NCBI RefSeq assembly: GCF_027579695.1
Contig: NC_083577.1
Location: 32,415,198-32,479,197 of the forward strand
Length of the DNA stretch: 64,000 nucleotides
Reading direction: 5' to 3'
DNA from: Neoarius graeffei
Lineage: Eukaryota > Chordata > Actinopteri > Siluriformes > Ariidae
Positions 1-64,000 of the stretch are shown here, in pieces (within the stretch, counting starts at the first letter, position 1; each line of letters begins with the position of its first letter). The position numbers were made by a program, and so were the translations under genes. A model generated the notes under the pieces. The model saw only the letters and a list, made by a program, of their open reading frames with translations, had not been told where the DNA came from and did not search any database.

Positions 1-384
1 GAGGTGGGCAAGGACAAAAACGCTAGTGTAAAAGGCATGAAAAATAGTCCAGACAAAAAATTTTGAGACAAAAAATGAGGCAGGCAAGGACAAAAACACT
101 AGCACAAAAAACATGAAAAAGACAAAACGTTAATGCAAAAACCATGACAAGAAACAAGCAGGCTAGAGAGCAAAAAACCAAGAAGCATAAAGGGCACATA
201 AACGGTGAGAAAAACTGATGAGACGTTCTGCCGAAGTCCCTGTCTGAGAATGGCGATTTTATACACAGCAGAGAAAACCAGGAAGTGAATGCAGGCAAGA
301 TGGAATTCCCGTCCTGGATCTGGATTAGCGCTGATCTGGGAGATAAGTAATCTCTGGAGTGGAAGTCCGGGGCAGAGCATGACA
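1..384 (-). mobile_element. Ty3/gypsy LTR fragment
   Basis: On the minus strand the sequence begins TGTCATGCTC at 384 and runs off the window start. It matches, with clear divergence, the LTR at 34230-34717: both share the early stretch around GACGGGAATTCCATC and a later pyrimidine-rich part. It abuts a differently oriented gypsy fragment at 385, so one element has probably inserted into or been joined to the other. Only part of the LTR lies inside the window. It is a fossil, and its age cannot be judged without the other end. Confidence 0.7.
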
Positions 385-1665
385 GTTTCATGGAAAGATT
401 AGGGGTATCAGTGAGTCTCACATCTGGCTATCATCCCCAGTCTAATGGTCAAGTAGAGACAGCCAACCAGGAAATTGGCTGTTTTCTGAGGATCTTCTGC
501 ATGTGTAACCAGGGGGACTGGGCACGCTTCCTTCCATGGGCCAAATATGCACAGAACTCCCTCAAACACTTTGCAACCCGGTTAACACCATTTCAGTGTA
601 TACTCGGCTACCAGCTGTCCCTGTTTCCCCGGGACGACACACCCAGCCAGGTACAAGCCATAGATGACTGGTTTGCATGCAGCCAGACAATCTGGGAGGA
701 GATACATCAGCGTCTAGAGTCAGTCAAAGCCAAGTATAAGGAATATGTGGATAAACAGAGGAGACACTCCAAACTTTTCCCCAGGTGACAGAGTATGGGT
801 GGCCACCAAAAACCTGAGAGAACTCAATGCCTGTAGAAAACTCCAACCATGTTTCATTGGACCATTCAAGGTAATGCGTCGTATCAATGAAGTCTCATAC
901 CATTTTGAACTTCCCATGTAACCAATCTGAAACCTGCCATCCCAGGTCCTCTCACCAGAAACACACCGGTCCAGGAGCACCCAGCACTCAACTTAGAGGG
1001 TGAGCCCATCTACCAGGTAAATAAGATCCTCAACTCAAGACGAAGAAGAGGTCAAGTCGAATACCTGGTAGATTGGGAAGGATATGGACCCGAGGAACAA
1101 AGTTGGGTCATGGCCAAAGACATTCTATACCCACTCCTCAAACAAGAATTTCATGCCCTATAACCTGAAAAACCAGCACTGAGAGATAGGGGTCATCCCA
1201 GAAAGAATGTAGCTCCCAGAGGTAGCTCCTGGGGGGGGGGGGGGGGGGGTTCTGTCAGTAAACCTGTTGAAAACGAACAAACTACAAACTTGGACACCTT
1301 GAATTACAGTTCCCAAGAACCACAGTGCCCCCTGTCACCAGCCTATTGAAATCAGCTGTCACTCATCTCCCTAATTACCTGTCTCCCTATTTAAGCTTTC
1401 TTCACACACACACCCTTGCGAAGTATCATTCTGCTCTCTCAGTTCATACCAAGCCTTGTATTTTCTGACTGCCTATTGTATTTCTGACCCTTTGCTATTT
1501 CTCTCATGTTTTCACGCTTTGTTTTCCCTTTACTATGTTGTTTGTCGATCGCCCGACCCTCGCTAGTTTACCCACTCCAATTCCAGTCTCATGTCTTGGC
1601 TTTGTTTACAGTTTGCGCCCTGCTCTTCTCTGCAGATACATCCATTAAGTGCCTGCATTCTGACA
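385..1665 (+). mobile_element. Ty3/gypsy 3' fragment: integrase C-terminus, chromodomain, LTR
   Basis: The fragment starts inside the integrase core ([10 protein letters not shown] motif near 430), continues through the integrase C-terminal part, and carries a chromodomain around 1005-1160 ([15 protein letters not shown]). A G-rich polypurine tract at 1231-1249 leads into an LTR. This order is that of chromodomain-bearing Ty3/gypsy elements of fish. The 5' part is absent, so this is a fossil with a few breaks. Confidence 0.85.
1253..1665 (+). repeat. 3' LTR of the gypsy fragment
   Basis: The LTR begins TGTCAG just after the poly-G tract and ends TGACA, giving about 413 bp with matching short inverted ends (TGTCA...TGACA). 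The end is placed by the terminal motif only, since no second LTR is available for comparison. Confidence 0.65.
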
Positions 1666-2258
1666 CATTTTCATACACTGTGCTGTCATTGGATGGTTTC
1701 TTGGTTCATTTGCATATGCAAAGAAAGGGGTTATGGCCATGCCCACTTTTAAACCTCATTGATAAAAACTTCCCTGCTCTGTTGATTTATTATTATTACC
1801 TCACTATCTATGGACTAGACTAAAGAAATCACTTTCAGACATGTTTATGCTTATTACAGAGGGAAAGTGCGTTCCACTGAGCTCTAGCACTGGGCCATTC
1901 TGGGAAATAAGAGTTTCAGTCATGGCAACAGTGTGTGTATGTCAGCCTTGTTTCAAAGGTTTCAGTTTCGAAAACTGTAAGAGGTCAGAGTAGAATGATA
2001 TAAAATACAGACATTTGGTATATTTTACTTCTGTGATTTTTAAATTGTTCATTTTTGGATTACACTTCATTTTTGTGGCTACTACCTCATAGAGTAAATA
2101 TATATGCTATATTTACTGTATGGACATGGTATCAGAAAACAATTTTATTTATAAGCAGCATCCATATATACCCACAGGGTACCTATTTTTTTCATGATAT
2201 CTTTCTTCATATTTCATCATAAGTGCTCCCAGTCAAGGTTTGTTTTGCCTGGCAACAA
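1666..2258. other. Unassigned AT-rich intergenic sequence
   Basis: I see no coding region, terminal repeat or family motif that I can name. The stretch separates the gypsy LTR from the microsatellite. The part from about 2340 to 2410, beyond the microsatellite, resembles 18340-18400 (see findings). Confidence 0.5.

Positions 2259-2307
<49 letters not shown>
2259..2307. repeat. (ATT)n microsatellite
   Basis: An uninterrupted ATT trinucleotide run of about 49 bp. Confidence 0.95.
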
Positions 2308-2309
<2 letters not shown>

Positions 2310-2418
2310 TTATTACTCACAGAAACACAGCTTGGGCTTCCTCTGGTCAGATGTTCACGGTCACAGCCATATGGCCGCCAATCAATATTTATATAATTTT
2401 TTTGTGATAATTCAAAAA

Positions 2419-2784
2419 TCTCTCAGTAGTATAATGGTTAGCACTGTCGCCTCACAGCAAGAAGGTTCTGGGTTTGAGCTCAGCGGCCAACGGGGACCTT
2501 TCTGTGTGGAGTTTGCATGTTCTGCCCGTGTTTGTGTGGATTTCCCCAGGTGCTCTGTGGGGGAAACCGTTCAATAGACATGCGGTTAGGTTAACATGGG
2601 GTGGCCTTGGGCTGAAGTGCCCTTGAGCAAGGCACCTATTCCCCAACTGCTCCCCAGGTGCTGTGGCATGGCTGCACACTGCTCTGGGTATGTGTGTGTG
2701 CATTAGTGTGTTAAATGCAGAGAAGAATTTCACTGTGCTTAAGTGTATATGTGTGATAAGTGTTGTTGTTCTTCTTCTTCTTCA
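2419..2784 (+). mobile_element. tRNA-derived SINE, short-tail type
   Basis: A tRNA-like head (TAGTATAATGGTTAGCACTG as A-box region; GGGTTTGAGC as a worn B box) is followed by the body TTTCTGTGTGGAGTTTGCATG. From about 2590 the 3' part differs from the other SINEs here: it contains GGGCTGAAGTGCCCTTGAGC and ends in a TTC repeat (2770-2784). The first bases of the usual GGCGGCACGG start are missing or changed. RNA polymerase III transcription and LINE-dependent copying are family knowledge. Confidence 0.8.
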
Positions 2785-3046
2785 TAAATTACTGACTGCT
2801 ATTTTTGTCTTAGAAGGAAAAATTACAGTCAAACTTAGTTCAATTCAGTGGATGGGGCAGAGCCACTTGAAGACTGTAAGACAGGGGTCACCAAACTTTT
2901 TTCTCTGGGGGCCACATTGTCGTTCCTGACTGTGATGGGGGGCCGGGGTCGGGTCAGCTATATCACATAGAATTGTATGACCCAGACAAATATGACCACC
3001 AGCAGGCCTCATTGTGTAGTAGAGATTACTAGCCTGGCACGGCCAT

Positions 3047-3321
3047 CCCCACTACTATATCCCCACTACTATATCCCCACTACTATACCCACACTACTAT
3101 ATCCACACTACTATATCCCCACTACTATACCCACACTACTATACCCACAGTACTATATCCCCACTACTATATCCCCACTACTATACCCACACTACTATAC
3201 CCACAGTACTATATCCCCACACTACTATATCCCCACTACTATATCCCCACTACTATATCCCCACTACTATACCCACACTACTATATCAACACTACTATAT
3301 CCCCACTACTATATCAACACT
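3047..3321. repeat. Minisatellite, ~14-bp units
   Basis: A tandem array of units such as CCCCACTACTATAT and CCCACACTACTATA, about 18-20 copies with small variants. It lies in the 3' half of the relict hAT and also produces a long meaningless reading frame. Confidence 0.9.
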
Positions 3322-3656
3322 TGATTCCTGGCACATATTTGTTTATCTTTACTAGTGGTTTGCAAAAGTAGTAATTGAGTCTTCACACTTTGTTTTAATT
3401 TGAAATACCACAGATATTCCATTTATTTGTTTTCTAATAAAAATAACATCAAAGCTGTCAAGGTAAGAAACATCTGCCTATTTGAGGTGATTGACACTGG
3501 CAAAGATGAGTGGAAAATTATAAATTGTAGGTAGGCCTGTTGATATTATTAATAATATAATAATTGTATGCAGCACTTAATAAAGGTCAAATAAATAGGC
3601 CTATAAAATAAATAAATTTTAAAAAACAGTGAAATTATAATAATATGAGCAATAGA

Positions 3657-4160
3657 TCACAGCAGTTGTGCTGTGTCCTGCACGTCATTGCTCTCATCCA
3701 TGGCCAAAGCAAAAAACTCGAATTCTGACGCTTTCTCATTCAGCTGGTCATACATGTTGTCCCCCAAATCTTCGGTTCGCCTGGTCATAGTAGGTGCGGA
3801 GAGACTCACCGCGTTGAGCGCATCCTTCTTGTTGGGACACACCTCCTCGGCCACAGCAAGCATGCATACTTTAACAAAGTCCCCATCAGTAAACGGCTTT
3901 CCATGGGTAGCTAGTAGGTGAGCTACCTTATAGCTAGCTCGGACAGCAGCCTGGTTGATCTGGGTTTGGCGAAGGAATCCATTCTGTTGTGCAGCCAGTC
4001 CGCATTTCATCCTCCGAATCCTGTCTTCTCTTGTTTGCCCTCGCAAACTAACATACTCTTTGTGGCGGGTTTCGTAGTGATGACGCAGATTATATTCTTT
4101 GAAAACCGACACACTTTCTTTACATACAAGACAAACTGCACGGTCCTTACACTCATAGTT
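3657..4160 (-). pseudogene. hAT transposase N-terminal remnant (BED finger + start of catalytic domain)
   Basis: Read on the minus strand, the remnant opens with a zinc-finger-like segment (CLVCKESVSVFKEYNLRHHY, then ETRH: Cys2...His2 spacing of a BED-type finger). It continues through the region found in ZBED5/SCAND3-like Charlie transposases and reaches the first acidic catalytic motif (FALAMDESNDVQDTAQLL). It stops there. The rest of the catalytic domain, including the C-terminal dimerisation region, is absent, and AT-rich DNA and the minisatellite follow. No convincing start codon precedes the finger. It is therefore a truncated relic of the element that supplied the 2882-18330 ends. Confidence 0.75.
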
Positions 4161-4508
4161 CGAATTACGTGGGAGCCAATGGGAGCTGAGCTCCCATTCC
4201 CTCAGGCTCCCATGAAAGAAGCAAACTTAATTTTCTGTGGAAGTCTCTCAAATACGTCATATATCACCATAATAAGCTTGAATAGCCTATATCACCATAT
4301 AAATATAAATAAAACTCATTTCATTTCCGATCACCATGCAGCCATAACTTTGTATTGAACGTGTTATTAAACCGCAACATGTACGGCTGTACTTCACCAC
4401 CACACCACTATGCGCGCAAACTGAAATTTGCAGCCTGCGAAATCGAATGTGAAGTTAAGTCCGAAGAAGACTTGTCCTCTATCTCACAACGATCTTCCTT
4501 TGTTTAAC

Positions 4509-4516
4509 AATATATA

Positions 4517-4580
<64 letters not shown>

Positions 4581-4583
4581 GTT

Positions 4584-4650
<67 letters not shown>
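4509..4650. repeat. (AT)n microsatellite, insertion target of the giant transposon
   Basis: Two long AT runs are separated by AATTTGTTTAACT. The inner transposon begins directly after it (TATGGCATGCC at 4651), and the bases just past the other end (17755-17760) are ATATAT. Confidence 0.95.
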
Positions 4651-4653
<3 letters not shown>

Positions 4654-4674
4654 GGCATGCCGTTCAGGAAATTA

Positions 4675-5796
4675 ATCTTTGAATATATTGAATGAAACCT
4701 TGAATATATTGAATGAAACTTTGAATATATGGAATGAAACCTTGAATATATGGAATGAAACCTTGAATATATTGAATGAAACCTTGAATATATGGAATGA
4801 AACTTGAATATATTGAATGAAACCTTGAATATATGGAATGAAACTTGAATATATTGAATGAAACTTTGAATATATGGAATGAAACCTTGAATATATGGAA
4901 TGAAACTTGAATATATTGAATGAAACTTTGAATATATTGAATAAAACCTTGAATATATGGAATGAAACGTGAATATATTGAATGAAACCTTGAATATATT
5001 GAATGAAACCTTGAATATATGGAATGAAACTTTGAATATATGGAATGAAACCTTGAATATATGGAATGAAACCTTGAATATATTGAATGAAACCTTGAAT
5101 ATATGGAATGAAACTTGAATATATTGAATGAAACCTTGAATATATGGAATGACACTTGAATATATTGAATGAAACTTTGAATATATGGAATGAAACCTTG
5201 AATATATGGAATGAAACTTGAATATATTGAATGAAACTTTGAATATATTGAATAAAACCTTGAATATATGGAATGAAACTTGAATATATTGAATGAAACC
5301 TTGAATATATTGAATGAAACCTTGAATATATGGAATGAAACTTGAATATATGGAATGAAACTTTGAATATATTGAATGAAACTTTGAATATATTGAATGA
5401 AACTTGAATATATGGAATGAAACTTTTAATATATTGAATGAAACTTGAATATATGGAATGAAACTTTGAATATATGGAATGAACCTTGAATATATGGAAT
5501 GAATCTTGAATATATTGAATGAAACTTTGAATATATTGAATGAAACCTTGAATATATGGAATGAAACTTTGAATATATTGAATAAAACTTTGAATATATT
5601 GAATGACACTTTGAATATATGGAATGAATCTTGAATATATTGAATGAAACTTTGAATATATGGAATGAAACTTGAATATATTGAATGAAACTTTGAATAT
5701 ATTGAATGAACCTTGAATATATGGAATGAATCTTGAATATATGGAGTGAACCTTTGAATATATTGAATGAAACTTTGAATATATTGAATGAAACTT
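4675..5796 (-). repeat. Subterminal tandem array, left (~20-bp units)
   Basis: About 55 copies of a unit of the form TTGAATATATTGAATGAAAC with TT/GG alternation (ATTGAA or ATGGAA) and 18-20 bp length variants. Sixty bp (three units) can be free of stops, so the array yields long artefactual reading frames. Arrays like this near transposon ends often serve as transposase binding sites; that role is inferred here. Confidence 0.95.
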
Positions 5797-5799
5797 GAC

Positions 5800-5807
5800 T
5801 GACGTCA
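5800..5807 (+). promoter_or_regulatory. Palindromic CRE (TGACGTCA), left TIR
   Basis: A perfect TGACGTCA lies at the inner edge of the repeat array, about 43 bp before the ATG of the first-exon-like module. A YY1-type CCATCTTG follows at about 5831. Both sites recur in the right TIR, which supports a shared promoter. Binding by CREB/ATF and YY1 is inferred from motif knowledge only. Confidence 0.6.
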
Positions 5808-5850
5808 GACTTCACTGCAGTGAAGTGCGGCCATCTTGTGTAACGTGCGG

Positions 5851-6156
5851 ATGCTGCAGCAAAAAGTTAGTCAGTCCGCTTTTAATCTCGCAGCAGCAAT
5901 ATTAAACTGTAAGGACATGATCAACACACTGGCGAATGCGTGTACGGGCCAAAATCCTCCTGATACCCCTGCCCAATACCGTTCTTCTGACGAAAAAGTT
6001 CGCTCCCTTTTTAATCGTGGCAGACCTACTGCAACAGGCCAGGCAGCTGTTTATCAGGCTAACCTCAGCATGCCTTCAACATCACAGGAGTGTCCCACAA
6101 CAGCCCCATGTGTACAATCTCCGCCCGTACACAAGAAAGGGCCCAAGACACAAGAT
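5851..6156 (+). pseudogene. Diverged copy of HECT exon 1 in left TIR
   Basis: Counterpart of 16370-16677 in the left TIR. It starts MLQQKV and includes MINTLANAC and FNRGRPTA, then the same 5' splice donor context (AAGAT|GTAAGAATAG). It differs from the right copy at roughly a quarter of positions and has a 2-bp length change near its end, so the final residues fall out of the frame used on the right. Upstream of the transposase gene it could act as a 5' leader exon spliced to about 6800, or be non-functional. I cannot choose from sequence alone. Confidence 0.6.
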
Positions 6157-6662
6157 GTAAGAATAGCTAGGCTTTATTTTAAACTAGATGAGGGCTCTCA
6201 GTAGAGTGCATATAACGATATAGATCATATTCTATATCTCAGTGCAGCTATAATGAGCCCTGGTAACAGGGCGTCTCCTTCATAAAAAAAGCCGAACTAT
6301 TAACGGAACACTCTGCTGTGTGTAGAGGTCTGTATGTAGGTCTGTATGGTTAGCTTGATATAGTTTTCAGGTGATTTAATGAAGGTAAAACACAGTGAAT
6401 GGCCGTGCGTAATGGCACTGCGCTCTGACGCGGCACTTCTCCGGACTGGAGAAGCTGCTGTGGCTACAGGGATTTCGTGAACTGAAAGAGAAGCTCTTCA
6501 TATATTGTTTAGATACAATAAGAATCGCCCACATTCATAGACCAATGCAGGCTGAATATTTAATTTAGCACTGAACTTATTTGGCGACACATTGTCAGCT
6601 TTGGGCACGTTACTCACGCAGCGGACTGCAGACAGACAGACAAATGCATAATGAGTTTTGCC

Positions 6663-6740
6663 GAAACTTTGAATATATGGAGTGAAACTTTGAATATATA
6701 GAATGAACTTTGAATATATTGAATGAAGCTTTAATATACT
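6663..6740 (-). repeat. Extra internal units of the 20-bp repeat
   Basis: Three or four degenerate units (TTTGAATATATGGAGTGAAAC type) lie just inside the left TIR. I see no equivalent at the inner edge of the right TIR, so this is an asymmetry between the two ends. Confidence 0.85.
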
Positions 6741-6832
6741 TTTAAAAACTTGATAATACTGAATGACATCCAAAACCTAGTTGTATCCTTTTCATCAAAG
6801 TGATAGCCTGCTGAATTCGCTGGTTTTACAAA

Positions 6833-8635
6833 ATGGCATCAGTTGAACTATTCCAATACTTTCTTGAACTGGAAAACTTTTTTGCCACAGGTTGTACTCC
6901 AAATGACACTAACAGTTTGGAGACTATATCACGTCACCTTGAGGATCATATCTCTATTATTGCGACATTCACAGTACTTATGAGGAATGTTCAACAAAAC
7001 ATTGCTGAAAGGACATTATACGTCATTCTTGAAGGAATTTATGAGTCTCTCAGGGAGATGTTGGCGGAAATAACATTACAGCTGGAAGCTGATGTACAAG
7101 CTAATGGCATGGGCATCCATTCTGCGTCTCAGAGAGGAAGGCCTAAGTAAGTAATATTTAAATAAGGGTATGGGGATGGAGGCTGATGCAGGCCAAGTAT
7201 AATCTCTACTTAGTACATGGTACAATAAAGAAGTTACAAACTTGTTATAATGTATTATTATATAGACATTATTATAGGCTTCAACCAATTTATTCACACA
7301 ATGTGAATTAACACATTAACATATTTGGTTTTTTATTTGTTTTTTTTTTCTTTAAAGGTACAACATACCAGCTGCTCAGCTGATTCACATGCGGGATTTA
7401 GGATTTAGCTGGATGGCCATATCTCGGATGCTGTCTGTAAACATACGAACACTGTACAACCACAGGACACAGCTCGGTCTGGTGGACTATGGGAGTTTCA
7501 CTGACATTGCAAATGTCGATCTGGATCGACTTATTGCTGAGATTCTCAGGCAAACCCCCGGTTCCGGAGAGACCTATATCACTGGTAGTTTGAGAGGAAG
7601 AAGAATCAGAGTTCAGCGTTGGCGGGTACGGGAGCGTTTAAGAACAGTAGATCCAGTGGGGCGAGCCTTAAGAGGACGAAGGGCAATTCAGCGGAGGGTC
7701 TACAATGTCTCTGCCCCAAATCAAGTGTGGTATGTGTTGTTTTACTAATTTGATTAACATTAGTTATTTCTCCCTAGCTGGTCAATGACGCAATTCACTG
7801 ACCATTAACTCATTGAAAATATTGATACAAGGAACATTCTTATTATCAAGTAGAAATAGTCGTACAGCAAAGCCAATGAAGTTACATGTTTATGTACATC
7901 CAGTACATAACAATACTATAATAATAATAATAATAACTAATTTCTTATTTCAGGCATATTGACACAAACCACAAGTTAAATCCATGGGGATTTGTGTATC
8001 ATGGAGCAGTTGATGGCTACAGTCGCTGCATTACCTTCCTGAGATGTTGCACAGACAACCGAGCATCGACTGCCTTGCATCTTTTCCAGGGTGCTGTTGA
8101 TGTATTTGGACTGCCAGATCGTGTCAGGGGTGATGCTGGTAGCGAGAACATTGATGTTGCACGGTTCATGATTGAGAATCGAGGAACAAACAGAGGAAGT
8201 TTCATGGTTGGACGTAGTGTCCATAATCAAAGAATCGAAAGATTGTGGGCAGAAGTAAACAGGGTTGTGTCAGGATACTATAAAGACCTTTTCCTCTTTA
8301 TGGAAAATTTCGGACTTTTAGACAGCACTGACCCTCTTCACATTACAGCTCTTCACCATGTTTATCTTCCAAGAATTAACAGATCTGTGGATGAGTTTGT
8401 GAGCCAGTGGAACAACCACAGCTTGAGGACAATGGAGAGTCGGTCCCCACTGCAACTGTGGACAATTGGAATGCTCCAACTTCCTCAGCATCAAAGGCCA
8501 CTCAATCGTGTACCTGTGCAACCCCCTTATGATCACCAGTGGAATGTGGAGTTAAGGCCCATCAACCCCTTCACTGATGATGGAAATCATGGAATTGAAC
8601 TTTTTGTCAGAGCATGTGACCTGCTTGAGAGATAG
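6833..8635 (+). CDS. DDE transposase, integrase-core type (3 exons, 455 aa)
   Basis: Exons 6833-7146, 7358-7729 and 7954-8635 join at GT/AG sites in matching phase (1,368 nt including stop). Residues 1-105 form a helical N-terminal part. Residues ~117-142 (RDLGFSWMAISRML) look like a helix-turn-helix DNA-binding segment. The integrase core carries the acidic triad D232 (WHIDTNHK), D289 (RGDAGSEN) and E324 (HNQRIERLW), with 34 residues between the second and third. The protein should cut and join the element's ends in the nucleus. It belongs to the eukaryotic integrase-core group widespread in fish and annotated as uncharacterised proteins. The start at 6833 has a good context (ACAAAATGG). AATAAA occurs near 9059. 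No break is visible. The HECT gene converges from the other side. Confidence 0.88.
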
Positions 8636-8836
8636 TCTACTAGCTGCAGTAAATCAGTTGTTACACTGTTACACTGTGGTGTCATACATTGTCATATATA
8701 GACTCAGACATAACTAAGTAATTTTGAGAAATGTGTGTACAGGTCCTAGGACTGAAGATTTGCTTATAATGTGCTTTTCTTTCATAACAAAATGTGATGT
8801 TATCACCACATAGATATGTGCCATGCTTATTATATT

Positions 8837-8997
8837 CAGTTGTGGATGAAGTATTCAGTTCTTTTAGTTAAGTAAAAGCATATAAGTGTAGAGTAGAAGT
8901 ATACAGTTTCATACAATGCAAATACTCAAGTAAAGGACCTGAAATCTGTATTTAAGAAGAATACTTGGGTAAATGTACTTAGTTACTGTCCACCCTG
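8837..8997 (+). mobile_element. Short hAT-type MITE
   Basis: A 161-bp element begins CAGTTGTGGA and ends GTCCACCCTG, flanked by a perfect 8-bp duplication ATTATATT (8829-8836 and 8998-9005). The interior (AAGTATTCAGTTCTTTTAG, AAGTAAAAG...) is that of a fish MITE family I recognise by its repeated AAGTAAAAGTA motifs. It sits in the 3' intergenic space between the two transposon genes and has no coding capacity. Confidence 0.85.
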
Positions 8998-9523
8998 ATT
9001 ATATTTTATATTATTGTACATAATGCATTAATTTAACCCTATTGATGAAGATAAACTTAAATAAATTCATTTTGTGTACAGTTTTTCAAATCGAAAAAAT
9101 ATGACAAGTCCCGGATGCACATATCCTGTAGACACTGAAATGACAATGAACCAGTCCATACAAAGTAGGAATATAGAACCATTTATTAACAAGGCCTTAC
9201 CATAACCTTTAGAGGAAATAATCTGTGCTAATCACTCAATTGCTGTGGGTCATATCAAAGGGTGGAGATAAATGACATACATTGTCCAGTTGTGAACTTA
9301 AAAGTTCACCAAGTGCGCATTATTAAATCTGAAACAAAAACCATGGCTTGAAATATATCTTCGAAAGTAACAAATAGCATTTCTACTTATATTTCTTCAT
9401 GCCTATATTCAATACTGTCTCTAGGAAAAACAAAATGAAATAACAGCAATTATTTTTGAAAAACAAACAAGCAAACATCCTCATCATAACTCAAGCTCTA
9501 AAAGCCCTCCATAATATTACCTC
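8998..9523. other. Intergenic gap between the convergent genes
   Basis: No coding signal. It contains candidate polyadenylation signals for both genes: AATAAA on the plus strand near 9059, and AATAAA on the minus strand near 9182 for the HECT gene. Confidence 0.5.
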
Positions 9524-12500
9524 TCACGCTCTTCCAAACCCCGGTGAATTGCGTATGGCAAAAGTCATATCAGATTTGAAAGCAGCGTATTCTGCATGAA
9601 CTGGAATGCGAAGAATATTTTCACAAGTATTCGCTTGTGGAAATCGGGAATGGGTGATGAACTCAAGGCTTGGCTTTGGGGAGAAGCCCAGTGCTGGGAC
9701 ACTGTCACATCCAGTGAGGAAAACAAGAATATCCTCCATAGAGACGTCATTTTCACCTGTAAGACATAAAAAAAAAGAGTATCACAATTAATGATGACTA
9801 TGACTATTTTCCTAAAGTCATTAAGTATTATACCACTAAAGTGATGCAAAGTGATGTAAGAGAGGTGAGAAGTTAAATTCCCCTAAACCAGCATTAGGCA
9901 TTAGTTTTTATTTTTGAAATGACATGGTACTTTGAAAGGACAGCTCATAATGCTATAGACTAGTGTTGTGTAAAACTATAAACTTCAATATATGTTATGT
10001 ATTCAATCATACACTCTATGTAACCTAATGAAATATGTTTAGAGCGGCTAGGTAGCCCTGAGAACAGCTGTGTTTTGGGATAGGCTATGCTGTGGAAAAG
10101 TACCTAAAGTTCCTAATATGGTGTAAACAATCAGGACACCTTTATAAAACAAAGGCAGAGGATAAGCAGGTTCAAAAACACCCGACTGGCCTGAAATAAC
10201 ACCCAATAGAATCGGTCCGAGTTAAAATAAAACTTCAAGATGGGCTGAACCTCCTCAGGTCAAAGGCTACAGAGGAGCAGAGCAAACAAACAAAAAATAA
10301 ATAGATAGGAATTGATGAGGACCATAAGAAATCCAGGCTAATTTTGCTCAAAGTTTGCTGGACGCATAAGAAGCCATTACAACCCAGATATGATTATGAA
10401 TGTGCAAGTAGATAGATAGTATATCTACAAATATACGGTATACTTTTCTTGTGGAGAAATACAACTTTTACACTCTATTCTTACCAAAACCCTAACAATA
10501 GGTCCAGAGAAATGGAGCTGGATTAGGTCAAGCTCCACCTCTCTGCATGTCCATTGGCTCTGCAGTGAGCACCACTTGCAAAGGATGGTCCCAGAGCAGT
10601 TGGGGGTTCAGTGCCTGAGCTTGAGGAAGCTTAAGCAACAAGGGTACTTTGGCTGTATCCAGAAGACGAACTGGCACCTCTGCAGCTACTAGTCCACACT
10701 GAATATTTGGTCAGAGCTGACAAACATTACTGCTGCCCCAATTAATGTATTTATAATTCATATAAACTGTCTTACATAGTGGAACGTCTCAATTAAAATG
10801 ATTTTTTTACCAATGTCATGTACTATTATGATGCAGCCAAAACAGTGTCTGTTGTCTTGATGAAGCACTGTCCAAAATGCCAAACTTACATTCAGCATCC
10901 TGAAGGTAGTCTTGCCAGAAAGCCAGGGTACGGCACTCTTCCTGGAATGCATTACTCCCTCTTTCAGAGTGAATGATCCGGAAGAGATTCTCTACATCAG
11001 CAGCTGTTAAACTCTTTTCAGGCTTCAAAAAAAGGCACTTCATCTGTAGAGGGTATCTCTGGAGAGCATCTAGGACACCTAGAGACATTAAGCCATCTCT
11101 GAACCTATTAAAAGGGAAACAAATTGGAATGTGGGGAAGAGTGATTTGAACCACAGCCACTGCAGAAGGTTCTGTACCATGCTCTACCAACAGAGCCACA
11201 TGGGCACCCCTACAATGAATTTCAAAAAAAAAAAAAAAAAACTTTGACTTGCACTGGTGCACTATAAAATGGAACTCTACATCCATCATTGAAATTGTTC
11301 TTATACAGTGGTAACATAGTTTCTATGGCAGCAGCTACAAACATACCTTTCAAAAGGTGCACGGGTCCGCTGGAGGACATACCAGTGAGTCAAGTCCAAA
11401 GCAGTCTCTTGTTTGTTTTGCAGTGTTATGCGAACATTGTGACCTGCAAGACTGATCAAGCCGGATGCCTGTATAACTGCATCTTGCAGTTGTGATTCAG
11501 TCTCAGCTTGTAAGATCTGAAAACATTAAAATAACATTAGGATATGAGAACAGTAAATATTTATTGACTTTTATTTAGTATTAAGACATACAACTGTTAG
11601 CTTTACTGTTTAACTTGCGTGTTAATGAGTGCATGAAAAATGAATAATTTGTTAATAAATTCAATAGAATCAAAGGAAAATGTGCTCACCGACTGCACCT
11701 GTGACCTTGTTTCTTCATCAGTAATATGTTCAGTTTTGACCTTTACATTGTCCGGACCTTTCTGAAGACACTCATACAAGAGTTCAGACAGGAAACATGG
11801 ACTCTGTCCCCCATGAGCAATTGACATTGCCATAATCTGGCCAGCATTGAAGTATCCATTATCTTTCATCGCTGTTATCAAATGAAATTAAACATCACAT
11901 GTGAAATGGTTACATCAGAAAGGCTGATTTTTATCAAAATTTCCAAAAAGGTATTATAGATTAATACAGTATTAATATAATGTTGTTGGTCTGAAGCTGA
12001 GCACTCTTGGAGGTGGCTGAGGACAGAATCCAAACTAAATTCCATAGGATCATGGACAGTAGCACCCATCCCCTCCATAAAACACTGGACAGACTCAAGA
12101 GCACATTCAGCAACAGATACAGACTCCCCACTGTTCAAGAGAGCATTACAAAAAAATCCTCTCTGAAAACTCATTTAATCATAGGTACCTTTGGAGTTGC
12201 ATGTGAGGACTTTAGCATCAGGTGGACCTTCAAAGATGCCAATTTTGTCCTTGATTTCATGAAGACAGAGTCGGAAAAACTCCCGAGTAGGTCCTCCATT
12301 GTCCACGGCACCCTCAGATATGCCATAGTCATCAGTAAACTTGACATCTACCTTCTTCTCGGGTGAAAAATTGGATCTGCCCAGGGCTCTGGATGCTCCA
12401 TCCCACACACTTCTTCTTATGATATTGAAGCGCACAGTGCTGTCATTATTTACTCTAGATGAAATCTGCTCCATTATTCTCTCTAAAGTCATCTTTAAAT

Positions 12501-15500
12501 CACTGGAACAATAATAAACAATAAAACAAAGTAATTGTTAGTGTCAATGGCAGTAACTCATATACTGAACTATAATCCAATATCCACAAGTTATTAATAT
12601 TGATTAAAAATCCATTTTCCAAATGCGATGAGGTAAAGGGATAAGGGAAAGAGTTTTACTTTTTTCTTACTTTTCCAGAAGTATTTAACCTACTGATATA
12701 TATTGCACGTAAAATGCAAAGAGCATGAGAAGAATTTACAACACTGAAAACCACCCTTCATCCATAGAGGCACTGAAACCACTAAATCAATGGCCTTCAC
12801 ACCTTGTATTAAAATGCACTTTTTGTGATCTGATTGCAATCAGATAGCGCTTGACCTCATTAAAGTACAGGTGTACAAAAACTCAAAACGAGTCACATTG
12901 AGGATGGATTGTTATTCATACATCCATACATACATACATACATTCATACACATGAAATATAATGCATGTTATAGCACAGGTAATCTCCATTCAGAGAAGT
13001 TTTTACACCAGAAAAAATAGATCTATTTTATATTGTTGACAAAATGACCACAGAAATGACTGGATAAAAGATAAAGAACAATAGGTTGCAGCTTGCTTTT
13101 TGCTACTTGTCTCTAGGCTAGAAAATAAGTTGTTATCCTGGATTACAACACTTATATTTTATATAATATCTTCTACTGACCTCTCACTCGCACTGGAATC
13201 TAAAGACCTGGAAATAGCTTCCTGGAGATCAGGGTCATCAGAGAGGTATTCTTCCTCAAATAGGTCAAGGTATGTGCTACAAAATAAAACAAGAATATTT
13301 TATAATTAAGGTACAAATATGATGTTTGTTCACACAGACAGTTGCATTACCACTGGACAAAGACCTTCCTTGATGGTTTAATAACTTAAATTTTCTTGAA
13401 TGGACAGTGCATTATTTAAAGATGTAATATATGCCATTTGACAGCTGCCTGTTGTAAACAAACGTGGAGAGGACAGAGTGGGAGGTTCTCAGATTAGGCG
13501 GTGGCTGCACATCATTTAAAGAGCTCTCAGCGAGCGCATATGGCAACACAATCAGCATGTGGGATTGTGTGGCGGTGTGTATATTTGTGCTTATGTAACC
13601 ACTATGAAACAATCAGAAAATAATGTTATATTTCTCTGATTCACCAGTTGTCTCACCACTGCTCACTCTCCTTGTTCACTCTCTATGTCACTCTACCACT
13701 GCTGCTCTCTCTCTTTCTCTCTGATGCCCCACGCAATGAAGTAGTGATAATGATGTGTAACTTGACCATGTGTCTGATACAAACACAAATGAAACAGAAT
13801 GGACCCATGGACTTGCTTGCACTAACATACACCTGTCTGTGGGCAGGCAAAGGACTATTTGTTCCTCAGAGAGGTTCAGATCAAAACAAATCCAGAGGGA
13901 GTGCAACTTTCTTCTCGGTTCAGGACACCATGACTCCACAATATATTTACACAGAAAATTCTTTGCTGACAATACTGTATGAGAAAAATTTAGAAAAGAT
14001 GGACCTGTACGATGTGCTGGATGAACTATTGCCCGACGCACTGGGTTGAGTGGGACCGTGGGACACACCGGAGGTCCTATTCGCAAAGATGCAATGCCTT
14101 TTACCGCTTGCATTGACAGTGGGGACAACCGACAACCCATGAGTGTTGCCAGTGGAGATGTCAGGAATTCCACTGGACATGGTGAGAGTTTCATCAGTAG
14201 TGATGACACCAGCACTAGTAGACACGGTGAGGGTGTCAGCTGGGATAGAAGGTGCATCAGTGCAAATAACTTGGGTAGCAAAACACCATATAACTTCGTC
14301 ACCACTGTACATGGAAGGGGTATGACTGGAGTGGGAATGGGCCTCAGAAGTGGAGATGTCTGGGACAACTTCTTTGGAAACATCAGGCGCACTATCAATG
14401 GCTGTAACTGTAACATGGAAAATTAACTTTTGAGCAACATTTAACTTATACGACAGTGAGCATCAGCAACACATTTAGGGCTTGTACAATACATGTATTA
14501 TGTGGTAGATTTTTTAAAAAGTGTATTTTTTTTCTGTGCAAAATTATTAGTTGAAATAAAATTGATTTTTTAAGAAAATACTTAACATATAATGTAATAG
14601 TGTAAAAATATTTACCAGTGTCAGATATTTCTGCCAAACCAGAGTCATTTGTAAAGCTGCTTTCTCCATCAGAAAATGACTGTAAATGCAAACAGATAAA
14701 TACAATAACTTTTATGGATCCAATAGACTATACTAACAACAAAAGATTGTAACAGACTTTTGTATTATGACTGAGCATACTACAAGTAACTGTTTAAATC
14801 AAGTGTAAAATACAGTATTGCCATTGTGACTACCACTGTCATAAACATGTCTTGAAATCGTCAGTACTACTTACAGATTCTTTTTCCTCACTTAAAATGA
14901 TCTTGTCAGGCCTGACATAAATGGACTTCTGATGAAACAGTTTTTTCACAAGGTCTCCATTCAAACTCTGTGTGGGGGTAAGGGATGGCTCAACTAGTTT
15001 GTTGTAGCATGGTAGCAGGATTTCTAACCTAAGGGAAGGAAAAACAGACTGTACATGAAAATTCTGTTGAAGCTAAAAGAGCACACTACACTACAAGATT
15101 TAGTGTCAATACATCATTCGTTGCCCGGGTTGTACTTGAACACTGGCTGTTGTGGAAAGGCCTTTAGTAAATGGGGTGCACACTCTAGGTGAGCTACCAG
15201 GACACCTCAGTTCAGTATAACTTAAATGGAAATGTTACAACCATAATGCATTGACAAAATGTGTGTTCATCTTGTTATATATCCCAGCAAGCCTGTCGGA
15301 AATCAGCAGCAGCAAAAGGGAATGTAAAATAATAAAATAATATTTTAATTCACAACACACAAGCACTTAAAATGAAGCTTTCATTGTATAGTATGTTGTG
15401 GTATTCGTGCAAATATCCAATAAAAAGAGGTAACAAATATGACAAAACAATTCCAAAACTTACCTGCATCCCTCCACAACTGGCTGGAAGGCTGTTTTTA

Positions 15501-16677
15501 TTGCCTGCATTACTGTGTCAGAATCCCAGTCACAGCTGAATTCCAAGGCAGACTTGATGTGGCCATTATCAAAAAGCCATGCTTTTTTGGCACGCCTTGG
15601 CACATGTGTAGCTTTGTGGTCGGGCAGGAGAATCACCTCTTTGAAAAAGGACTGAGCCACAGAACGTGAACTGCCTTGTCCCTGAAACCTTAGAAACATT
15701 AAACAAAATATATAATTCTGTATAGAAACAGGCAGTATTAACAGTAATTTATTACTGTATTCATTTATGTATTTTGTGGTTGGTATATGCCATTAAACTG
15801 TGTTACAGTGATTAATACAGCAGTAATACCATTTTTTAATTCCATAGTAATTATCTCCGTAAGGCATAATCTCATTATGCATTTGTCTGTCTGTCTGCAG
15901 TCCGCTGCGTGAGTAACGTGCCCAAAGCTGACAATGTGTCGCCAAATAAGTTCAGTGCTAAACTAAATATTCAGCCTGCATTGGTCTATGAATGTGGGCG
16001 ATTCTTATTGTATCTAAACAATATATGAAGAGCTTCTCTTTCAGTTCACGAAATCCCTGTAGCCACAGCAGCTTCTCCAGTCCGGAGAAGTGCCGCGTCA
16101 GAGCGCAGTGCCATTACGCACGGCCATTCACTGTGTTTTACCTTCATTAAATCACCTGAAAACTATATCAAGCTAACCATACAGACCTACATACAGACCT
16201 CTACACACAGCAGAGTGTTCCGTTAATAGTTCGGCTTTTTTTATGAAGGAGACGCCCTGTTACCAGGGCTCATTATAGCTGCACTGAGATATAGAATATG
16301 ATCTATATCGTTATATGCACTCTACTGAGAGCCCTCATCTAGTTTAAAATAAAGCCTAGCTATTCTTACATCTTGTGTCTTGGGCCCTTTCTTGTGTACG
16401 GGCGGAGATTGTACACAGGGGCTGTTGTGGGACACTCCTGTGAGGTGGAGAGTATGCTCAGTTTGGCCTGATAGGCAGCTGCCTGGCCTGCTGTAGGCCT
16501 GCCACGGTTAAAAATAGAACGAACTTCTTCGTTAGGAGAACGTGCAGGGTATTGGGCAGGGGTAGGAGCAGGATTTTCACACGCATTCGCCAATGTGTTT
16601 ATCATCTCCTCGTTGCTTAAGATTGCTGCAACGACATTGCGAGCGGGCTGACTCATTGTGACTTTCTGCTGCAGCAT
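9524..16677 (-). CDS. UIM-HECT E3 ubiquitin ligase, G2E3-like (11 exons, 785 aa)
   Basis: Exons: 16677-16370, 15688-15464, 15028-14875, 14679-14616, 14401-14005, 13276-13181, 12502-12189, 11871-11690, 11516-11347, 11104-10890, 9756-9524. All junctions are GT/AG and in phase; the total is 2,358 nt. A ubiquitin-interacting motif lies at ~396-410 (DPDLQEAISRSLDSS), after a Ser/Thr-rich exon. The HECT domain runs ~420-785, with DVKFTDDYGISEGAVDNGGP at its start and catalytic Cys753 in FPQANTCENILRIP near the C-terminus. The HECT half resembles fish G2/M phase-specific E3 ligase-like proteins. It should take ubiquitin from an E2 onto Cys753 and pass it to an unknown target. An alternative ATG is at 16656. 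Exon 1 and promoter lie inside the right TIR, so the gene belongs to the transposon. No break is visible. Confidence 0.88.
11140..11218 (-). repeat. tRNA-like SINE-head fragment in HECT intron
   Basis: On the minus strand, GTGGCTCTGTTGGTAGAGCA (A-box-like) is followed after about 30 bp by GTGGTTCAAATC (B-box-like). A poly-A run (plus strand, 11224-11241) is adjacent. The acceptor stem does not pair well, so a SINE head is more likely than a working tRNA gene. It lies just upstream of the exon at 11104. Confidence 0.4.
11990..12185 (+). mobile_element. Possible LINE 3' coding fragment in HECT intron
   Basis: Plus-strand translation gives HPLHKTLDRLKSTFSNRYRL and then a segment that resembles the extreme C-terminus of fish LINE ORF2 proteins. 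It occupies most of the 317-bp intron 12188-11872, antisense to the gene. Weak, family-level resemblance only. Confidence 0.3.
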
Positions 16678-16719
16678 CCACTCGTCACACAAGATGGCCA
16701 CAGGCACGGCCCTGAAGTC

Positions 16720-16727
16720 TGACGTCA
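16720..16727 (-). promoter_or_regulatory. Palindromic CRE (TGACGTCA), right TIR
   Basis: Same site in the right TIR, about 43 bp upstream of the HECT gene's first ATG (16677), again followed by a YY1-type CCATCTTG. It is the likely core of the HECT gene promoter. Confidence 0.6.
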
Positions 16728-16728
16728 G

Positions 16729-17731
16729 TCAAGTTTCATTCAATATATTCAAAGTTTCATTCCATATATTCAAGGTTTCATTCAATATATTCAAAGTTTC
16801 ATTCAATATATTCAAAGTTTCATTACATATATTCAAAGTTTCATTCCATATATTCAAGTTTCATTCCATATATTCAAAGTTTCATTCCATATATTCAAGT
16901 TTCATTCCATATATTCAAGGTTTCATTCAATATATTCAAGTTTCATTCCATATATTCAAAGTTTCATTCCATATATTCAAGGTTTCATTCCATATATTCA
17001 AGGTTTCATTCCATATATTCAAGGTTTCATTCCATATATTCAAGTTTCATTCCATATATTCAAGGTTTCATTCCATATATTCAAGGTTTCATTCCATATA
17101 TTCAAGGTTTCATTCCATATATTCAAGGTTTCATTCCATATATTCAAGTTTCATTCAATATATTCAAAGTTTCATTCCATATATTCAAGTTTCATTCCAT
17201 ATATTCAAGTTTCATTCCATATATTCAAGGTTTCATTCAATATATTCAAGTTTCATTCCATATATTCAAGGTTTCATTCAATATATTCAAGGTTTCATTC
17301 AATATATTCAAAGTTTCATTCCATATATTCAAGTTTCATTCCATATATTCAAGGTTTCATTCAATATATTCAAAGTTTCATTCCATATATTCAAGTTTCA
17401 TTCCATATATTCAAGGTTTCATTCAATATATTCAAGGTTTCATTCAATATATTCAAGGTTTTATTCAATATATTCAAAGTTTCATTCAATATATTCAAGT
17501 TTCATTCCATATATTCAAGGTTTCATTCCATATATTCAAAGTTTCATTCAATATATTCAAGTTTCATTCCATATATTCAAGGTTTCATTCAATATATTCA
17601 AGTTTCATTCCATATATTCAAGGTTTCATTCAATATATTCAAGGTTTCATTCAATATATTCAAGGTTTCATTCCATATATTCAAAGTTTCATTCAATATA
17701 TTCAAGGTTTCATTCAATATATTCAAAGATT
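16729..17731 (+). repeat. Subterminal tandem array, right (~20-bp units)
   Basis: The inverted partner of the left array, about 50 units of the type TTTCATTCCATATATTCAAG. Unit order and length variants differ between the two arrays, so they have expanded or shuffled separately. Confidence 0.95.
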
Positions 17732-17754
17732 AATTTCCTGAACGGCATGCCATA

Positions 17755-18330
17755 ATATATGCGCAACACTGTGTGTGTGTGCGTGCGTGCATGCGCGCGC
17801 CTGTGTGTGAAAGCTGTGCACTGCAGTGCGCAAAAGTGCGCTGGTCCAGGAGAGCAAGTATGCATTGCTTTTTTTTTTTTAAATAGAGACCCCCATAGGG
17901 TCAAATTTATAATTCGAACCCTGCTTACACTGAACGAAAAAATATTCGGTGGTCCACTGTTCTTTAAAAACTCTGCACTCTCTGTCAGCTTTTTGCTGAC
18001 CGCTCGCCATTTTGCTGTCCTGAACACTGACAGTTCTCTGCGCATGCGCTGCCTGTCACTGCTTGATTGCGAGCATATGACGAAAATTCGGAAAATATGA
18101 ATAGTTAATTTTATAACTAATTATCAATTTAATTGATAAAATCAACAAAATACAAGATGCAGACATGTTATTATTTGCCAAAAAGCAATTTAAAAAAATA
18201 GGCCATGACCACTTTTGGGGATTGCCTCATAGGGCCGGTTCAAGTGATGGGGGGCAGAGGGGCTGGGGGGCCGGTCAAAGGGGGGTGGCGGGCCGGATCT
18301 GGCCCGCGGGCCGTAGTTTGGTGACCCCTG
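17755..18330 (-). other. 5' end of the relict hAT
   Basis: Sequence between the giant transposon and the right hAT terminus. It holds a GT/GC-rich run (17768-17810) and, next to the terminus, G/C-rich sequence rich in GGCCG/CGGCC typical of CAGGGGTCACC-type hAT ends. No coding sequence of the hAT remains here. Confidence 0.6.
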
Positions 18331-18338
18331 CTGTAAGA

Positions 18339-18480
18339 TGTTCATCATGTTAGTGGTCACGGCATAATGGCCGGCAATCAATATATGGCTGCAGGCTATA
18401 TCATTTCTGATCCTTAACTCTAAAAACTGATAAATGACTGTTATTGGTGCCTTAGAAGGCACAATTATGATCAATAATTG
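18339..18480. other. Flank of the hAT, duplicated elsewhere in the window
   Basis: This 140-bp flank resembles 2340-2410 plus 2785-2835 on the other side of the hAT: shared GGTCAC, ATGGCCGCCAATCAATAT-like and CTTAGAAGG-like strings occur in the same order. It contains no gene. Confidence 0.5.
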
Positions 18481-20506
18481 AAGGGGCCAATGTAGCGAGG
18501 AGCAAGCTTGCGGTTCTCCACCCGCAGTGGAAGGTCCTTAGTGGACAGCCAAACACGCTGCCCAGGGCGGAAAGCGTGTGCAGGTCTTCTATGGCGGTTG
18601 GCCTGAGTCTGGTTGGTTCTGGAGGTCTGTATGAGGGTCTTCCTGACCTTGCTCCAGGTCTTGCGACACCGTCTCACATATTGGTTGACCGAGGGCACCC
18701 CCGCGTCCTCCTCCTGGTCCGGGAACAGAGGTGGCTGGAACCCGAATTGGCACTGGAATGGCGACAGCTTGGTGGCCGATGACTGCAGGGTGTTGTGGGC
18801 GTACTCCGCCCATGGCAGCCAGGTGCTCCACGATGTCGGGTTATCCATAGCCAGGCCTCGCAGGGTGGTTTCCAGGTCCTGGTTGAGCCTCTCCGTCTGA
18901 CCATTGGACTGTGGGTGAAACCCAGAGGAGAGGCTGGCAGTGGCTCCGATGACCTTGCAGAACCCGTGCCACACTCGGGAGGAGAACTGGGGCCCTCGGT
19001 CTGAGACGATGTCCTGTGGAAGACCAAAGACTCGGAAGACATGATTAAACAAAAGTTTCGCAGTTTCAAGAGCAGAGGGGAGTTTGCACAGTGGTATGAA
19101 GCGGCAGGCCTTGGAGAATCTGTCAACTAAGACCAAAATGACCGTGTTACCTTGTGACTCAGGGAGACCCGTGATAAAGTCGACTGCCACGTGGGACCAG
19201 GGACGCCGGGGAATGGTCAGAGGATGCAGGAGACCCTGGGGACGCTGTCGTGGGTTCTTGGTTCTGGTGCAAACCTCACAGGACAGGACAAATGACCTTA
19301 CTTCCTTCTCCATGTTAGGCCACCAGAAGCGTCTTTTCAGGAAGTCCAGGGTCCTCCGAGCTCCCGGGTGGGCGGTGAGAGGGGAAGAGTGACCCCACTG
19401 GAGAACCTTGGCCCGGGCTTGATGTGGGATGTACAAGAGGCCTGGTGGCCCCGTCCCAGGACCGGGGTCCTGGCGTTGGGCTCGTCGGACAGCCTCCTCA
19501 ATACCCCAGCGGACAGGGGCCACAATCCGGGACACAGGGATAATAGGCCCGACTTCATTCTCCCTGTTAGTGGCAGAGAACAGTCTGGACAGTGCGTCAG
19601 GTTTGGTGTTCTTGGAGCCGGGGCGGTATGAGAGGGTGAAGTCAAACCGACTGAAAAACAGGGCCCACCTAGCCTGTCGAGGGTTCAGTCTCTTGGCTTG
19701 CTGGAGGTACTCCAGGTTCTTGTGGTCAGTCCAAACCAGGAATGGATGTTGTGCTCCCTCCAGCCAGTGCCTCCACTCCTCAAGGGCCAGTTTGACCGCT
19801 AGCAGTTCTCGATCCCCCACATCGTACCAGGACTCAGCAGGACTCAGGCGGTGGGAGAAGTAAGCGCAGGGGTGCAGCTTTCCTTCCGAACATTGAGAGA
19901 GCACCGCGCCGACACCACTGTCCGAGGCGTCCACCTCCACGATGAATGGTTGGGAGGTGTCCGGGAGAACCAGAATGGGTGCCGTGCAGAAGCGGTCCTT
20001 GAGGTCTTTGAACGCCTTTTCTGCCTGAGGAGACCAGCCATAAGATCCACCTGTCCCTTTGGTGAGGTCTGACATGGGTGCTGCCACAGAACTGAAGTTC
20101 CTGATGAACTTGCGGTAGAAGTTAGCGAATCCTAAGAACCGCTGAACCTCCTTAACGGACTTGGGAGTAGGCCAATCCCGGACGGCCAGGGTCTTGGCAG
20201 GGTCCATTTGGAGTTGGCCTGTCCGTACAATAAATCCCAGAAAGGAGACCTCGGGAACATGAAATTCGCATTTCTGGGCCTTGGCGAACAGATTGTTCTG
20301 TAGCAGCCTCTGGAGAACCTGGCGGACATGGTGGCGGTGCTCCTGCACGGTCTTGGAAAAGATAAGGATGTCGTCGAGGTAGACAAAAACGTATAGGTTA
20401 ATCATGTCCCTTAAGACGTCGTTGATTAGGGCCTGAAAAACAGCTGGTGCGTTGGTGAGTCCGAAGGGCATCACCTGGTATTCGTAGTGCCCAGACGGAG
20501 TCTTTC
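18481..20506 (-). mobile_element. Ty3/gypsy internal fragment (RT, RNase H, integrase)
   Basis: The minus strand encodes part of a reverse transcriptase ([22 protein letters not shown]), RNase H, the zinc-binding integrase N-terminus and the integrase core ([17 protein letters not shown]), in ordinary gypsy order. It is cut at both ends: by the LTR at 20507 and by unrelated sequence at 18480. It is a relative of the element at 34230-43100. The remaining coding part reads open over about 2 kb. No LTRs belong to it. Confidence 0.88.
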
Positions 20507-20985
20507 TGTTAGGGTTTTGCTGGGATTCGAACCTGGTTCGTTGGTGTGATAATCCAGCAAACCCCCACTAGGCCACCAGGGGGGTGACTCAAATGCAGAG
20601 GCGTGAGGCGGAAGTAGAAAAAGAATCAAAAGGTTTATTTAAACTATATACACTATATACAGGGCAAAACAAAAGACAAAAAAAAAACCAAAGAGTATAA
20701 TCCAAAAGAAAAGCAAAGTGCAAAAATTCAAAAGCTAAGAAGATCAAAAAACACAGTACAAAGGAAACTGGAGATAAACATAACAGCACAAAGACTCCGT
20801 GACAAGAGGACTGAACTCAGGGGTATAAATAGACAAACTAATTAAGGACACAGGTGAAGATAATTAGGCAATTAACACAAACACAAAACACAGGAACAGT
20901 GGTGGCCTCTAGAGGCCAAAATAAACACGACATGAAAAGGAAATAACAGCGGCCTCTAGAGGCCAAAACAGTCCTAGTCCTAACA
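20507..20985 (-). repeat. LTR (solo-like) with tRNA-like 3' end
   Basis: On the minus strand it begins TGTTAGGACTAGGACTG and ends AACCCTAACA, with inverted TGTTAGG/CCTAACA tips, a TATA-like TTTATACCCC and AATAAA. It is about 479 bp. Its last 70 bp on the minus strand read GGTGGCCTAGTGGGGG...GGTTCGAATCCC, which resembles tRNA A and B boxes. I find no clean 5-bp target duplication, and it separates two unrelated gypsy fragments. Confidence 0.65.
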
Positions 20986-22492
20986 GAGGCATTGGGTATG
21001 CGTTGAATATAGACACCGCGTTGACTTTTCTATAGCCTACACAGAACCGGACCGACCCGTCGGCCTTGGGTACCAAGACCACCGGGCTGCTCCAGTTGCT
21101 GTGGGACTCCTCGACGATGCCCATTTCGAGCATGGCCTCGAGTTCTTCCCGAACCACTTTATTCTTGTGTTCAGGTAGCCTGTAAGGGTGGCTACGCACT
21201 ACCAGCCCCGGGGGCGTCTCAACGTGGTGCTCTATGAGGTCGGTGCGGCCGGGCAGGGGCGAGAACACGTCCAAAAATTCAGTCTGCAACTGGGCAACCT
21301 CCGCAAGTTGGGTCGGGGAGAGGTGGTCTCCACAGGGGACCGGAGAGGTACGCAATGCCAATGCTCCCTTTTGAACCTCCGGCCCCAGCTCCGCCTTCTC
21401 CGGAACCACCGACACCAACATCACGGGGACCTCCTTGTTCCAGAGTTTGAGCAGATTGAGGTGGTAAATCTGTCGCGCCCCACCCCTGTCCATTCGCCTC
21501 ACCTCATAGTCGACGTCCCTGACTCGCCGTGTGACCTCAAAGGGTCCTTGCCACTTGGTGACCAATTTGGAGCTCGATGTGGGCAACAGTACGAGTACTT
21601 TATCTCCCAGTGCAAACTCCCTAAGGCGTGTACCCTTGTCATACAGGCGGGTTTGCCGTTCTTGGGCCTGCCGCAAATTCTCCTGGGTTAGGTGTGTGAG
21701 GGTGTGGAGTTTTGCACGCAGGTCAATAACGTATTGAATTTCATTTTTACTTGGTGAAGGTCCCTCCTCCCAATTTTCTCACAGCACGTCTAAAATGCCG
21801 CGCGGCTTATGCCCATATAACAATTCGAACAGGGAGAACCCCGTGGAGGCTTGTGGGACCTCTCGCACTGCAAACAACAAGGGTTCGAGCCATTTATCCC
21901 AATTACGTGCGTCCTCGCTTACGAATTTCTTAATTATATTTTTGAAGGTGCGATTGAATCGTTCGACTAAACCGTCCGTTTGTGGGTGATAAATGCTGGT
22001 GTGGATTGGCTTAATACCTAATAACCCATACAGTTCATTCAGTGTTCGTGACATAAACGAGGTGCCTTGATCAGTCAGAATCTCTTTGGAGATTCCAACT
22101 CGGGAGATAATGCGGAAGAGCACTTCCACAATATTGCATGCTGAGATATTGCGAAGAGGCACTGCTTCCGGGTATCGCGTTGCATAGTCCACTAAAACTA
22201 ATATAAAGCGATACCCTCGTGTTGACCGATCTAATGGCCTGACAAGATCCATCCTAATTCTTTCGAACGGGGTCTCGATTAATGGGAGAGGGTGCAAAGG
22301 CGCTTTTGGAATGGCCGCTGGATTTACTAACTGGCATTCACGGCACACCGTACACCACCTACGGACATCGCTGCAAATCCCTGGCCAATCGAACCGGGCC
22401 ATTATTTGGGCTAGTGTTTTATCCTGCCCTAAGTGTCTAGCCATGGGATTAAAGTGAGCCGCCTGGAAGTGGCAAACAAGCCTGGATGAGGA
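20986..22492 (-). mobile_element. Gmr1-like Ty3/gypsy fragment (integrase before RT)
   Basis: The minus strand gives integrase (zinc-finger region, then LVDYATRYPEAVPLRN and YHPQTDGLVERFNRT), a linker, then the start of reverse transcriptase (VVLVPKADGSVRFC). Integrase ahead of RT is the hallmark of the Gmr1 group of deuterostome Ty3/gypsy elements (Goodwin and Poulter), unlike usual gypsy order. Same family as 22972-24993 and 56679-61677. It is truncated at both sides with few internal breaks. Confidence 0.85.
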
Positions 22493-22971
22493 TGCAAGTT
22501 TATCTTGCCACCATGCACAGTGAGGAGGATGGTAAGAGAAGTAAAAAGCTCTCCAAAGCTCACTGTTAGAGAATTGCATCAAAGAGTAGCATCTTGGGGT
22601 CACAAAGTCTCCATAACAACCATCAGGCACTATCTACATGCCAACAAGCTATTTGGGACTGTAGATATGGGCAGGTGTAGGCGAGTGGCTATGTTCTTGT
22701 AGCCATTGCCTGACTTATGAAGGTCGACACACATCTGTCTTACTTGAATGGTGTGTTCTCTTGTCTTTCCCATGTTGAAGAGTGGATAAGAGAAATAGGC
22801 CTCTGTGGCACATAATATTTACATCCCAGGGAAACAGGATGTGATGAATTACTAATTAAAGGTTCCTAGATACTCGGATCAACTTTATAAACTACAGTAA
22901 AAATGACAGAAATGCTTCAATTACATTTATTTTCTACGAATTGTTATGGGTGCCAATAATTGTGGAACAGA
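22493..22971. mobile_element. Tc1-like transposon fragment with internal inversion
   Basis: The right end carries the TIR-like GGGTGCCAATAATTGTGGAA. On the minus strand, 22772-22660 encodes a Tc1 transposase start (MGKTREHTIQVRQMCVDLHK). The next part of a Tc1 transposase (CTVRRMVREVKSSPKLTVRE) lies at 22505-22655 but on the plus strand. The catalytic domain is missing. Confidence 0.7.
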
Positions 22972-24993
22972 TGTCTGGCAGTGGGGGCATGGTCAAACGT
23001 CGGTCTGTGACTGGAGGGCGGAGTCAGGGAAGGTAAGTGGCAGAATCACTACACCTGATGTCAATTAACCTGTGTTTGTGTGTCTTCCCAGCAACCACGC
23101 CCTATATAAGGAGATAGAGAGCAGAGGAAGTGAGCTCTCCCCAACCAGATGACTTATGTGTGTGTGTATGTGTGTGGCTGGGACAGTGTGCTTTTGCAAC
23201 TGAAAAGTGCAAATAAAAAGAGTTTTTGGAACTCAGTTCTGGCCTGCCATACTTCTGTGCTCCACCCACCCGCTCTGATTACTACAGTGGTGCTGAAACC
23301 CGGGACTCCGAGCACAGAGGAGAACAGCCCCATGGAGTCCTCCACCTTCGCAGACCTGATCCACGCCCTCACCATGGCCCAACAGAGCCAGCACCAGGCG
23401 CTGCTCACCCTCCGAAAGGAGCAAGAACAATGGTTCGAGGCCCTGGTGCTGGTGCAACAGGAAGATCGTCAGGCGTTCCGGCACCTCCTCATGTCGGCGG
23501 TGTCCACCATCTCCACCGCTGCGGGCCCACTCCACCTCACCCTCATGAAGATGGGCCCACATGACGACCCCGAGGCCTTCCTCACGCTATTTGAACAAGC
23601 AGCAGAGGCCTCGGGGTGGCCGGTGGAACAGCGCGCGGCGTGCTTCCTCCGCCTGCTAACAGGCAAGGCGCAGCTGGCCGCGCTACAGCTCCCCGCTGAC
23701 AGCCGGCTGGTCTACGCGGACCTGTGCCGGGCCGTCCTCCAGCGTGTGGGGCGCACCCCCGAACAACATTGTCAGCGCTTCAGCGCCTAGAGGAGGTTGG
23801 CCACCCATTCGCATTTGGCCAGCAACTCCGGGACGCCTGCAGGCGGTGGCTGAGGGCTGACAACCGTGACGCCGAGGGAGTCGTCAAGCTGGTGGCACTG
23901 GAGCAGTTCATCATGCAACTTCCCAAAGGAACGGCGGAGTGGGTCCAGTGCCATCGCCCGGCGTCGCTGGATCAGGCCATCGAGTTGGCAGAGGATCATT
24001 TGGCGGCTGTTCCCACGGCAGGATCACAGATCCCCTCTTTGCTTCTCTCCTCTCTATCTCTATCCCTCCCCTTCTGTGTCTCGTCCTCGCCCCGTTCCCC
24101 CACCGTGGAGGCGGGGGCTGGCTCCCTCACAGCCAGTCCGCCACACCCACGGTGCCCTCCCGTTTCCTGCTTCCGTATCTGTCTCCCCCCCCAGGTGAAT
24201 GAGTACCGGTGCAGAGAGAAATCCCGGGCTGACTTGCTGACACTGCGGGGAGCCAGGGCACCTCCAGCATCAATGCTCGGCAAAGGAAGTGGGCGCGGTG
24301 GTCCGGATCCCCGACACACCAGGAGCCACCCTCGATCGGGCCGGAGCATATCACCTACCGGTGAGTATCCAAGGGGATACATATCAGGCGTTGGTGGACT
24401 CTGGCTGTAATCAGACCTCAATTCACCAAAGCCTGGTGCAAGTTGAGGCACTGGGGGGAGCACAGGGGGTGAAGGTGTTGTGTGTGCACGGGGATGTTCA
24501 TAGCTACCCTTTAGTGCCGGTCCACATTTTTTTCAGAGGGGAAAAATTTAGAGTAAAGGCGGCAGTTAATCCTCACCTCACCCGCTCGATAATTTTGGGG
24601 ACTGATTGGCCGGGATTCAGGGAGTTAATGAGTCATTTAGTGAAGCGTGGGTCCTGCCGTAGTTCAGCAGGGGAGGTCTCGGTGTCGCATTGGCGGGAGC
24701 AGCTGTCACAGAGCTGTCTACGTCATCTCCGCGTCAGAGTAAGGAGCCGCAGGCTCCTCCTCCCTCTCTCGGGGAATCCCTTGCGGATTTTCCATTAGAG
24801 CTATCACGAGACAAGACTCTGCGGCATGCGTTTGACCAAGTGAGAGTAATCGATGGTCAAACGCTCCAGCCAAACGCCACCCCATCCTTCCCCTATTTTT
24901 CTATTATGAAGGATAGATTATACCGAGTGACGCAGGACACTCAGACTAAAGAACAAATCACACAGCTTTTGATTCCAAAAAGTCGCCAGGAAT
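22972..24993 (+). mobile_element. Gmr1-like Ty3/gypsy 5' part: LTR, gag, protease
   Basis: The 5' LTR is about 22972-23286, with a TATA box (CTATATAAGG) near 23102 and AATAAA near 23213. The primer-binding site (GTGGTGCTGAAACCCGGG) follows directly. Gag-like sequence (MAQQSQHQALLTLRKEQEQ) starts about 23330, and a protease-like LVDSGCNQTSIHQ lies near 24390. The element stops at about 24993, before integrase. It is a fossil with several breaks, closely related to the two-LTR copy at 56679-61677. Confidence 0.85.
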
Positions 24994-25390
24994 TAAACAT
25001 TTTCCCTCAAACAAACAAAGTAAATTTAACAATAAGTTTAAATTAGCATAACCAAAATTATCCAATTTAATCCACATTTACTTAATAATTAACAAACAGT
25101 CATGATGAAGCATAACCTCATCACATCTTCCACATTTTAAGTTTTTTTTTTTCTTACCAGTTGCGTTTTGAGGTTGATCTGGAGTTGTGGTCATTCCATA
25201 TTTCCAGGAGCAGGTGAAAGGCTAACTGGGCTTTGTCCAAACATTTCCTACCATGCTTTCCCAGTGGGTGCACAGGTAAATATGGTCCCTCTAAAAAACT
25301 TGCTGAGGGTTTGGGTTCCACCACTATCTTGTGCATGGTCCCCCCCCCCCGTTGGTTTGGAGTGCTTTGTGAGTGCTCATGAGAAATTAA
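24994..25390. other. Unassigned sequence
   Basis: AT-rich sequence with a T run (25143-25151) and a C run (25340-25349). I recognise no coding region or terminal repeat. Confidence 0.4.
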
Positions 25391-26179
25391 TTGAAATCTG
25401 ACACAACACATACCCTCACAGATGCTGGCTTTTGAACTGTGCACTGATAACAAGCCAAATGGTCCCTCTCCTCTTTATCCTGGAGCACGTGGTATCCATG
25501 ATTTCTAAAAAGAATTTCTATGGTTGATTCATCAGATCTTGGGACAATTTTTCATTTCACCTCAGTCCATCATAAAAGAGCTCAAGCCCAGAGAAGGTGG
25601 TGGCATTTCTGGATATCGTTAATGTATGGTTTTAACTTGCGTGGCTGCAGTAATGAACAATTTTCACAGACGATGGTTTTGTAAAGTGTTCCTGAGCCCA
25701 TACAGTGATTTCTACTACAGACCCGTGTCTGCTTTTAATGTAGTGTTGCTTGAGGGCCTGAAGATCACAGGCATCTAATGTCAGTTTTCAGCCTTGTCTC
25801 TTGCATACAGGGATTTCTCCAAATTTTCTGAATATTTTCATGGTATTATGTGCCATAGATTATGTGATCCCCAAATTCTTTGCAATTTAACATTGAGGAG
25901 CATTATTCTTAATTAACAAAAAAAAATTTAAACATTACACAACTTCTTCAGTCTTTTGTTGCCCATGTCCCAACTTTTCTGAAATGTGTTGCTAACAACA
26001 AATTCAAAATGAGCATATATTAAAAAAAAAAAACAATTAAATTTCTCAGTTTCAACATTTGATATATTGTCTTTGTACCATTCTCAATGAAATATAGGGT
26101 TTCCATGATTTGCACTTTTTTGCATTCTGTTTTTATTGACAGTTTACACAGTGTTCCAACTTTTTTGGAATTGGGGTTG
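25391..26179 (-). mobile_element. Tc1-like transposon relic (CAACCCCAATTCC family)
   Basis: Read on the minus strand from 26179, it begins CAACCCCAATTCCAAAAAAG after a TA dinucleotide (26180-26181). It continues with the leader typical of a very common fish Tc1 family, and then a worn transposase (TCCTCAATGTTAAATTGCAA region; later the AIQKPAS-like segment near 25430). The 3' third and the second TIR are missing. Reading frames are closed. Confidence 0.75.
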
Positions 26180-26181
26180 TA

Positions 26182-26504
26182 CAGCCAACAAACAGTTAAC
26201 AGTGTGAAAGACATGATGGGTAAATGCACAAATTAAAGTAACATAAAGAGTAAAGTGTTGATAACATCCTCCAAGTAAATTCTTGCATGAGTACTGCTTA
26301 CTGCTCAGAGCAAGTACATAGAAGCTGCCAGTATTTAGGTTTAAAAACAAGCACTACTTGAACATAAATTTTGCCTTCCTTTCCTTCTGGCCTGAAAATT
26401 TCACAATGACTTTCTGGTTAAAGCCAGTTATCTCAATAACCAGTCTCTTTTCCACTGATAGCATGGCCAATGCATTCAGTCCCTCCTGCATCTAACTGTT
26501 CAGC
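26182..26504. other. Unassigned sequence
   Basis: About 320 bp without recognisable coding, repeat or terminal motifs, between the Tc1 relic and the L2 tail. Confidence 0.4.
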
Positions 26505-29500
26505 AATCAAATCAAATCAAATCAAGTTTATTTGTATAGCACTTTTAACAATAAACATTGTCGCAAAGCAGCTTTACAGAATTTGAACGACTTAAAATAT
26601 GAGCTAATTTTATCCCTAATCTATCCCCAATGAGTAAGCCTGTGGCGACGGTGGCAAGGAAAAACTCCCTCAGACGACATGAGGAAGAAACCTCGAGAGG
26701 AACCAGACTCAAAAGGGAACCCATCCTCATTTGGGCAACAACAGACAGCCTGACTATAATATTAACAGTTTTAACAGGTATAACCCTCAACTGTCCTCAT
26801 GGGGCCGTCCTTCACAGGAGCGGTGCGATAAAACTCCGACCAGACACAGGGCACCAGAATGGATCAAGCAGGTCCGAGGGGCAGAAGAGGCCAGCATCTC
26901 AATCCCAGGATCAACATGTAACTCAGAGGGACAAATTGGGGGGGGGGGGAGAGAAAGAAAACACGTTGTTAGGTATGCCCTAAAAATGACAAGTATTAAA
27001 TCTGTGTGGTAGGCTCGCAGAGACGAGAGTCTTTACATCAGGCATAACACACAACAATGGCATGTTAATATGGTAAAATATAACATGACCTGCTCTGGCT
27101 GGATGCTTGATTGGGTGATGGGAGCACACTCCTCAGAAATGATGAGATGCAGATGGGACCCTTCGGGCTGGCCAAGACAATTCAGTTACATTTCACCGGG
27201 TCCGGGACATGCGACAGAAGTCTGACGGCCGATTTCCTGCAGGCTACGATAGCCAGTTGAGGTCTCCACCCTTTCCACCAAAAGATTTCCTGTTGACTCC
27301 ATGTAACTCAGAGGGACAGATTTGGGGTGGGGGGGAGGGAAAGAAAACACAGGTGGTTAGGTATGCCCAATGTCACCTGGATAAGTAGGAACAGTATACA
27401 TATTGCACTGAGTACAAGCAGGGACTCCGGCAACTAACTATGACAGCATAACTAAAAGGAGAGAGCCAGAAGGTAAAACAGGCATGAGGGAGCCCCGGGA
27501 CATAAAGCAGCCAGCCACTACACCGTCAACAAACTTGAGTGAGCAAGCGAGTGGGGACTGACAGCATCCATACATCCCAGTTTACCAAAACACTCTAGGT
27601 CTGAGGACCCTCCAGATCTACTCCTTTACCTCATAAACACCATTAACAAAAGGCTTGACTAAACAGATATGTTTTCAGCCTAGACTTAAATGCTGAGACT
27701 GTGTCTGATTCCCGAACATTACTTGGAAGGCTGTTCCATAACAGTGGGGCTTTGTAAGAAAAGGCTCTGCCCCCTGATGTAGCCTTCACTATATGAGGTA
27801 CCAGCAGATAGCCTACACCTTTTGATCTAAGTAGGCGTGGCGGGTCATAAAGGAGCAGAAGTTCACTCAGGTACTGTGGTGCGAGACCATTTAGTGCTTT
27901 AAAGGTCAATAGTAGTATTTTATAATCAATATGAAATTTGATTGGGAGCCAATGCACTGTGGATAAGACAGGCGTGATGTGGTCATATTTTCTAGTTCTA
28001 GTAAGGACTCTTGCTGCTGCATTTTGAACTAACTGGAGCTTGTTTATGCACTTATTGGAACATCCAGACAGTAAGGCATTACAATAATCCAACCTGGAGG
28101 TAACGAAAGCATGGACTAGTTTTTCTGCATCATGCAATGACATTAAATTTCTTATCTTTGCAATATTTCTGAGATGAAAGAAAGCTATCCGGGTGATGTT
28201 ATCAATGTGAGTTTCGAATGAAAGACTGGGGTCAATAATCACTCCGAGGTCTTTTACTGCTGTACGTGAAGAAACAGAAAGGCCATCCAGAGTCACTGTG
28301 TAATCAGAAAACTTACTTCTAGCTGTATGTGGTCCTAGTACAAGTACTTCAGTCTTGTCAGAGTTAAGCAGAAGGAAATTAATAAGCATCCAGTGTCTAA
28401 TGTCCTTAACACATTCCTCAATTCTATTAAGCTGGTGTCTCTCATCAGGTTTTGCAGAGACATAAAACTGTGTGTCATCAGCATAACAGTGGAAACTAAT
28501 ACAATGTTTACGAATAATATCGCCCAGAGGTAACATATATAGAGAAAAAAGCAGTGGACCCAAGACAGAACCTTGTGGAACACCAAACTTTACCTCGGTA
28601 CGTCTAGAAATATCACCATTTATATCAACATACTGATAATGATCAGTTAGATAAGACCTGAGCCAGGAGAGGGCCATTCCCTTAATTCCCACAACATTTT
28701 CTAGTCTATCCAGAAGAATGGAATGATCAATGGTATCAAATGCTGCACTAAGGTCAAGCAACACAAGTAGTGAGACACAGCCCTGATCAGACGCCAACAG
28801 TAGGTCATTTACTACTTTAACCAGTGCTGTCTCTGTGCTATGATGAGGTCTAAATCCTGACTGATACATTTCATGGATGTTATTCCTATGTAAATATGAG
28901 CATAACTGCTGTGCCACAGCTTTTTCAAGGATCTGGGAGATAAAGGGGAGGTTTGATATTGGCCGATAATTGGACAGCTGACAGGGATCAAGGTCAGGTT
29001 TTTTAATCAGGGGTTTGATAACTGCTAGTTTAAAGGATTTGGGTACATAGCCAATCATAAGAGAAGAATTTATTATTTTTAGAAGCGGTTCAATTACTCC
29101 AGGCATTATCTGTTTGAATAGATGTGTCAGTAAGGGATCTAGTACACAAGTTGAGGCTTTTGATGTAGAGATTAATGAACGTAATTCAGTTTCTTTTAGG
29201 GGAGTAAAACATTCTAACTGATGATCTGATACAGTTATATTGTTAACTACAAGGTCACTTTCATTGTCTAACCTTAAATTAGTAGTTTGAATTTTTTGTC
29301 GGATATTCTCAATTTTGTCATTAAAAAAATTCATGAAGTCGTTGCTACTACATACTGCAGGTGTGCATGTGTTGATAGTGGACTTATTCCTGGTTAATTT
29401 TGCTACAGTATTAAATAGGAATCTAGGATTATTTTTGTTATCTTCTATTAGGGAGGAGAGATATGTTGATCTCGCAGCACTAAGAGCTTTTCTATACTTC

Positions 29501-30970
29501 AGGAAGCTCTCCTTCCATGCCAATTTGAACACTACCAATTTTGTTTGACGCCATTTACGTTCCAATTTTTGAGTGGTCTGTTTTAATGTGCGAGTGTCAT
29601 CATTATACCAGGGTGCTAATTTTTTGTCTCTGACCATTTTCCTTTTTAGAGGAGCTACATTATCTAAAGTATGGCGGAATGTTGACTCTAAGCATTCAGT
29701 TGCCTGATCAAGTTCTGCAGGGGCTGACAGTGACCCAATCAAAGTTGACAGCTCTGGGAGATCATTTATAAAGCTCTGTGCAGTAGTTGACGTGAAAGTA
29801 CGTTTAATACAGTAGCGTGGTGAGGTGCATATATTATTACTCAGACATATTTTGAATGAGATGAGACAATGATCTGAGATAACTTCTGACTGTGGAAGTA
29901 TGACTATATTGTCTACGTTTAATCTGAATGTTAGTATTAGATCAAGGGTGTGACCACCATTATGGGTCGGTCCTATGACATTCTGCTTAATCCCGACTGA
30001 ATCTAAGATGGACACAAACGCTGTTTTTAAAGGGTCTTCTGGGTTATCAAAGTGAATATTATAATCTCCGACAACTAAAGCTTTGTCTAAGGAAATAACC
30101 AAATCTGAGAAAATCTGCAAATTCAGAAAGAAACTCAGAATATGGCCCCGGGGGCCTGTAAATAATAAGCAATGGAATTAACTGGGTAGACTTATTTTTC
30201 GAGGCTACATACATTATATGAGTATGAAGAACTTCAAATGTATTAAATTTATAACCATTTTTGTGTGTTACACCTAGATAATCATTATAAATAACCGCGA
30301 CGCCTCCTCCTCTGCCAGTTAGACGAGGCTGGTGTATATAATTGTATCCAGGAGGACTCGCTTCATTTAATGCTATATATTCATTTGGCTTAATCCATGT
30401 TTCTGTTAAACACAGTACATTAAACTCCTGATCAGTAATGAGTTCATTAACCATTAGCGCTTTAGATGTAAGAGATCTAATATTTAATAGCCCCACCTTT
30501 AGATCAAAGGTGCTGGCAGCAGCTGTACAGTCAGTCTGATCTAATTTTATATTGATTAGGTTACTGGAACAAACTCTCTGAAAATTTCTACCTTTTTGTT
30601 GAGCTCGGGGCACAGACACAGTCTCGATGTAGTGGGCCCTGAGTGACGACTCTGTGCAGCTAGCAGACAGTCGGTTTAGCCTGTTCGTCTGCTCCCTGGC
30701 CTTGGCTCTGGATTGTCAGAAATTAACTAGGCCTGTTCTGAGACTATGACCTATGCTGCAGGAAATGAGAGCAGCACCTTCCCAAGTGGGATGGATACCG
30801 TCCCGCCCTAACAGGCCAGCAGTGCCCTCAAAATTAGCCCAATTATCTATAAAGCCCACACTGTTTTCAGAGCACCACCTGGACAGCCAGCAGTTCAGCG
30901 ACCATAACCTGCTGTAAGCTACATCGCCACGCCGCATTGGGATGGGGCCAGAGCATACTACAGCACTGGT
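26505..30970 (-). mobile_element. L2-clade LINE, 3' portion
   Basis: Minus-strand element ending in the tail (GATTT)n, seen as AATCAAATCAAATC at 26505-26526. It includes the end of ORF1 (30937-30716, DGIHPTWEGA esterase motif), ORF2 and a ~1.1 kb 3' UTR. It is very similar to the plus-strand copy at 38310-42755. Its 5' end meets an inverted ORF1 segment at about 30970 (see findings). Confidence 0.9.
27643..30619 (-). pseudogene. L2 ORF2: endonuclease + reverse transcriptase, one frameshift
   Basis: The N-terminal part (30619-30059) has the AP-endonuclease motifs [13 protein letters not shown] and [11 protein letters not shown]. The remainder (30120-27643) has the RT palm motifs: [28 protein letters not shown] and CYADDTQFY. 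Compared with the intact relative at 38629, two bases are missing near 30110 in the sequence coding for FADF|ISDL, which shifts the frame. A few amino-acid changes distinguish the copies (for example DDTQFY against DDTQLY). The RT/endonuclease would copy L2 RNA at a genomic nick if intact. Confidence 0.88.
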
Positions 30971-31975
30971 TTACGCACTTCCTGCTTCCTGAGTTGTTCG
31001 CGCCGAGTCCTTTTTCCCGCCAGTGCCGGCGTTAATTACTAATCCTTTTTTAACTTTTTTTTCTACAAATAAATTTCCAGTATCCTCTTCATTTTTATTG
31101 TACTGTCGCTTTCATTTTTGTACTTTTCACTTTCGCTTTCCTTTTTCTGGTTTTTTTCCCGTTTTTTTCTCTTTCTTTTTTCAGAAGAACGCCGAGACCG
31201 GAAGCTTTCTTTTTCTCTCCTCCTGTGTAAAGTCCACAAGCGGAGGCCATCCACATCTGATCTGCTTTAATATCAACAGATCTTCATTTAAGGTACGTGA
31301 ATCTTTTCATCATGGCACACCTTAAGCCTGTTCAGTGTGTTGAGTGCAGGATGTTTAGTCATTCTTCCTCTGTCACTAGCGATAGCTCTATTAGCTTTAC
31401 TTGTGATAAGTGCAGATTAGTTAGCTCTCTGACGGAGAAGATTACAGTGCTAGAAGCGCGTGTCCAGGCTTTAGAGCAGGTTAGTGAGCGTGAGAACAGT
31501 GTAGTTTCTGTTAGGGAAAGTCTGGACACCCTAGGTGGAGTTAGCAATCCCCCAACTCCGGCATTAGAGCCCTTACAGCAGGGCGAATGGGTGACGGCTT
31601 GGCGGCATAAGCGTAGAGCCAAAGCTACCGCTGAGGCTCGCCCACGGGAGCACCACTCCTCTCCACGTCACGTGTCGAACAGGTTTGCTCTCCTTAGTGA
31701 TGCACCCACTGAGAAACCTGAAAGAGCTCTGGTTATAGGGGACTCTATCATACGGCACGTGAAATTAGCTCAGCCTTTAGGGGCTCCAGCAGCTTTAGTC
31801 AGGTGTATACCAGGAGCCAGGGCGCCGGACACAGCAGGTAATCTTAGGGTCCTAGGCAAGCACAGGTTCTCAAAGATAGTTATCCATGCAGGAGCTAATG
31901 ATATACACCTTCATCAGTCTGAGGTTACTAAGAGTAACTTTGTAGAGGTGTCTACAATGCTAAGCCTGCCAAAGA
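30971..31975 (+). mobile_element. L2-clade LINE, inverted 5' portion
   Basis: A pyrimidine-rich 5' UTR (30975-31310) precedes ORF1. It stands head-to-head with the minus-strand L2 that ends at 30970. L2 similarity fades at about 31945-31975. The two parts look like one insertion with an inverted 5' end. Confidence 0.75.
31312..31975 (+). pseudogene. L2 ORF1, truncated: zinc motif, coiled coil, SGNH esterase
   Basis: From [15 protein letters not shown] the protein shows a Cys-rich N-terminal motif (CVEC...CDKC), a short coiled-coil stretch ([18 protein letters not shown]), a basic linker and an SGNH-hydrolase start ([23 protein letters not shown]). An in-frame upstream ATG lies at 31297. The last esterase block is missing because the L2 sequence stops near 31975; the reading frame runs on to 32052 in unrelated DNA. 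ORF1 esterases are known in L2 and CR1 elements and are thought to bind RNA or lipid. Confidence 0.75.
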
Positions 31976-32189
31976 AACTTAGTTTCAAACAGTTGTCTAA
32001 GATGGCTGTGGTTACCTTTCATGCTGTTTGCACTTTTCAAAAAGTTGTTTAAGGTTCTGTACCCCCGTTGTTGTCCACAACATTGTGGTGCGGACACTTT
32101 GAAAAAGCAAACAGGGAAAGCAATAAAAGGCATTACTCACACAGTATCCAGCTCTGTTTGTCATAAGAACAAAAGAAGCCTCAAGTGTC

Positions 32190-33609
32190 CAGTGTCTTGC
32201 AAAAGTATTCATCCCCATTTGTGTTTGTCCTGTTTTGTTGCATTAGAAGCTGGAATTAAAATGGATGTTGGGGGACACCATTTGATTAAGATAAAAAAAA
32301 ACAAAAAACAAAACAGAAATCTGGAGTGTGCATAGGTATCCCCCCAGTCAATACTTTGTAGAGACACCTTCTGCTGCAATTACAGCTGCAAGTCCCTTGG
32401 GGTATGTCTCTATTAGCTTAGCACATCTAGCCACTGGGATTTTTGCCCATTCCTCGAGGCAAAACTGCTCCAGCTCCTTCAAGTTAGATGGATTGTGTTG
32501 GTGTATAGCAATCTTCAAGTTATGCCACAGATTCTCAATTGGATTGAGGTCTGGGCTTTGATTAAGCCATTCCAAGGCATTTAAATGTTTCCCTTTAAAC
32601 CACTCTAGTGTAGCTTTAGCAGTATGCTTAGGGTCATTGTCCTGCTAAAACATGAACCTCAGTCTCAAACCTCTGGCTGACTCAAACAGGTTTTCCTCCA
32701 GAATTACCCTGTATTTTGTGCCATCAGTCTTTCCTTCAGTCCTGACCAGCTTTCCTGTCCCTTCAGATGAAAAATATCCCCACAGCATGACGCTACCACC
32801 ACCATGCTTCATTGTAGGACTGGTGTTCTCAGGGTGTTGGATTTGCACCACACATGGCATTTCCCATGATGGCCAAAAAGATCAGTTTTAGTCTCATTTG
32901 ACCAGAGAATCTTCTTCCATGTGTTTGGGAAGTCTGCCACATGCTGTTGGGTAAACTCCAAACGTGTTTTTCTTTTTTTATTTTCTTTAAGCAATGGCTT
33001 TTTTTCTGGCCACTTTTCCATAAAGCCCTGCTCTGTGGAGTGTACGGCTTAAAGTAGTTTTATGCACAGTGGTGCCATATTCTTTCCATTTTGCTTTACT
33101 GGATTTAATGGTGCTCTCTGGGATATTCAAAGTTTAGGATATTTTTTATAATTAAACCCTGATCCATACTTCTCCACAACTTTGTCTCTGACCTGTTTGG
33201 AATGCTCCTTGGTTCTCATGTTGCTTGCTTAGGAGTGCTGCAGGGTCAGGGTCCTTCCAGAACAGGTTAATTTATACAGATATTATGTGACAGATCATGT
33301 GACACTTTGATTGCACACAGGTGGATCTTAATCAACTAATAATGTGACTTATGAAGTGAATTGGTTGGATCAGCTCTTATTTCGGGGTTTCATATGAAAG
33401 GGGGTGAATATCTATGCACACCCAGATTTCTGTTTTTTTCATCTTAATTATTGTTTGTGTCACAATGAAACAATTATCACCTTTAAAGTGGGAGACATGT
33501 TGTGTGAATCAAATGGTGCTAAACCCCCCCAAATTAATTTTAATTCCATCTTGTAATGCAACAAAACAGGAAAAACATCAAGGGGGATGAATACTTTTGC
33601 AAGACACCG
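32190..33609 (-). mobile_element. Tc1-like transposon relic (CAGTGTCTTGC ends)
   Basis: The left end CAGTGTCTTGCAAAAGTATT is matched in inverted form at the right (AATACTTTTGCAAGACACCG, then TA). The minus strand carries a full-length but interrupted Tc1 transposase: the N-terminal region near 33220 (MRTKEHSKQVRDKVVEKYGS), WSNETKTDLFGHHG, KHGGGSVMLWGYFSSEG, then [10 protein letters not shown] and [12 protein letters not shown] stop precedes QDNDPKHT and others lie near the N-terminus. The TA expected before the left end is not present, so that side has changed. Confidence 0.85.
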
Positions 33610-33612
33610 TAA

Positions 33613-34113
33613 AGGCCTCTGCATGCTTGTGCGACACGGCTTTCGCAGACAGCTTTTCGCAGACAGTTGTAATTTATTGTTGAGCGGGGATAATAGGCGT
33701 GCGCTATGTTATTCACCGGCACAACACAAGGGGGCGCGAAGTCGCTAGGAGTAGTTGGTGGGTGTGGTTAGTGGAGTGTTTATCCTCCGGTTACTTATAA
33801 TGACTAGAACTGGAGTCGTATAGATGTACGTACTTCCTCACTTCCTCGATCAACCGCTCTTCGTGCTGCTCCATCTTCGCTCGTGTTTTTAAAAATCCCG
33901 GTCGTGAAAACAAAAACCGGGAAAGTAGGGAAGCGGAAGTGCGTGTACAGTGGATGTAGAGTGGACCAATCAGAGCCCTCTTGTCTGCGAGGCTTCTGCG
34001 GTGGTCACAATTTTTGGGAGGTGCGCGCAGAGCGTCTGCGAAGGTGGGGGGGCTACGCAGACACTGTCTGCGACACCGTCTGCGAGAACTGGGTTGTCAG
34101 CATAAATTGGCCT
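33613..34113. mobile_element. Harbinger/PIF-type MITE
   Basis: A 501-bp element flanked by TAA on both sides (33610-33612, 34114-34116). The inverted ends begin AGGCC, followed by a related inverted section with repeated TCGCAGACAG/CTGTCTGCGA strings. The 3-bp TAA target and these ends fit Harbinger MITEs of fish. It has no coding capacity. It sits exactly at the right end of the Tc1 relic, sharing its TA. Confidence 0.75.
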
Positions 34114-37100
34114 TAAGCCCGTCCTTGATTACCTGCCTGTAGATTCATGTTTAAAATTGGGTTGATGTGGTCCAAGCACCTTTATTCTCTTTTTTTTCTT
34201 CCAATGTATGCAGTGTAAAAGGATGTTTCTGTCATGCTCGCCCCCGGACATCCACTCTGGAGATTATGGATCTCTCACACCAGCGCTGATCCAGATCCGG
34301 GACGGGAATTCCATCTCACCTGTATTCATTTCCTGGTTTTCACCGCTGCTTATAAATACACCATTCTCAGACTCTGACTTTGCCAGAATGTCTCGTTTTG
34401 CTACTCAAGCTGTTTCTGCGCCTTTTTGCTTCTCATGGTTTTTTGCTCTAGCTATTTTTCTGGTTCATGGTGATTTGCACAAAGGTTTTTTTTTCTTTTT
34501 CATGTTTTTTTGCACTAGTGTTTTTGTCATTGCCTGTCTCGTGTTTTTGTCAAATTTGTCTCTTTTTACTCGGACTATTTTTGCCATTTGTTTTTGTCCC
34601 ATTTGTTTACCTTTTTGCCATGCCCTTTTCCCCTGGATTTAAATCACCTTATTTATTGGATACTGTCTGTGTTCTGCTTTTGGATCCTATCTCACCACAC
34701 CTCCACCACCCCTAACAGTACATTCTGGCCTACAGCAGATCACCCAGAACCTCGCCACCCTGTCCAACTCCCTCAACCTCCTAATCACACAGATGCAGCT
34801 CTATCAAGCCGTGCCTACCCCTGACCAGCCATCTCTTACTAAAGCTCCTGCCACTGCTTTTCTCCATGAGCTGAGATTCCCAGCATCTCAGCCCTACGAT
34901 GGAGAGCCAGATACTTGCAGATCATTCCTATCTCAATGCTCATTGATTATGGAGCTGCAACCTCTGACCTTCCCCACAGAATGCTCCCGGGTGGCATATA
35001 TCATCACGCTCCTCACCGGCAAGGCCAGGGAGTGGGGAACAGTGGTCTGGGACGCCGATGCTCCCTGTTGCTCCAGTTTCAAAGATTTCTCCGAGGAGAT
35101 GGGACAAACTTTCAACTGTTCTCTGTCCGGCCAGGAGGTGGCTAGGGAACTCATGGAACTGCAGCAGGGCTCCCGGTCTACCTTGGACTATGCCATCAAG
35201 TTCCGGATGTTGGGGGCATCATGCGGTTGGAACAAGAGCACCCAGGTCAACGCGTTCCTGCATGGCTTGTCCAACGCCATTAAGGATGAACTGGTATTGC
35301 AGGAACTGCTGCCGGACCTCTCCAGTCTCATGGACCTCGTCAACCGTATCGATGCCCAGTTCCAGCAATGAAGGAGAGAGAAGACCCGCCCCAGCTTCAC
35401 CTCCTCTCCACCTCCCGCCTCATCTGTCGAACCCATGCAGGTAGACTGGGTACGGGTGCCAGCGGAGGAACAACAGCGTCGGCGGAGCATAGGGGCCTGT
35501 TTCTACTGCGGTCAGTGAGAACATATCTGTCGAGCCTGCCCACTAAAAGGAACAAGCCCACCAGTGAATCGAGGGGCCCTGGTGAGCAATGTTCAGAACC
35601 AGCCCCCTGCTGATCAACCATTACTCCCTGTCATCGTCATCCACGACAACCAGCATCACCATCTCAGGGCCCTCATTGACTCAGGGGCAGACAGGAACCT
35701 GATCTTCTCCGCCACCTCCAAGCGTCTGGGAATCCCGCTACTCGCCCTCGACGTCTCGCTCACTGTCCTGACACTCAATGGCACTGGCTTGACCACCATC
35801 ACCCACCTTACCGCCCCGCTCACCCTGAGGAGTTCCAGCAACTACTCTGAAACCATCCAACTCCACGTCATGAACAACTCCCACATACCCATCATCTTAG
35901 GATTACCCTGGTTAACGCAGCACAACCCCCACCTAAACTGGGCTGATAACACCATCCTAGGCTGGAGCCATTCCTACCTAGCTTCCTGCCTGAACTCCGC
36001 TCTGCCTCCCGCCAAACCACCACAGCCTTCAGCCAGCGAGTTTCCCGACCTCTCTCATGTGCCTCCGGAATACCTGGACTTGGGTCTTGCTGAAAACAAG
36101 TCTTAAGCAGTGTCCCTCCCTCCTCACAGACCCTATGACTGTGGAATCGACCTCCTTCCTGGGACGGCACCACCCAAAGGGCGACTCTACTCTCTTTCTC
36201 CTGTCAAAAGGCAAGCCATGGAGAAGTACATCTCCGAGTCTCTGGCAGCTGGGATCATCCATCCTTCCTCCTCCCCAGCAGGGGTGGGATTCTTCTTTGT
36301 GGAAAAGGACAAGTCGCTCCACCCCTGCATTGACTATTGAGGTCTCAATGCCATCACGGTCAAGAACCGCTACCCACTACCGCTCATGACTACGGCCTTT
36401 GAACTACTCCAGGGAGCCGATATTTACCAAGTTGGGCTTGCGCAATGCTTACGATCTCATCAGGATCAGGGAGGGGGATTAGTGGAAGACGGCCTTTAAC
36501 ACTGCCACTGGCCACTACGAGTACCTCGTGGTCCCTTTCGGCCTGACCAACGTGCCCGCAGTCTTCCAGGCACTCGTCAACGATGTCCAAAGGGACTTTC
36601 TTAACATCTTCATTTTTGTGTACCTGGATGACATCCTGATCTTCTCTCACTCCCTGGAGGAACATCAGGGCCACGTCCGGCAGGTCCTCCAGCGCCTGCT
36701 AGAAAATAAGCTGTTTGTCAAGGCGGAAAAGAGCGAATTCCACCAGAGCTCTGTCTCATTTCTGGGGTTCATCATCTCCCCGGTTAGGATGCAGATGGAC
36801 CCCCTCAAGCTTGAGGCAATCGCTGACTGGCCTACCCCATCCTTGTGACGAGAGCTCCAGCATTTCCTGGGGTTCACCAATTTCTGCAGGCATTTCATCT
36901 GCAACTTCAGCACGGTGGCCAGACCTCTCACGGCGTTGACCTCGATTAAGACCTCATTCAAGTAGAGGGAGGAAGCAGAGAGATCCTTCTCCATCCACAA
37001 GCGCAAGTTCACCACAGCACCCATTCTCACTATACCCGATCTGACCAAACAGTTCATTGTGGAGGTCGATGTTTCTGAGTCCAGGGTCGAAGCCATTCTC

Positions 37101-38310
37101 TCCCAGAGGGCCAGCAATAACAAGGTCCACCCCTGCTCCTTCTTCTCTCACCAGCTGTCCCCTGCTGAACATATTTACAACATGGGTGACAGAGAGTTGT
37201 TGGCCGTCAAGCTATCCTTGAAGGAGTGGAGGCACTGGCTCAAGGGGTTGGATCTCCCCTTCCTTGTCTGGACCAACCACAAAAACCTAGAATACCTCAA
37301 GTCTGCCAAACGCCTTAATTCACGGCAAGCCCGATGGTCTCTCTTCTTCTCCTGTTTCCGATTCACACTCTCCTACTGCCCAGGCTCCAAGAACAGTAAA
37401 TCTGATGCCCTGTCCAGGATATTCTCTGCCCACCAGAAGTCTAGTATGCCCCAAACCATCCTCCCTTCACGCTGTCTGGTGGGGGCTGCCCTACTTGAGG
37501 TGGAGACGTTAGTGCAGAAGACCCTGGAGCAGGACCCCAGAGAAGGTAACTCAAGCAACATACCACCTAACCATCTGTTTGTTCCATGTTCTGTGTGAAC
37601 CCAGGTGCTGCAGTGGGGTCATGGCTCCAAGTTGGCTTGTCACCTGGGTGCTGCTCGAACCCTGGCGCTTGTCCAACAGTGCTTCTGGTGGCCATCCATC
37701 AAGGAAGATGTCCAGGAATTCGTGGAAGCCTGCGACACATGTGCCCAGAACAAGACAGTCAATCGAGCCCCAGCCAGCTTGCTAAGACCCCTCCAGACTC
37801 CTCATCGACCCTGGTCTCACATCGCCCTGGACTTCGTCACAGGACTCCCCAACTCAGGTGGCAACACATGCATCCTCACAGTTATTGACTGTTTGTCCAA
37901 GACAGTCCATTTAATTTCTCTGCCCAAGCTTCCCACAGCTAAAGAAACCACCGAATTACTCATCCTTCACATTTTCCGCCTACACGGACTCCCCACTGAC
38001 ATCGTCTCTGACCGGGGTCCTCAGTTCACTGTGCAGTTCTGGAGGGCCTTCTGCAAACTCACTGTGGCCTCCTGTAGTCTCTCCTCAGGGTTCCACCCTC
38101 AAACCAATGGCCAGGCGGAACAGGCAAACCAAGATTTGGAGGTGGCACTCAGGTGCATGGTGTCCATGGATGCCAGTTTTTGGAGTAAGTACTTACCTTG
38201 GGTTGAGTACGCTCACAACACTCTCCCTTCATCTGCCACAGGTATCTCACCCTTCCAGTGCTCCCTAGGTTACAAACCACCACTCTTCCCCAACCAAGAG
38301 GAGGAGGTCA

Positions 38311-38532
38311 ATGCGGCATGGCGATGTAGCTTACAGCAGGTTATGGTCGCTGAACTGCTGGCTGTCCAGGTGGTGCTCTGAAAACAGTGTGGGCTTTATA
38401 GATAATTGGGCTAATTTTGAGGGCACTGCTGGCCTGTTAGGGCGGGACGGTATCCATCCCACTCGGGAAGGTGCTGCTCTCATTTCCTGCAGCATAGGTC
38501 ATAGTCTCAGAACAGGCCTAGTTAATTTCTGA
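38311..38532 (+). pseudogene. L2 ORF1 C-terminal remnant
   Basis: The last ~70 residues of the ORF1 esterase: [18 protein letters not shown], then [17 protein letters not shown], the final SGNH-hydrolase block with its catalytic Asp/His pair (D..H). The N-terminal two thirds are absent because of the 5' truncation of this copy. ORF2 begins about 100 bp downstream. Confidence 0.75.
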
Positions 38533-38628
38533 CAATCCAGAGCCAAGGCCAGGGAGCAGACGAACAGGCTAAACCGACTGTCTGCTAGCTGCACAGAGTC
38601 GTCACTCAGGGCCCACTACATCGAGACT

Positions 38629-41607
38629 GTGTCTGTTCCCCGAGCTCAACAAAAAGGTAGAAATTTTCAGAGAGTTTGTTCCAGTAACCTAATCAATATA
38701 AAATTAGATCAGACTGACTGTACAGCTGCTGCCAGCACCTTTGATCTAAAGGTGGGGCTATTAAATATTAGATCTCTTACATCTAAAGCGCTAATGGTTA
38801 ATGAACTCATTACTGATCAGGAGTTTAATGTACTGTGTTTAACAGAAACATGGATTAAGCCAAATGAATATATAGCATTAAATGAAGCGAGTCCTCCTGG
38901 ATACAGTTATATACACCAGCCTCGTCTAACTGGCAGAGGAGGAGGCGTCGCGGTTATTTATAATGATTATCTAGGTGTAACACACAAAAATGGTTATAAA
39001 TTTAATACATTTGAAGTTCTTCATACTCATATAATGTATGTAGCCTCGAAAAATAAGTCTACCCAGTTAATTCCATTGCTTATTATTTACAGGCCCCCGG
39101 GGCCATATTCTGAGTTTCTTTCTGAATTTGCAGATTTTATCTCAGATTTGGTTATTTCCTTAGACAAAGCTTTAGTTGTTGGAGATTTTAATATTCACTT
39201 TGATAACCCAGAAGACCCTTTAAAAACAGCGTTTGTGTCCATCTTAGATTCAGTCGGGATTAAGCAGAATGTCATAGGACCGACCCATAATGGTGGTCAC
39301 ACCCTTGATCTAATACTAACATTCAGATTAAACGTAGACAATATAGTCATACTTCCACAGTCAGAAGTTATCTCAGATCATTGTCTCATCTCATTCAAAA
39401 TATGTCTGAGTAATAATATATGCACCTCACCACGCTACTGTATTAAACGTACTTTCACGTCAACTACTGCACAGAGCTTTATAAATGATCTCCCAGAGCT
39501 GTCAACTTTGATTGGGTCACTGTCAGCCCCTGCAGAACTCGATCAGGCAACTGAATGCTTAGAGTCAACATTCCGCCATACTTTAGATAATGTAGCTCCT
39601 CTAAAAAGGAAAATGGTCAGAGACAAAAAATTAGCACCCTGGTATAATGATGACACTCGCACATTAAAACAGACCACTCGAAAATTGGAACGTAAATGGC
39701 GTCAAACAAAATTGGTAGTGTTCAAATTGGCATGGAAGGAGAGCTTCCTGAAGTATAGAAAAGCTCTTAGTGCTGCGAGATCAACATATTTCTCCTCCCT
39801 AATAGAAGATAACAAAAATAATCCTAGATTCCTATTTAATACTGTAGCAAAATTAACCAGGAATAAATCCACTATCAACACATGCACACCTGCAGTATGT
39901 AGTAGCAACGACTTCATGAATTTTTTTAATGACAAAATTGAGAATATCCGACAAAAAATTCAAACTACTAATTTAAGGTTAGACAATGAAAGTGACCTTG
40001 TAGTTAACAATATAACTGTATCAGATCATCAGTTAGAATGTTTTACTCCCCTAAAAGAAACTGAATTACTTTCATTAATCTCTACATCAAAAGCCTCAAC
40101 TTGCGTACTAGATCCCTTACCGACACATCTATTCAAACAGATAATGCCTGGAGTAATTGAACCGCTTCTAAAAATAATAAATTCTTCTCTTATGATTGGC
40201 TATGTACCCAAATCCTTTAAACTAGCAGTTATCAAACCCCTGATTAAAAAACCTGACCTTGATCCCTGTCAGCTGTCCAATTATCGGCCAATATCAAACC
40301 TCCCCTTTATCTCCAAGATCCTTGAAAAAGCTGTGGCACAGCAGTTATGCTCATATTTACATAGGAATAACATCCATGAAATGTATCAGTCAGGATTTAG
40401 ACCTCATCATAGCACAGAGACAGCACTGGTTAAAGTAGTAAATGACCTACTGTTGGCGTCTGATCAGGGCTGTGTCTCGCTACTTGTGTTGCTTGACCTT
40501 AGTGCAGCATTTGATACCATTGATCATTCCATTCTTCTGGATAGACTAGAAAATGTTGTGGGAGTTAAGGGAATGGCCCTCTCCTGGCTCAGGTCTTATC
40601 TAACTGATCGTTATCAGTATGTTGATATAAATGGTGATATTTCTAGACGTACCGAGGTAAAGTTTGGTGTTCCACAAGGTTCTGTCTTGGGTCCACTGCT
40701 TTTTTCTCTATATATGTTACCTCTGGGCGATATTATTCGTAAACATTGTATTAGTTTCCACTGTTATGCTGATGACACACAGTTGTATGTCTCTGCAAAA
40801 CCTGATGAGAGACACCAGCTTAATAAAATTGAGGAATGTGTTAAGGACATTAGACACTGGATGCTTATAAATTTCCTTCTGCTTAACTCTGACAAGACTG
40901 AAGTACTTGTGCTAGGACCACATACAGCTAGAAGTAAGTTTTCTGATTACACAGTAACTCTGGATGGCCTTTCTGTTTCTTCACGTGCAGCAGTAAAAGA
41001 CCTCGGAGTGATTATTGACCCCAGTCTTTCATTCGAAACTCACATTGATAACATCACCCGGATAGCTTTCTTTCATCTCAGAAATATTGCAAAGATAAGA
41101 AATTTAATGTCATTGCATGATGCAGAAAAACTAGTCCATGCTTTCATTACCTCCAGGTTGGATTATTGTAATGCCTTACTGTCTGGATGTTCCAATAAGT
41201 GCATAAACAAGCTCCAGTTAGTTCAGAATGCCGCAGCAAGAGTCCTTACTAGAACTAGAAAATATGACCACATCACGCCTGTCTTATCCACACTGCATTG
41301 GCTCCCAATCAAATTTCGTATTGATTATAAAATACTACTATTGACCTTTAAAGCACTAAATGGTCTCGCACCACAGTACCTGAGTGAACTTCTGCTCCTC
41401 TATGACCCGCCACGCCTACTTAGATCAAAAGGTGCAGGCTATCTGCTGGTACCTCGTATAGTGAAGGCTACATCAGGGGGCAGAGCCTTTTCTTACAAAG
41501 CCCCACTGTTATGGAACAGCCTTCCAAGTAATGTTCGGGAATCAGACACAGTCTCAGCATTTAAGTCTAGGCTGAAAACATATCTGTTTAGTCAAGCCTT
41601 TTGTTAA
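38629..41607 (+). CDS. L2 ORF2: endonuclease-reverse transcriptase, open, 992 aa
   Basis: A single uninterrupted frame. Residues ~40-240 form the apurinic-like endonuclease ([41 protein letters not shown]). The RT runs about 480-780 with [37 protein letters not shown] and the catalytic CYADDTQLY. The C-terminal region contains the LINE-typical [12 protein letters not shown] and [10 protein letters not shown]. The protein would nick DNA and prime reverse transcription of the L2 RNA from its GATTT tail. The start codon at 38629 is the first in frame. This ORF2 could in principle work, but the element lacks a full ORF1 and 5' UTR. Confidence 0.92.
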
Positions 41608-43100
41608 TGGTGTTTATGAGGTAAAGGAGTAGATCTGGAGGGTCCTCAGACATAGAGTGTTTTGGTAAACTGGGATGTATGGATGCTGTCAGTCCCCACT
41701 CGCTTGCTCACTCGAGTTTGTTGACGGTGCAGTGGCTGGCTGCTTTATGTCCCGGTGCTCCCTCATGCCTGTGTTACCTTCTGGCTCTCTCCTTTTAGTT
41801 ATGCTGTCATAGTTAGTTGCCGGAGTCCCTGCTTGTACTCGGTGCAATATGTATACTGTTCCTACTTATTCAGGTGACATTGGGCATACCTAACCACCTG
41901 TGTTTTCTTTCTCTCCCCCCCCCCCACCCCAAATCTGTCCCTCTGAGTTACATGGAGTCAACAGGAAATCTTTTGGTGGAGGCGGTGGGGACCTCGACTG
42001 GCTATCGTAGCCTGCAGGGAATCGGCCGTCAGACATTCTGTCGCATGTCCCAGACCCGGTGAAATGTAACTGAATTGTCTTGGCCAGGCCTAAGGGTCCC
42101 ATCTGCATCTCATCATTGCTGAGGAGTGTGCTCCCATCCCTCAATCAAGCATCCAGCCAGAGCAGGTCATGATATATTTTTTTACCATATTAACATGCCA
42201 TTGTGTGTCATGCCTGATGTAAAGACTCTCGTCTCTGCGAGCCTACCACACAGATTTAATACTTGTCATTTTTAAGGCATACCTAACAACATGTTTTCTT
42301 TCTCTCTCTCTCTTCCCTCCCCCCCCATCTGTCCCTCTGAGTTACATGTTGATCCTGGGATTGAGATGCTGGCCTCTTCTGCCCCTCAGACCTGCTTGAT
42401 CCATCCTGGTGCCCTGTGTCTGGTCGGAGTTTTATCGCCCCACTCCTGTGAAGGACGGCCCCATGAGGACAGCTGAGGGTTATACCTGTTAAAACTGTTA
42501 ATATTATAGTCAGGCTGTCTGTTGTTGCCCAAATGAGGATGGGTTCCCTTTTGAGTCTGGTTCCTCTCGAGGTTTCTTCCTCATGTCGTCTGAGGGAGTT
42601 TTTCCTTGCCACCGTCGCCACAGGCTTGCTCATTGGGGATAGATTAGGGATAAAATTAGCTCATGTTTTAAGTCGTTCAAATACTGTAAAGCTGCTTTGC
42701 GACAATGTTTATTGTTAAAAGCGCTGTACAAATAAATTTGATTTGATTTGATTTGACTGTACCCTCAGCCCAGACCTTCATACGCCGCTGCAGGAGGACG
42801 TGGTCATTGGCCTGGAGAAGACTCATTTGCTCTGCCCGAGCATCCAAGAGGCAGACCGACAAATGCCGCTCTAAGGCACGCACCTACTGGGTGGGGCAGC
42901 GAGTCATGCTCTCCACGCGTCATCTGCCACTCAGAACTGTCTCCTGTAAGCTGGCCCCCAGATAACTAGGACCCTTTCTCATCAGCAAGGTCATTAATCC
43001 ATGTTCCGTCAGACTGGCATTACCACTTACTATGCGACGTATTCACCCCACTTTCCACGTGTCACAGCTTAAACCTCTGTTCTCTAGTCCTTTGACTACA

Positions 43101-43436
43101 GACTTTGACTCACCCAAAATGGCTAAAATACACTTAAAATGACCAAATATGTGCACAAAACGGTAAGTACACTTGTTTTCTTGCAATCTAAGCTTTATTT
43201 GTGAAATTTGGACAATCATTTATTTATTTTTTTATATTAATTTGTATACAGTACATACATCTTATACAAATTGTCAGCCTGGGTTACCTGTGCTCAGGCC
43301 AGATCTTGAAGCTGCCAATTAAAATGCAGCCTCAGGTCACCTGTTTTCCAAAAATTTGTGTAGCCACATACGTAATTATTTGGCTGGCGCCCTGGTGGGT
43401 GGAAGTATACAGGAAGTGTAGGTGTTCACATAATAT
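43101..43436. other. Unassigned sequence
   Basis: AT-rich sequence between the broken gypsy end and the Penelope-like element. No coding region or repeat end is recognised. Confidence 0.4.
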
Positions 43437-44039
43437 TTTATATAAATACAGTTTGTAAAGGAATCAAAGGTCACCGCTCATCTGTGGCAAGGTGCAGGAT
43501 TAAGTGAAAACTCTGAGTAAATACAATACAAATCTGCACACTTGAAGTCTGTGCAATGATTTCTTTACTGAGATAGCAAGCTTTCGGTCGCTAGACCTTC
43601 ATCAGGCAGAGTGCATAGTCCAACAAACAGTGCTGAGTTAATACATCTTAATTAGGAGCACCTGTAGTCAGTGCTGCAGCCACTCTGTGTCAGTAAAGCA
43701 TCATGGGAAATGTAGTGAAAATAGTCATGAAACATATACAAAAAAGAAAAAGAACAAGTCCATGCTGTGTACACATCAGGCTCCCGCCATCATAAAACAA
43801 AGCATAAACAGTTCAACATTCAATAAGCAATTCAGAATTAAATAAATACACTCATGTCAAAATCCTCATTTAGACCTGATGGTTGTAGTGCTTCTAATGT
43901 ATATATCTTCTTCTGTTGTTTCCCCTTTGGCCGTTTTTTGATAGGCAATATCCTACTGGATGGGGATAGCTGTTGGAAGACTCAGAATCACTTAGAAGAT
44001 CACTGTCACTGTGATTATTGTCACAGAATCACTTAGAAG

Positions 44040-45402
44040 ATCACTAGGATTCTACTGAGGTTATAAATAAGATCTCAGAGATCACAGATCTACCTGCTGA
44101 CATATTATTAGTTACCTTAGATGTAGAAAGCCTCTATACAAACATATCACATGACAGGGAACTAGATGCCTTAGGTTTCTACCTTCAAGACCGTATAGAC
44201 CTCCCCCCAAGTCACTTTATTATTGAATTGGCCTCCATGGTTCTTAAGTTAAATTATTTTTTAATTTATAGAGGAATTCTACCTACAACTTAAAGGGATA
44301 TCTATGGGCTCCACTTTTGCTCCAGATTACACCAACCTGTATGTGGGTTCTTTTTGAACAGAAATTTGTTTTTAACCCAGATGTAAACCCTTATAGTCAA
44401 AAAATCCTTAAATGGTATCGTTTCCTGGATGATGTTTTCTGTGTGTTTCAAGGAACTAGTGAAGGACTGTGTGCATTTGGTACATATCTGAATAGTTGTA
44501 ACTCTGATTTAAAATTTACTCTGGATTCTGATCAAGCACGTGTATCATTTCTAGATATGTGGATTATGCTAAGTAATGGGAGCCTTATCACATCATTATA
44601 CAAGAAAGAAATTGACCGCAATACTTTTCTTTTAGCTACTAGTGCCCATCCTAGAGCTTTAAAGAATGGCTTACCTAAAAGCCAATTCTATAGATTAAGA
44701 AGACTCTGCCACTCTAACAAAGATTTTATAGAGAAGGCAATAGAAATGAAACAGCGGTTTCTAGAACGAGGTTATACTACTAAGTGTGTTGTTGAAGCAT
44801 ATTACAATGCTCTTTCTAAGTCCAGAGCTGACCTTTTGAAAAAAAGTGTAAAAAAAGAAAGACACTTTTCAGTCTCTTGTATTACTACATATACTCCCCA
44901 GGCCCACATTATCAAAAAAAAAAAAAAAAAAATGAAACACTGGCATATTCTAACCACAGATCCAGTCTTGTTTGCACTTTTTCAGGATCCACCTCTTTTT
45001 GTCTACAAAAGAGGATCAAACCTTCGTAATAAATTGGTCAGAGCTACCATCTTACCTCCTCTGAAACAGACTCTATTAACTCCCATTAGAGAAGGGAATT
45101 ATCCCTGTGGAAATTGTGCTCATTGTCACAACTCGGTGAAAACAAATACTTTTAAGCACCCTAGAACTGGGAAAACCTTTGGAATCAGGGGGATCATCAC
45201 ATGTAACACAAAGAATATTATCTATATGTTAACATGTCCATGTGACAAAATTTACATAGGTAAAACCGTCCGCCCTCTGAAACAAAGAATTAGCGAACAT
45301 AAGAGTTCTATTAGGAGGAAAGATATAAACTATCATGTTGCCTGTCACTTTAATGATCAGTCACATCCTGTTTCCTCACTTACAGTAGATTTAGAGGTAT
45401 AG
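44040..45402 (+). pseudogene. Penelope-like RT + GIY-YIG endonuclease, 5'-truncated and frameshifted
   Basis: Upstream, in another frame, is the RT segment LLVTLDVESLYTNISHD (near 44100-44160). The main open frame (44317-45402) covers WYRFLDDVFCVF (RT active-site DD), a linker with a poly-A-encoded Lys run (44914-44932), CGNCAHCHNS and the GIY-YIG endonuclease (IIYMLTCPCDKIYIGKTVRP; RISEH). The RT N-terminus is missing and the frame changes near 44300. Penelope-like enzymes of the Neptune/Poseidon type have this RT plus GIY-YIG order. Confidence 0.85.
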
Positions 45403-45887
45403 AACAAGTCACCTTACACAGAGGGGGTGACGTTGACAAGAAGTTATGCCAACGTCAACTCTTTTGGATATATACATTAGAAGCACTATAACCATCAGGT
45501 CTAAACGAGGATTTTGACATGAGTGTATTTATTTAATTCTGAATTGTTTATTGAATGTTGATCTGTTTATGCTTTGTTTTATGATGGCAGGAGCCTGATG
45601 TGTACACAGCATGGACTTGTTCTTTTTTCTTTTTTGTATATGTTTCATGACTATTTTCACTACATTTCCCATGATGCTCTACTGACACAGAGTGGCTGCA
45701 GCACTGACTACAGGTGCTCCTAATTAAGATGTATTAACTCAGCACTGTTTGTTGGACTATGCACTCTGAGCCTGGTCACTGGAGTGGAGTTGAGGTGTGG
45801 GAATTGTTTGGGGACGGTTTTGGCAAATCTTGGTGGTAGAGGGCAGTAGTAACACCAAATTAAGGCTAAACTACGATTTTTCGTAGT

Positions 45888-47063
45888 ATGCCTTCGTCTT
45901 ATTCGGGGAACGGTATGGGGTTCTCCGATAGTATGGATAGTGGGGGAGAGGAATATCACCTTGTGGGTAAAAGCCAAAGGAACAAACTTACAAGAGAGAC
46001 ACATAGTAAATTTAGTACAGGGAGTGATGGGGAGTCACAGCATTTAAAAGTAAGGAAAGCTGGCGGGTGTTTTGTAATTGTGAAACTGAAAGGCAATGGG
46101 GCTAAGACTTTGAACAAAATGCAACTGACTGAATGTTTGGCGAGAGAAATAGGGAGTTTCCAACACGCGAAATCACTTGCTAATGGAAGGATTTTAGTGG
46201 TCTGTCATTCCAAAACTCAACAAGAACGGGTCCTTGCTGTAACATCCTTAAATTGTGATGTGGAGGTTTATGAACCAGGGACAAGCTCCAGGGCTAAAGG
46301 TGTAATTTATGGAGTGCCTACTGAAATCACTGATGAAGAAATTTTGCGTAGAGTGAAAGGAGCAAAGATATTTGAGGTTAAGCATTTTCAAATCACTAAA
46401 AACAATGAGAAAATGGCCAGTCAAACAGTACTGTTGACATTTGGCTCGGAGTCTATTCCGAGACGGATTGGACTTGGGTATTTGAGTTTTCAAGTGAAGC
46501 CTTATATTAGACCCCCTCTGCGGTGCTTTAATTGTCAGAGGTATGGACATGTCACGGCTGTATGTAGAGGGAAAAGAAAGTGTGGTAAGTGCGGGGGGGA
46601 CCATAGTTACGAAGACTGTGCGTCGGCCTTATGCTGCCCAAATTGTGGGGAAGAACATAGTGCAGCTTATAAGGGGTGCCGGTTTTATGCGAATGCCTTG
46701 GAAGTGCAGAAAATTAGAACAAATGAACGTGTGTCATATGCTGAGGCCTTGAAAAGGGTGAATAAGGATGTTGGTAACCATTTATCACAGCAGCTGCTGC
46801 CTCCTAGAGTTCAAGTTATTTCCCTTCCAAGTGATAGCTTTATCATCAAGAAGGTTGATTTTCTGGCGTTTATCTCTGATGTAGTCTCTGGGTCGAAGTT
46901 TTCTAAGGTTTCCAATAGGTCTGATGTGATCAAACTTGTCTCAATGGCCGCAGGGAAATATTTACAAGTGAACATATCCCCTGAATCTTTGTTTCAATTT
47001 CTTAAAGATAGTGAGGGCCGTGCTATGGTGTCTCAGAGTAGCGAGGGGGGAGGGGAAGGGTAG
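45888..47063 (+). CDS. Nimb-like LINE ORF1, gag-like with three CCHC knuckles, 391 aa
   Basis: An open frame. The central region (~70-200) looks like the RNA-recognition-type fold found in I-group ORF1 proteins (GCFVIVKLKGNGAKTLNKMQ; GVIYGVPTEITDEEI). Near residue 210 three Cys/His knuckles follow in tandem: CFNCQRYGHVTAVC, CGKCGGDHSYEDC and CPNCGEEHSAAYKGC. It would coat the LINE RNA. The stop codon (TAG, 47061-47063) is followed immediately by the ATG of ORF2, an arrangement suggesting termination-reinitiation. Confidence 0.88.
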   Translation: MPSSYSGNGMGFSDSMDSGGEEYHLVGKSQRNKLTRETHSKFSTGSDGESQHLKVRKAGGCFVIVKLKGNGAKTLNKMQLTECLAREIGSFQHAKSLANGRILVVCHSKTQQERVLAVTSLNCDVEVYEPGTSSRAKGVIYGVPTEITDEEILRRVKGAKIFEVKHFQITKNNEKMASQTVLLTFGSESIPRRIGLGYLSFQVKPYIRPPLRCFNCQRYGHVTAVCRGKRKCGKCGGDHSYEDCASALCCPNCGEEHSAAYKGCRFYANALEVQKIRTNERVSYAEALKRVNKDVGNHLSQQLLPPRVQVISLPSDSFIIKKVDFLAFISDVVSGSKFSKVSNRSDVIKLVSMAAGKYLQVNISPESLFQFLKDSEGRAMVSQSSEGGGEG

Positions 47064-50000
47064 ATGTCCTTTAATCTCCTGCAATGGAATGCCCATAGTC
47101 TGATTGGGAATGGTCAGGAATTTAAAAGGTTTGTTATCACCAGTGAAATCGTTTGTCATGTTATTTGTGTCCAGGAGACATGGCTTAAGCCCACTTTAGA
47201 TTTTGTTTTGCCTGGGTTTGTGTCTGTTCGCAAAGATAGAAGTGACAGGCAAGGGGGAGGATGCGCAACATTTATTAAGGCCGGCATAGAATAGAGAGTT
47301 GTGCCAATAGAGTCCACTTTAGAACTAATTGTGACAGAAATTTGGAGCGTTACTGGAAGAATTTCACTGCTCAATTTTTATGATCCATGTCTATGTCTGA
47401 GCGCAGTTGAGCTTGAAGATGTAATGAGACAAGTACGCCCTCCAGTTATATGGACAGGGGATTTCAACGCACATAATGTACTATGGGGAAGCAGTAAGAC
47501 TGATGGTAATGGAGTGGTAGTTGAGAATATTATGCAGGATTTTAATGATGGGCATCCTACGAGAGTGCAGCTAGGTTCTTTAACCCCTTCATGTTTGGAC
47601 TTGATGTTAGTTTCTGGCGAGTTAGCAGGTAAGAGTGAATGGAAAGTGCTTGACCCTTATAATTTGGGCAGCGATCATTTTCCAACTATAGGAACTTTTG
47701 GACTGAGGTTACCTGCTGAGTTGGACAGGATAAGAGGGAGGTTTCACTTTTTAAAAGCAGACTGGGAAAAGTTTGAAACTTTGTGTGATGACCTCTTACC
47801 AGGCCTTCAGGATAACTCAATAGATGAGTGGAACAATGGTCTTTCAGGCATAATCTCAACAGCAGCAGCTTCAGCGATTCCTAAAAAAGTTATAGGCCTA
47901 CAGAAGAAAATGGTTCCCTGGTGGAATAAAGAATATGATGAGGCAATCAGGAAAAGAAATAAAGCCTTTAGAGTTTTGAGGAGATTCCCCACTCCTGATA
48001 ACCTTATACAGTATAAATACTGTAGGGCTTTGGTTAGGAAAGTAATTAAGTCTGCCAAGAAAAGTAGTTGGAGGGAATATTGTTCTTCTCTCTCTGGTGA
48101 AACTCCCATCTCCCAACTGTGGTCCACTGTAAGAAAGATGAATGGTGTAGGAAAGAAGGCAAATCTCCCTGTCCTGGTACATGAGGCTAAGATTGCTGCA
48201 ACATCTGTAGAGAAGGCCAATCTTCTAGTGGAAACGTTTAGAAAGGTGTACAGCTCTGATAATTTAGATGAAGAAAGCAGGGAGACCAGGGATCAGTCTG
48301 TGAGGGGGGTTGTTTCCCCAAGAATCAGTGTGTAATGAGGTCAATGTCGTCTTTTCCTTAGAGGAATTAAAGCGAGCCATAGCTGCAGGGAGAAATAAAG
48401 CTCCTGGAATGGATAACCTGCATTATGAAATGTTTAATCATGTCTCTGATGTCCTTTTGGAAGAGCTCCTCAGCCTAATGAATGAAAGCTGGAAGCAAGG
48501 TAGGCTACCAAAGGCATGGAAGCATGCTGTTATTGTTCCTGTTTTGAAGCCTAGTTCTCCATCCTCATATAGGCCTATAGCCCTTACCTCTGTTGTGTGT
48601 AAGCTGATGGAGCGAATGGTGACTGACAGATTGGTCCACTTCTTAGAAGTAAAGGGAACATTGGTACTGTAGATCACCAGAGTGGGTTTAGGAAAGGAAG
48701 GAGCACTATGGATAATGTGGTTGCACTGGACTATGAAGTTAGAAGAGCTTTTGCTAATAAGGAGTCTCTTATTGCCGTTTTCCTAGATATAGAGAAGGCA
48801 TATATGTTGTGGAGGGAAGACCTTCTTGTGAAACTGTCTAGACATGGTGTCAATGGAAGGATGTTTAGCTGGATCAAGAATTTCTTGGAAGACCTCACCA
48901 TTCAGGTAAGAGTAGGGGATGCCATTTCAGATGTAGTTTTGGTAGATAATGGAACTCCGCAGGGAAGTGTAATCAGCCCCGTACTTTTTAACGTTATGAT
49001 TAATGACATATTTTTAGATCTAAGCCAAGGGACTGGGAAGTCACTGTATGCTGATGATGGGGCCCTCTGGGTTAAAGGAAGAAATATTCCTTTTGTTTTA
49101 AATAGGTTGCAAGGAGAGCTGAATGTCGTAGAAAAGTGGGCTAGGAAATGGGGCTTTAAGATTTCGGTCTCTAAATCTAAATGTGTTTTTTAGTCGTAGT
49201 AGGAAAAAATGGGACACGTCCTTAACTCTTTATAACTCTCCCATAGAGAAAGTAGAAAGTTTTAAATAACTAGGAGTGTGGTTTGACAGCAAACTAAATT
49301 GGAACAATTGTGTCTCTAAAGTAATAGCTAAAACTAACAAAGTGTTAAATGTCATGAGGTGTTTGACTGGTTTTTTTGGGGGGGTGGAAAAGAGCACCCT
49401 TCTGACCGTCTATCAAGCTATGATTAGGTCTATCTTTGATTATGGTTGTCAAGCTTATGGAGCTGCTGCAAGCTCTATCTTAAAAAGACTTGATGTTATT
49501 CAGTCAAAGGCCCTTAGAGTCTGTTGCGTTGCATTTGCCTCCACATCAACCTCCGCTCTTCTTGTTGAAACAGGAGAGAAGCCTTTAATTTTAAGAAGGA
49601 TCCAGCTCTCTCTTCACTATTGGAACAGACTTGGGGAAAGAATCAGCATCTGTCCCACAAGTTCCATGTTAACCGACTGTTATGAATTTGCCTCTGATCA
49701 GGTGAGGAGTCAGCCTTTTCTAAAACAATGCATGACATGGGCCAAAGATTTTAACTTACTTGACATGGCCCCAGTTAAAAGTACTTATTGGGGACCAGTC
49801 CCAACCTGGCTCCTCCCCCCTGTCCAGGTGGACTTTAGGTTACACGAGGACAAACATAATGAAGAGGTTGAATTTTCTAGTGATTCTGCCACAGAGTATA
49901 TTCAGCTTAACTGGAACTCATTTGCAAATTTATACTGATGGATCCGAAGACCCAGATTCAGGAAGAGTGAGTTGTGCTTTCTATATCCCTCAGCTTAATA

Positions 50001-50779
50001 TCAAAAATGGGTATAGACTCAGTGACAATATGGCTGGTTTTACAGCTGAGTCTATGGGTATCCTAAAAGCTTAGTGGGTAGTGGAGGCACAGCCCAAAAA
50101 TGTGGTTTTATGCTCTGACTCCTTTTCACTCCTACATTGTCTTGAAGTGTACACTTCCAATGCTCGTCCCAATTTAATTACTGATATTCTTAAGCTGCTG
50201 AACAACCTACATAGGAGAGGTTGTGATGTATCATTTTTGTGGGTTCCTGCCCATATAGGTATAAAGGGGAATGAGGTAGTTGACCAACTGGCAAAAGAAT
50301 ATTTAAATAATGATGTGGTTACGTTGCCAGTTAGTCCAGGAAGGACTGAATTGAGGAGCCAGTTTATGGAAAAAGTGTTCCAGACATGGCAAGCTCAATG
50401 GGACAAGGATTTAAAGGGGAGACACTTGTATTCAATCCAGCCTTCAGTAAATGCACAGTGCACTCTATCAGGAATTAGGTCTCAACAAGTGGTGCTGACC
50501 CATCTCAGATTGGGGCATTGCGCCCTAAACTCTACGTTACATCTGATTCATAAACACAGAGATGGATTATGCGAAGTGTGCAGAGTTCCTGAGACAGTTC
50601 CTCATGTTTTATTAGAGTGTGTGCAATATTGTGAGTCTAGATGTACGTTTTTTAACGACTTGTCCGGCTTGGGTGTTACTACTGTTTCCCTCCCTGTTCT
50701 GCTTCAACTGAAGGATTCTAAAGTTGCATCCAGTCTAGTTAGATTTTTAAAATCCTCTGGCCTTTATGCCAGAATCTGA
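47064..50779 (+). pseudogene. Nimb-like LINE ORF2: endonuclease, RT, RNase H, interrupted
   Basis: Domains in order: endonuclease (LLQWNAHSLIGNGQEF; VICVQETWLKP; WTGDFNAHNVLWGS; LGSDHFPTIG), RT (KAPGMDNLHYEMF; SSYRPIALTSVVCKLMERMV; AVFLDIEKAY; NGTPQGSVISPVLFNVMIND; LYADDGALW) and RNase H (IYTDGSEDPDSG; TAESMG; CSDSFSLLH; WVPAHIGIKGNEVVDQLA). At least five interruptions are seen: a stop after 47291, frame changes near 48320, 48670 and 49190, and further ones near 49930 and 50075. The motifs are otherwise well kept, so decay is fairly recent. Confidence 0.88.
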
Positions 50780-50893
50780 GACTGATGGACTAGTAGTGGA
50801 CTTAATTATCCTGTAGGTGGCGGTAATACACCGGATGGTGTCTAATCCGCCATTATATCCTGAAGAAGAAGACGACGACTATGCACTCTGCCT

Positions 50894-52307
50894 CATAGAT
50901 TTACATAGAAGACTAGATGCCTCGTCCCCGTTGCCCGTCAACGAAGTCGAACGTCCGCACATGGCGGCCATCTTACCTCAGACAGCTGGCTTACCCATTA
51001 CATTGTGTTGGTAGCGATATGTACTTTTCAGATGACCGTAACTTCCTCAAATTTCAATCGATATTCAAACGGTTTGGTTTGTTATATTAAAAAAAACAAA
51101 CGGAAGTATGTATTTATTATATTAATGATGAATAATTATTTTATGCTTTAAAAAAATACGCATAGCTTGGTGAAAACATTTCAGTATACTACAGACTGTA
51201 AGACAGGATGCATGCTGAAATTCCTATGCTGTGAGAAGCCTAACACTGCATACTTATGGATAACTGCGACCTTAGGACAAATAACCATACAATTTATTTC
51301 CAAATCTCATCTCATTATCTCTAGCCGCTTTATCCTTCTACAGGGTCGCAGGCAAGCTGGAGCCTATCCCAGCTGACTACGGGCGAAAGGCGGGGTACAC
51401 CCTGGACAAGTCGCCAGGTCATCACAGGGCTGACACATAGACACAGACAACCATTCACACTCACAATCACACCTACGGTCAATTTAGAGTCACCAGTTAA
51501 CCTAACCTGCATGTCTTTGGACTGTGGGGGAAACCGGAGCACCTGGAGGAAACCCACGCGGACACGGGGAGAACATGCAAAGTCCGCACAGAAAGGCCCT
51601 CGCCAGCCCCGGGGCTCGAACCCAGGACCTTCTTGCTGTGAGGCGACAGCGCTAACCACTACACCACCGTGCCGCCCTTATTTCCAAATTTTAGTGAAAA
51701 TATTTTTACATGTGATAGGGCTGTAGGGGAAGCTAAAGTTAAATAAACTGCTTACTCACTTCTGAAACTTCAGAAATACTTCATCCACCTCAAAAACCTA
51801 ATGCACTCACATCATAGCATAATAACAAATGTAAACTCACATCATAGCATAATAACAAATGCACTGCCCGAGTAAGTAATAGTATAAAACAGTGACAGCG
51901 ACTCACGGTAGTTTGTGACAAAAAAAAGCATTTAATTAATCATATGTGGTTATACTTCCAAGGATAAAAAGATATCTTTACGTTTACAAAAAGAACATTC
52001 AAAGCTGATTATCATGTCAAAGTCAATATATGTTAGCACAGAAGATTGAAATTTCATTTGACTAGGCTCCAATGTGCAGTTAAAATTAAACTAAACATAC
52101 TGATATAAACATCTACAATTAAAACAGACACACACATCATCTTGTCATCAAAGTCAGTACTTTGATTTCCTGTAAATGATAATGTGAGTGCTGGGCTGTG
52201 CTGTGCTTGCGTAAGTCTTCATACCCCTTGTCTGTGGTAAGATGGCCGCCCTGTGCGGACATTCTGGAATACGCGGTGAGGAATCTAGTCTTCTATGTAA
52301 ATCTATG
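50894..52307. mobile_element. 1.4 kb DNA transposon with 8-bp TSD (unclassified; hAT or P?)
   Basis: The inverted ends begin CATAGATTTACATAGAAGAC and stay alike for about 90 bp (both include GTCCGCAC and GGCGGCCATCTTACC). A perfect 8-bp duplication CTCTGCCT lies at 50886-50893 and 52308-52315. It inserted into the Penelope-like 3' end next to the LINE's target duplication. It has no coding capacity, contains a SINE (51305-51677) and a 30-bp tandem duplication near 51803-51860. Confidence 0.8.
51305..51677 (-). mobile_element. tRNA-derived SINE, full length
   Basis: A minus-strand SINE: head GGCGGCACGGTGGTGTAGTG with the B box GGTTCGAGCCCC, body, and end GATAATGAGATGAGA. A perfect 11-bp target duplication TTATTTCCAAA lies at 51294-51304 and 51678-51688. 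Confidence 0.92.
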
Positions 52308-52515
52308 CTCTGCCTGATGAAGGTCTAGCGACCAAAAGCTTGCTATCTCAGTAAAGAAATCATTGCACAGACTTCAAGTGTGCGGATTTGTATTCTATTT
52401 ATATAAATACAGTTTAAAATGGATGAAAAATAATTAGATGGATACAAGGTGAAGTAGGATGAGTAAACAAATTTTACTTAAATTAATTTAGCAAAAGTAT
52501 TTGTTTAATATCACA

Positions 52516-52811
52516 ATGTGTGGAGTTTGCATGTTCTCCCCGTGTCCGTGTGGGTTTCCTCCGGGTGCTCCGGTTTCCCCCACAGTCCAAAGACATGCAG
52601 GTTAGGTTAACTGGTGACTCTAAATTGACCGTAGGTGTGAATGTGAGTGTGAATGGTTGTCTGTGTCTATGTGTCAGCCCTGTGATGACCTGGAGACTTG
52701 TCCAGGGTGTACCCCACCTTTTGCCCGTAGTCAGCTGGGATAGGCTCCAGCTTGCCTGCGACCCTGTAGAAGGATAAAGCGGCTAGAGATAATGAGATGA
52801 GATGAGATGAG
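52516..52811 (+). mobile_element. tRNA-derived SINE, head missing
   Basis: Same family as 51305-51677 but starting at TGTGTGGAGTTTGCATG; the tRNA-like head is absent. The 3' end is an extended (GAGAT)n run, 52790-52811. Confidence 0.88.
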
Positions 52812-53857
52812 TTTTTTTTTCTCATCTGGATAATTGGAAGGGTGCAGCATCCCAGCGCCCCCTACTGACCAGCTTTCACTGGTACATCGTGTAAATATTA
52901 AATGTTGTATTTTGTAAGAATTGTAACTGTAATTCTGAGAAAAAAGAATCATTAAATATTGTTTGTAGATTGTACTTTTACAAGTTTTAAATTTATTTTT
53001 TCTTTCAAAATAGATGTTATTTTACAATCTTGAGCTTGTGTTAACACTTCATTGCACACGATTAAATACACAGAGATCTGATCGTGATCATTTATTTAAA
53101 AAAATCTGTAAAATAAGTGTTTCTCTGCTGAACCTTTCATGTTATCACTTAAGTGAAGGTGTTTGACTGTAATAATTTAGGAAAAACTTGTAAAATAAAG
53201 GTGTTTCTCTGCTGAACTTTAAGTGTCGTAGCTTTATTGAAGGTGTTGGATCATAATAATGTCAAAGAAATCTGTAAAATAAGTGTTTCTTTGTTGAACT
53301 TGTACTACCATGACTTTTTTGATGATATTTGATTGCAGTAATTCAGAAAAATAACTTTTTTTTTTCTGCTTGACTTTTAGTGCTTTCACTTAATTGAAGG
53401 GGTTTGATTAAGTAAACAATCTTTAAAATAACAGTTTTTCTCTGAAAATCTTCAGTTTTTACACTTTATTTAAATTGGAATGGTTTACTTTGATTTTTAT
53501 GGTTTTCGTTTGGCAGCAATCACTGGCAGCCATTTCACCATTTTTTTACATGATTTTTTTTTTTTTATGGAGGGAAAGGGGGAGAAAGAGAGAGAGAGAG
53601 AGAGAAAATTATGATAGCCCATGCAGTTAATGAGAACACAGTTACAAAAGCTGATAATACAGATGAAGTTAGGGAGACTGTTCAATTCAACTTCAAGCTG
53701 TTCATTTGCTGTTGAGTGTTGTGGATTAGAATACCATTGCAAAAGATATCTAGTCTAAAGACTCAGAACAAAGACACTGAAAATAAAGCAAAGAGAAACC
53801 TCAACTGTATTTTCTGGAGCAGTTTTTGCATAAATAATATTTGATAGGTTTAATGCA
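52812..53857. other. AT-rich sequence with minisatellite and GA tract
   Basis: No gene. It holds the ~83-bp minisatellite (53090-53490) and a purine tract of GA repeats (53573-53606). Confidence 0.6.
53090..53490 (+). repeat. Diverged minisatellite, ~80-85-bp units
   Basis: About five units recur at 53098, 53181, 53266, 53346 and 53417, each with a motif like CTGTAAAATAAGTGTTTCTC followed by CTGCTGAAC and TTGAAGGTGTTTGA. Units differ considerably, so the array is old. Confidence 0.75.
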
Positions 53858-54234
53858 GGCGGCACGGTGGTGTAGTGGTTAGCACTGTCGCCTCACAGCA
53901 AGAAGGTCCGGGTTCGAGCCCCGTGGCCGGCGAGGGCCTTTCTGTGTGGAGTTTGCATGTTCTCCCCGTGTCCACGTGGGTTTCCTCCGGGTGCTCCGGT
54001 TTCCCCCACAGTCCAAAGACATGCAGGTTAGGTTAACTGGTGACTCTAAATTGACCGTAGGTGTGAATGTGAGTGTGAATGGTTGTCTGTGTCTATATGT
54101 CAGCCCTGTGATGACCTGGCGACTTGTCCAGGGTGTACCCCGCCTTTCGCCCGTAGTCAGCTGGGATAGGCTCCAGCTTGCCTGCGACCCTGTAGAACAG
54201 GATAAAGCAGCTAGAGATAATGAGATGAGATGAG
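53858..54234 (+). mobile_element. tRNA-derived SINE, full length
   Basis: Complete copy from GGCGGCACGGTGG to the GATGAGATGAG end, with A and B boxes in the head. An imperfect 10-bp target duplication: GTTTAATGCA (53848-53857) and GTTTCATGCG (54235-54244). Confidence 0.92.
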
Positions 54235-54699
54235 GTTTCATGCGTCCAAATGGTCTAGGCACGTGTCTTTAAAACATAATGGCATTCAGCAATGAGAAGG
54301 GTATATTAAGCACCATTAAACTTATAGGCTAAGCACATTACTTCCACTGAGTCCAAAGGTTAAGTCAAGTGGTTATACACTTCACGTAATATTTGGAGAG
54401 TTGGAGCACGTTTTTTGATTCGGTAATCTGCAGCATAAAGTTTCAAAATAATTTTTGTTGCAGAATTATCTGCATACAGTGGTGCTTGAAAGTTTGTGAA
54501 CCCTTGAAAATTTTCTATATTTCTGCATAAATATGACCTAAAACATTATCAGATTTTCACACAAGTCCTAAAAGTAGATAAAGAGAACCCAGTTAAACAA
54601 ATGAGATAAAAATATTATACTTGGTCATTTATTTATTGAGGAAAATGATCAAATATTACATATATATGAGTGGCAAAAGTATGTGAACCTTTGCTTTCA

Positions 54700-55590
54700 G
54701 TATCTGGTGTGACCCCCTTGTACAGCAATAACTGCAACTAAACGTTTCCGGTAACTGTTGATCAGTCCTGCACACCAGCTTGGAGGAATTTTAGCCCATT
54801 CCTCCAGACAGAACAGCTTCAAATCTGGGATGCTGGTGGGTTTCCTCACATGAACTGCTCACTTCAGGTCCTTCCACAACATTTTGATTGGATTAAGGTC
54901 AGGACTTTGATTTGGCCATTCCAAAACATTAACTTTATTCTTCTTTAATCATTCTTTGGTAGAACGACTTGTGTGCTTAGGGTCGTTGTCCTGCTGCATG
55001 ACCCACCTTCTCTTGAGATTCAGTTCATGGACAGATGTCCTGGCATTTTCCTTTAGAATTCGCTGGTATAATTCAGAATTCATTGTTACATCAATGATGG
55101 CAAGCAGTCCTAGCCCAGATGCAGCAAAACAGGCCCAAACCATGATACTACCACCACCATGTTTCACAGATGGGATAAGGTTCTTATGCTGGAATGCAAT
55201 GTTTTCCTTTCTCCAAACATAACGCTTCTCATTTAAACCAAAAAGTTCTATTTTGGTCTCATCCGTCCACAAAACATTTTTCTAATAGCCTTCTGGCTTG
55301 TCCACATGATCTTTAGCAAACTGCAGACGAGCAGCAATGTTCTTCTTGGAGAGCAGTGGCTTTCTCCTTGCAACCCTGCCATGCACACCATTGTTGTTCA
55401 GTGTTCTCCTGATGGTGGACTCATGAACATTCGCCAATGTGAGAGATGTCCTCAGTTGCTTAGAAGTTACCCTGGAGTCCTTTGTGACCTTGCCAACTAT
55501 TACATGTCTTGCTCTTGGAGTGATCTTTTTTGGTCGACCACTCCTGGGGAGGGTAACAATGGTCTTGAATTTCCTCCATTTGTATACAAT
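54700..55590 (-). pseudogene. Tc1-like transposase relic, left half
   Basis: The minus strand carries DNA-binding linker sequence (SGRPKKITPRARHVI), the TSKQLRTSL region, WTDETKIELFGLNEKRYVW with the first catalytic Asp, [30 protein letters not shown] with the second Asp, and SPDLNPIKMLWKD, where the final catalytic acidic residue is expected. Stops lie after GY near 55286 and after SRSTKE near 54949. The N-terminal helix-turn-helix is missing. Confidence 0.8.
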
Positions 55591-55614
55591 CTGTCAGATT
55601 GGTGGAGTCCATCT

Positions 55615-56200
55615 CTTTAGAGATGTTTTGTGGATGGAAGAGACCAAAATAGAAGTTTTTGGTTTAAATAAGAAGCGTTATTGGAGAAAGGAAAACACTG
55701 CATTCCAGCATAAGAACCTTATCCCATCTGTGAAACATGGTGGTGGTAGTCTCATGGTTTGGGCCTGTTTTGCTGAATCTGGGCCAGGACAGTTTGCCAT
55801 CATTGATGGAACAATGAATTCTCAATTATATCAGCGAATTCTAAAGGAAAATGTCCGGACATCTGTCCATGAACTGAATCTCAAGAGAAGGTCGGTCATG
55901 TAGCAAGACAACGACCCTAAGCACACAAGTCGTTCTACCAAAGAATGGTTAAAGAAGAATAAAGTTAATATTTTGGAATGGCCAAGTCAAAGTCCTGACC
56001 TTAATCCAATCAAAATGTTGTGGAAGGACCTGAAGCAAGCAGTTCATGTGAGGAAACTCACAAACATCCCAGATTTGAAGCTGTTCTGTCTGGAGGAATG
56101 GGTTAAAATTCCTCCAAGCTGGTGTGCAGGACTGATCAACAGTTACCAGAAATGTTTAGTTACAGTTATTGCTGCACAAGGGGGTCACACCAGATACTGA
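55615..56200 (+). pseudogene. Tc1-like transposase relic, right half
   Basis: The plus strand carries WMEETKIEVFGLNKKRYW, SVKHGGGSLMVWACFAESGP, a stop, then [35 protein letters not shown] and the C-terminal end GGHTRY. It is the same family as the left half and covers only the catalytic domain. The DNA-binding region is absent because the copy begins at the palindrome centre. Confidence 0.8.
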
Positions 56201-56420
56201 AAGCAAAGGTTCACATACTTTTGCCACTCACATATGTAATATTCGATCATTTTCCTCAATGAATAAATGACCAAGTATAATATTTTTGTCTCATTTGTTT
56301 AACTGGGTTCTCTTTATCTACTTTTAGGACTTGTGTGAAAATCTGATAATGTTTTAGGTCATATTTATGCAGAAATATAGAAAATTCTAAAGGGTTCAGA
56401 AACTTTCAAGCACCACTGTA

Positions 56421-56678
56421 CTCAATGCAAGAGGCTCTACATATTTGAAGCTTGGCTGAACAGGCACAGCACTGTACTATCAGTGACTGAAGTGTGAAAT
56501 GAGTCATAGAACAATCATTTCGGGTATGTAGTACTCAGAAGATCATTTGTGATCGTATCTTCTGAAGATAGTTCTTCCAAACCCTTTTAGACAGGACGAA
56601 TGGCTATGTGGAGAATGAGACCTGGTTCACTTTTGAACTGGCCCTGTAGGAGATTTCTAGCTCTGGTGTTAAAAAAAA
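56421..56678. other. Unassigned sequence
   Basis: About 260 bp between the Tc1 pair and the Gmr1-like element with no recognised feature. An A run at its right edge supplied the target duplication. Confidence 0.4.
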
Positions 56679-59600
56679 TGTAGCAAGAGTTGTAGGTGGG
56701 TGGAGCACGGAAGCACGGCAGGCCAGAACAGAGTTCTCAAAAACTCTTTTATTTTAGCTTTTCAGCTTTTATATTCACTCTCTCACATACACACATGCAC
56801 ACAAGTGTCCAGGTTGGGGGAAGAGCTCCCTTCCTCTGCTCTCCCTTTCCTCTTTATAGGGCATGGTCACTGGGGAAGACACACAAACACAGGTTAATTC
56901 CCATCAGGTGTAGTGATTCTGCCACTTACCTTCCCTGACTCCACCCTCCACTCACAGACTGACGCTTGACCATGCGCCTGCTGCCACATACCCCCACTGC
57001 CTGACTCAGGCCGGGGAGCCATCTGTCCTGAAGCTGACCCCATGACGGGAGAGGAAGTCCGCCACAACCACCTCGAACTGAAATGGCTGGAGTGCCAGAT
57101 ACCAAAGGGTGATCTGCACATTGGCATCCTTCATGCAGTGGAGCCACTGCAGGGGCACGTGGTCCGAACAGAGGGTGAAAGGGCATCCCAGCAGGTAGTA
57201 GCAGAGGTCAAGGACCGCCCACTTGATGACGAGGCACTCCTTTTCTGTCTTGGGCTTTTTTTTTCACCTTTTTTTTTATTGGACAGGATAGTGTAGAGAC
57301 AGGAAATGAGCAGGAGAGAGAGATGGGGAGGGATCGGGAAATGACCTCAGGTCGGAATCAAACCCGGGTCCCCGGATTTATGGTATGGTGTCTTATCCAC
57401 CTGAGCCATGACGCCCCCCCCCTCCTTTTCTATTGTGCTGTAGCGGCCCTCGCGCACCGACAGCTTCCGGCTGATGTACAGCACTGGATGGTCCTCCCCC
57501 TCCACCTCCTGCGACAGAACAGCCCCCAGCCCCCTGTCCGACGCGGCTGTCTGCAAAACAATGGGGAGAGAGAAGTCAGGGGAGAGAAAGCCCACTGGCA
57601 TTGCTCCGTCCACTAGACCGGATCTGGTGCCCCCTTTTTAGTCAGATCAGTCAGTGGGCTGGTGACATTCAAATAATTAGGTATAAACCTATGATAGTAG
57701 CCAGCCAGCCCCAGGAAGTGTCTCACCCCCTTTTTGGTCTTGGGCCTCGGGCAGGCCGCAATCGCTGCTGTCTTGTTGATTTGGGGATGCACCTGCCCAT
57801 TGCCCAAGTGGAAGCCCAGATACTGTACTTCCATCCGCCCAATTGCACACTTCTTCGGGTTGGCTGTGAGACCCGCTCACCTCAGCGACCCAAGGATGGC
57901 CCTCAGGTGTTTTAGGTGCTGTGGCCAGTCATTACTGTAAATAATGATGTAATCTAGGTATGCGGCCACGTAGGTGGTGTGGGGGCGGAGGACCCTATCC
58001 ATAAGCCACTGGAATGTAGCGGGCACCCCAAACAGCCCAAAAGGAAGTGTGACGAACTGGTGTAAGCCAAATGGTGTGGAAAAGGCCATTTTCTCTTGGG
58101 ATAGTGGAGTCAAGGGGATCTGCCAATATCCCTTTGTCAAATCCAGTGTCAAATAAAAATGAGCCATGCCTCGTCGATCGAGCAACTAATCAATATGAGG
58201 CATTGGGTATGCATCGAATTTAGACACCACGTTGACTTTTCCATCATCCACACAGAACCAGACCAACCCGTCGGCCTTGGGCACCAAGACCACCGGGCTG
58301 CTCCAGTCACTGTGGGACTCCTCGACGATGCCCATTTCGAGCATCGCCTCGAGTTCTTCCCGAACCACCTTTTTTTGTGTTCGGGCAGTCTGTAAGGGCG
58401 GCTGCGCACTACTACCCCTGGGGGCATCTCAATGTGGTGTTCTATGAGGTGGGTGCGGCCGGGCAGGGGCGAGAACACGTCAGAAAATTCTGTTTGCAAC
58501 TGGGCGACCTCCGTGAGTTGGGTCGGGGAGAGGTGGGCGATGTCAAGTTTCCTTTTTGAACCTCCGGCCCTGGCTCCGCCTTCTCTGGAACCAACAACGT
58601 CACGGGGACCTCCTCGCTCCAAATTTTTAACAGATTTGAGGTGGTAAATCTGTAATGCCCCGCCCCTGTCCGTTTGCCTCACCTCATAGTCGACGTCCCG
58701 GACTTGCCGTGTGACCTCAAAGGGTCTTTGCTACCTGGCGATTAATTTGGTGCTCGACGTGGGCAAGAACACCAGTACTTTATCTCCCAGTGTGAATTCC
58801 CTAAGGCGCGTGCCCCTGTCGTACAGACGGACTTGACGTTCTTGGGCCTGCCGCAAATTCTCCTGGGTTAAGTGCGTGAGGGTGTGGGGTTTGGCGCACA
58901 GGTCGATAACGTACTGAATTTCATTTTTACTTGTTGAAGGTCCCTCCTCTCAATTTTCACGCAGCACATCTAGAATGCCACGCAGCTTACGCCCGTATAA
59001 TAATTAGAATGGAGAGAACCCCGTGGAGGCTTGTGGGACCTCTCGCACTGCGAATAACAGGGGCTTGAGCCATTTATCCCAGTTGCGCGCGTCCTCGCTT
59101 ACAAATTTTTTAATTATGTTTTTGACAGTGTGATTGAACCGTTCCACTAAGCCATCCGTTTGTGGGTGATAAACGCTGGTGCGGATAGGCTTAATTCCTA
59201 GTAACCCATACAGTTTGTGTAGTGTGCATGACATAAACATAGTACGTTGATCAGTCAGAATCTCTTTGGGGATTCCAACTCGGGAGATGATGTGGAAGAG
59301 CGCTTCTGCAATACTACATGCTGAGATATTGCGAAGAGGCACTGCTTCCGGATATCGCGTTGCATAGTCCAGCAGAACTAAAATAAAGCGATATCCTTGT
59401 GTTGACCGATCTAATGGCCCGACGAGAACCATCCCAATTCTTTCGAACAGGGTCTCGATTAATGGCAGAGGGTGCAAAGGCACTTTTGGAATGGCCGCAG
59501 GATTTACTAACTGGCATTCGCGGCATGCCGTACACCACGTACGGACATTGCCGCAAATCCCTGGCCAATAGAACCGGGCCATTATTCGGGCTAGTGTCTT

Positions 59601-61677
59601 ATCCTGCCCCAAGTGTCCGGCCATGCGATTAAAGTGAGCCACCTGGAATACAAGTTCCTGGCGGCTCTTTGGGATTAAAAGCTGAGTCATCGGTTCTTTA
59701 GTCTGAGTGTCCTGCATCATTCAGTATAACCTATCCTTCATAAGGGAGAAATAGGGGAAGGACGGTGTGGCGTTTGGCTGGAGCGTTTGACCATCGATTA
59801 CTCTCACTTGGTCAAATGCATGCCACAGAGTCCCATCCCGTGACTGCTCTAACAGGAAATCTGCAAGGGAATCCCCGAGAGAGGGAGGAGGAGCAGGCTG
59901 CTCCTCACTCTGATGTAGTGATGACATAGATGGCTCTGTGACAGCTGCTCCCACCAATGCCACACCGGGACCTCCCTCCGCTTAACTATGGCAGGCCCCA
60001 CTCTTCACTAAATGAGTCATTAATTCCCAAAATCCTGGCCAATCAGTCCCCAAAATTGGGTAAGGCAAGGATTAACCGTTGCCTTTACTCTAAATTTCTC
60101 CCCTCAAAATAGAATGTGGACTGACACGAAAGGGTAGTTGTGAACATCCCCATGCACACACAACACCTTCACCAATTGTGCTCTCCCCAATGCCTCATCT
60201 TGCACCAGGCTTTGGTGGATTGAGGTCTGATTACAGCTGGAGTCCACCAAAGCCTGATATGTATCCCCTTGGATACTCACTGGTATGCAATACGCTCCAG
60301 CCCGATCGAGGGCGGTCCCTCGTGCGTCGGGGATCCGGACCACTGCACCCACCTCCATCGCTGAGCACTGATGCTGGAGGTGCTCTGGCTCCCTGCAGTG
60401 CCAGCATACCGGCCCAGGCTCTCCCTCTGCACCGGTGTTCCAGAGTTCACTCACCTGAGGGGGGAAGACACAGACACGGAAGTAGGAAACAGTAGAGCAT
60501 CGCGGGTGCGGCGGGCCAGCTGGGGTGGAGCCGGTCCCTGCCTCCGGGGTGGGGGAACAGGGCGAGGATGAGGAACAGAGGGAGAGGGAGAGAGAGAAGA
60601 GAGGGGAGGGGAGAAGAGGGGACATGCCGTCCTGCTGTTGGAACAGCTGCCATATGGTCCTCCGCCAGCTCGATGGGCTGATCCAGCGACGCCGGGCGAT
60701 GGCACTGGACCCACTCTGCGGTTCCTTCCAGAAGTTGGGCAACGAATTGTTCCAGCGCCACCAGGTCGATGATTCCCTCGGCATCGCAGTTGTTGGCCCT
60801 CAGCCACCGCCGGCAGGCATCCCAGAGCTGCTGGCCAAACGTGAACGGCCGGCCAACCTCCTCCAAGTGCAGTGCACGGAAGCGCTGCTGCTCCGGTGTG
60901 CACCCCACACATTGGAGGACGGCCCTGTGGAGGTCGGCATAGACCAGCCAGGTGTCGGTGGGGAGCTGTAGTGCGGCCAGCTGCGCCTCACCTGTTAGCA
61001 GGGGGAGGAGGTGTGCTGCACGCTGCTCCACCAGCCAACCCCACGCCTCTGCTGCCTGCTCAAAAAGAGCGAGGAAGGCTTCGGGGTTGTCCTGCGGACC
61101 CATCTTCATTAGGGTGAGGTGGGGAGGGTCCCCGCCAGTGGTGATGGCTGACCCTGCCGATGCGAGCAGGTGCCGGAACGCCTGGCAATCTTCCTGCTGC
61201 ACCAGCACCAGGGCTTCAAACCTTTGTTCTTGCTCCTTCCGGAGGGCAACCAGCACCTGGTGCTGGCTCTGTTGGGCCATGGCAAGGGCATGGGCCAGGT
61301 CCTTGAAGGGGGAGGACTCCATGGGGCTGTTCTCTTCCATACTCCGAGTACTGGGTTTCGGCACCACTGTAGCAAGAGTTCTTGGTGGGTGGAGCACAGA
61401 AGCACGGCAGGCCAGAATTGAGTTCTCAAAAACTTTATTTTAGCTTTTCAGCTTTTATATTCACTCTCTCACATAGACACATGCACGCACACAAGCGTCC
61501 AGGTTGGGGGAGAGCTCCCTTCCTCTGCTCTCCCTCTCCTCTTTATAGGGCACGGTCACTGGGGAAGACACACAAACACAGGTTAATTCCCATCAGGTGT
61601 AGTGATTCTGCCACTTACCTTCCCTAACTCTGCCCTCCATTCACAGACTGATGCTTGACCATGCCCCCGCTGCCACA
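56679..61677 (-). mobile_element. Gmr1-like Ty3/gypsy element with both LTRs, 5.0 kb
   Basis: LTRs of 310 bp lie at 61368-61677 (5') and 56679-56988 (3'), with AAAAA on both sides as a possible 5-bp duplication. On the minus strand the order is primer-binding site (GTGGTGCCGAAACCC), gag about 61320-60440, protease (LVDSSCNQTSIH near 60210), integrase about 59700-59000, RT about 58500-57900, RNase H about 57830-57350. Integrase before RT is diagnostic of the Gmr1 group. The two LTRs differ at roughly 5% of positions by eye, so it is of moderate age. Structurally it looks whole, but the coding part has several breaks and a SINE sits in it. Confidence 0.9.
57247..57421 (-). mobile_element. tRNA-derived SINE (second family) in Gmr1-like RNase H
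   Basis: On the minus strand: GGCGTCATGGCTCAGGTGGA (A box), CCCGGGTTTGATTCC (B box), then ACCTGAGGTCATTTCCCGA, a CT-rich body and AATAAAAAAAAAGGTGAAAA. A 10-bp duplication CTCCTTTTCT lies at 57237-57246 and 57422-57431. It is unrelated in body to the GGCGGCACGG SINEs. Confidence 0.9.
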
Positions 61678-61817
61678 AAAAAACAAAATAAAATAAAAAA
61701 GTTCTGCCGAGTATCTCCATCCACAATCTTTGAATATTTGAGGAGTTCACTGGGATCACATATTGTAAGTTCACCAAAAGGGTTACAAAACAAAAAAGTG
61801 CTACCAAGAATAAATTA

Positions 61818-63030
61818 CACTGCCCTGCCAAAAACAAAAAAAGTTGTGCACTCTAATATTTGATTGGACCACCTTTAGCTTTTATTACAGCATGCATTCA
61901 CTGTGGCATTGTTCTGCAATGTAATGACATTTATTTCAGTCCAGAGTTGTATTAATTTTTCACTGAGATCTTGTGTTGAGGTTGGGAGATTCTAATCACT
62001 GCGTAAAGTCTTCTCCAGCACATCCCAAAGATTCTCAATGGGGTTAAGGTCAGGACTCTGTGGTGGTCAATTAATGTGTGAAAATGATACCTCCTGCTTC
62101 CTGAACCACTCCGTCACAGTCTGAGGCCTAATTTTATGCCTGTACCATCAGGGAAGAAAAAATCCATTGATGTGATAACCTGGTAATTCAGTACATTCAG
62201 GTCATCAGCTGACTTCATTTTATTGCCCCATAGCATTGCTGAGCCTTAGCCTGACCAACTAAAGCAACTACAGATCATAATCCTGCCTCCAGAGGCTTGT
62301 AAAGTGGCCACAATGTATGACAGATGCATCACTTCATGTGCTTCCCTTCTTACCCTGACACACCCATCACTCAGGTATTGGGTCGATCTGCACTTATCAA
62401 ACCACATGATCTTTTTCCATTGCTCCAGAGTCCAATCTTTCTGCTTCCTAGCAAATTGAAGGCTTTTCTCCTGATTAATCTCACTAACAAGTGGTTTTCT
62501 TATGGCCACAGAGCTGTGTTGTATCAATTCTGTGAGTTCTCATCACATTGTGAATATGGAAATGGTCTTAATTTCACTATTAAACATCGCTGTGAGTTCT
62601 ACTTTTTATTTATTTAAATTTTTTAAACGATTCGACTTCACCAAGCATTTAAGTAATCTCTGATCATGGTCAGTCAGGATCTTTTTCCAACCACTTTTTT
62701 TTCCCCACAAAGTTGACAGCTCACAACTATCTTTCCAGATTTTAATAATGCAGTGAACAGTTATTAACCCAATTCCTGTCATTTTAGCAATCTCCTTAGT
62801 TTTTTTCTTTGCTTGATGCAGGCCAATAATTTGACCCTTCTGAAACACAATAACATCTTTTCTATGAGCACAGGATACATCTTCTGACATGTTTGTTTAA
62901 GAAATGAGAAGCTACTCTCTGCATCAGTTCGGGTTAAAGGAATTGTTGCCAGCTGAAACACATTAATAACTGCAGTAATTATACAATCAAAGGCTCTTAT
63001 GTATTTGCTTATTTAAATCTAAATGGCAAC

Positions 63031-63115
<85 letters not shown>

Positions 63116-63125
63116 CAGGGTAGTG
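61818..63125 (-). mobile_element. Tc1-like transposon relic (CACTGCCCTGCC ends)
   Basis: The left end CACTGCCCTGCCAAAAAC (after TA) matches the inverted right end TTGGCAGGGTAGTG (63112-63125). The minus strand holds a transposase start (MSEDVSCAHRKDVIVFQKGQ, helix-turn-helix) at 62890 and worn middle parts (WTLEQWKKIMWFDKCRS), with many stops. The right TIR interior is expanded by an (ATTG)n tract. The TA at the right is now CA. Confidence 0.8.
63031..63114. repeat. (ATTG)21 microsatellite inside a Tc1 end
   Basis: A perfect tetranucleotide run of 84 bp lies between the right subterminal part of the Tc1 relic and its last 14 bp. Confidence 0.95.
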
Positions 63126-63344
63126 CATTTTATCCAAATTATACTTTTCAGCAGTGGCCAAGATGGAGAAAGTCTCAATTATTCGCCTTAAACATGCTGG
63201 CAATTCATTATGATAGTTTACCAACATATCAATGAATGCATCTTAGCCTTAAGACAGAAAGAAGCTTCACCATAGTTATCATGTAGTTTCATGAGGCTTC
63301 CTCATTTCAGAACTGTGTGCATCTGCAGGTGCCAGAGAATCAAA
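63126..63344. other. Unassigned sequence
   Basis: Spacer between two Tc1 relics. No feature recognised. Confidence 0.4.
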
Positions 63345-63886
63345 ACCAGTCAAAAGTTTGAGCATGCCTGCTCATTTATACATTTTTTCTGTATTTTGAT
63401 TGATTTCTACATTGTCGAACAATAGTAAAGACATCAAAATTATGAAATAACATATGGAACATATATGGAATTATGTGGGAAAGAAAAAAGTGTTCAACAA
63501 AATGTTTCATATTTCATATTCTTCAAAGTAGCCAGTGTTTACCTTGATGATACTTTGCACACTACTGGCATTATCTTCACCAGCTTCATGAGGTAGTCAC
63601 CTGGAATGTTTTTCAATTAACAGGTGTGCCTCATCAAAACTTAATTAATGGGATTTATTTCATTCTTAATGCATTTGAGATAATCAAACAGTGAATAGCA
63701 AATAATAAAAAAAATACAGTAAATAGCCCTATTCCACAATTGTAGTAATCCATATTATGTCAAGAACCACTTTCCTAAGTAAATTGAAACAACAGTCCAT
63801 CATTATGATATGAACTGTCTTTTTTAATTGCTAAAAAAAAAAACATTGAATTATGAGATGTTTCCAAACTTTTGATTGGTACTGTG
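63345..63886 (-). mobile_element. Internally deleted Tc1-like element (ACCAGTCAAAAGTTTG ends)
   Basis: The left end ACCAGTCAAAAGTTTGAGC pairs with the inverted right end CCAAACTTTTGATTGGTACTG. On the minus strand a short stretch near 63590-63520 still resembles a Tc1 transposase C-terminus (KIMPVVCKVSSR-like). Most of the coding region is deleted, leaving 540 bp. Confidence 0.75.
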
Positions 63887-64000
63887 AAAACTCTTGGAAC
63901 CACACAAACTGCATCATTCAGGAAAGAAGCACAAATGAACTCCCAGAGACAAACAAACTTTGATACAAAAGGTTCAACTGAACCACAAAACAACTACAAA

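Follow-up and report, generated by a model that had tools for sequence, protein, structure and literature searches.

A 64,000-nucleotide stretch of the Neoarius graeffei genome (hereafter, the window) contains a complete-looking DNA transposon of 13,104 bp with TATGG...CCATA ends, in which two convergent spliced genes encode a transposase (+) and a HECT ubiquitin ligase (-). We consider it rather probable that both genes belong to an autonomous transposon of the cut-and-paste type, from the IS3EU superfamily, and that its ligase ubiquitinates host restriction factors. The ends and arms, as read in the one copy in the window, are laid out as follows:

4651-17754: whole DNA transposon, TATGG...CCATA, delimited by terminal motif and inverted repeats
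4645-4650: left ATATAT, probably a target-site duplication of up to 6 bp
17755-17760: right ATATAT, probable target-site duplication
4651-6658 (+): left inverted arm, comprising the terminal motif, the 21-bp array, a copy of HECT exon 1 that has diverged, and a near-identical inner part
15868-17754 (-): right inverted arm, of the same make-up, containing exon 1 of the HECT gene
4679-5798 (+): 21-bp tandem array, unit TTGAATATATTGAATGAAACC, ~54 copies
16731-17735 (-): inverted counterpart of the 21-bp array, ~48 copies
6663-6738 (+): extra short run of the 21-bp unit (3.7 copies), immediately inward of the left arm
16720-16727: TGACGTCA palindrome upstream of the HECT start, with a mirror copy at 5800-5807

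The terminal motif TATGGCATGCCGTTCAGG was detected at 4651-4668 (+) and 17737-17754 (-) with 0 mismatches each, in a scan of the window that tolerated up to 3 mismatches and in which 0.04 chance matches were expected. The 25 longest of the 852 inverted-repeat pairs in the window include one of 324 nt (4645-4968 / 17437-17760) and one of 554 nt (6105-6658 / 15868-16421), both 99% identical, and the inverted arms are ~2 kb each. Since the left ATATAT ends a (TA)n run, the duplication in this single copy can be read as 2, 4 or at most 6 bp, and a target-site duplication of 6 bp is possible. Two nested elements were considered and rejected, as the window has the terminal motif in just one pair at ≤3 mismatches; a nested insertion is also countered by a blastn search of the element against the rest of the window, which returned 0 matches with the low-complexity filter on. 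The 21-bp arrays are possible binding sites for the transposase. TGACGTCA, which we take to be a CRE/ATF palindrome, has just the two occurrences above in the whole window, and the HECT promoter would lie within the arm.

The transposase gene has three exons (6833-8635, +; 455 aa) and the HECT gene 11 exons (16656-9524, -; 780 aa):

6833-7146 (+): transposase exon 1
7358-7729 (+): transposase exon 2, helix-turn-helix region
7954-8635 (+): transposase exon 3 with stop; D232, D289, E324
16370-16656 (-): HECT exon 1, within the right arm
15464-15688 (-): HECT exon 2
14875-15028 (-): HECT exon 3
14616-14679 (-): HECT exon 4
14005-14407 (-): HECT exon 5, encoding the linker, which is modelled with low confidence in a relative
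13181-13276 (-): HECT exon 6, with DDPDLQEAISRSL, presumably a ubiquitin-interacting motif (UIM)
12189-12502 (-): HECT exon 7, where the HECT domain begins
11690-11871 (-): HECT exon 8
11347-11516 (-): HECT exon 9
10890-11104 (-): HECT exon 10
9524-9756 (-): HECT exon 11 with stop, catalytic Cys748

All 12 introns (2 in the transposase gene and 10 in the HECT gene) are GT-AG and in phase, and internal stops are absent. These models agree with a preliminary description of this DNA, which had proposed a transposon with matching ends, two convergent spliced genes with phase kept and no stop, the transposase triad, and a HECT first exon inside the terminal inverted repeat.

The transposase is identical, letter for letter, to an annotated Neoarius graeffei protein (LOC132892147). 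It is retroviral-integrase-like (Pfam rva_4, E 3.3e-77; the match to rve, with E 1.2e-6 and 29.1 bits, is below the 32.6 cut-off) and carries the catalytic triad D232, D289 and E324. Its predicted structure resembles retroviral intasome integrases (best E 8.2e-6, RSV), with a modelled N-terminus that is helical and has a helix-turn-helix order. No Integrase_H2C2 (HHCC zinc) domain was detected upstream of the core in the Pfam search. With TA..TA termini, an integrase-type DDE transposase and no HHCC zinc domain, the element fits the IS3EU superfamily at the sequence level. In the published passages on IS3EU considered here, the termini of rust-fungus families are printed as TAYGG..CCRTA, within which the TATGG..CCATA of the element falls, and the target-site duplication is usually 6 bp, with which the flank repeat of the element is compatible. 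The transposase is integrase-like DDE in this comparison as well, and the fungal TET-bearing families described there also have a further gene oriented opposite to the transposase. The catfish element differs in that its further gene is a UIM-HECT ligase, whereas the fungal one encodes an alpha-kinase or a TET/JBP dioxygenase; in its ~2 kb arms with large 21-bp arrays, the fungal arms being described in those passages only as >30 bp; and in having HECT exon 1 within an arm.

The HECT domain of the ligase (E 1.7e-21) covers residues 493-778 and profile positions 8-304 of 306, i.e., both N and C lobes, and the predicted structure of a ligase relative matches the HECT domains of Smurf/Rsp5. The catalytic cysteine reported previously as Cys753 is present, but is Cys748 in our model, presumably owing to other splice choices; it lies in NTCENIL in the C lobe and is invariant in 10 of 10 alignment rows. 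The N-terminal domain (~residues 105-215) matched nothing in Pfam, its PDB match (E 1.5) is at chance level, and its predicted strand-helix order may be ubiquitin-like. Of the 58 listed ligase relatives, 34 lack the C-terminal tail, so many ligase copies are truncated, decayed or mispredicted; the Asn-Thr-Cys motif is kept in 21 of the 24 that extend into the tail. Two more Neoarius contigs carry HECT copies (P0141 and P0155), with no transposase on those contigs among the 120 of 594 transposase matches listed. P0141, the second annotated copy, is 97% identical to the window model over residues 18-500, and its annotation (482 aa) stops inside the HECT domain. Annotated relatives in Collichthys and Labeo start with an exon 1 similar to that of the element.

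DNA transposons capture host sequence, and the HECT gene could be a passenger, that is, a host gene or piece caught once and functionless for the element, as the 34 relatives without a C-terminal tail might suggest. We regard this as very improbable, given that the 11 exons are open and in phase, 21 of the 24 relatives extending into the tail retain the catalytic motif, the arm itself incorporates exon 1, and the two genes are paired in five of eight other fishes and have correlated trees.

The pairing was profiled in eight fish species, i.e., the close-clade species besides Neoarius with contig data for both genes, taking for each protein cluster the length of its longest contig, and the 120 of 594 transposase matches listed. 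Transposase and ligase were found on contigs of equal length in five of them: Pagrus, Etheostoma, Acanthochromis, Austrofundulus and Clarias (P0009/P0159). Sarotherodon, Tachysurus and Carassius auratus had differing contigs. Closeness of both genes is evident in two of the five species; the Etheostoma pair has consecutive locus tags (FQN60_004275/004276), the Austrofundulus pair is on a contig of 57,125 bp, and the Clarias pair is not adjacent (locus tags 133 apart). That the ligase is an element gene and not a trapped host locus, as had also been proposed, is supported by this pairing, the correlated trees, the further Neoarius copies, and the similar exon 1 in Collichthys and Labeo. The viral contigs scanned contained no confirmed relative of either protein and no exact terminal motif. 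A scan of prokaryote contigs detected transposase relatives (40-49%) on three short contigs (3.4-4.2 kb; L001-L003) labelled as sponge symbiont, which are probably sponge DNA and on which no HECT match was found.

Trees were built from hand-picked sets of 20 transposases and 24 ligases; the bootstrap of the ligase tree had not settled (correlation 0.987), and Larimichthys and Erpetoichthys are long branches. Distances in the two trees are correlated (Mantel r 0.76, p 0.0009) for nine pairs, which include two cross-genus pairs (Labrus/Notolabrus and Carassius/Cyprinus) and pairs on different contigs in Clarias (P0009/P0156) and Sarotherodon. For the six pairs comprising the same-contig pairs and the window, r was 0.90 (p 0.0056). 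The correlation was weaker without Pagrus (r 0.68, p 0.011) and when the labrids were dropped too (r 0.66, p 0.047). In both trees Neoarius is placed beside percomorph fishes (the sea bream Pagrus), apart from other catfishes, and a catfish clade was rejected (AU p 0.0056 for the transposase and 1e-5 for HECT, the groups having been named after the trees were seen). The transposase path between Neoarius and Pagrus (0.057) is similar to that between Oreochromis and Sarotherodon (0.011 + 0.056), and shorter than that between the catfishes Clarias and Tachysurus (0.083 + 0.068). For both genes the element tree conflicts with the host tree, and the transposase distance between far hosts is small, as expected under horizontal transfer. 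The shared grouping of Neoarius with sea bream suggests joint horizontal transfer of both genes, which appear to have moved together among several fishes.

Such co-inheritance also bears on the main rival to host restriction factors as the ligase target, namely that the ligase tags the element's own transposase or transpososome for removal, and thereby keeps copy number down or takes the complex apart once transfer is complete. Convergent genes in one element with correlated tree distances would be expected if the two proteins interact, the promoters of the two genes could be similar because the arms mirror each other, and a gene that is kept could serve the transposase itself instead of acting on the host. 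However, inspection by eye revealed no contigs of the distant HECT group (36-39%; P0142, P0144-P0151) equal in length to those of the listed transposases (120 of 594 matches), and the ligase family may therefore exist without this transposase. We consider control of the transposase unlikely, and favour host restriction factors as the target.

The ligase is one protein family with fish genes annotated as "G2/M phase-specific E3 ubiquitin-protein ligase-like", and the close clade is ~60-98% identical to it. The previous proposal that the element could explain such genes is supported for this clade. They are annotated as host genes, whereas the ligase described here is inside a transposon. Because both genes appear to travel together among fishes, some of the cell-cycle ubiquitin ligase genes annotated in fishes probably belong to transposons. 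In the part of a Cottus study (PMC5638112) that deals with repeat candidates left unclassified, one candidate matched G2E3. The ligase shares the HECT domain with G2E3 itself (P0152, from Fukomys; 32% identity over 379 columns), but HECT is its sole Pfam domain. It lacks the zinc fingers of P0152 (PF13771 and PF13832) and, unlike G2E3, has a UIM-like motif and an N-terminal domain without Pfam match. With no PHD-type fingers, it was rejected as a G2E3 orthologue. The resemblance to this named host relative might point to a ligase that acts on the cell cycle or DNA repair, providing a window for repair of the gapped insertion site or for extra copies. This seems improbable to us, as the PHD-type fingers are missing and the name comes from the nearest relative only.

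In the reading we favour, the transposase would bind the subterminal 21-bp arrays, excise the element and reinsert it, duplicating 6 bp of target sequence. A promoter within the arm would drive the ligase, whose UIM would bind ubiquitin-bearing targets and whose Cys748 would transfer ubiquitin to silencing or repair factors with which the host restricts the element; these factors would then be removed or re-routed. As the ligase stayed with the transposase across fish lineages, it most likely raises the success of the element. The sections on fungal IS3EU transposons in a published account (PMC12730594) read the accessory genes there as countering host silencing; TET/JBP is flanked by the transposase on one side and, on the other, by an alpha-kinase gene of opposite orientation. 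The likeness lies in an extra enzyme that possibly acts on host control of the element; the chemistry and host kingdom differ, and many transposon superfamilies are involved in that account.

We tentatively extend this, as a possibility that we hold with less confidence, to a vertebrate DNA transposon lineage that evolved as a two-enzyme system of a transposase and its own substrate-specific HECT ligase. Ubiquitination would disarm a host restriction pathway, the variable linker would track host targets across jumps between fishes, and a large share of the genes labelled "G2/M phase-specific E3 ligase-like" in fishes would represent either this system or what domestication has left of it.

If right, a ubiquitin-conjugating effector would be a standing part of the gene set of a vertebrate transposon, and the binding partners of the ligase would offer a direct route to how such elements counter host control. 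Part of the fish "G2/M phase-specific E3 ligase-like" annotation would be re-read as transposon genes, and this re-annotation would bear on studies of gene families and copy number in fishes.

The element occupies 13,104 bp and carries a transposase gene and a UIM-HECT ubiquitin ligase gene in convergent orientation.

Features of the element
4651-17754, whole element, 13,104 bp
6833-8635, plus strand, transposase gene, 3 exons, 455 aa
16656-9524, minus strand, HECT gene, 11 exons, 780 aa
16656-16370, minus strand, HECT exon 1, within the right arm

An exact inverted pair of TATGGCATGCCGTTCAGG marks both ends (chance alone would give 0.04 matches at a tolerance of three mismatches). Inward from this motif, each arm of about 2 kb continues with a 21-bp unit in an array (about 54 copies in the left arm, 48 in the right), a diverged stretch, and an inner part of 554 bp that is 99% identical between left and right. 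Both flanks read ATATAT. Since a (TA)n run makes up the left flank, a target duplication could be read as 2, 4 or 6 bp, with 6 bp the maximum.

All 12 introns of the two genes are GT-AG and in phase, and neither spliced model has an internal stop, as the preliminary description had claimed, so that both frames are intact in this copy. The transposase triad it named (D232, D289 and E324) was also recovered. The transposase model is identical at every residue to LOC132892147 of Neoarius graeffei, a catfish of the Ariidae. P0141, a HECT locus of the same species whose protein ends within the HECT domain, has 97% identity to the ligase model across residues 18-500, and this agreement independently supports the exon model over that range. 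Between the ends of the two genes there is a single AATAAA and a single TTTATT.

The transposase matched Pfam rva_4 (E 3.3e-77), and its sequence weakly matched the HTLV-2 integrase (E 2.6e-4). The AlphaFold model of the transposase P0001 (mean pLDDT 82.9) matched integrases of Rous sarcoma, mouse mammary tumour and T-lymphotropic viruses in Foldseek (best E 8.2e-6; TM-scores by target 0.4-0.8), and three short helices at residues 110-144 of the transposase are predicted to form a helix-turn-helix-like arrangement. The accessible text of PMC10045372 gives TA..TA ends, duplications usually of 6 bp and the absence of an HHCC domain as features of the IS3EU superfamily, and that of PMC12730594 gives TAYGG..CCRTA termini for rust-fungus families. 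The element ends and transposase type fit these descriptions and the duplication is compatible with them, so the element, classed by its ends and transposase type, very probably belongs to IS3EU, as a form that includes a HECT gene. The HECT gene sets it apart from the rust-fungus elements as described there, whose TET-bearing families have an alpha-kinase gene opposite the transposase and TET/JBP in between. IS3EU-like transposases (40-49% identity) were also found on three short contigs (L001-L003) filed as a bacterial sponge symbiont; these contigs are probably DNA of the sponge that was binned as bacterial.

In the ligase, residues 493-778 form a HECT domain (Pfam, E 1.7e-21), and the ligase profile matched NEDD4-type structures with E as low as 6e-18. 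The model of P0122, an Etheostoma relative, had a mean pLDDT of 66.5 (251 of 731 residues below 50); its best match to HECT domain structures reached E 3e-14, but with a large rmsd. The catalytic Cys748 is invariant in all 10 rows of the ligase alignment. Across the two ligase searches pooled, the C-terminal tail is present in 24 of 58 relatives and absent in 34, and 21 of the 24 retain Asn-Thr-Cys, so the catalytic motif is kept in most tail-bearing relatives. The stretch DDPDLQEAISRSL, with Ser402 in 10/10 rows and Ala398 in at least 90%, resembles the UIM consensus; Pfam called no UIM in the ligase and gave no match for an N-terminal folded domain.

The preliminary description had placed both the first HECT exon and its promoter inside the arm. 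The exon does lie there, and Collichthys and Labeo relatives start with residues resembling it. TGACGTCA, the CRE/ATF site, occurs exactly twice in the 64 kb, mirrored in the arms (5800 and 16720) directly upstream of exon 1 and of its left-arm copy. AAGATGGC, which is YY1-like, is mirrored at 5830 and 16691, with the same 8-mer three further times in the window. Given these mirrored motifs, a candidate promoter carried by the arm is plausible. The left-arm copy (5842-6172) is diverged and without a start codon, its peptide alignable with gaps of 1-2 residues and up to a single-base frame change; its divergence next to 554 bp that are 99% identical between the arms suggests that related elements have exchanged arms or undergone gene conversion.

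Elsewhere in the window, two non-LTR retrotransposon copies (27643-30715, minus; 38533-41607, plus), in opposite orientation and about 8 kb apart, are 99% identical over 3,075 bp, which indicates recent activity. Open frames at 18471-22633 (minus), 23134-24798 (plus), 34643-38381 (plus) and 58149-61439 (minus) appear by eye to be Gypsy-like LTR retroelement pieces; a domain search of the first found reverse transcriptase, RNase H and integrase at 18474-20567. A GIY-YIG domain (E 1.7e-5) was found in the frame at 44272-45402 (plus), which is probably a Penelope-like element. Just beyond the element's left flank, a frame at 3657-4226 (minus) encodes a zinc finger of the Spin-doc type (E 2.8e-9) and is probably a transposon-derived zinc-finger gene piece.

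The transposase search returned 594 matches, and the first 19 of the best 120 were fish-labelled; the HECT searches returned 34 matches, and 46 with a 10-row profile. Neoarius aside, contig data cover both genes in eight close-clade species, of which five have the pair on contigs of one size, a proxy for the same contig: Pagrus major (31,066,395), Etheostoma spectabile (35,216,744; consecutive tags FQN60_004275 and FQN60_004276), Acanthochromis (40,555,546), Austrofundulus (57,125) and Clarias (34,021,760; tags 133 apart, not neighbours), with closeness seen only in Etheostoma and Austrofundulus. Contig sizes differed in Sarotherodon, Tachysurus and Carassius auratus. Neoarius has HECT copies on two further contigs (93,710,430 and 64,775,943), and Erpetoichthys has both proteins at similar distance (transposase 54.7%, HECT 54.8%).

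Trees were built from 20 transposases and 24 HECT proteins hand-picked from the matches listed, the HECT-tree bootstrap being not fully settled. Path distances in the two trees were correlated: for nine matched taxon pairs r was 0.76 (permutation p 0.0009), for the five same-contig pairs together with the window it was 0.90 (p 0.0056), and for seven pairs matched within species it was 0.76 (p 0.0095). With Pagrus left out r was 0.68 (p 0.011), and with the labrids dropped as well it was 0.66 (p 0.047). Since vertical descent alone could yield a correlation of this kind, more weight falls on the way both trees depart together from that of the hosts. Neoarius grouped with Pagrus in the transposase tree and with Pagrus, Collichthys and Larimichthys in the HECT tree (support 100/100 in each), apart from Clarias in both trees and from Tachysurus in the transposase tree. 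A catfish clade was rejected by the AU test (p 0.0056 for the transposase and 1e-5 for HECT), as were catfishes plus Carassius for the transposase (p 0.0003), with p values that are optimistic since the groups were chosen after the trees were seen. The simplest reading of these sequences is that the whole element moved horizontally between an ariid catfish lineage and percomorphs. Ariids are largely marine.

A literature search by title and abstract start, with most subscription journals and Repbase outside its coverage, returned no paper describing a HECT-bearing transposon. In the accessible text of a Cottus study, G2E3, the host HECT ligase whose name fish relatives bear, is among the protein matches of unclassified repeat candidates (PMC5638112). 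We infer that the transposase would act on the array-bearing ends and that the ligase may aid the element. Such help would most likely be directed at host restriction factors, ranked first because accessory enzymes of fungal IS3EU transposons are so read in the accessible part of that literature, and next at transposase control, then at the cell cycle.
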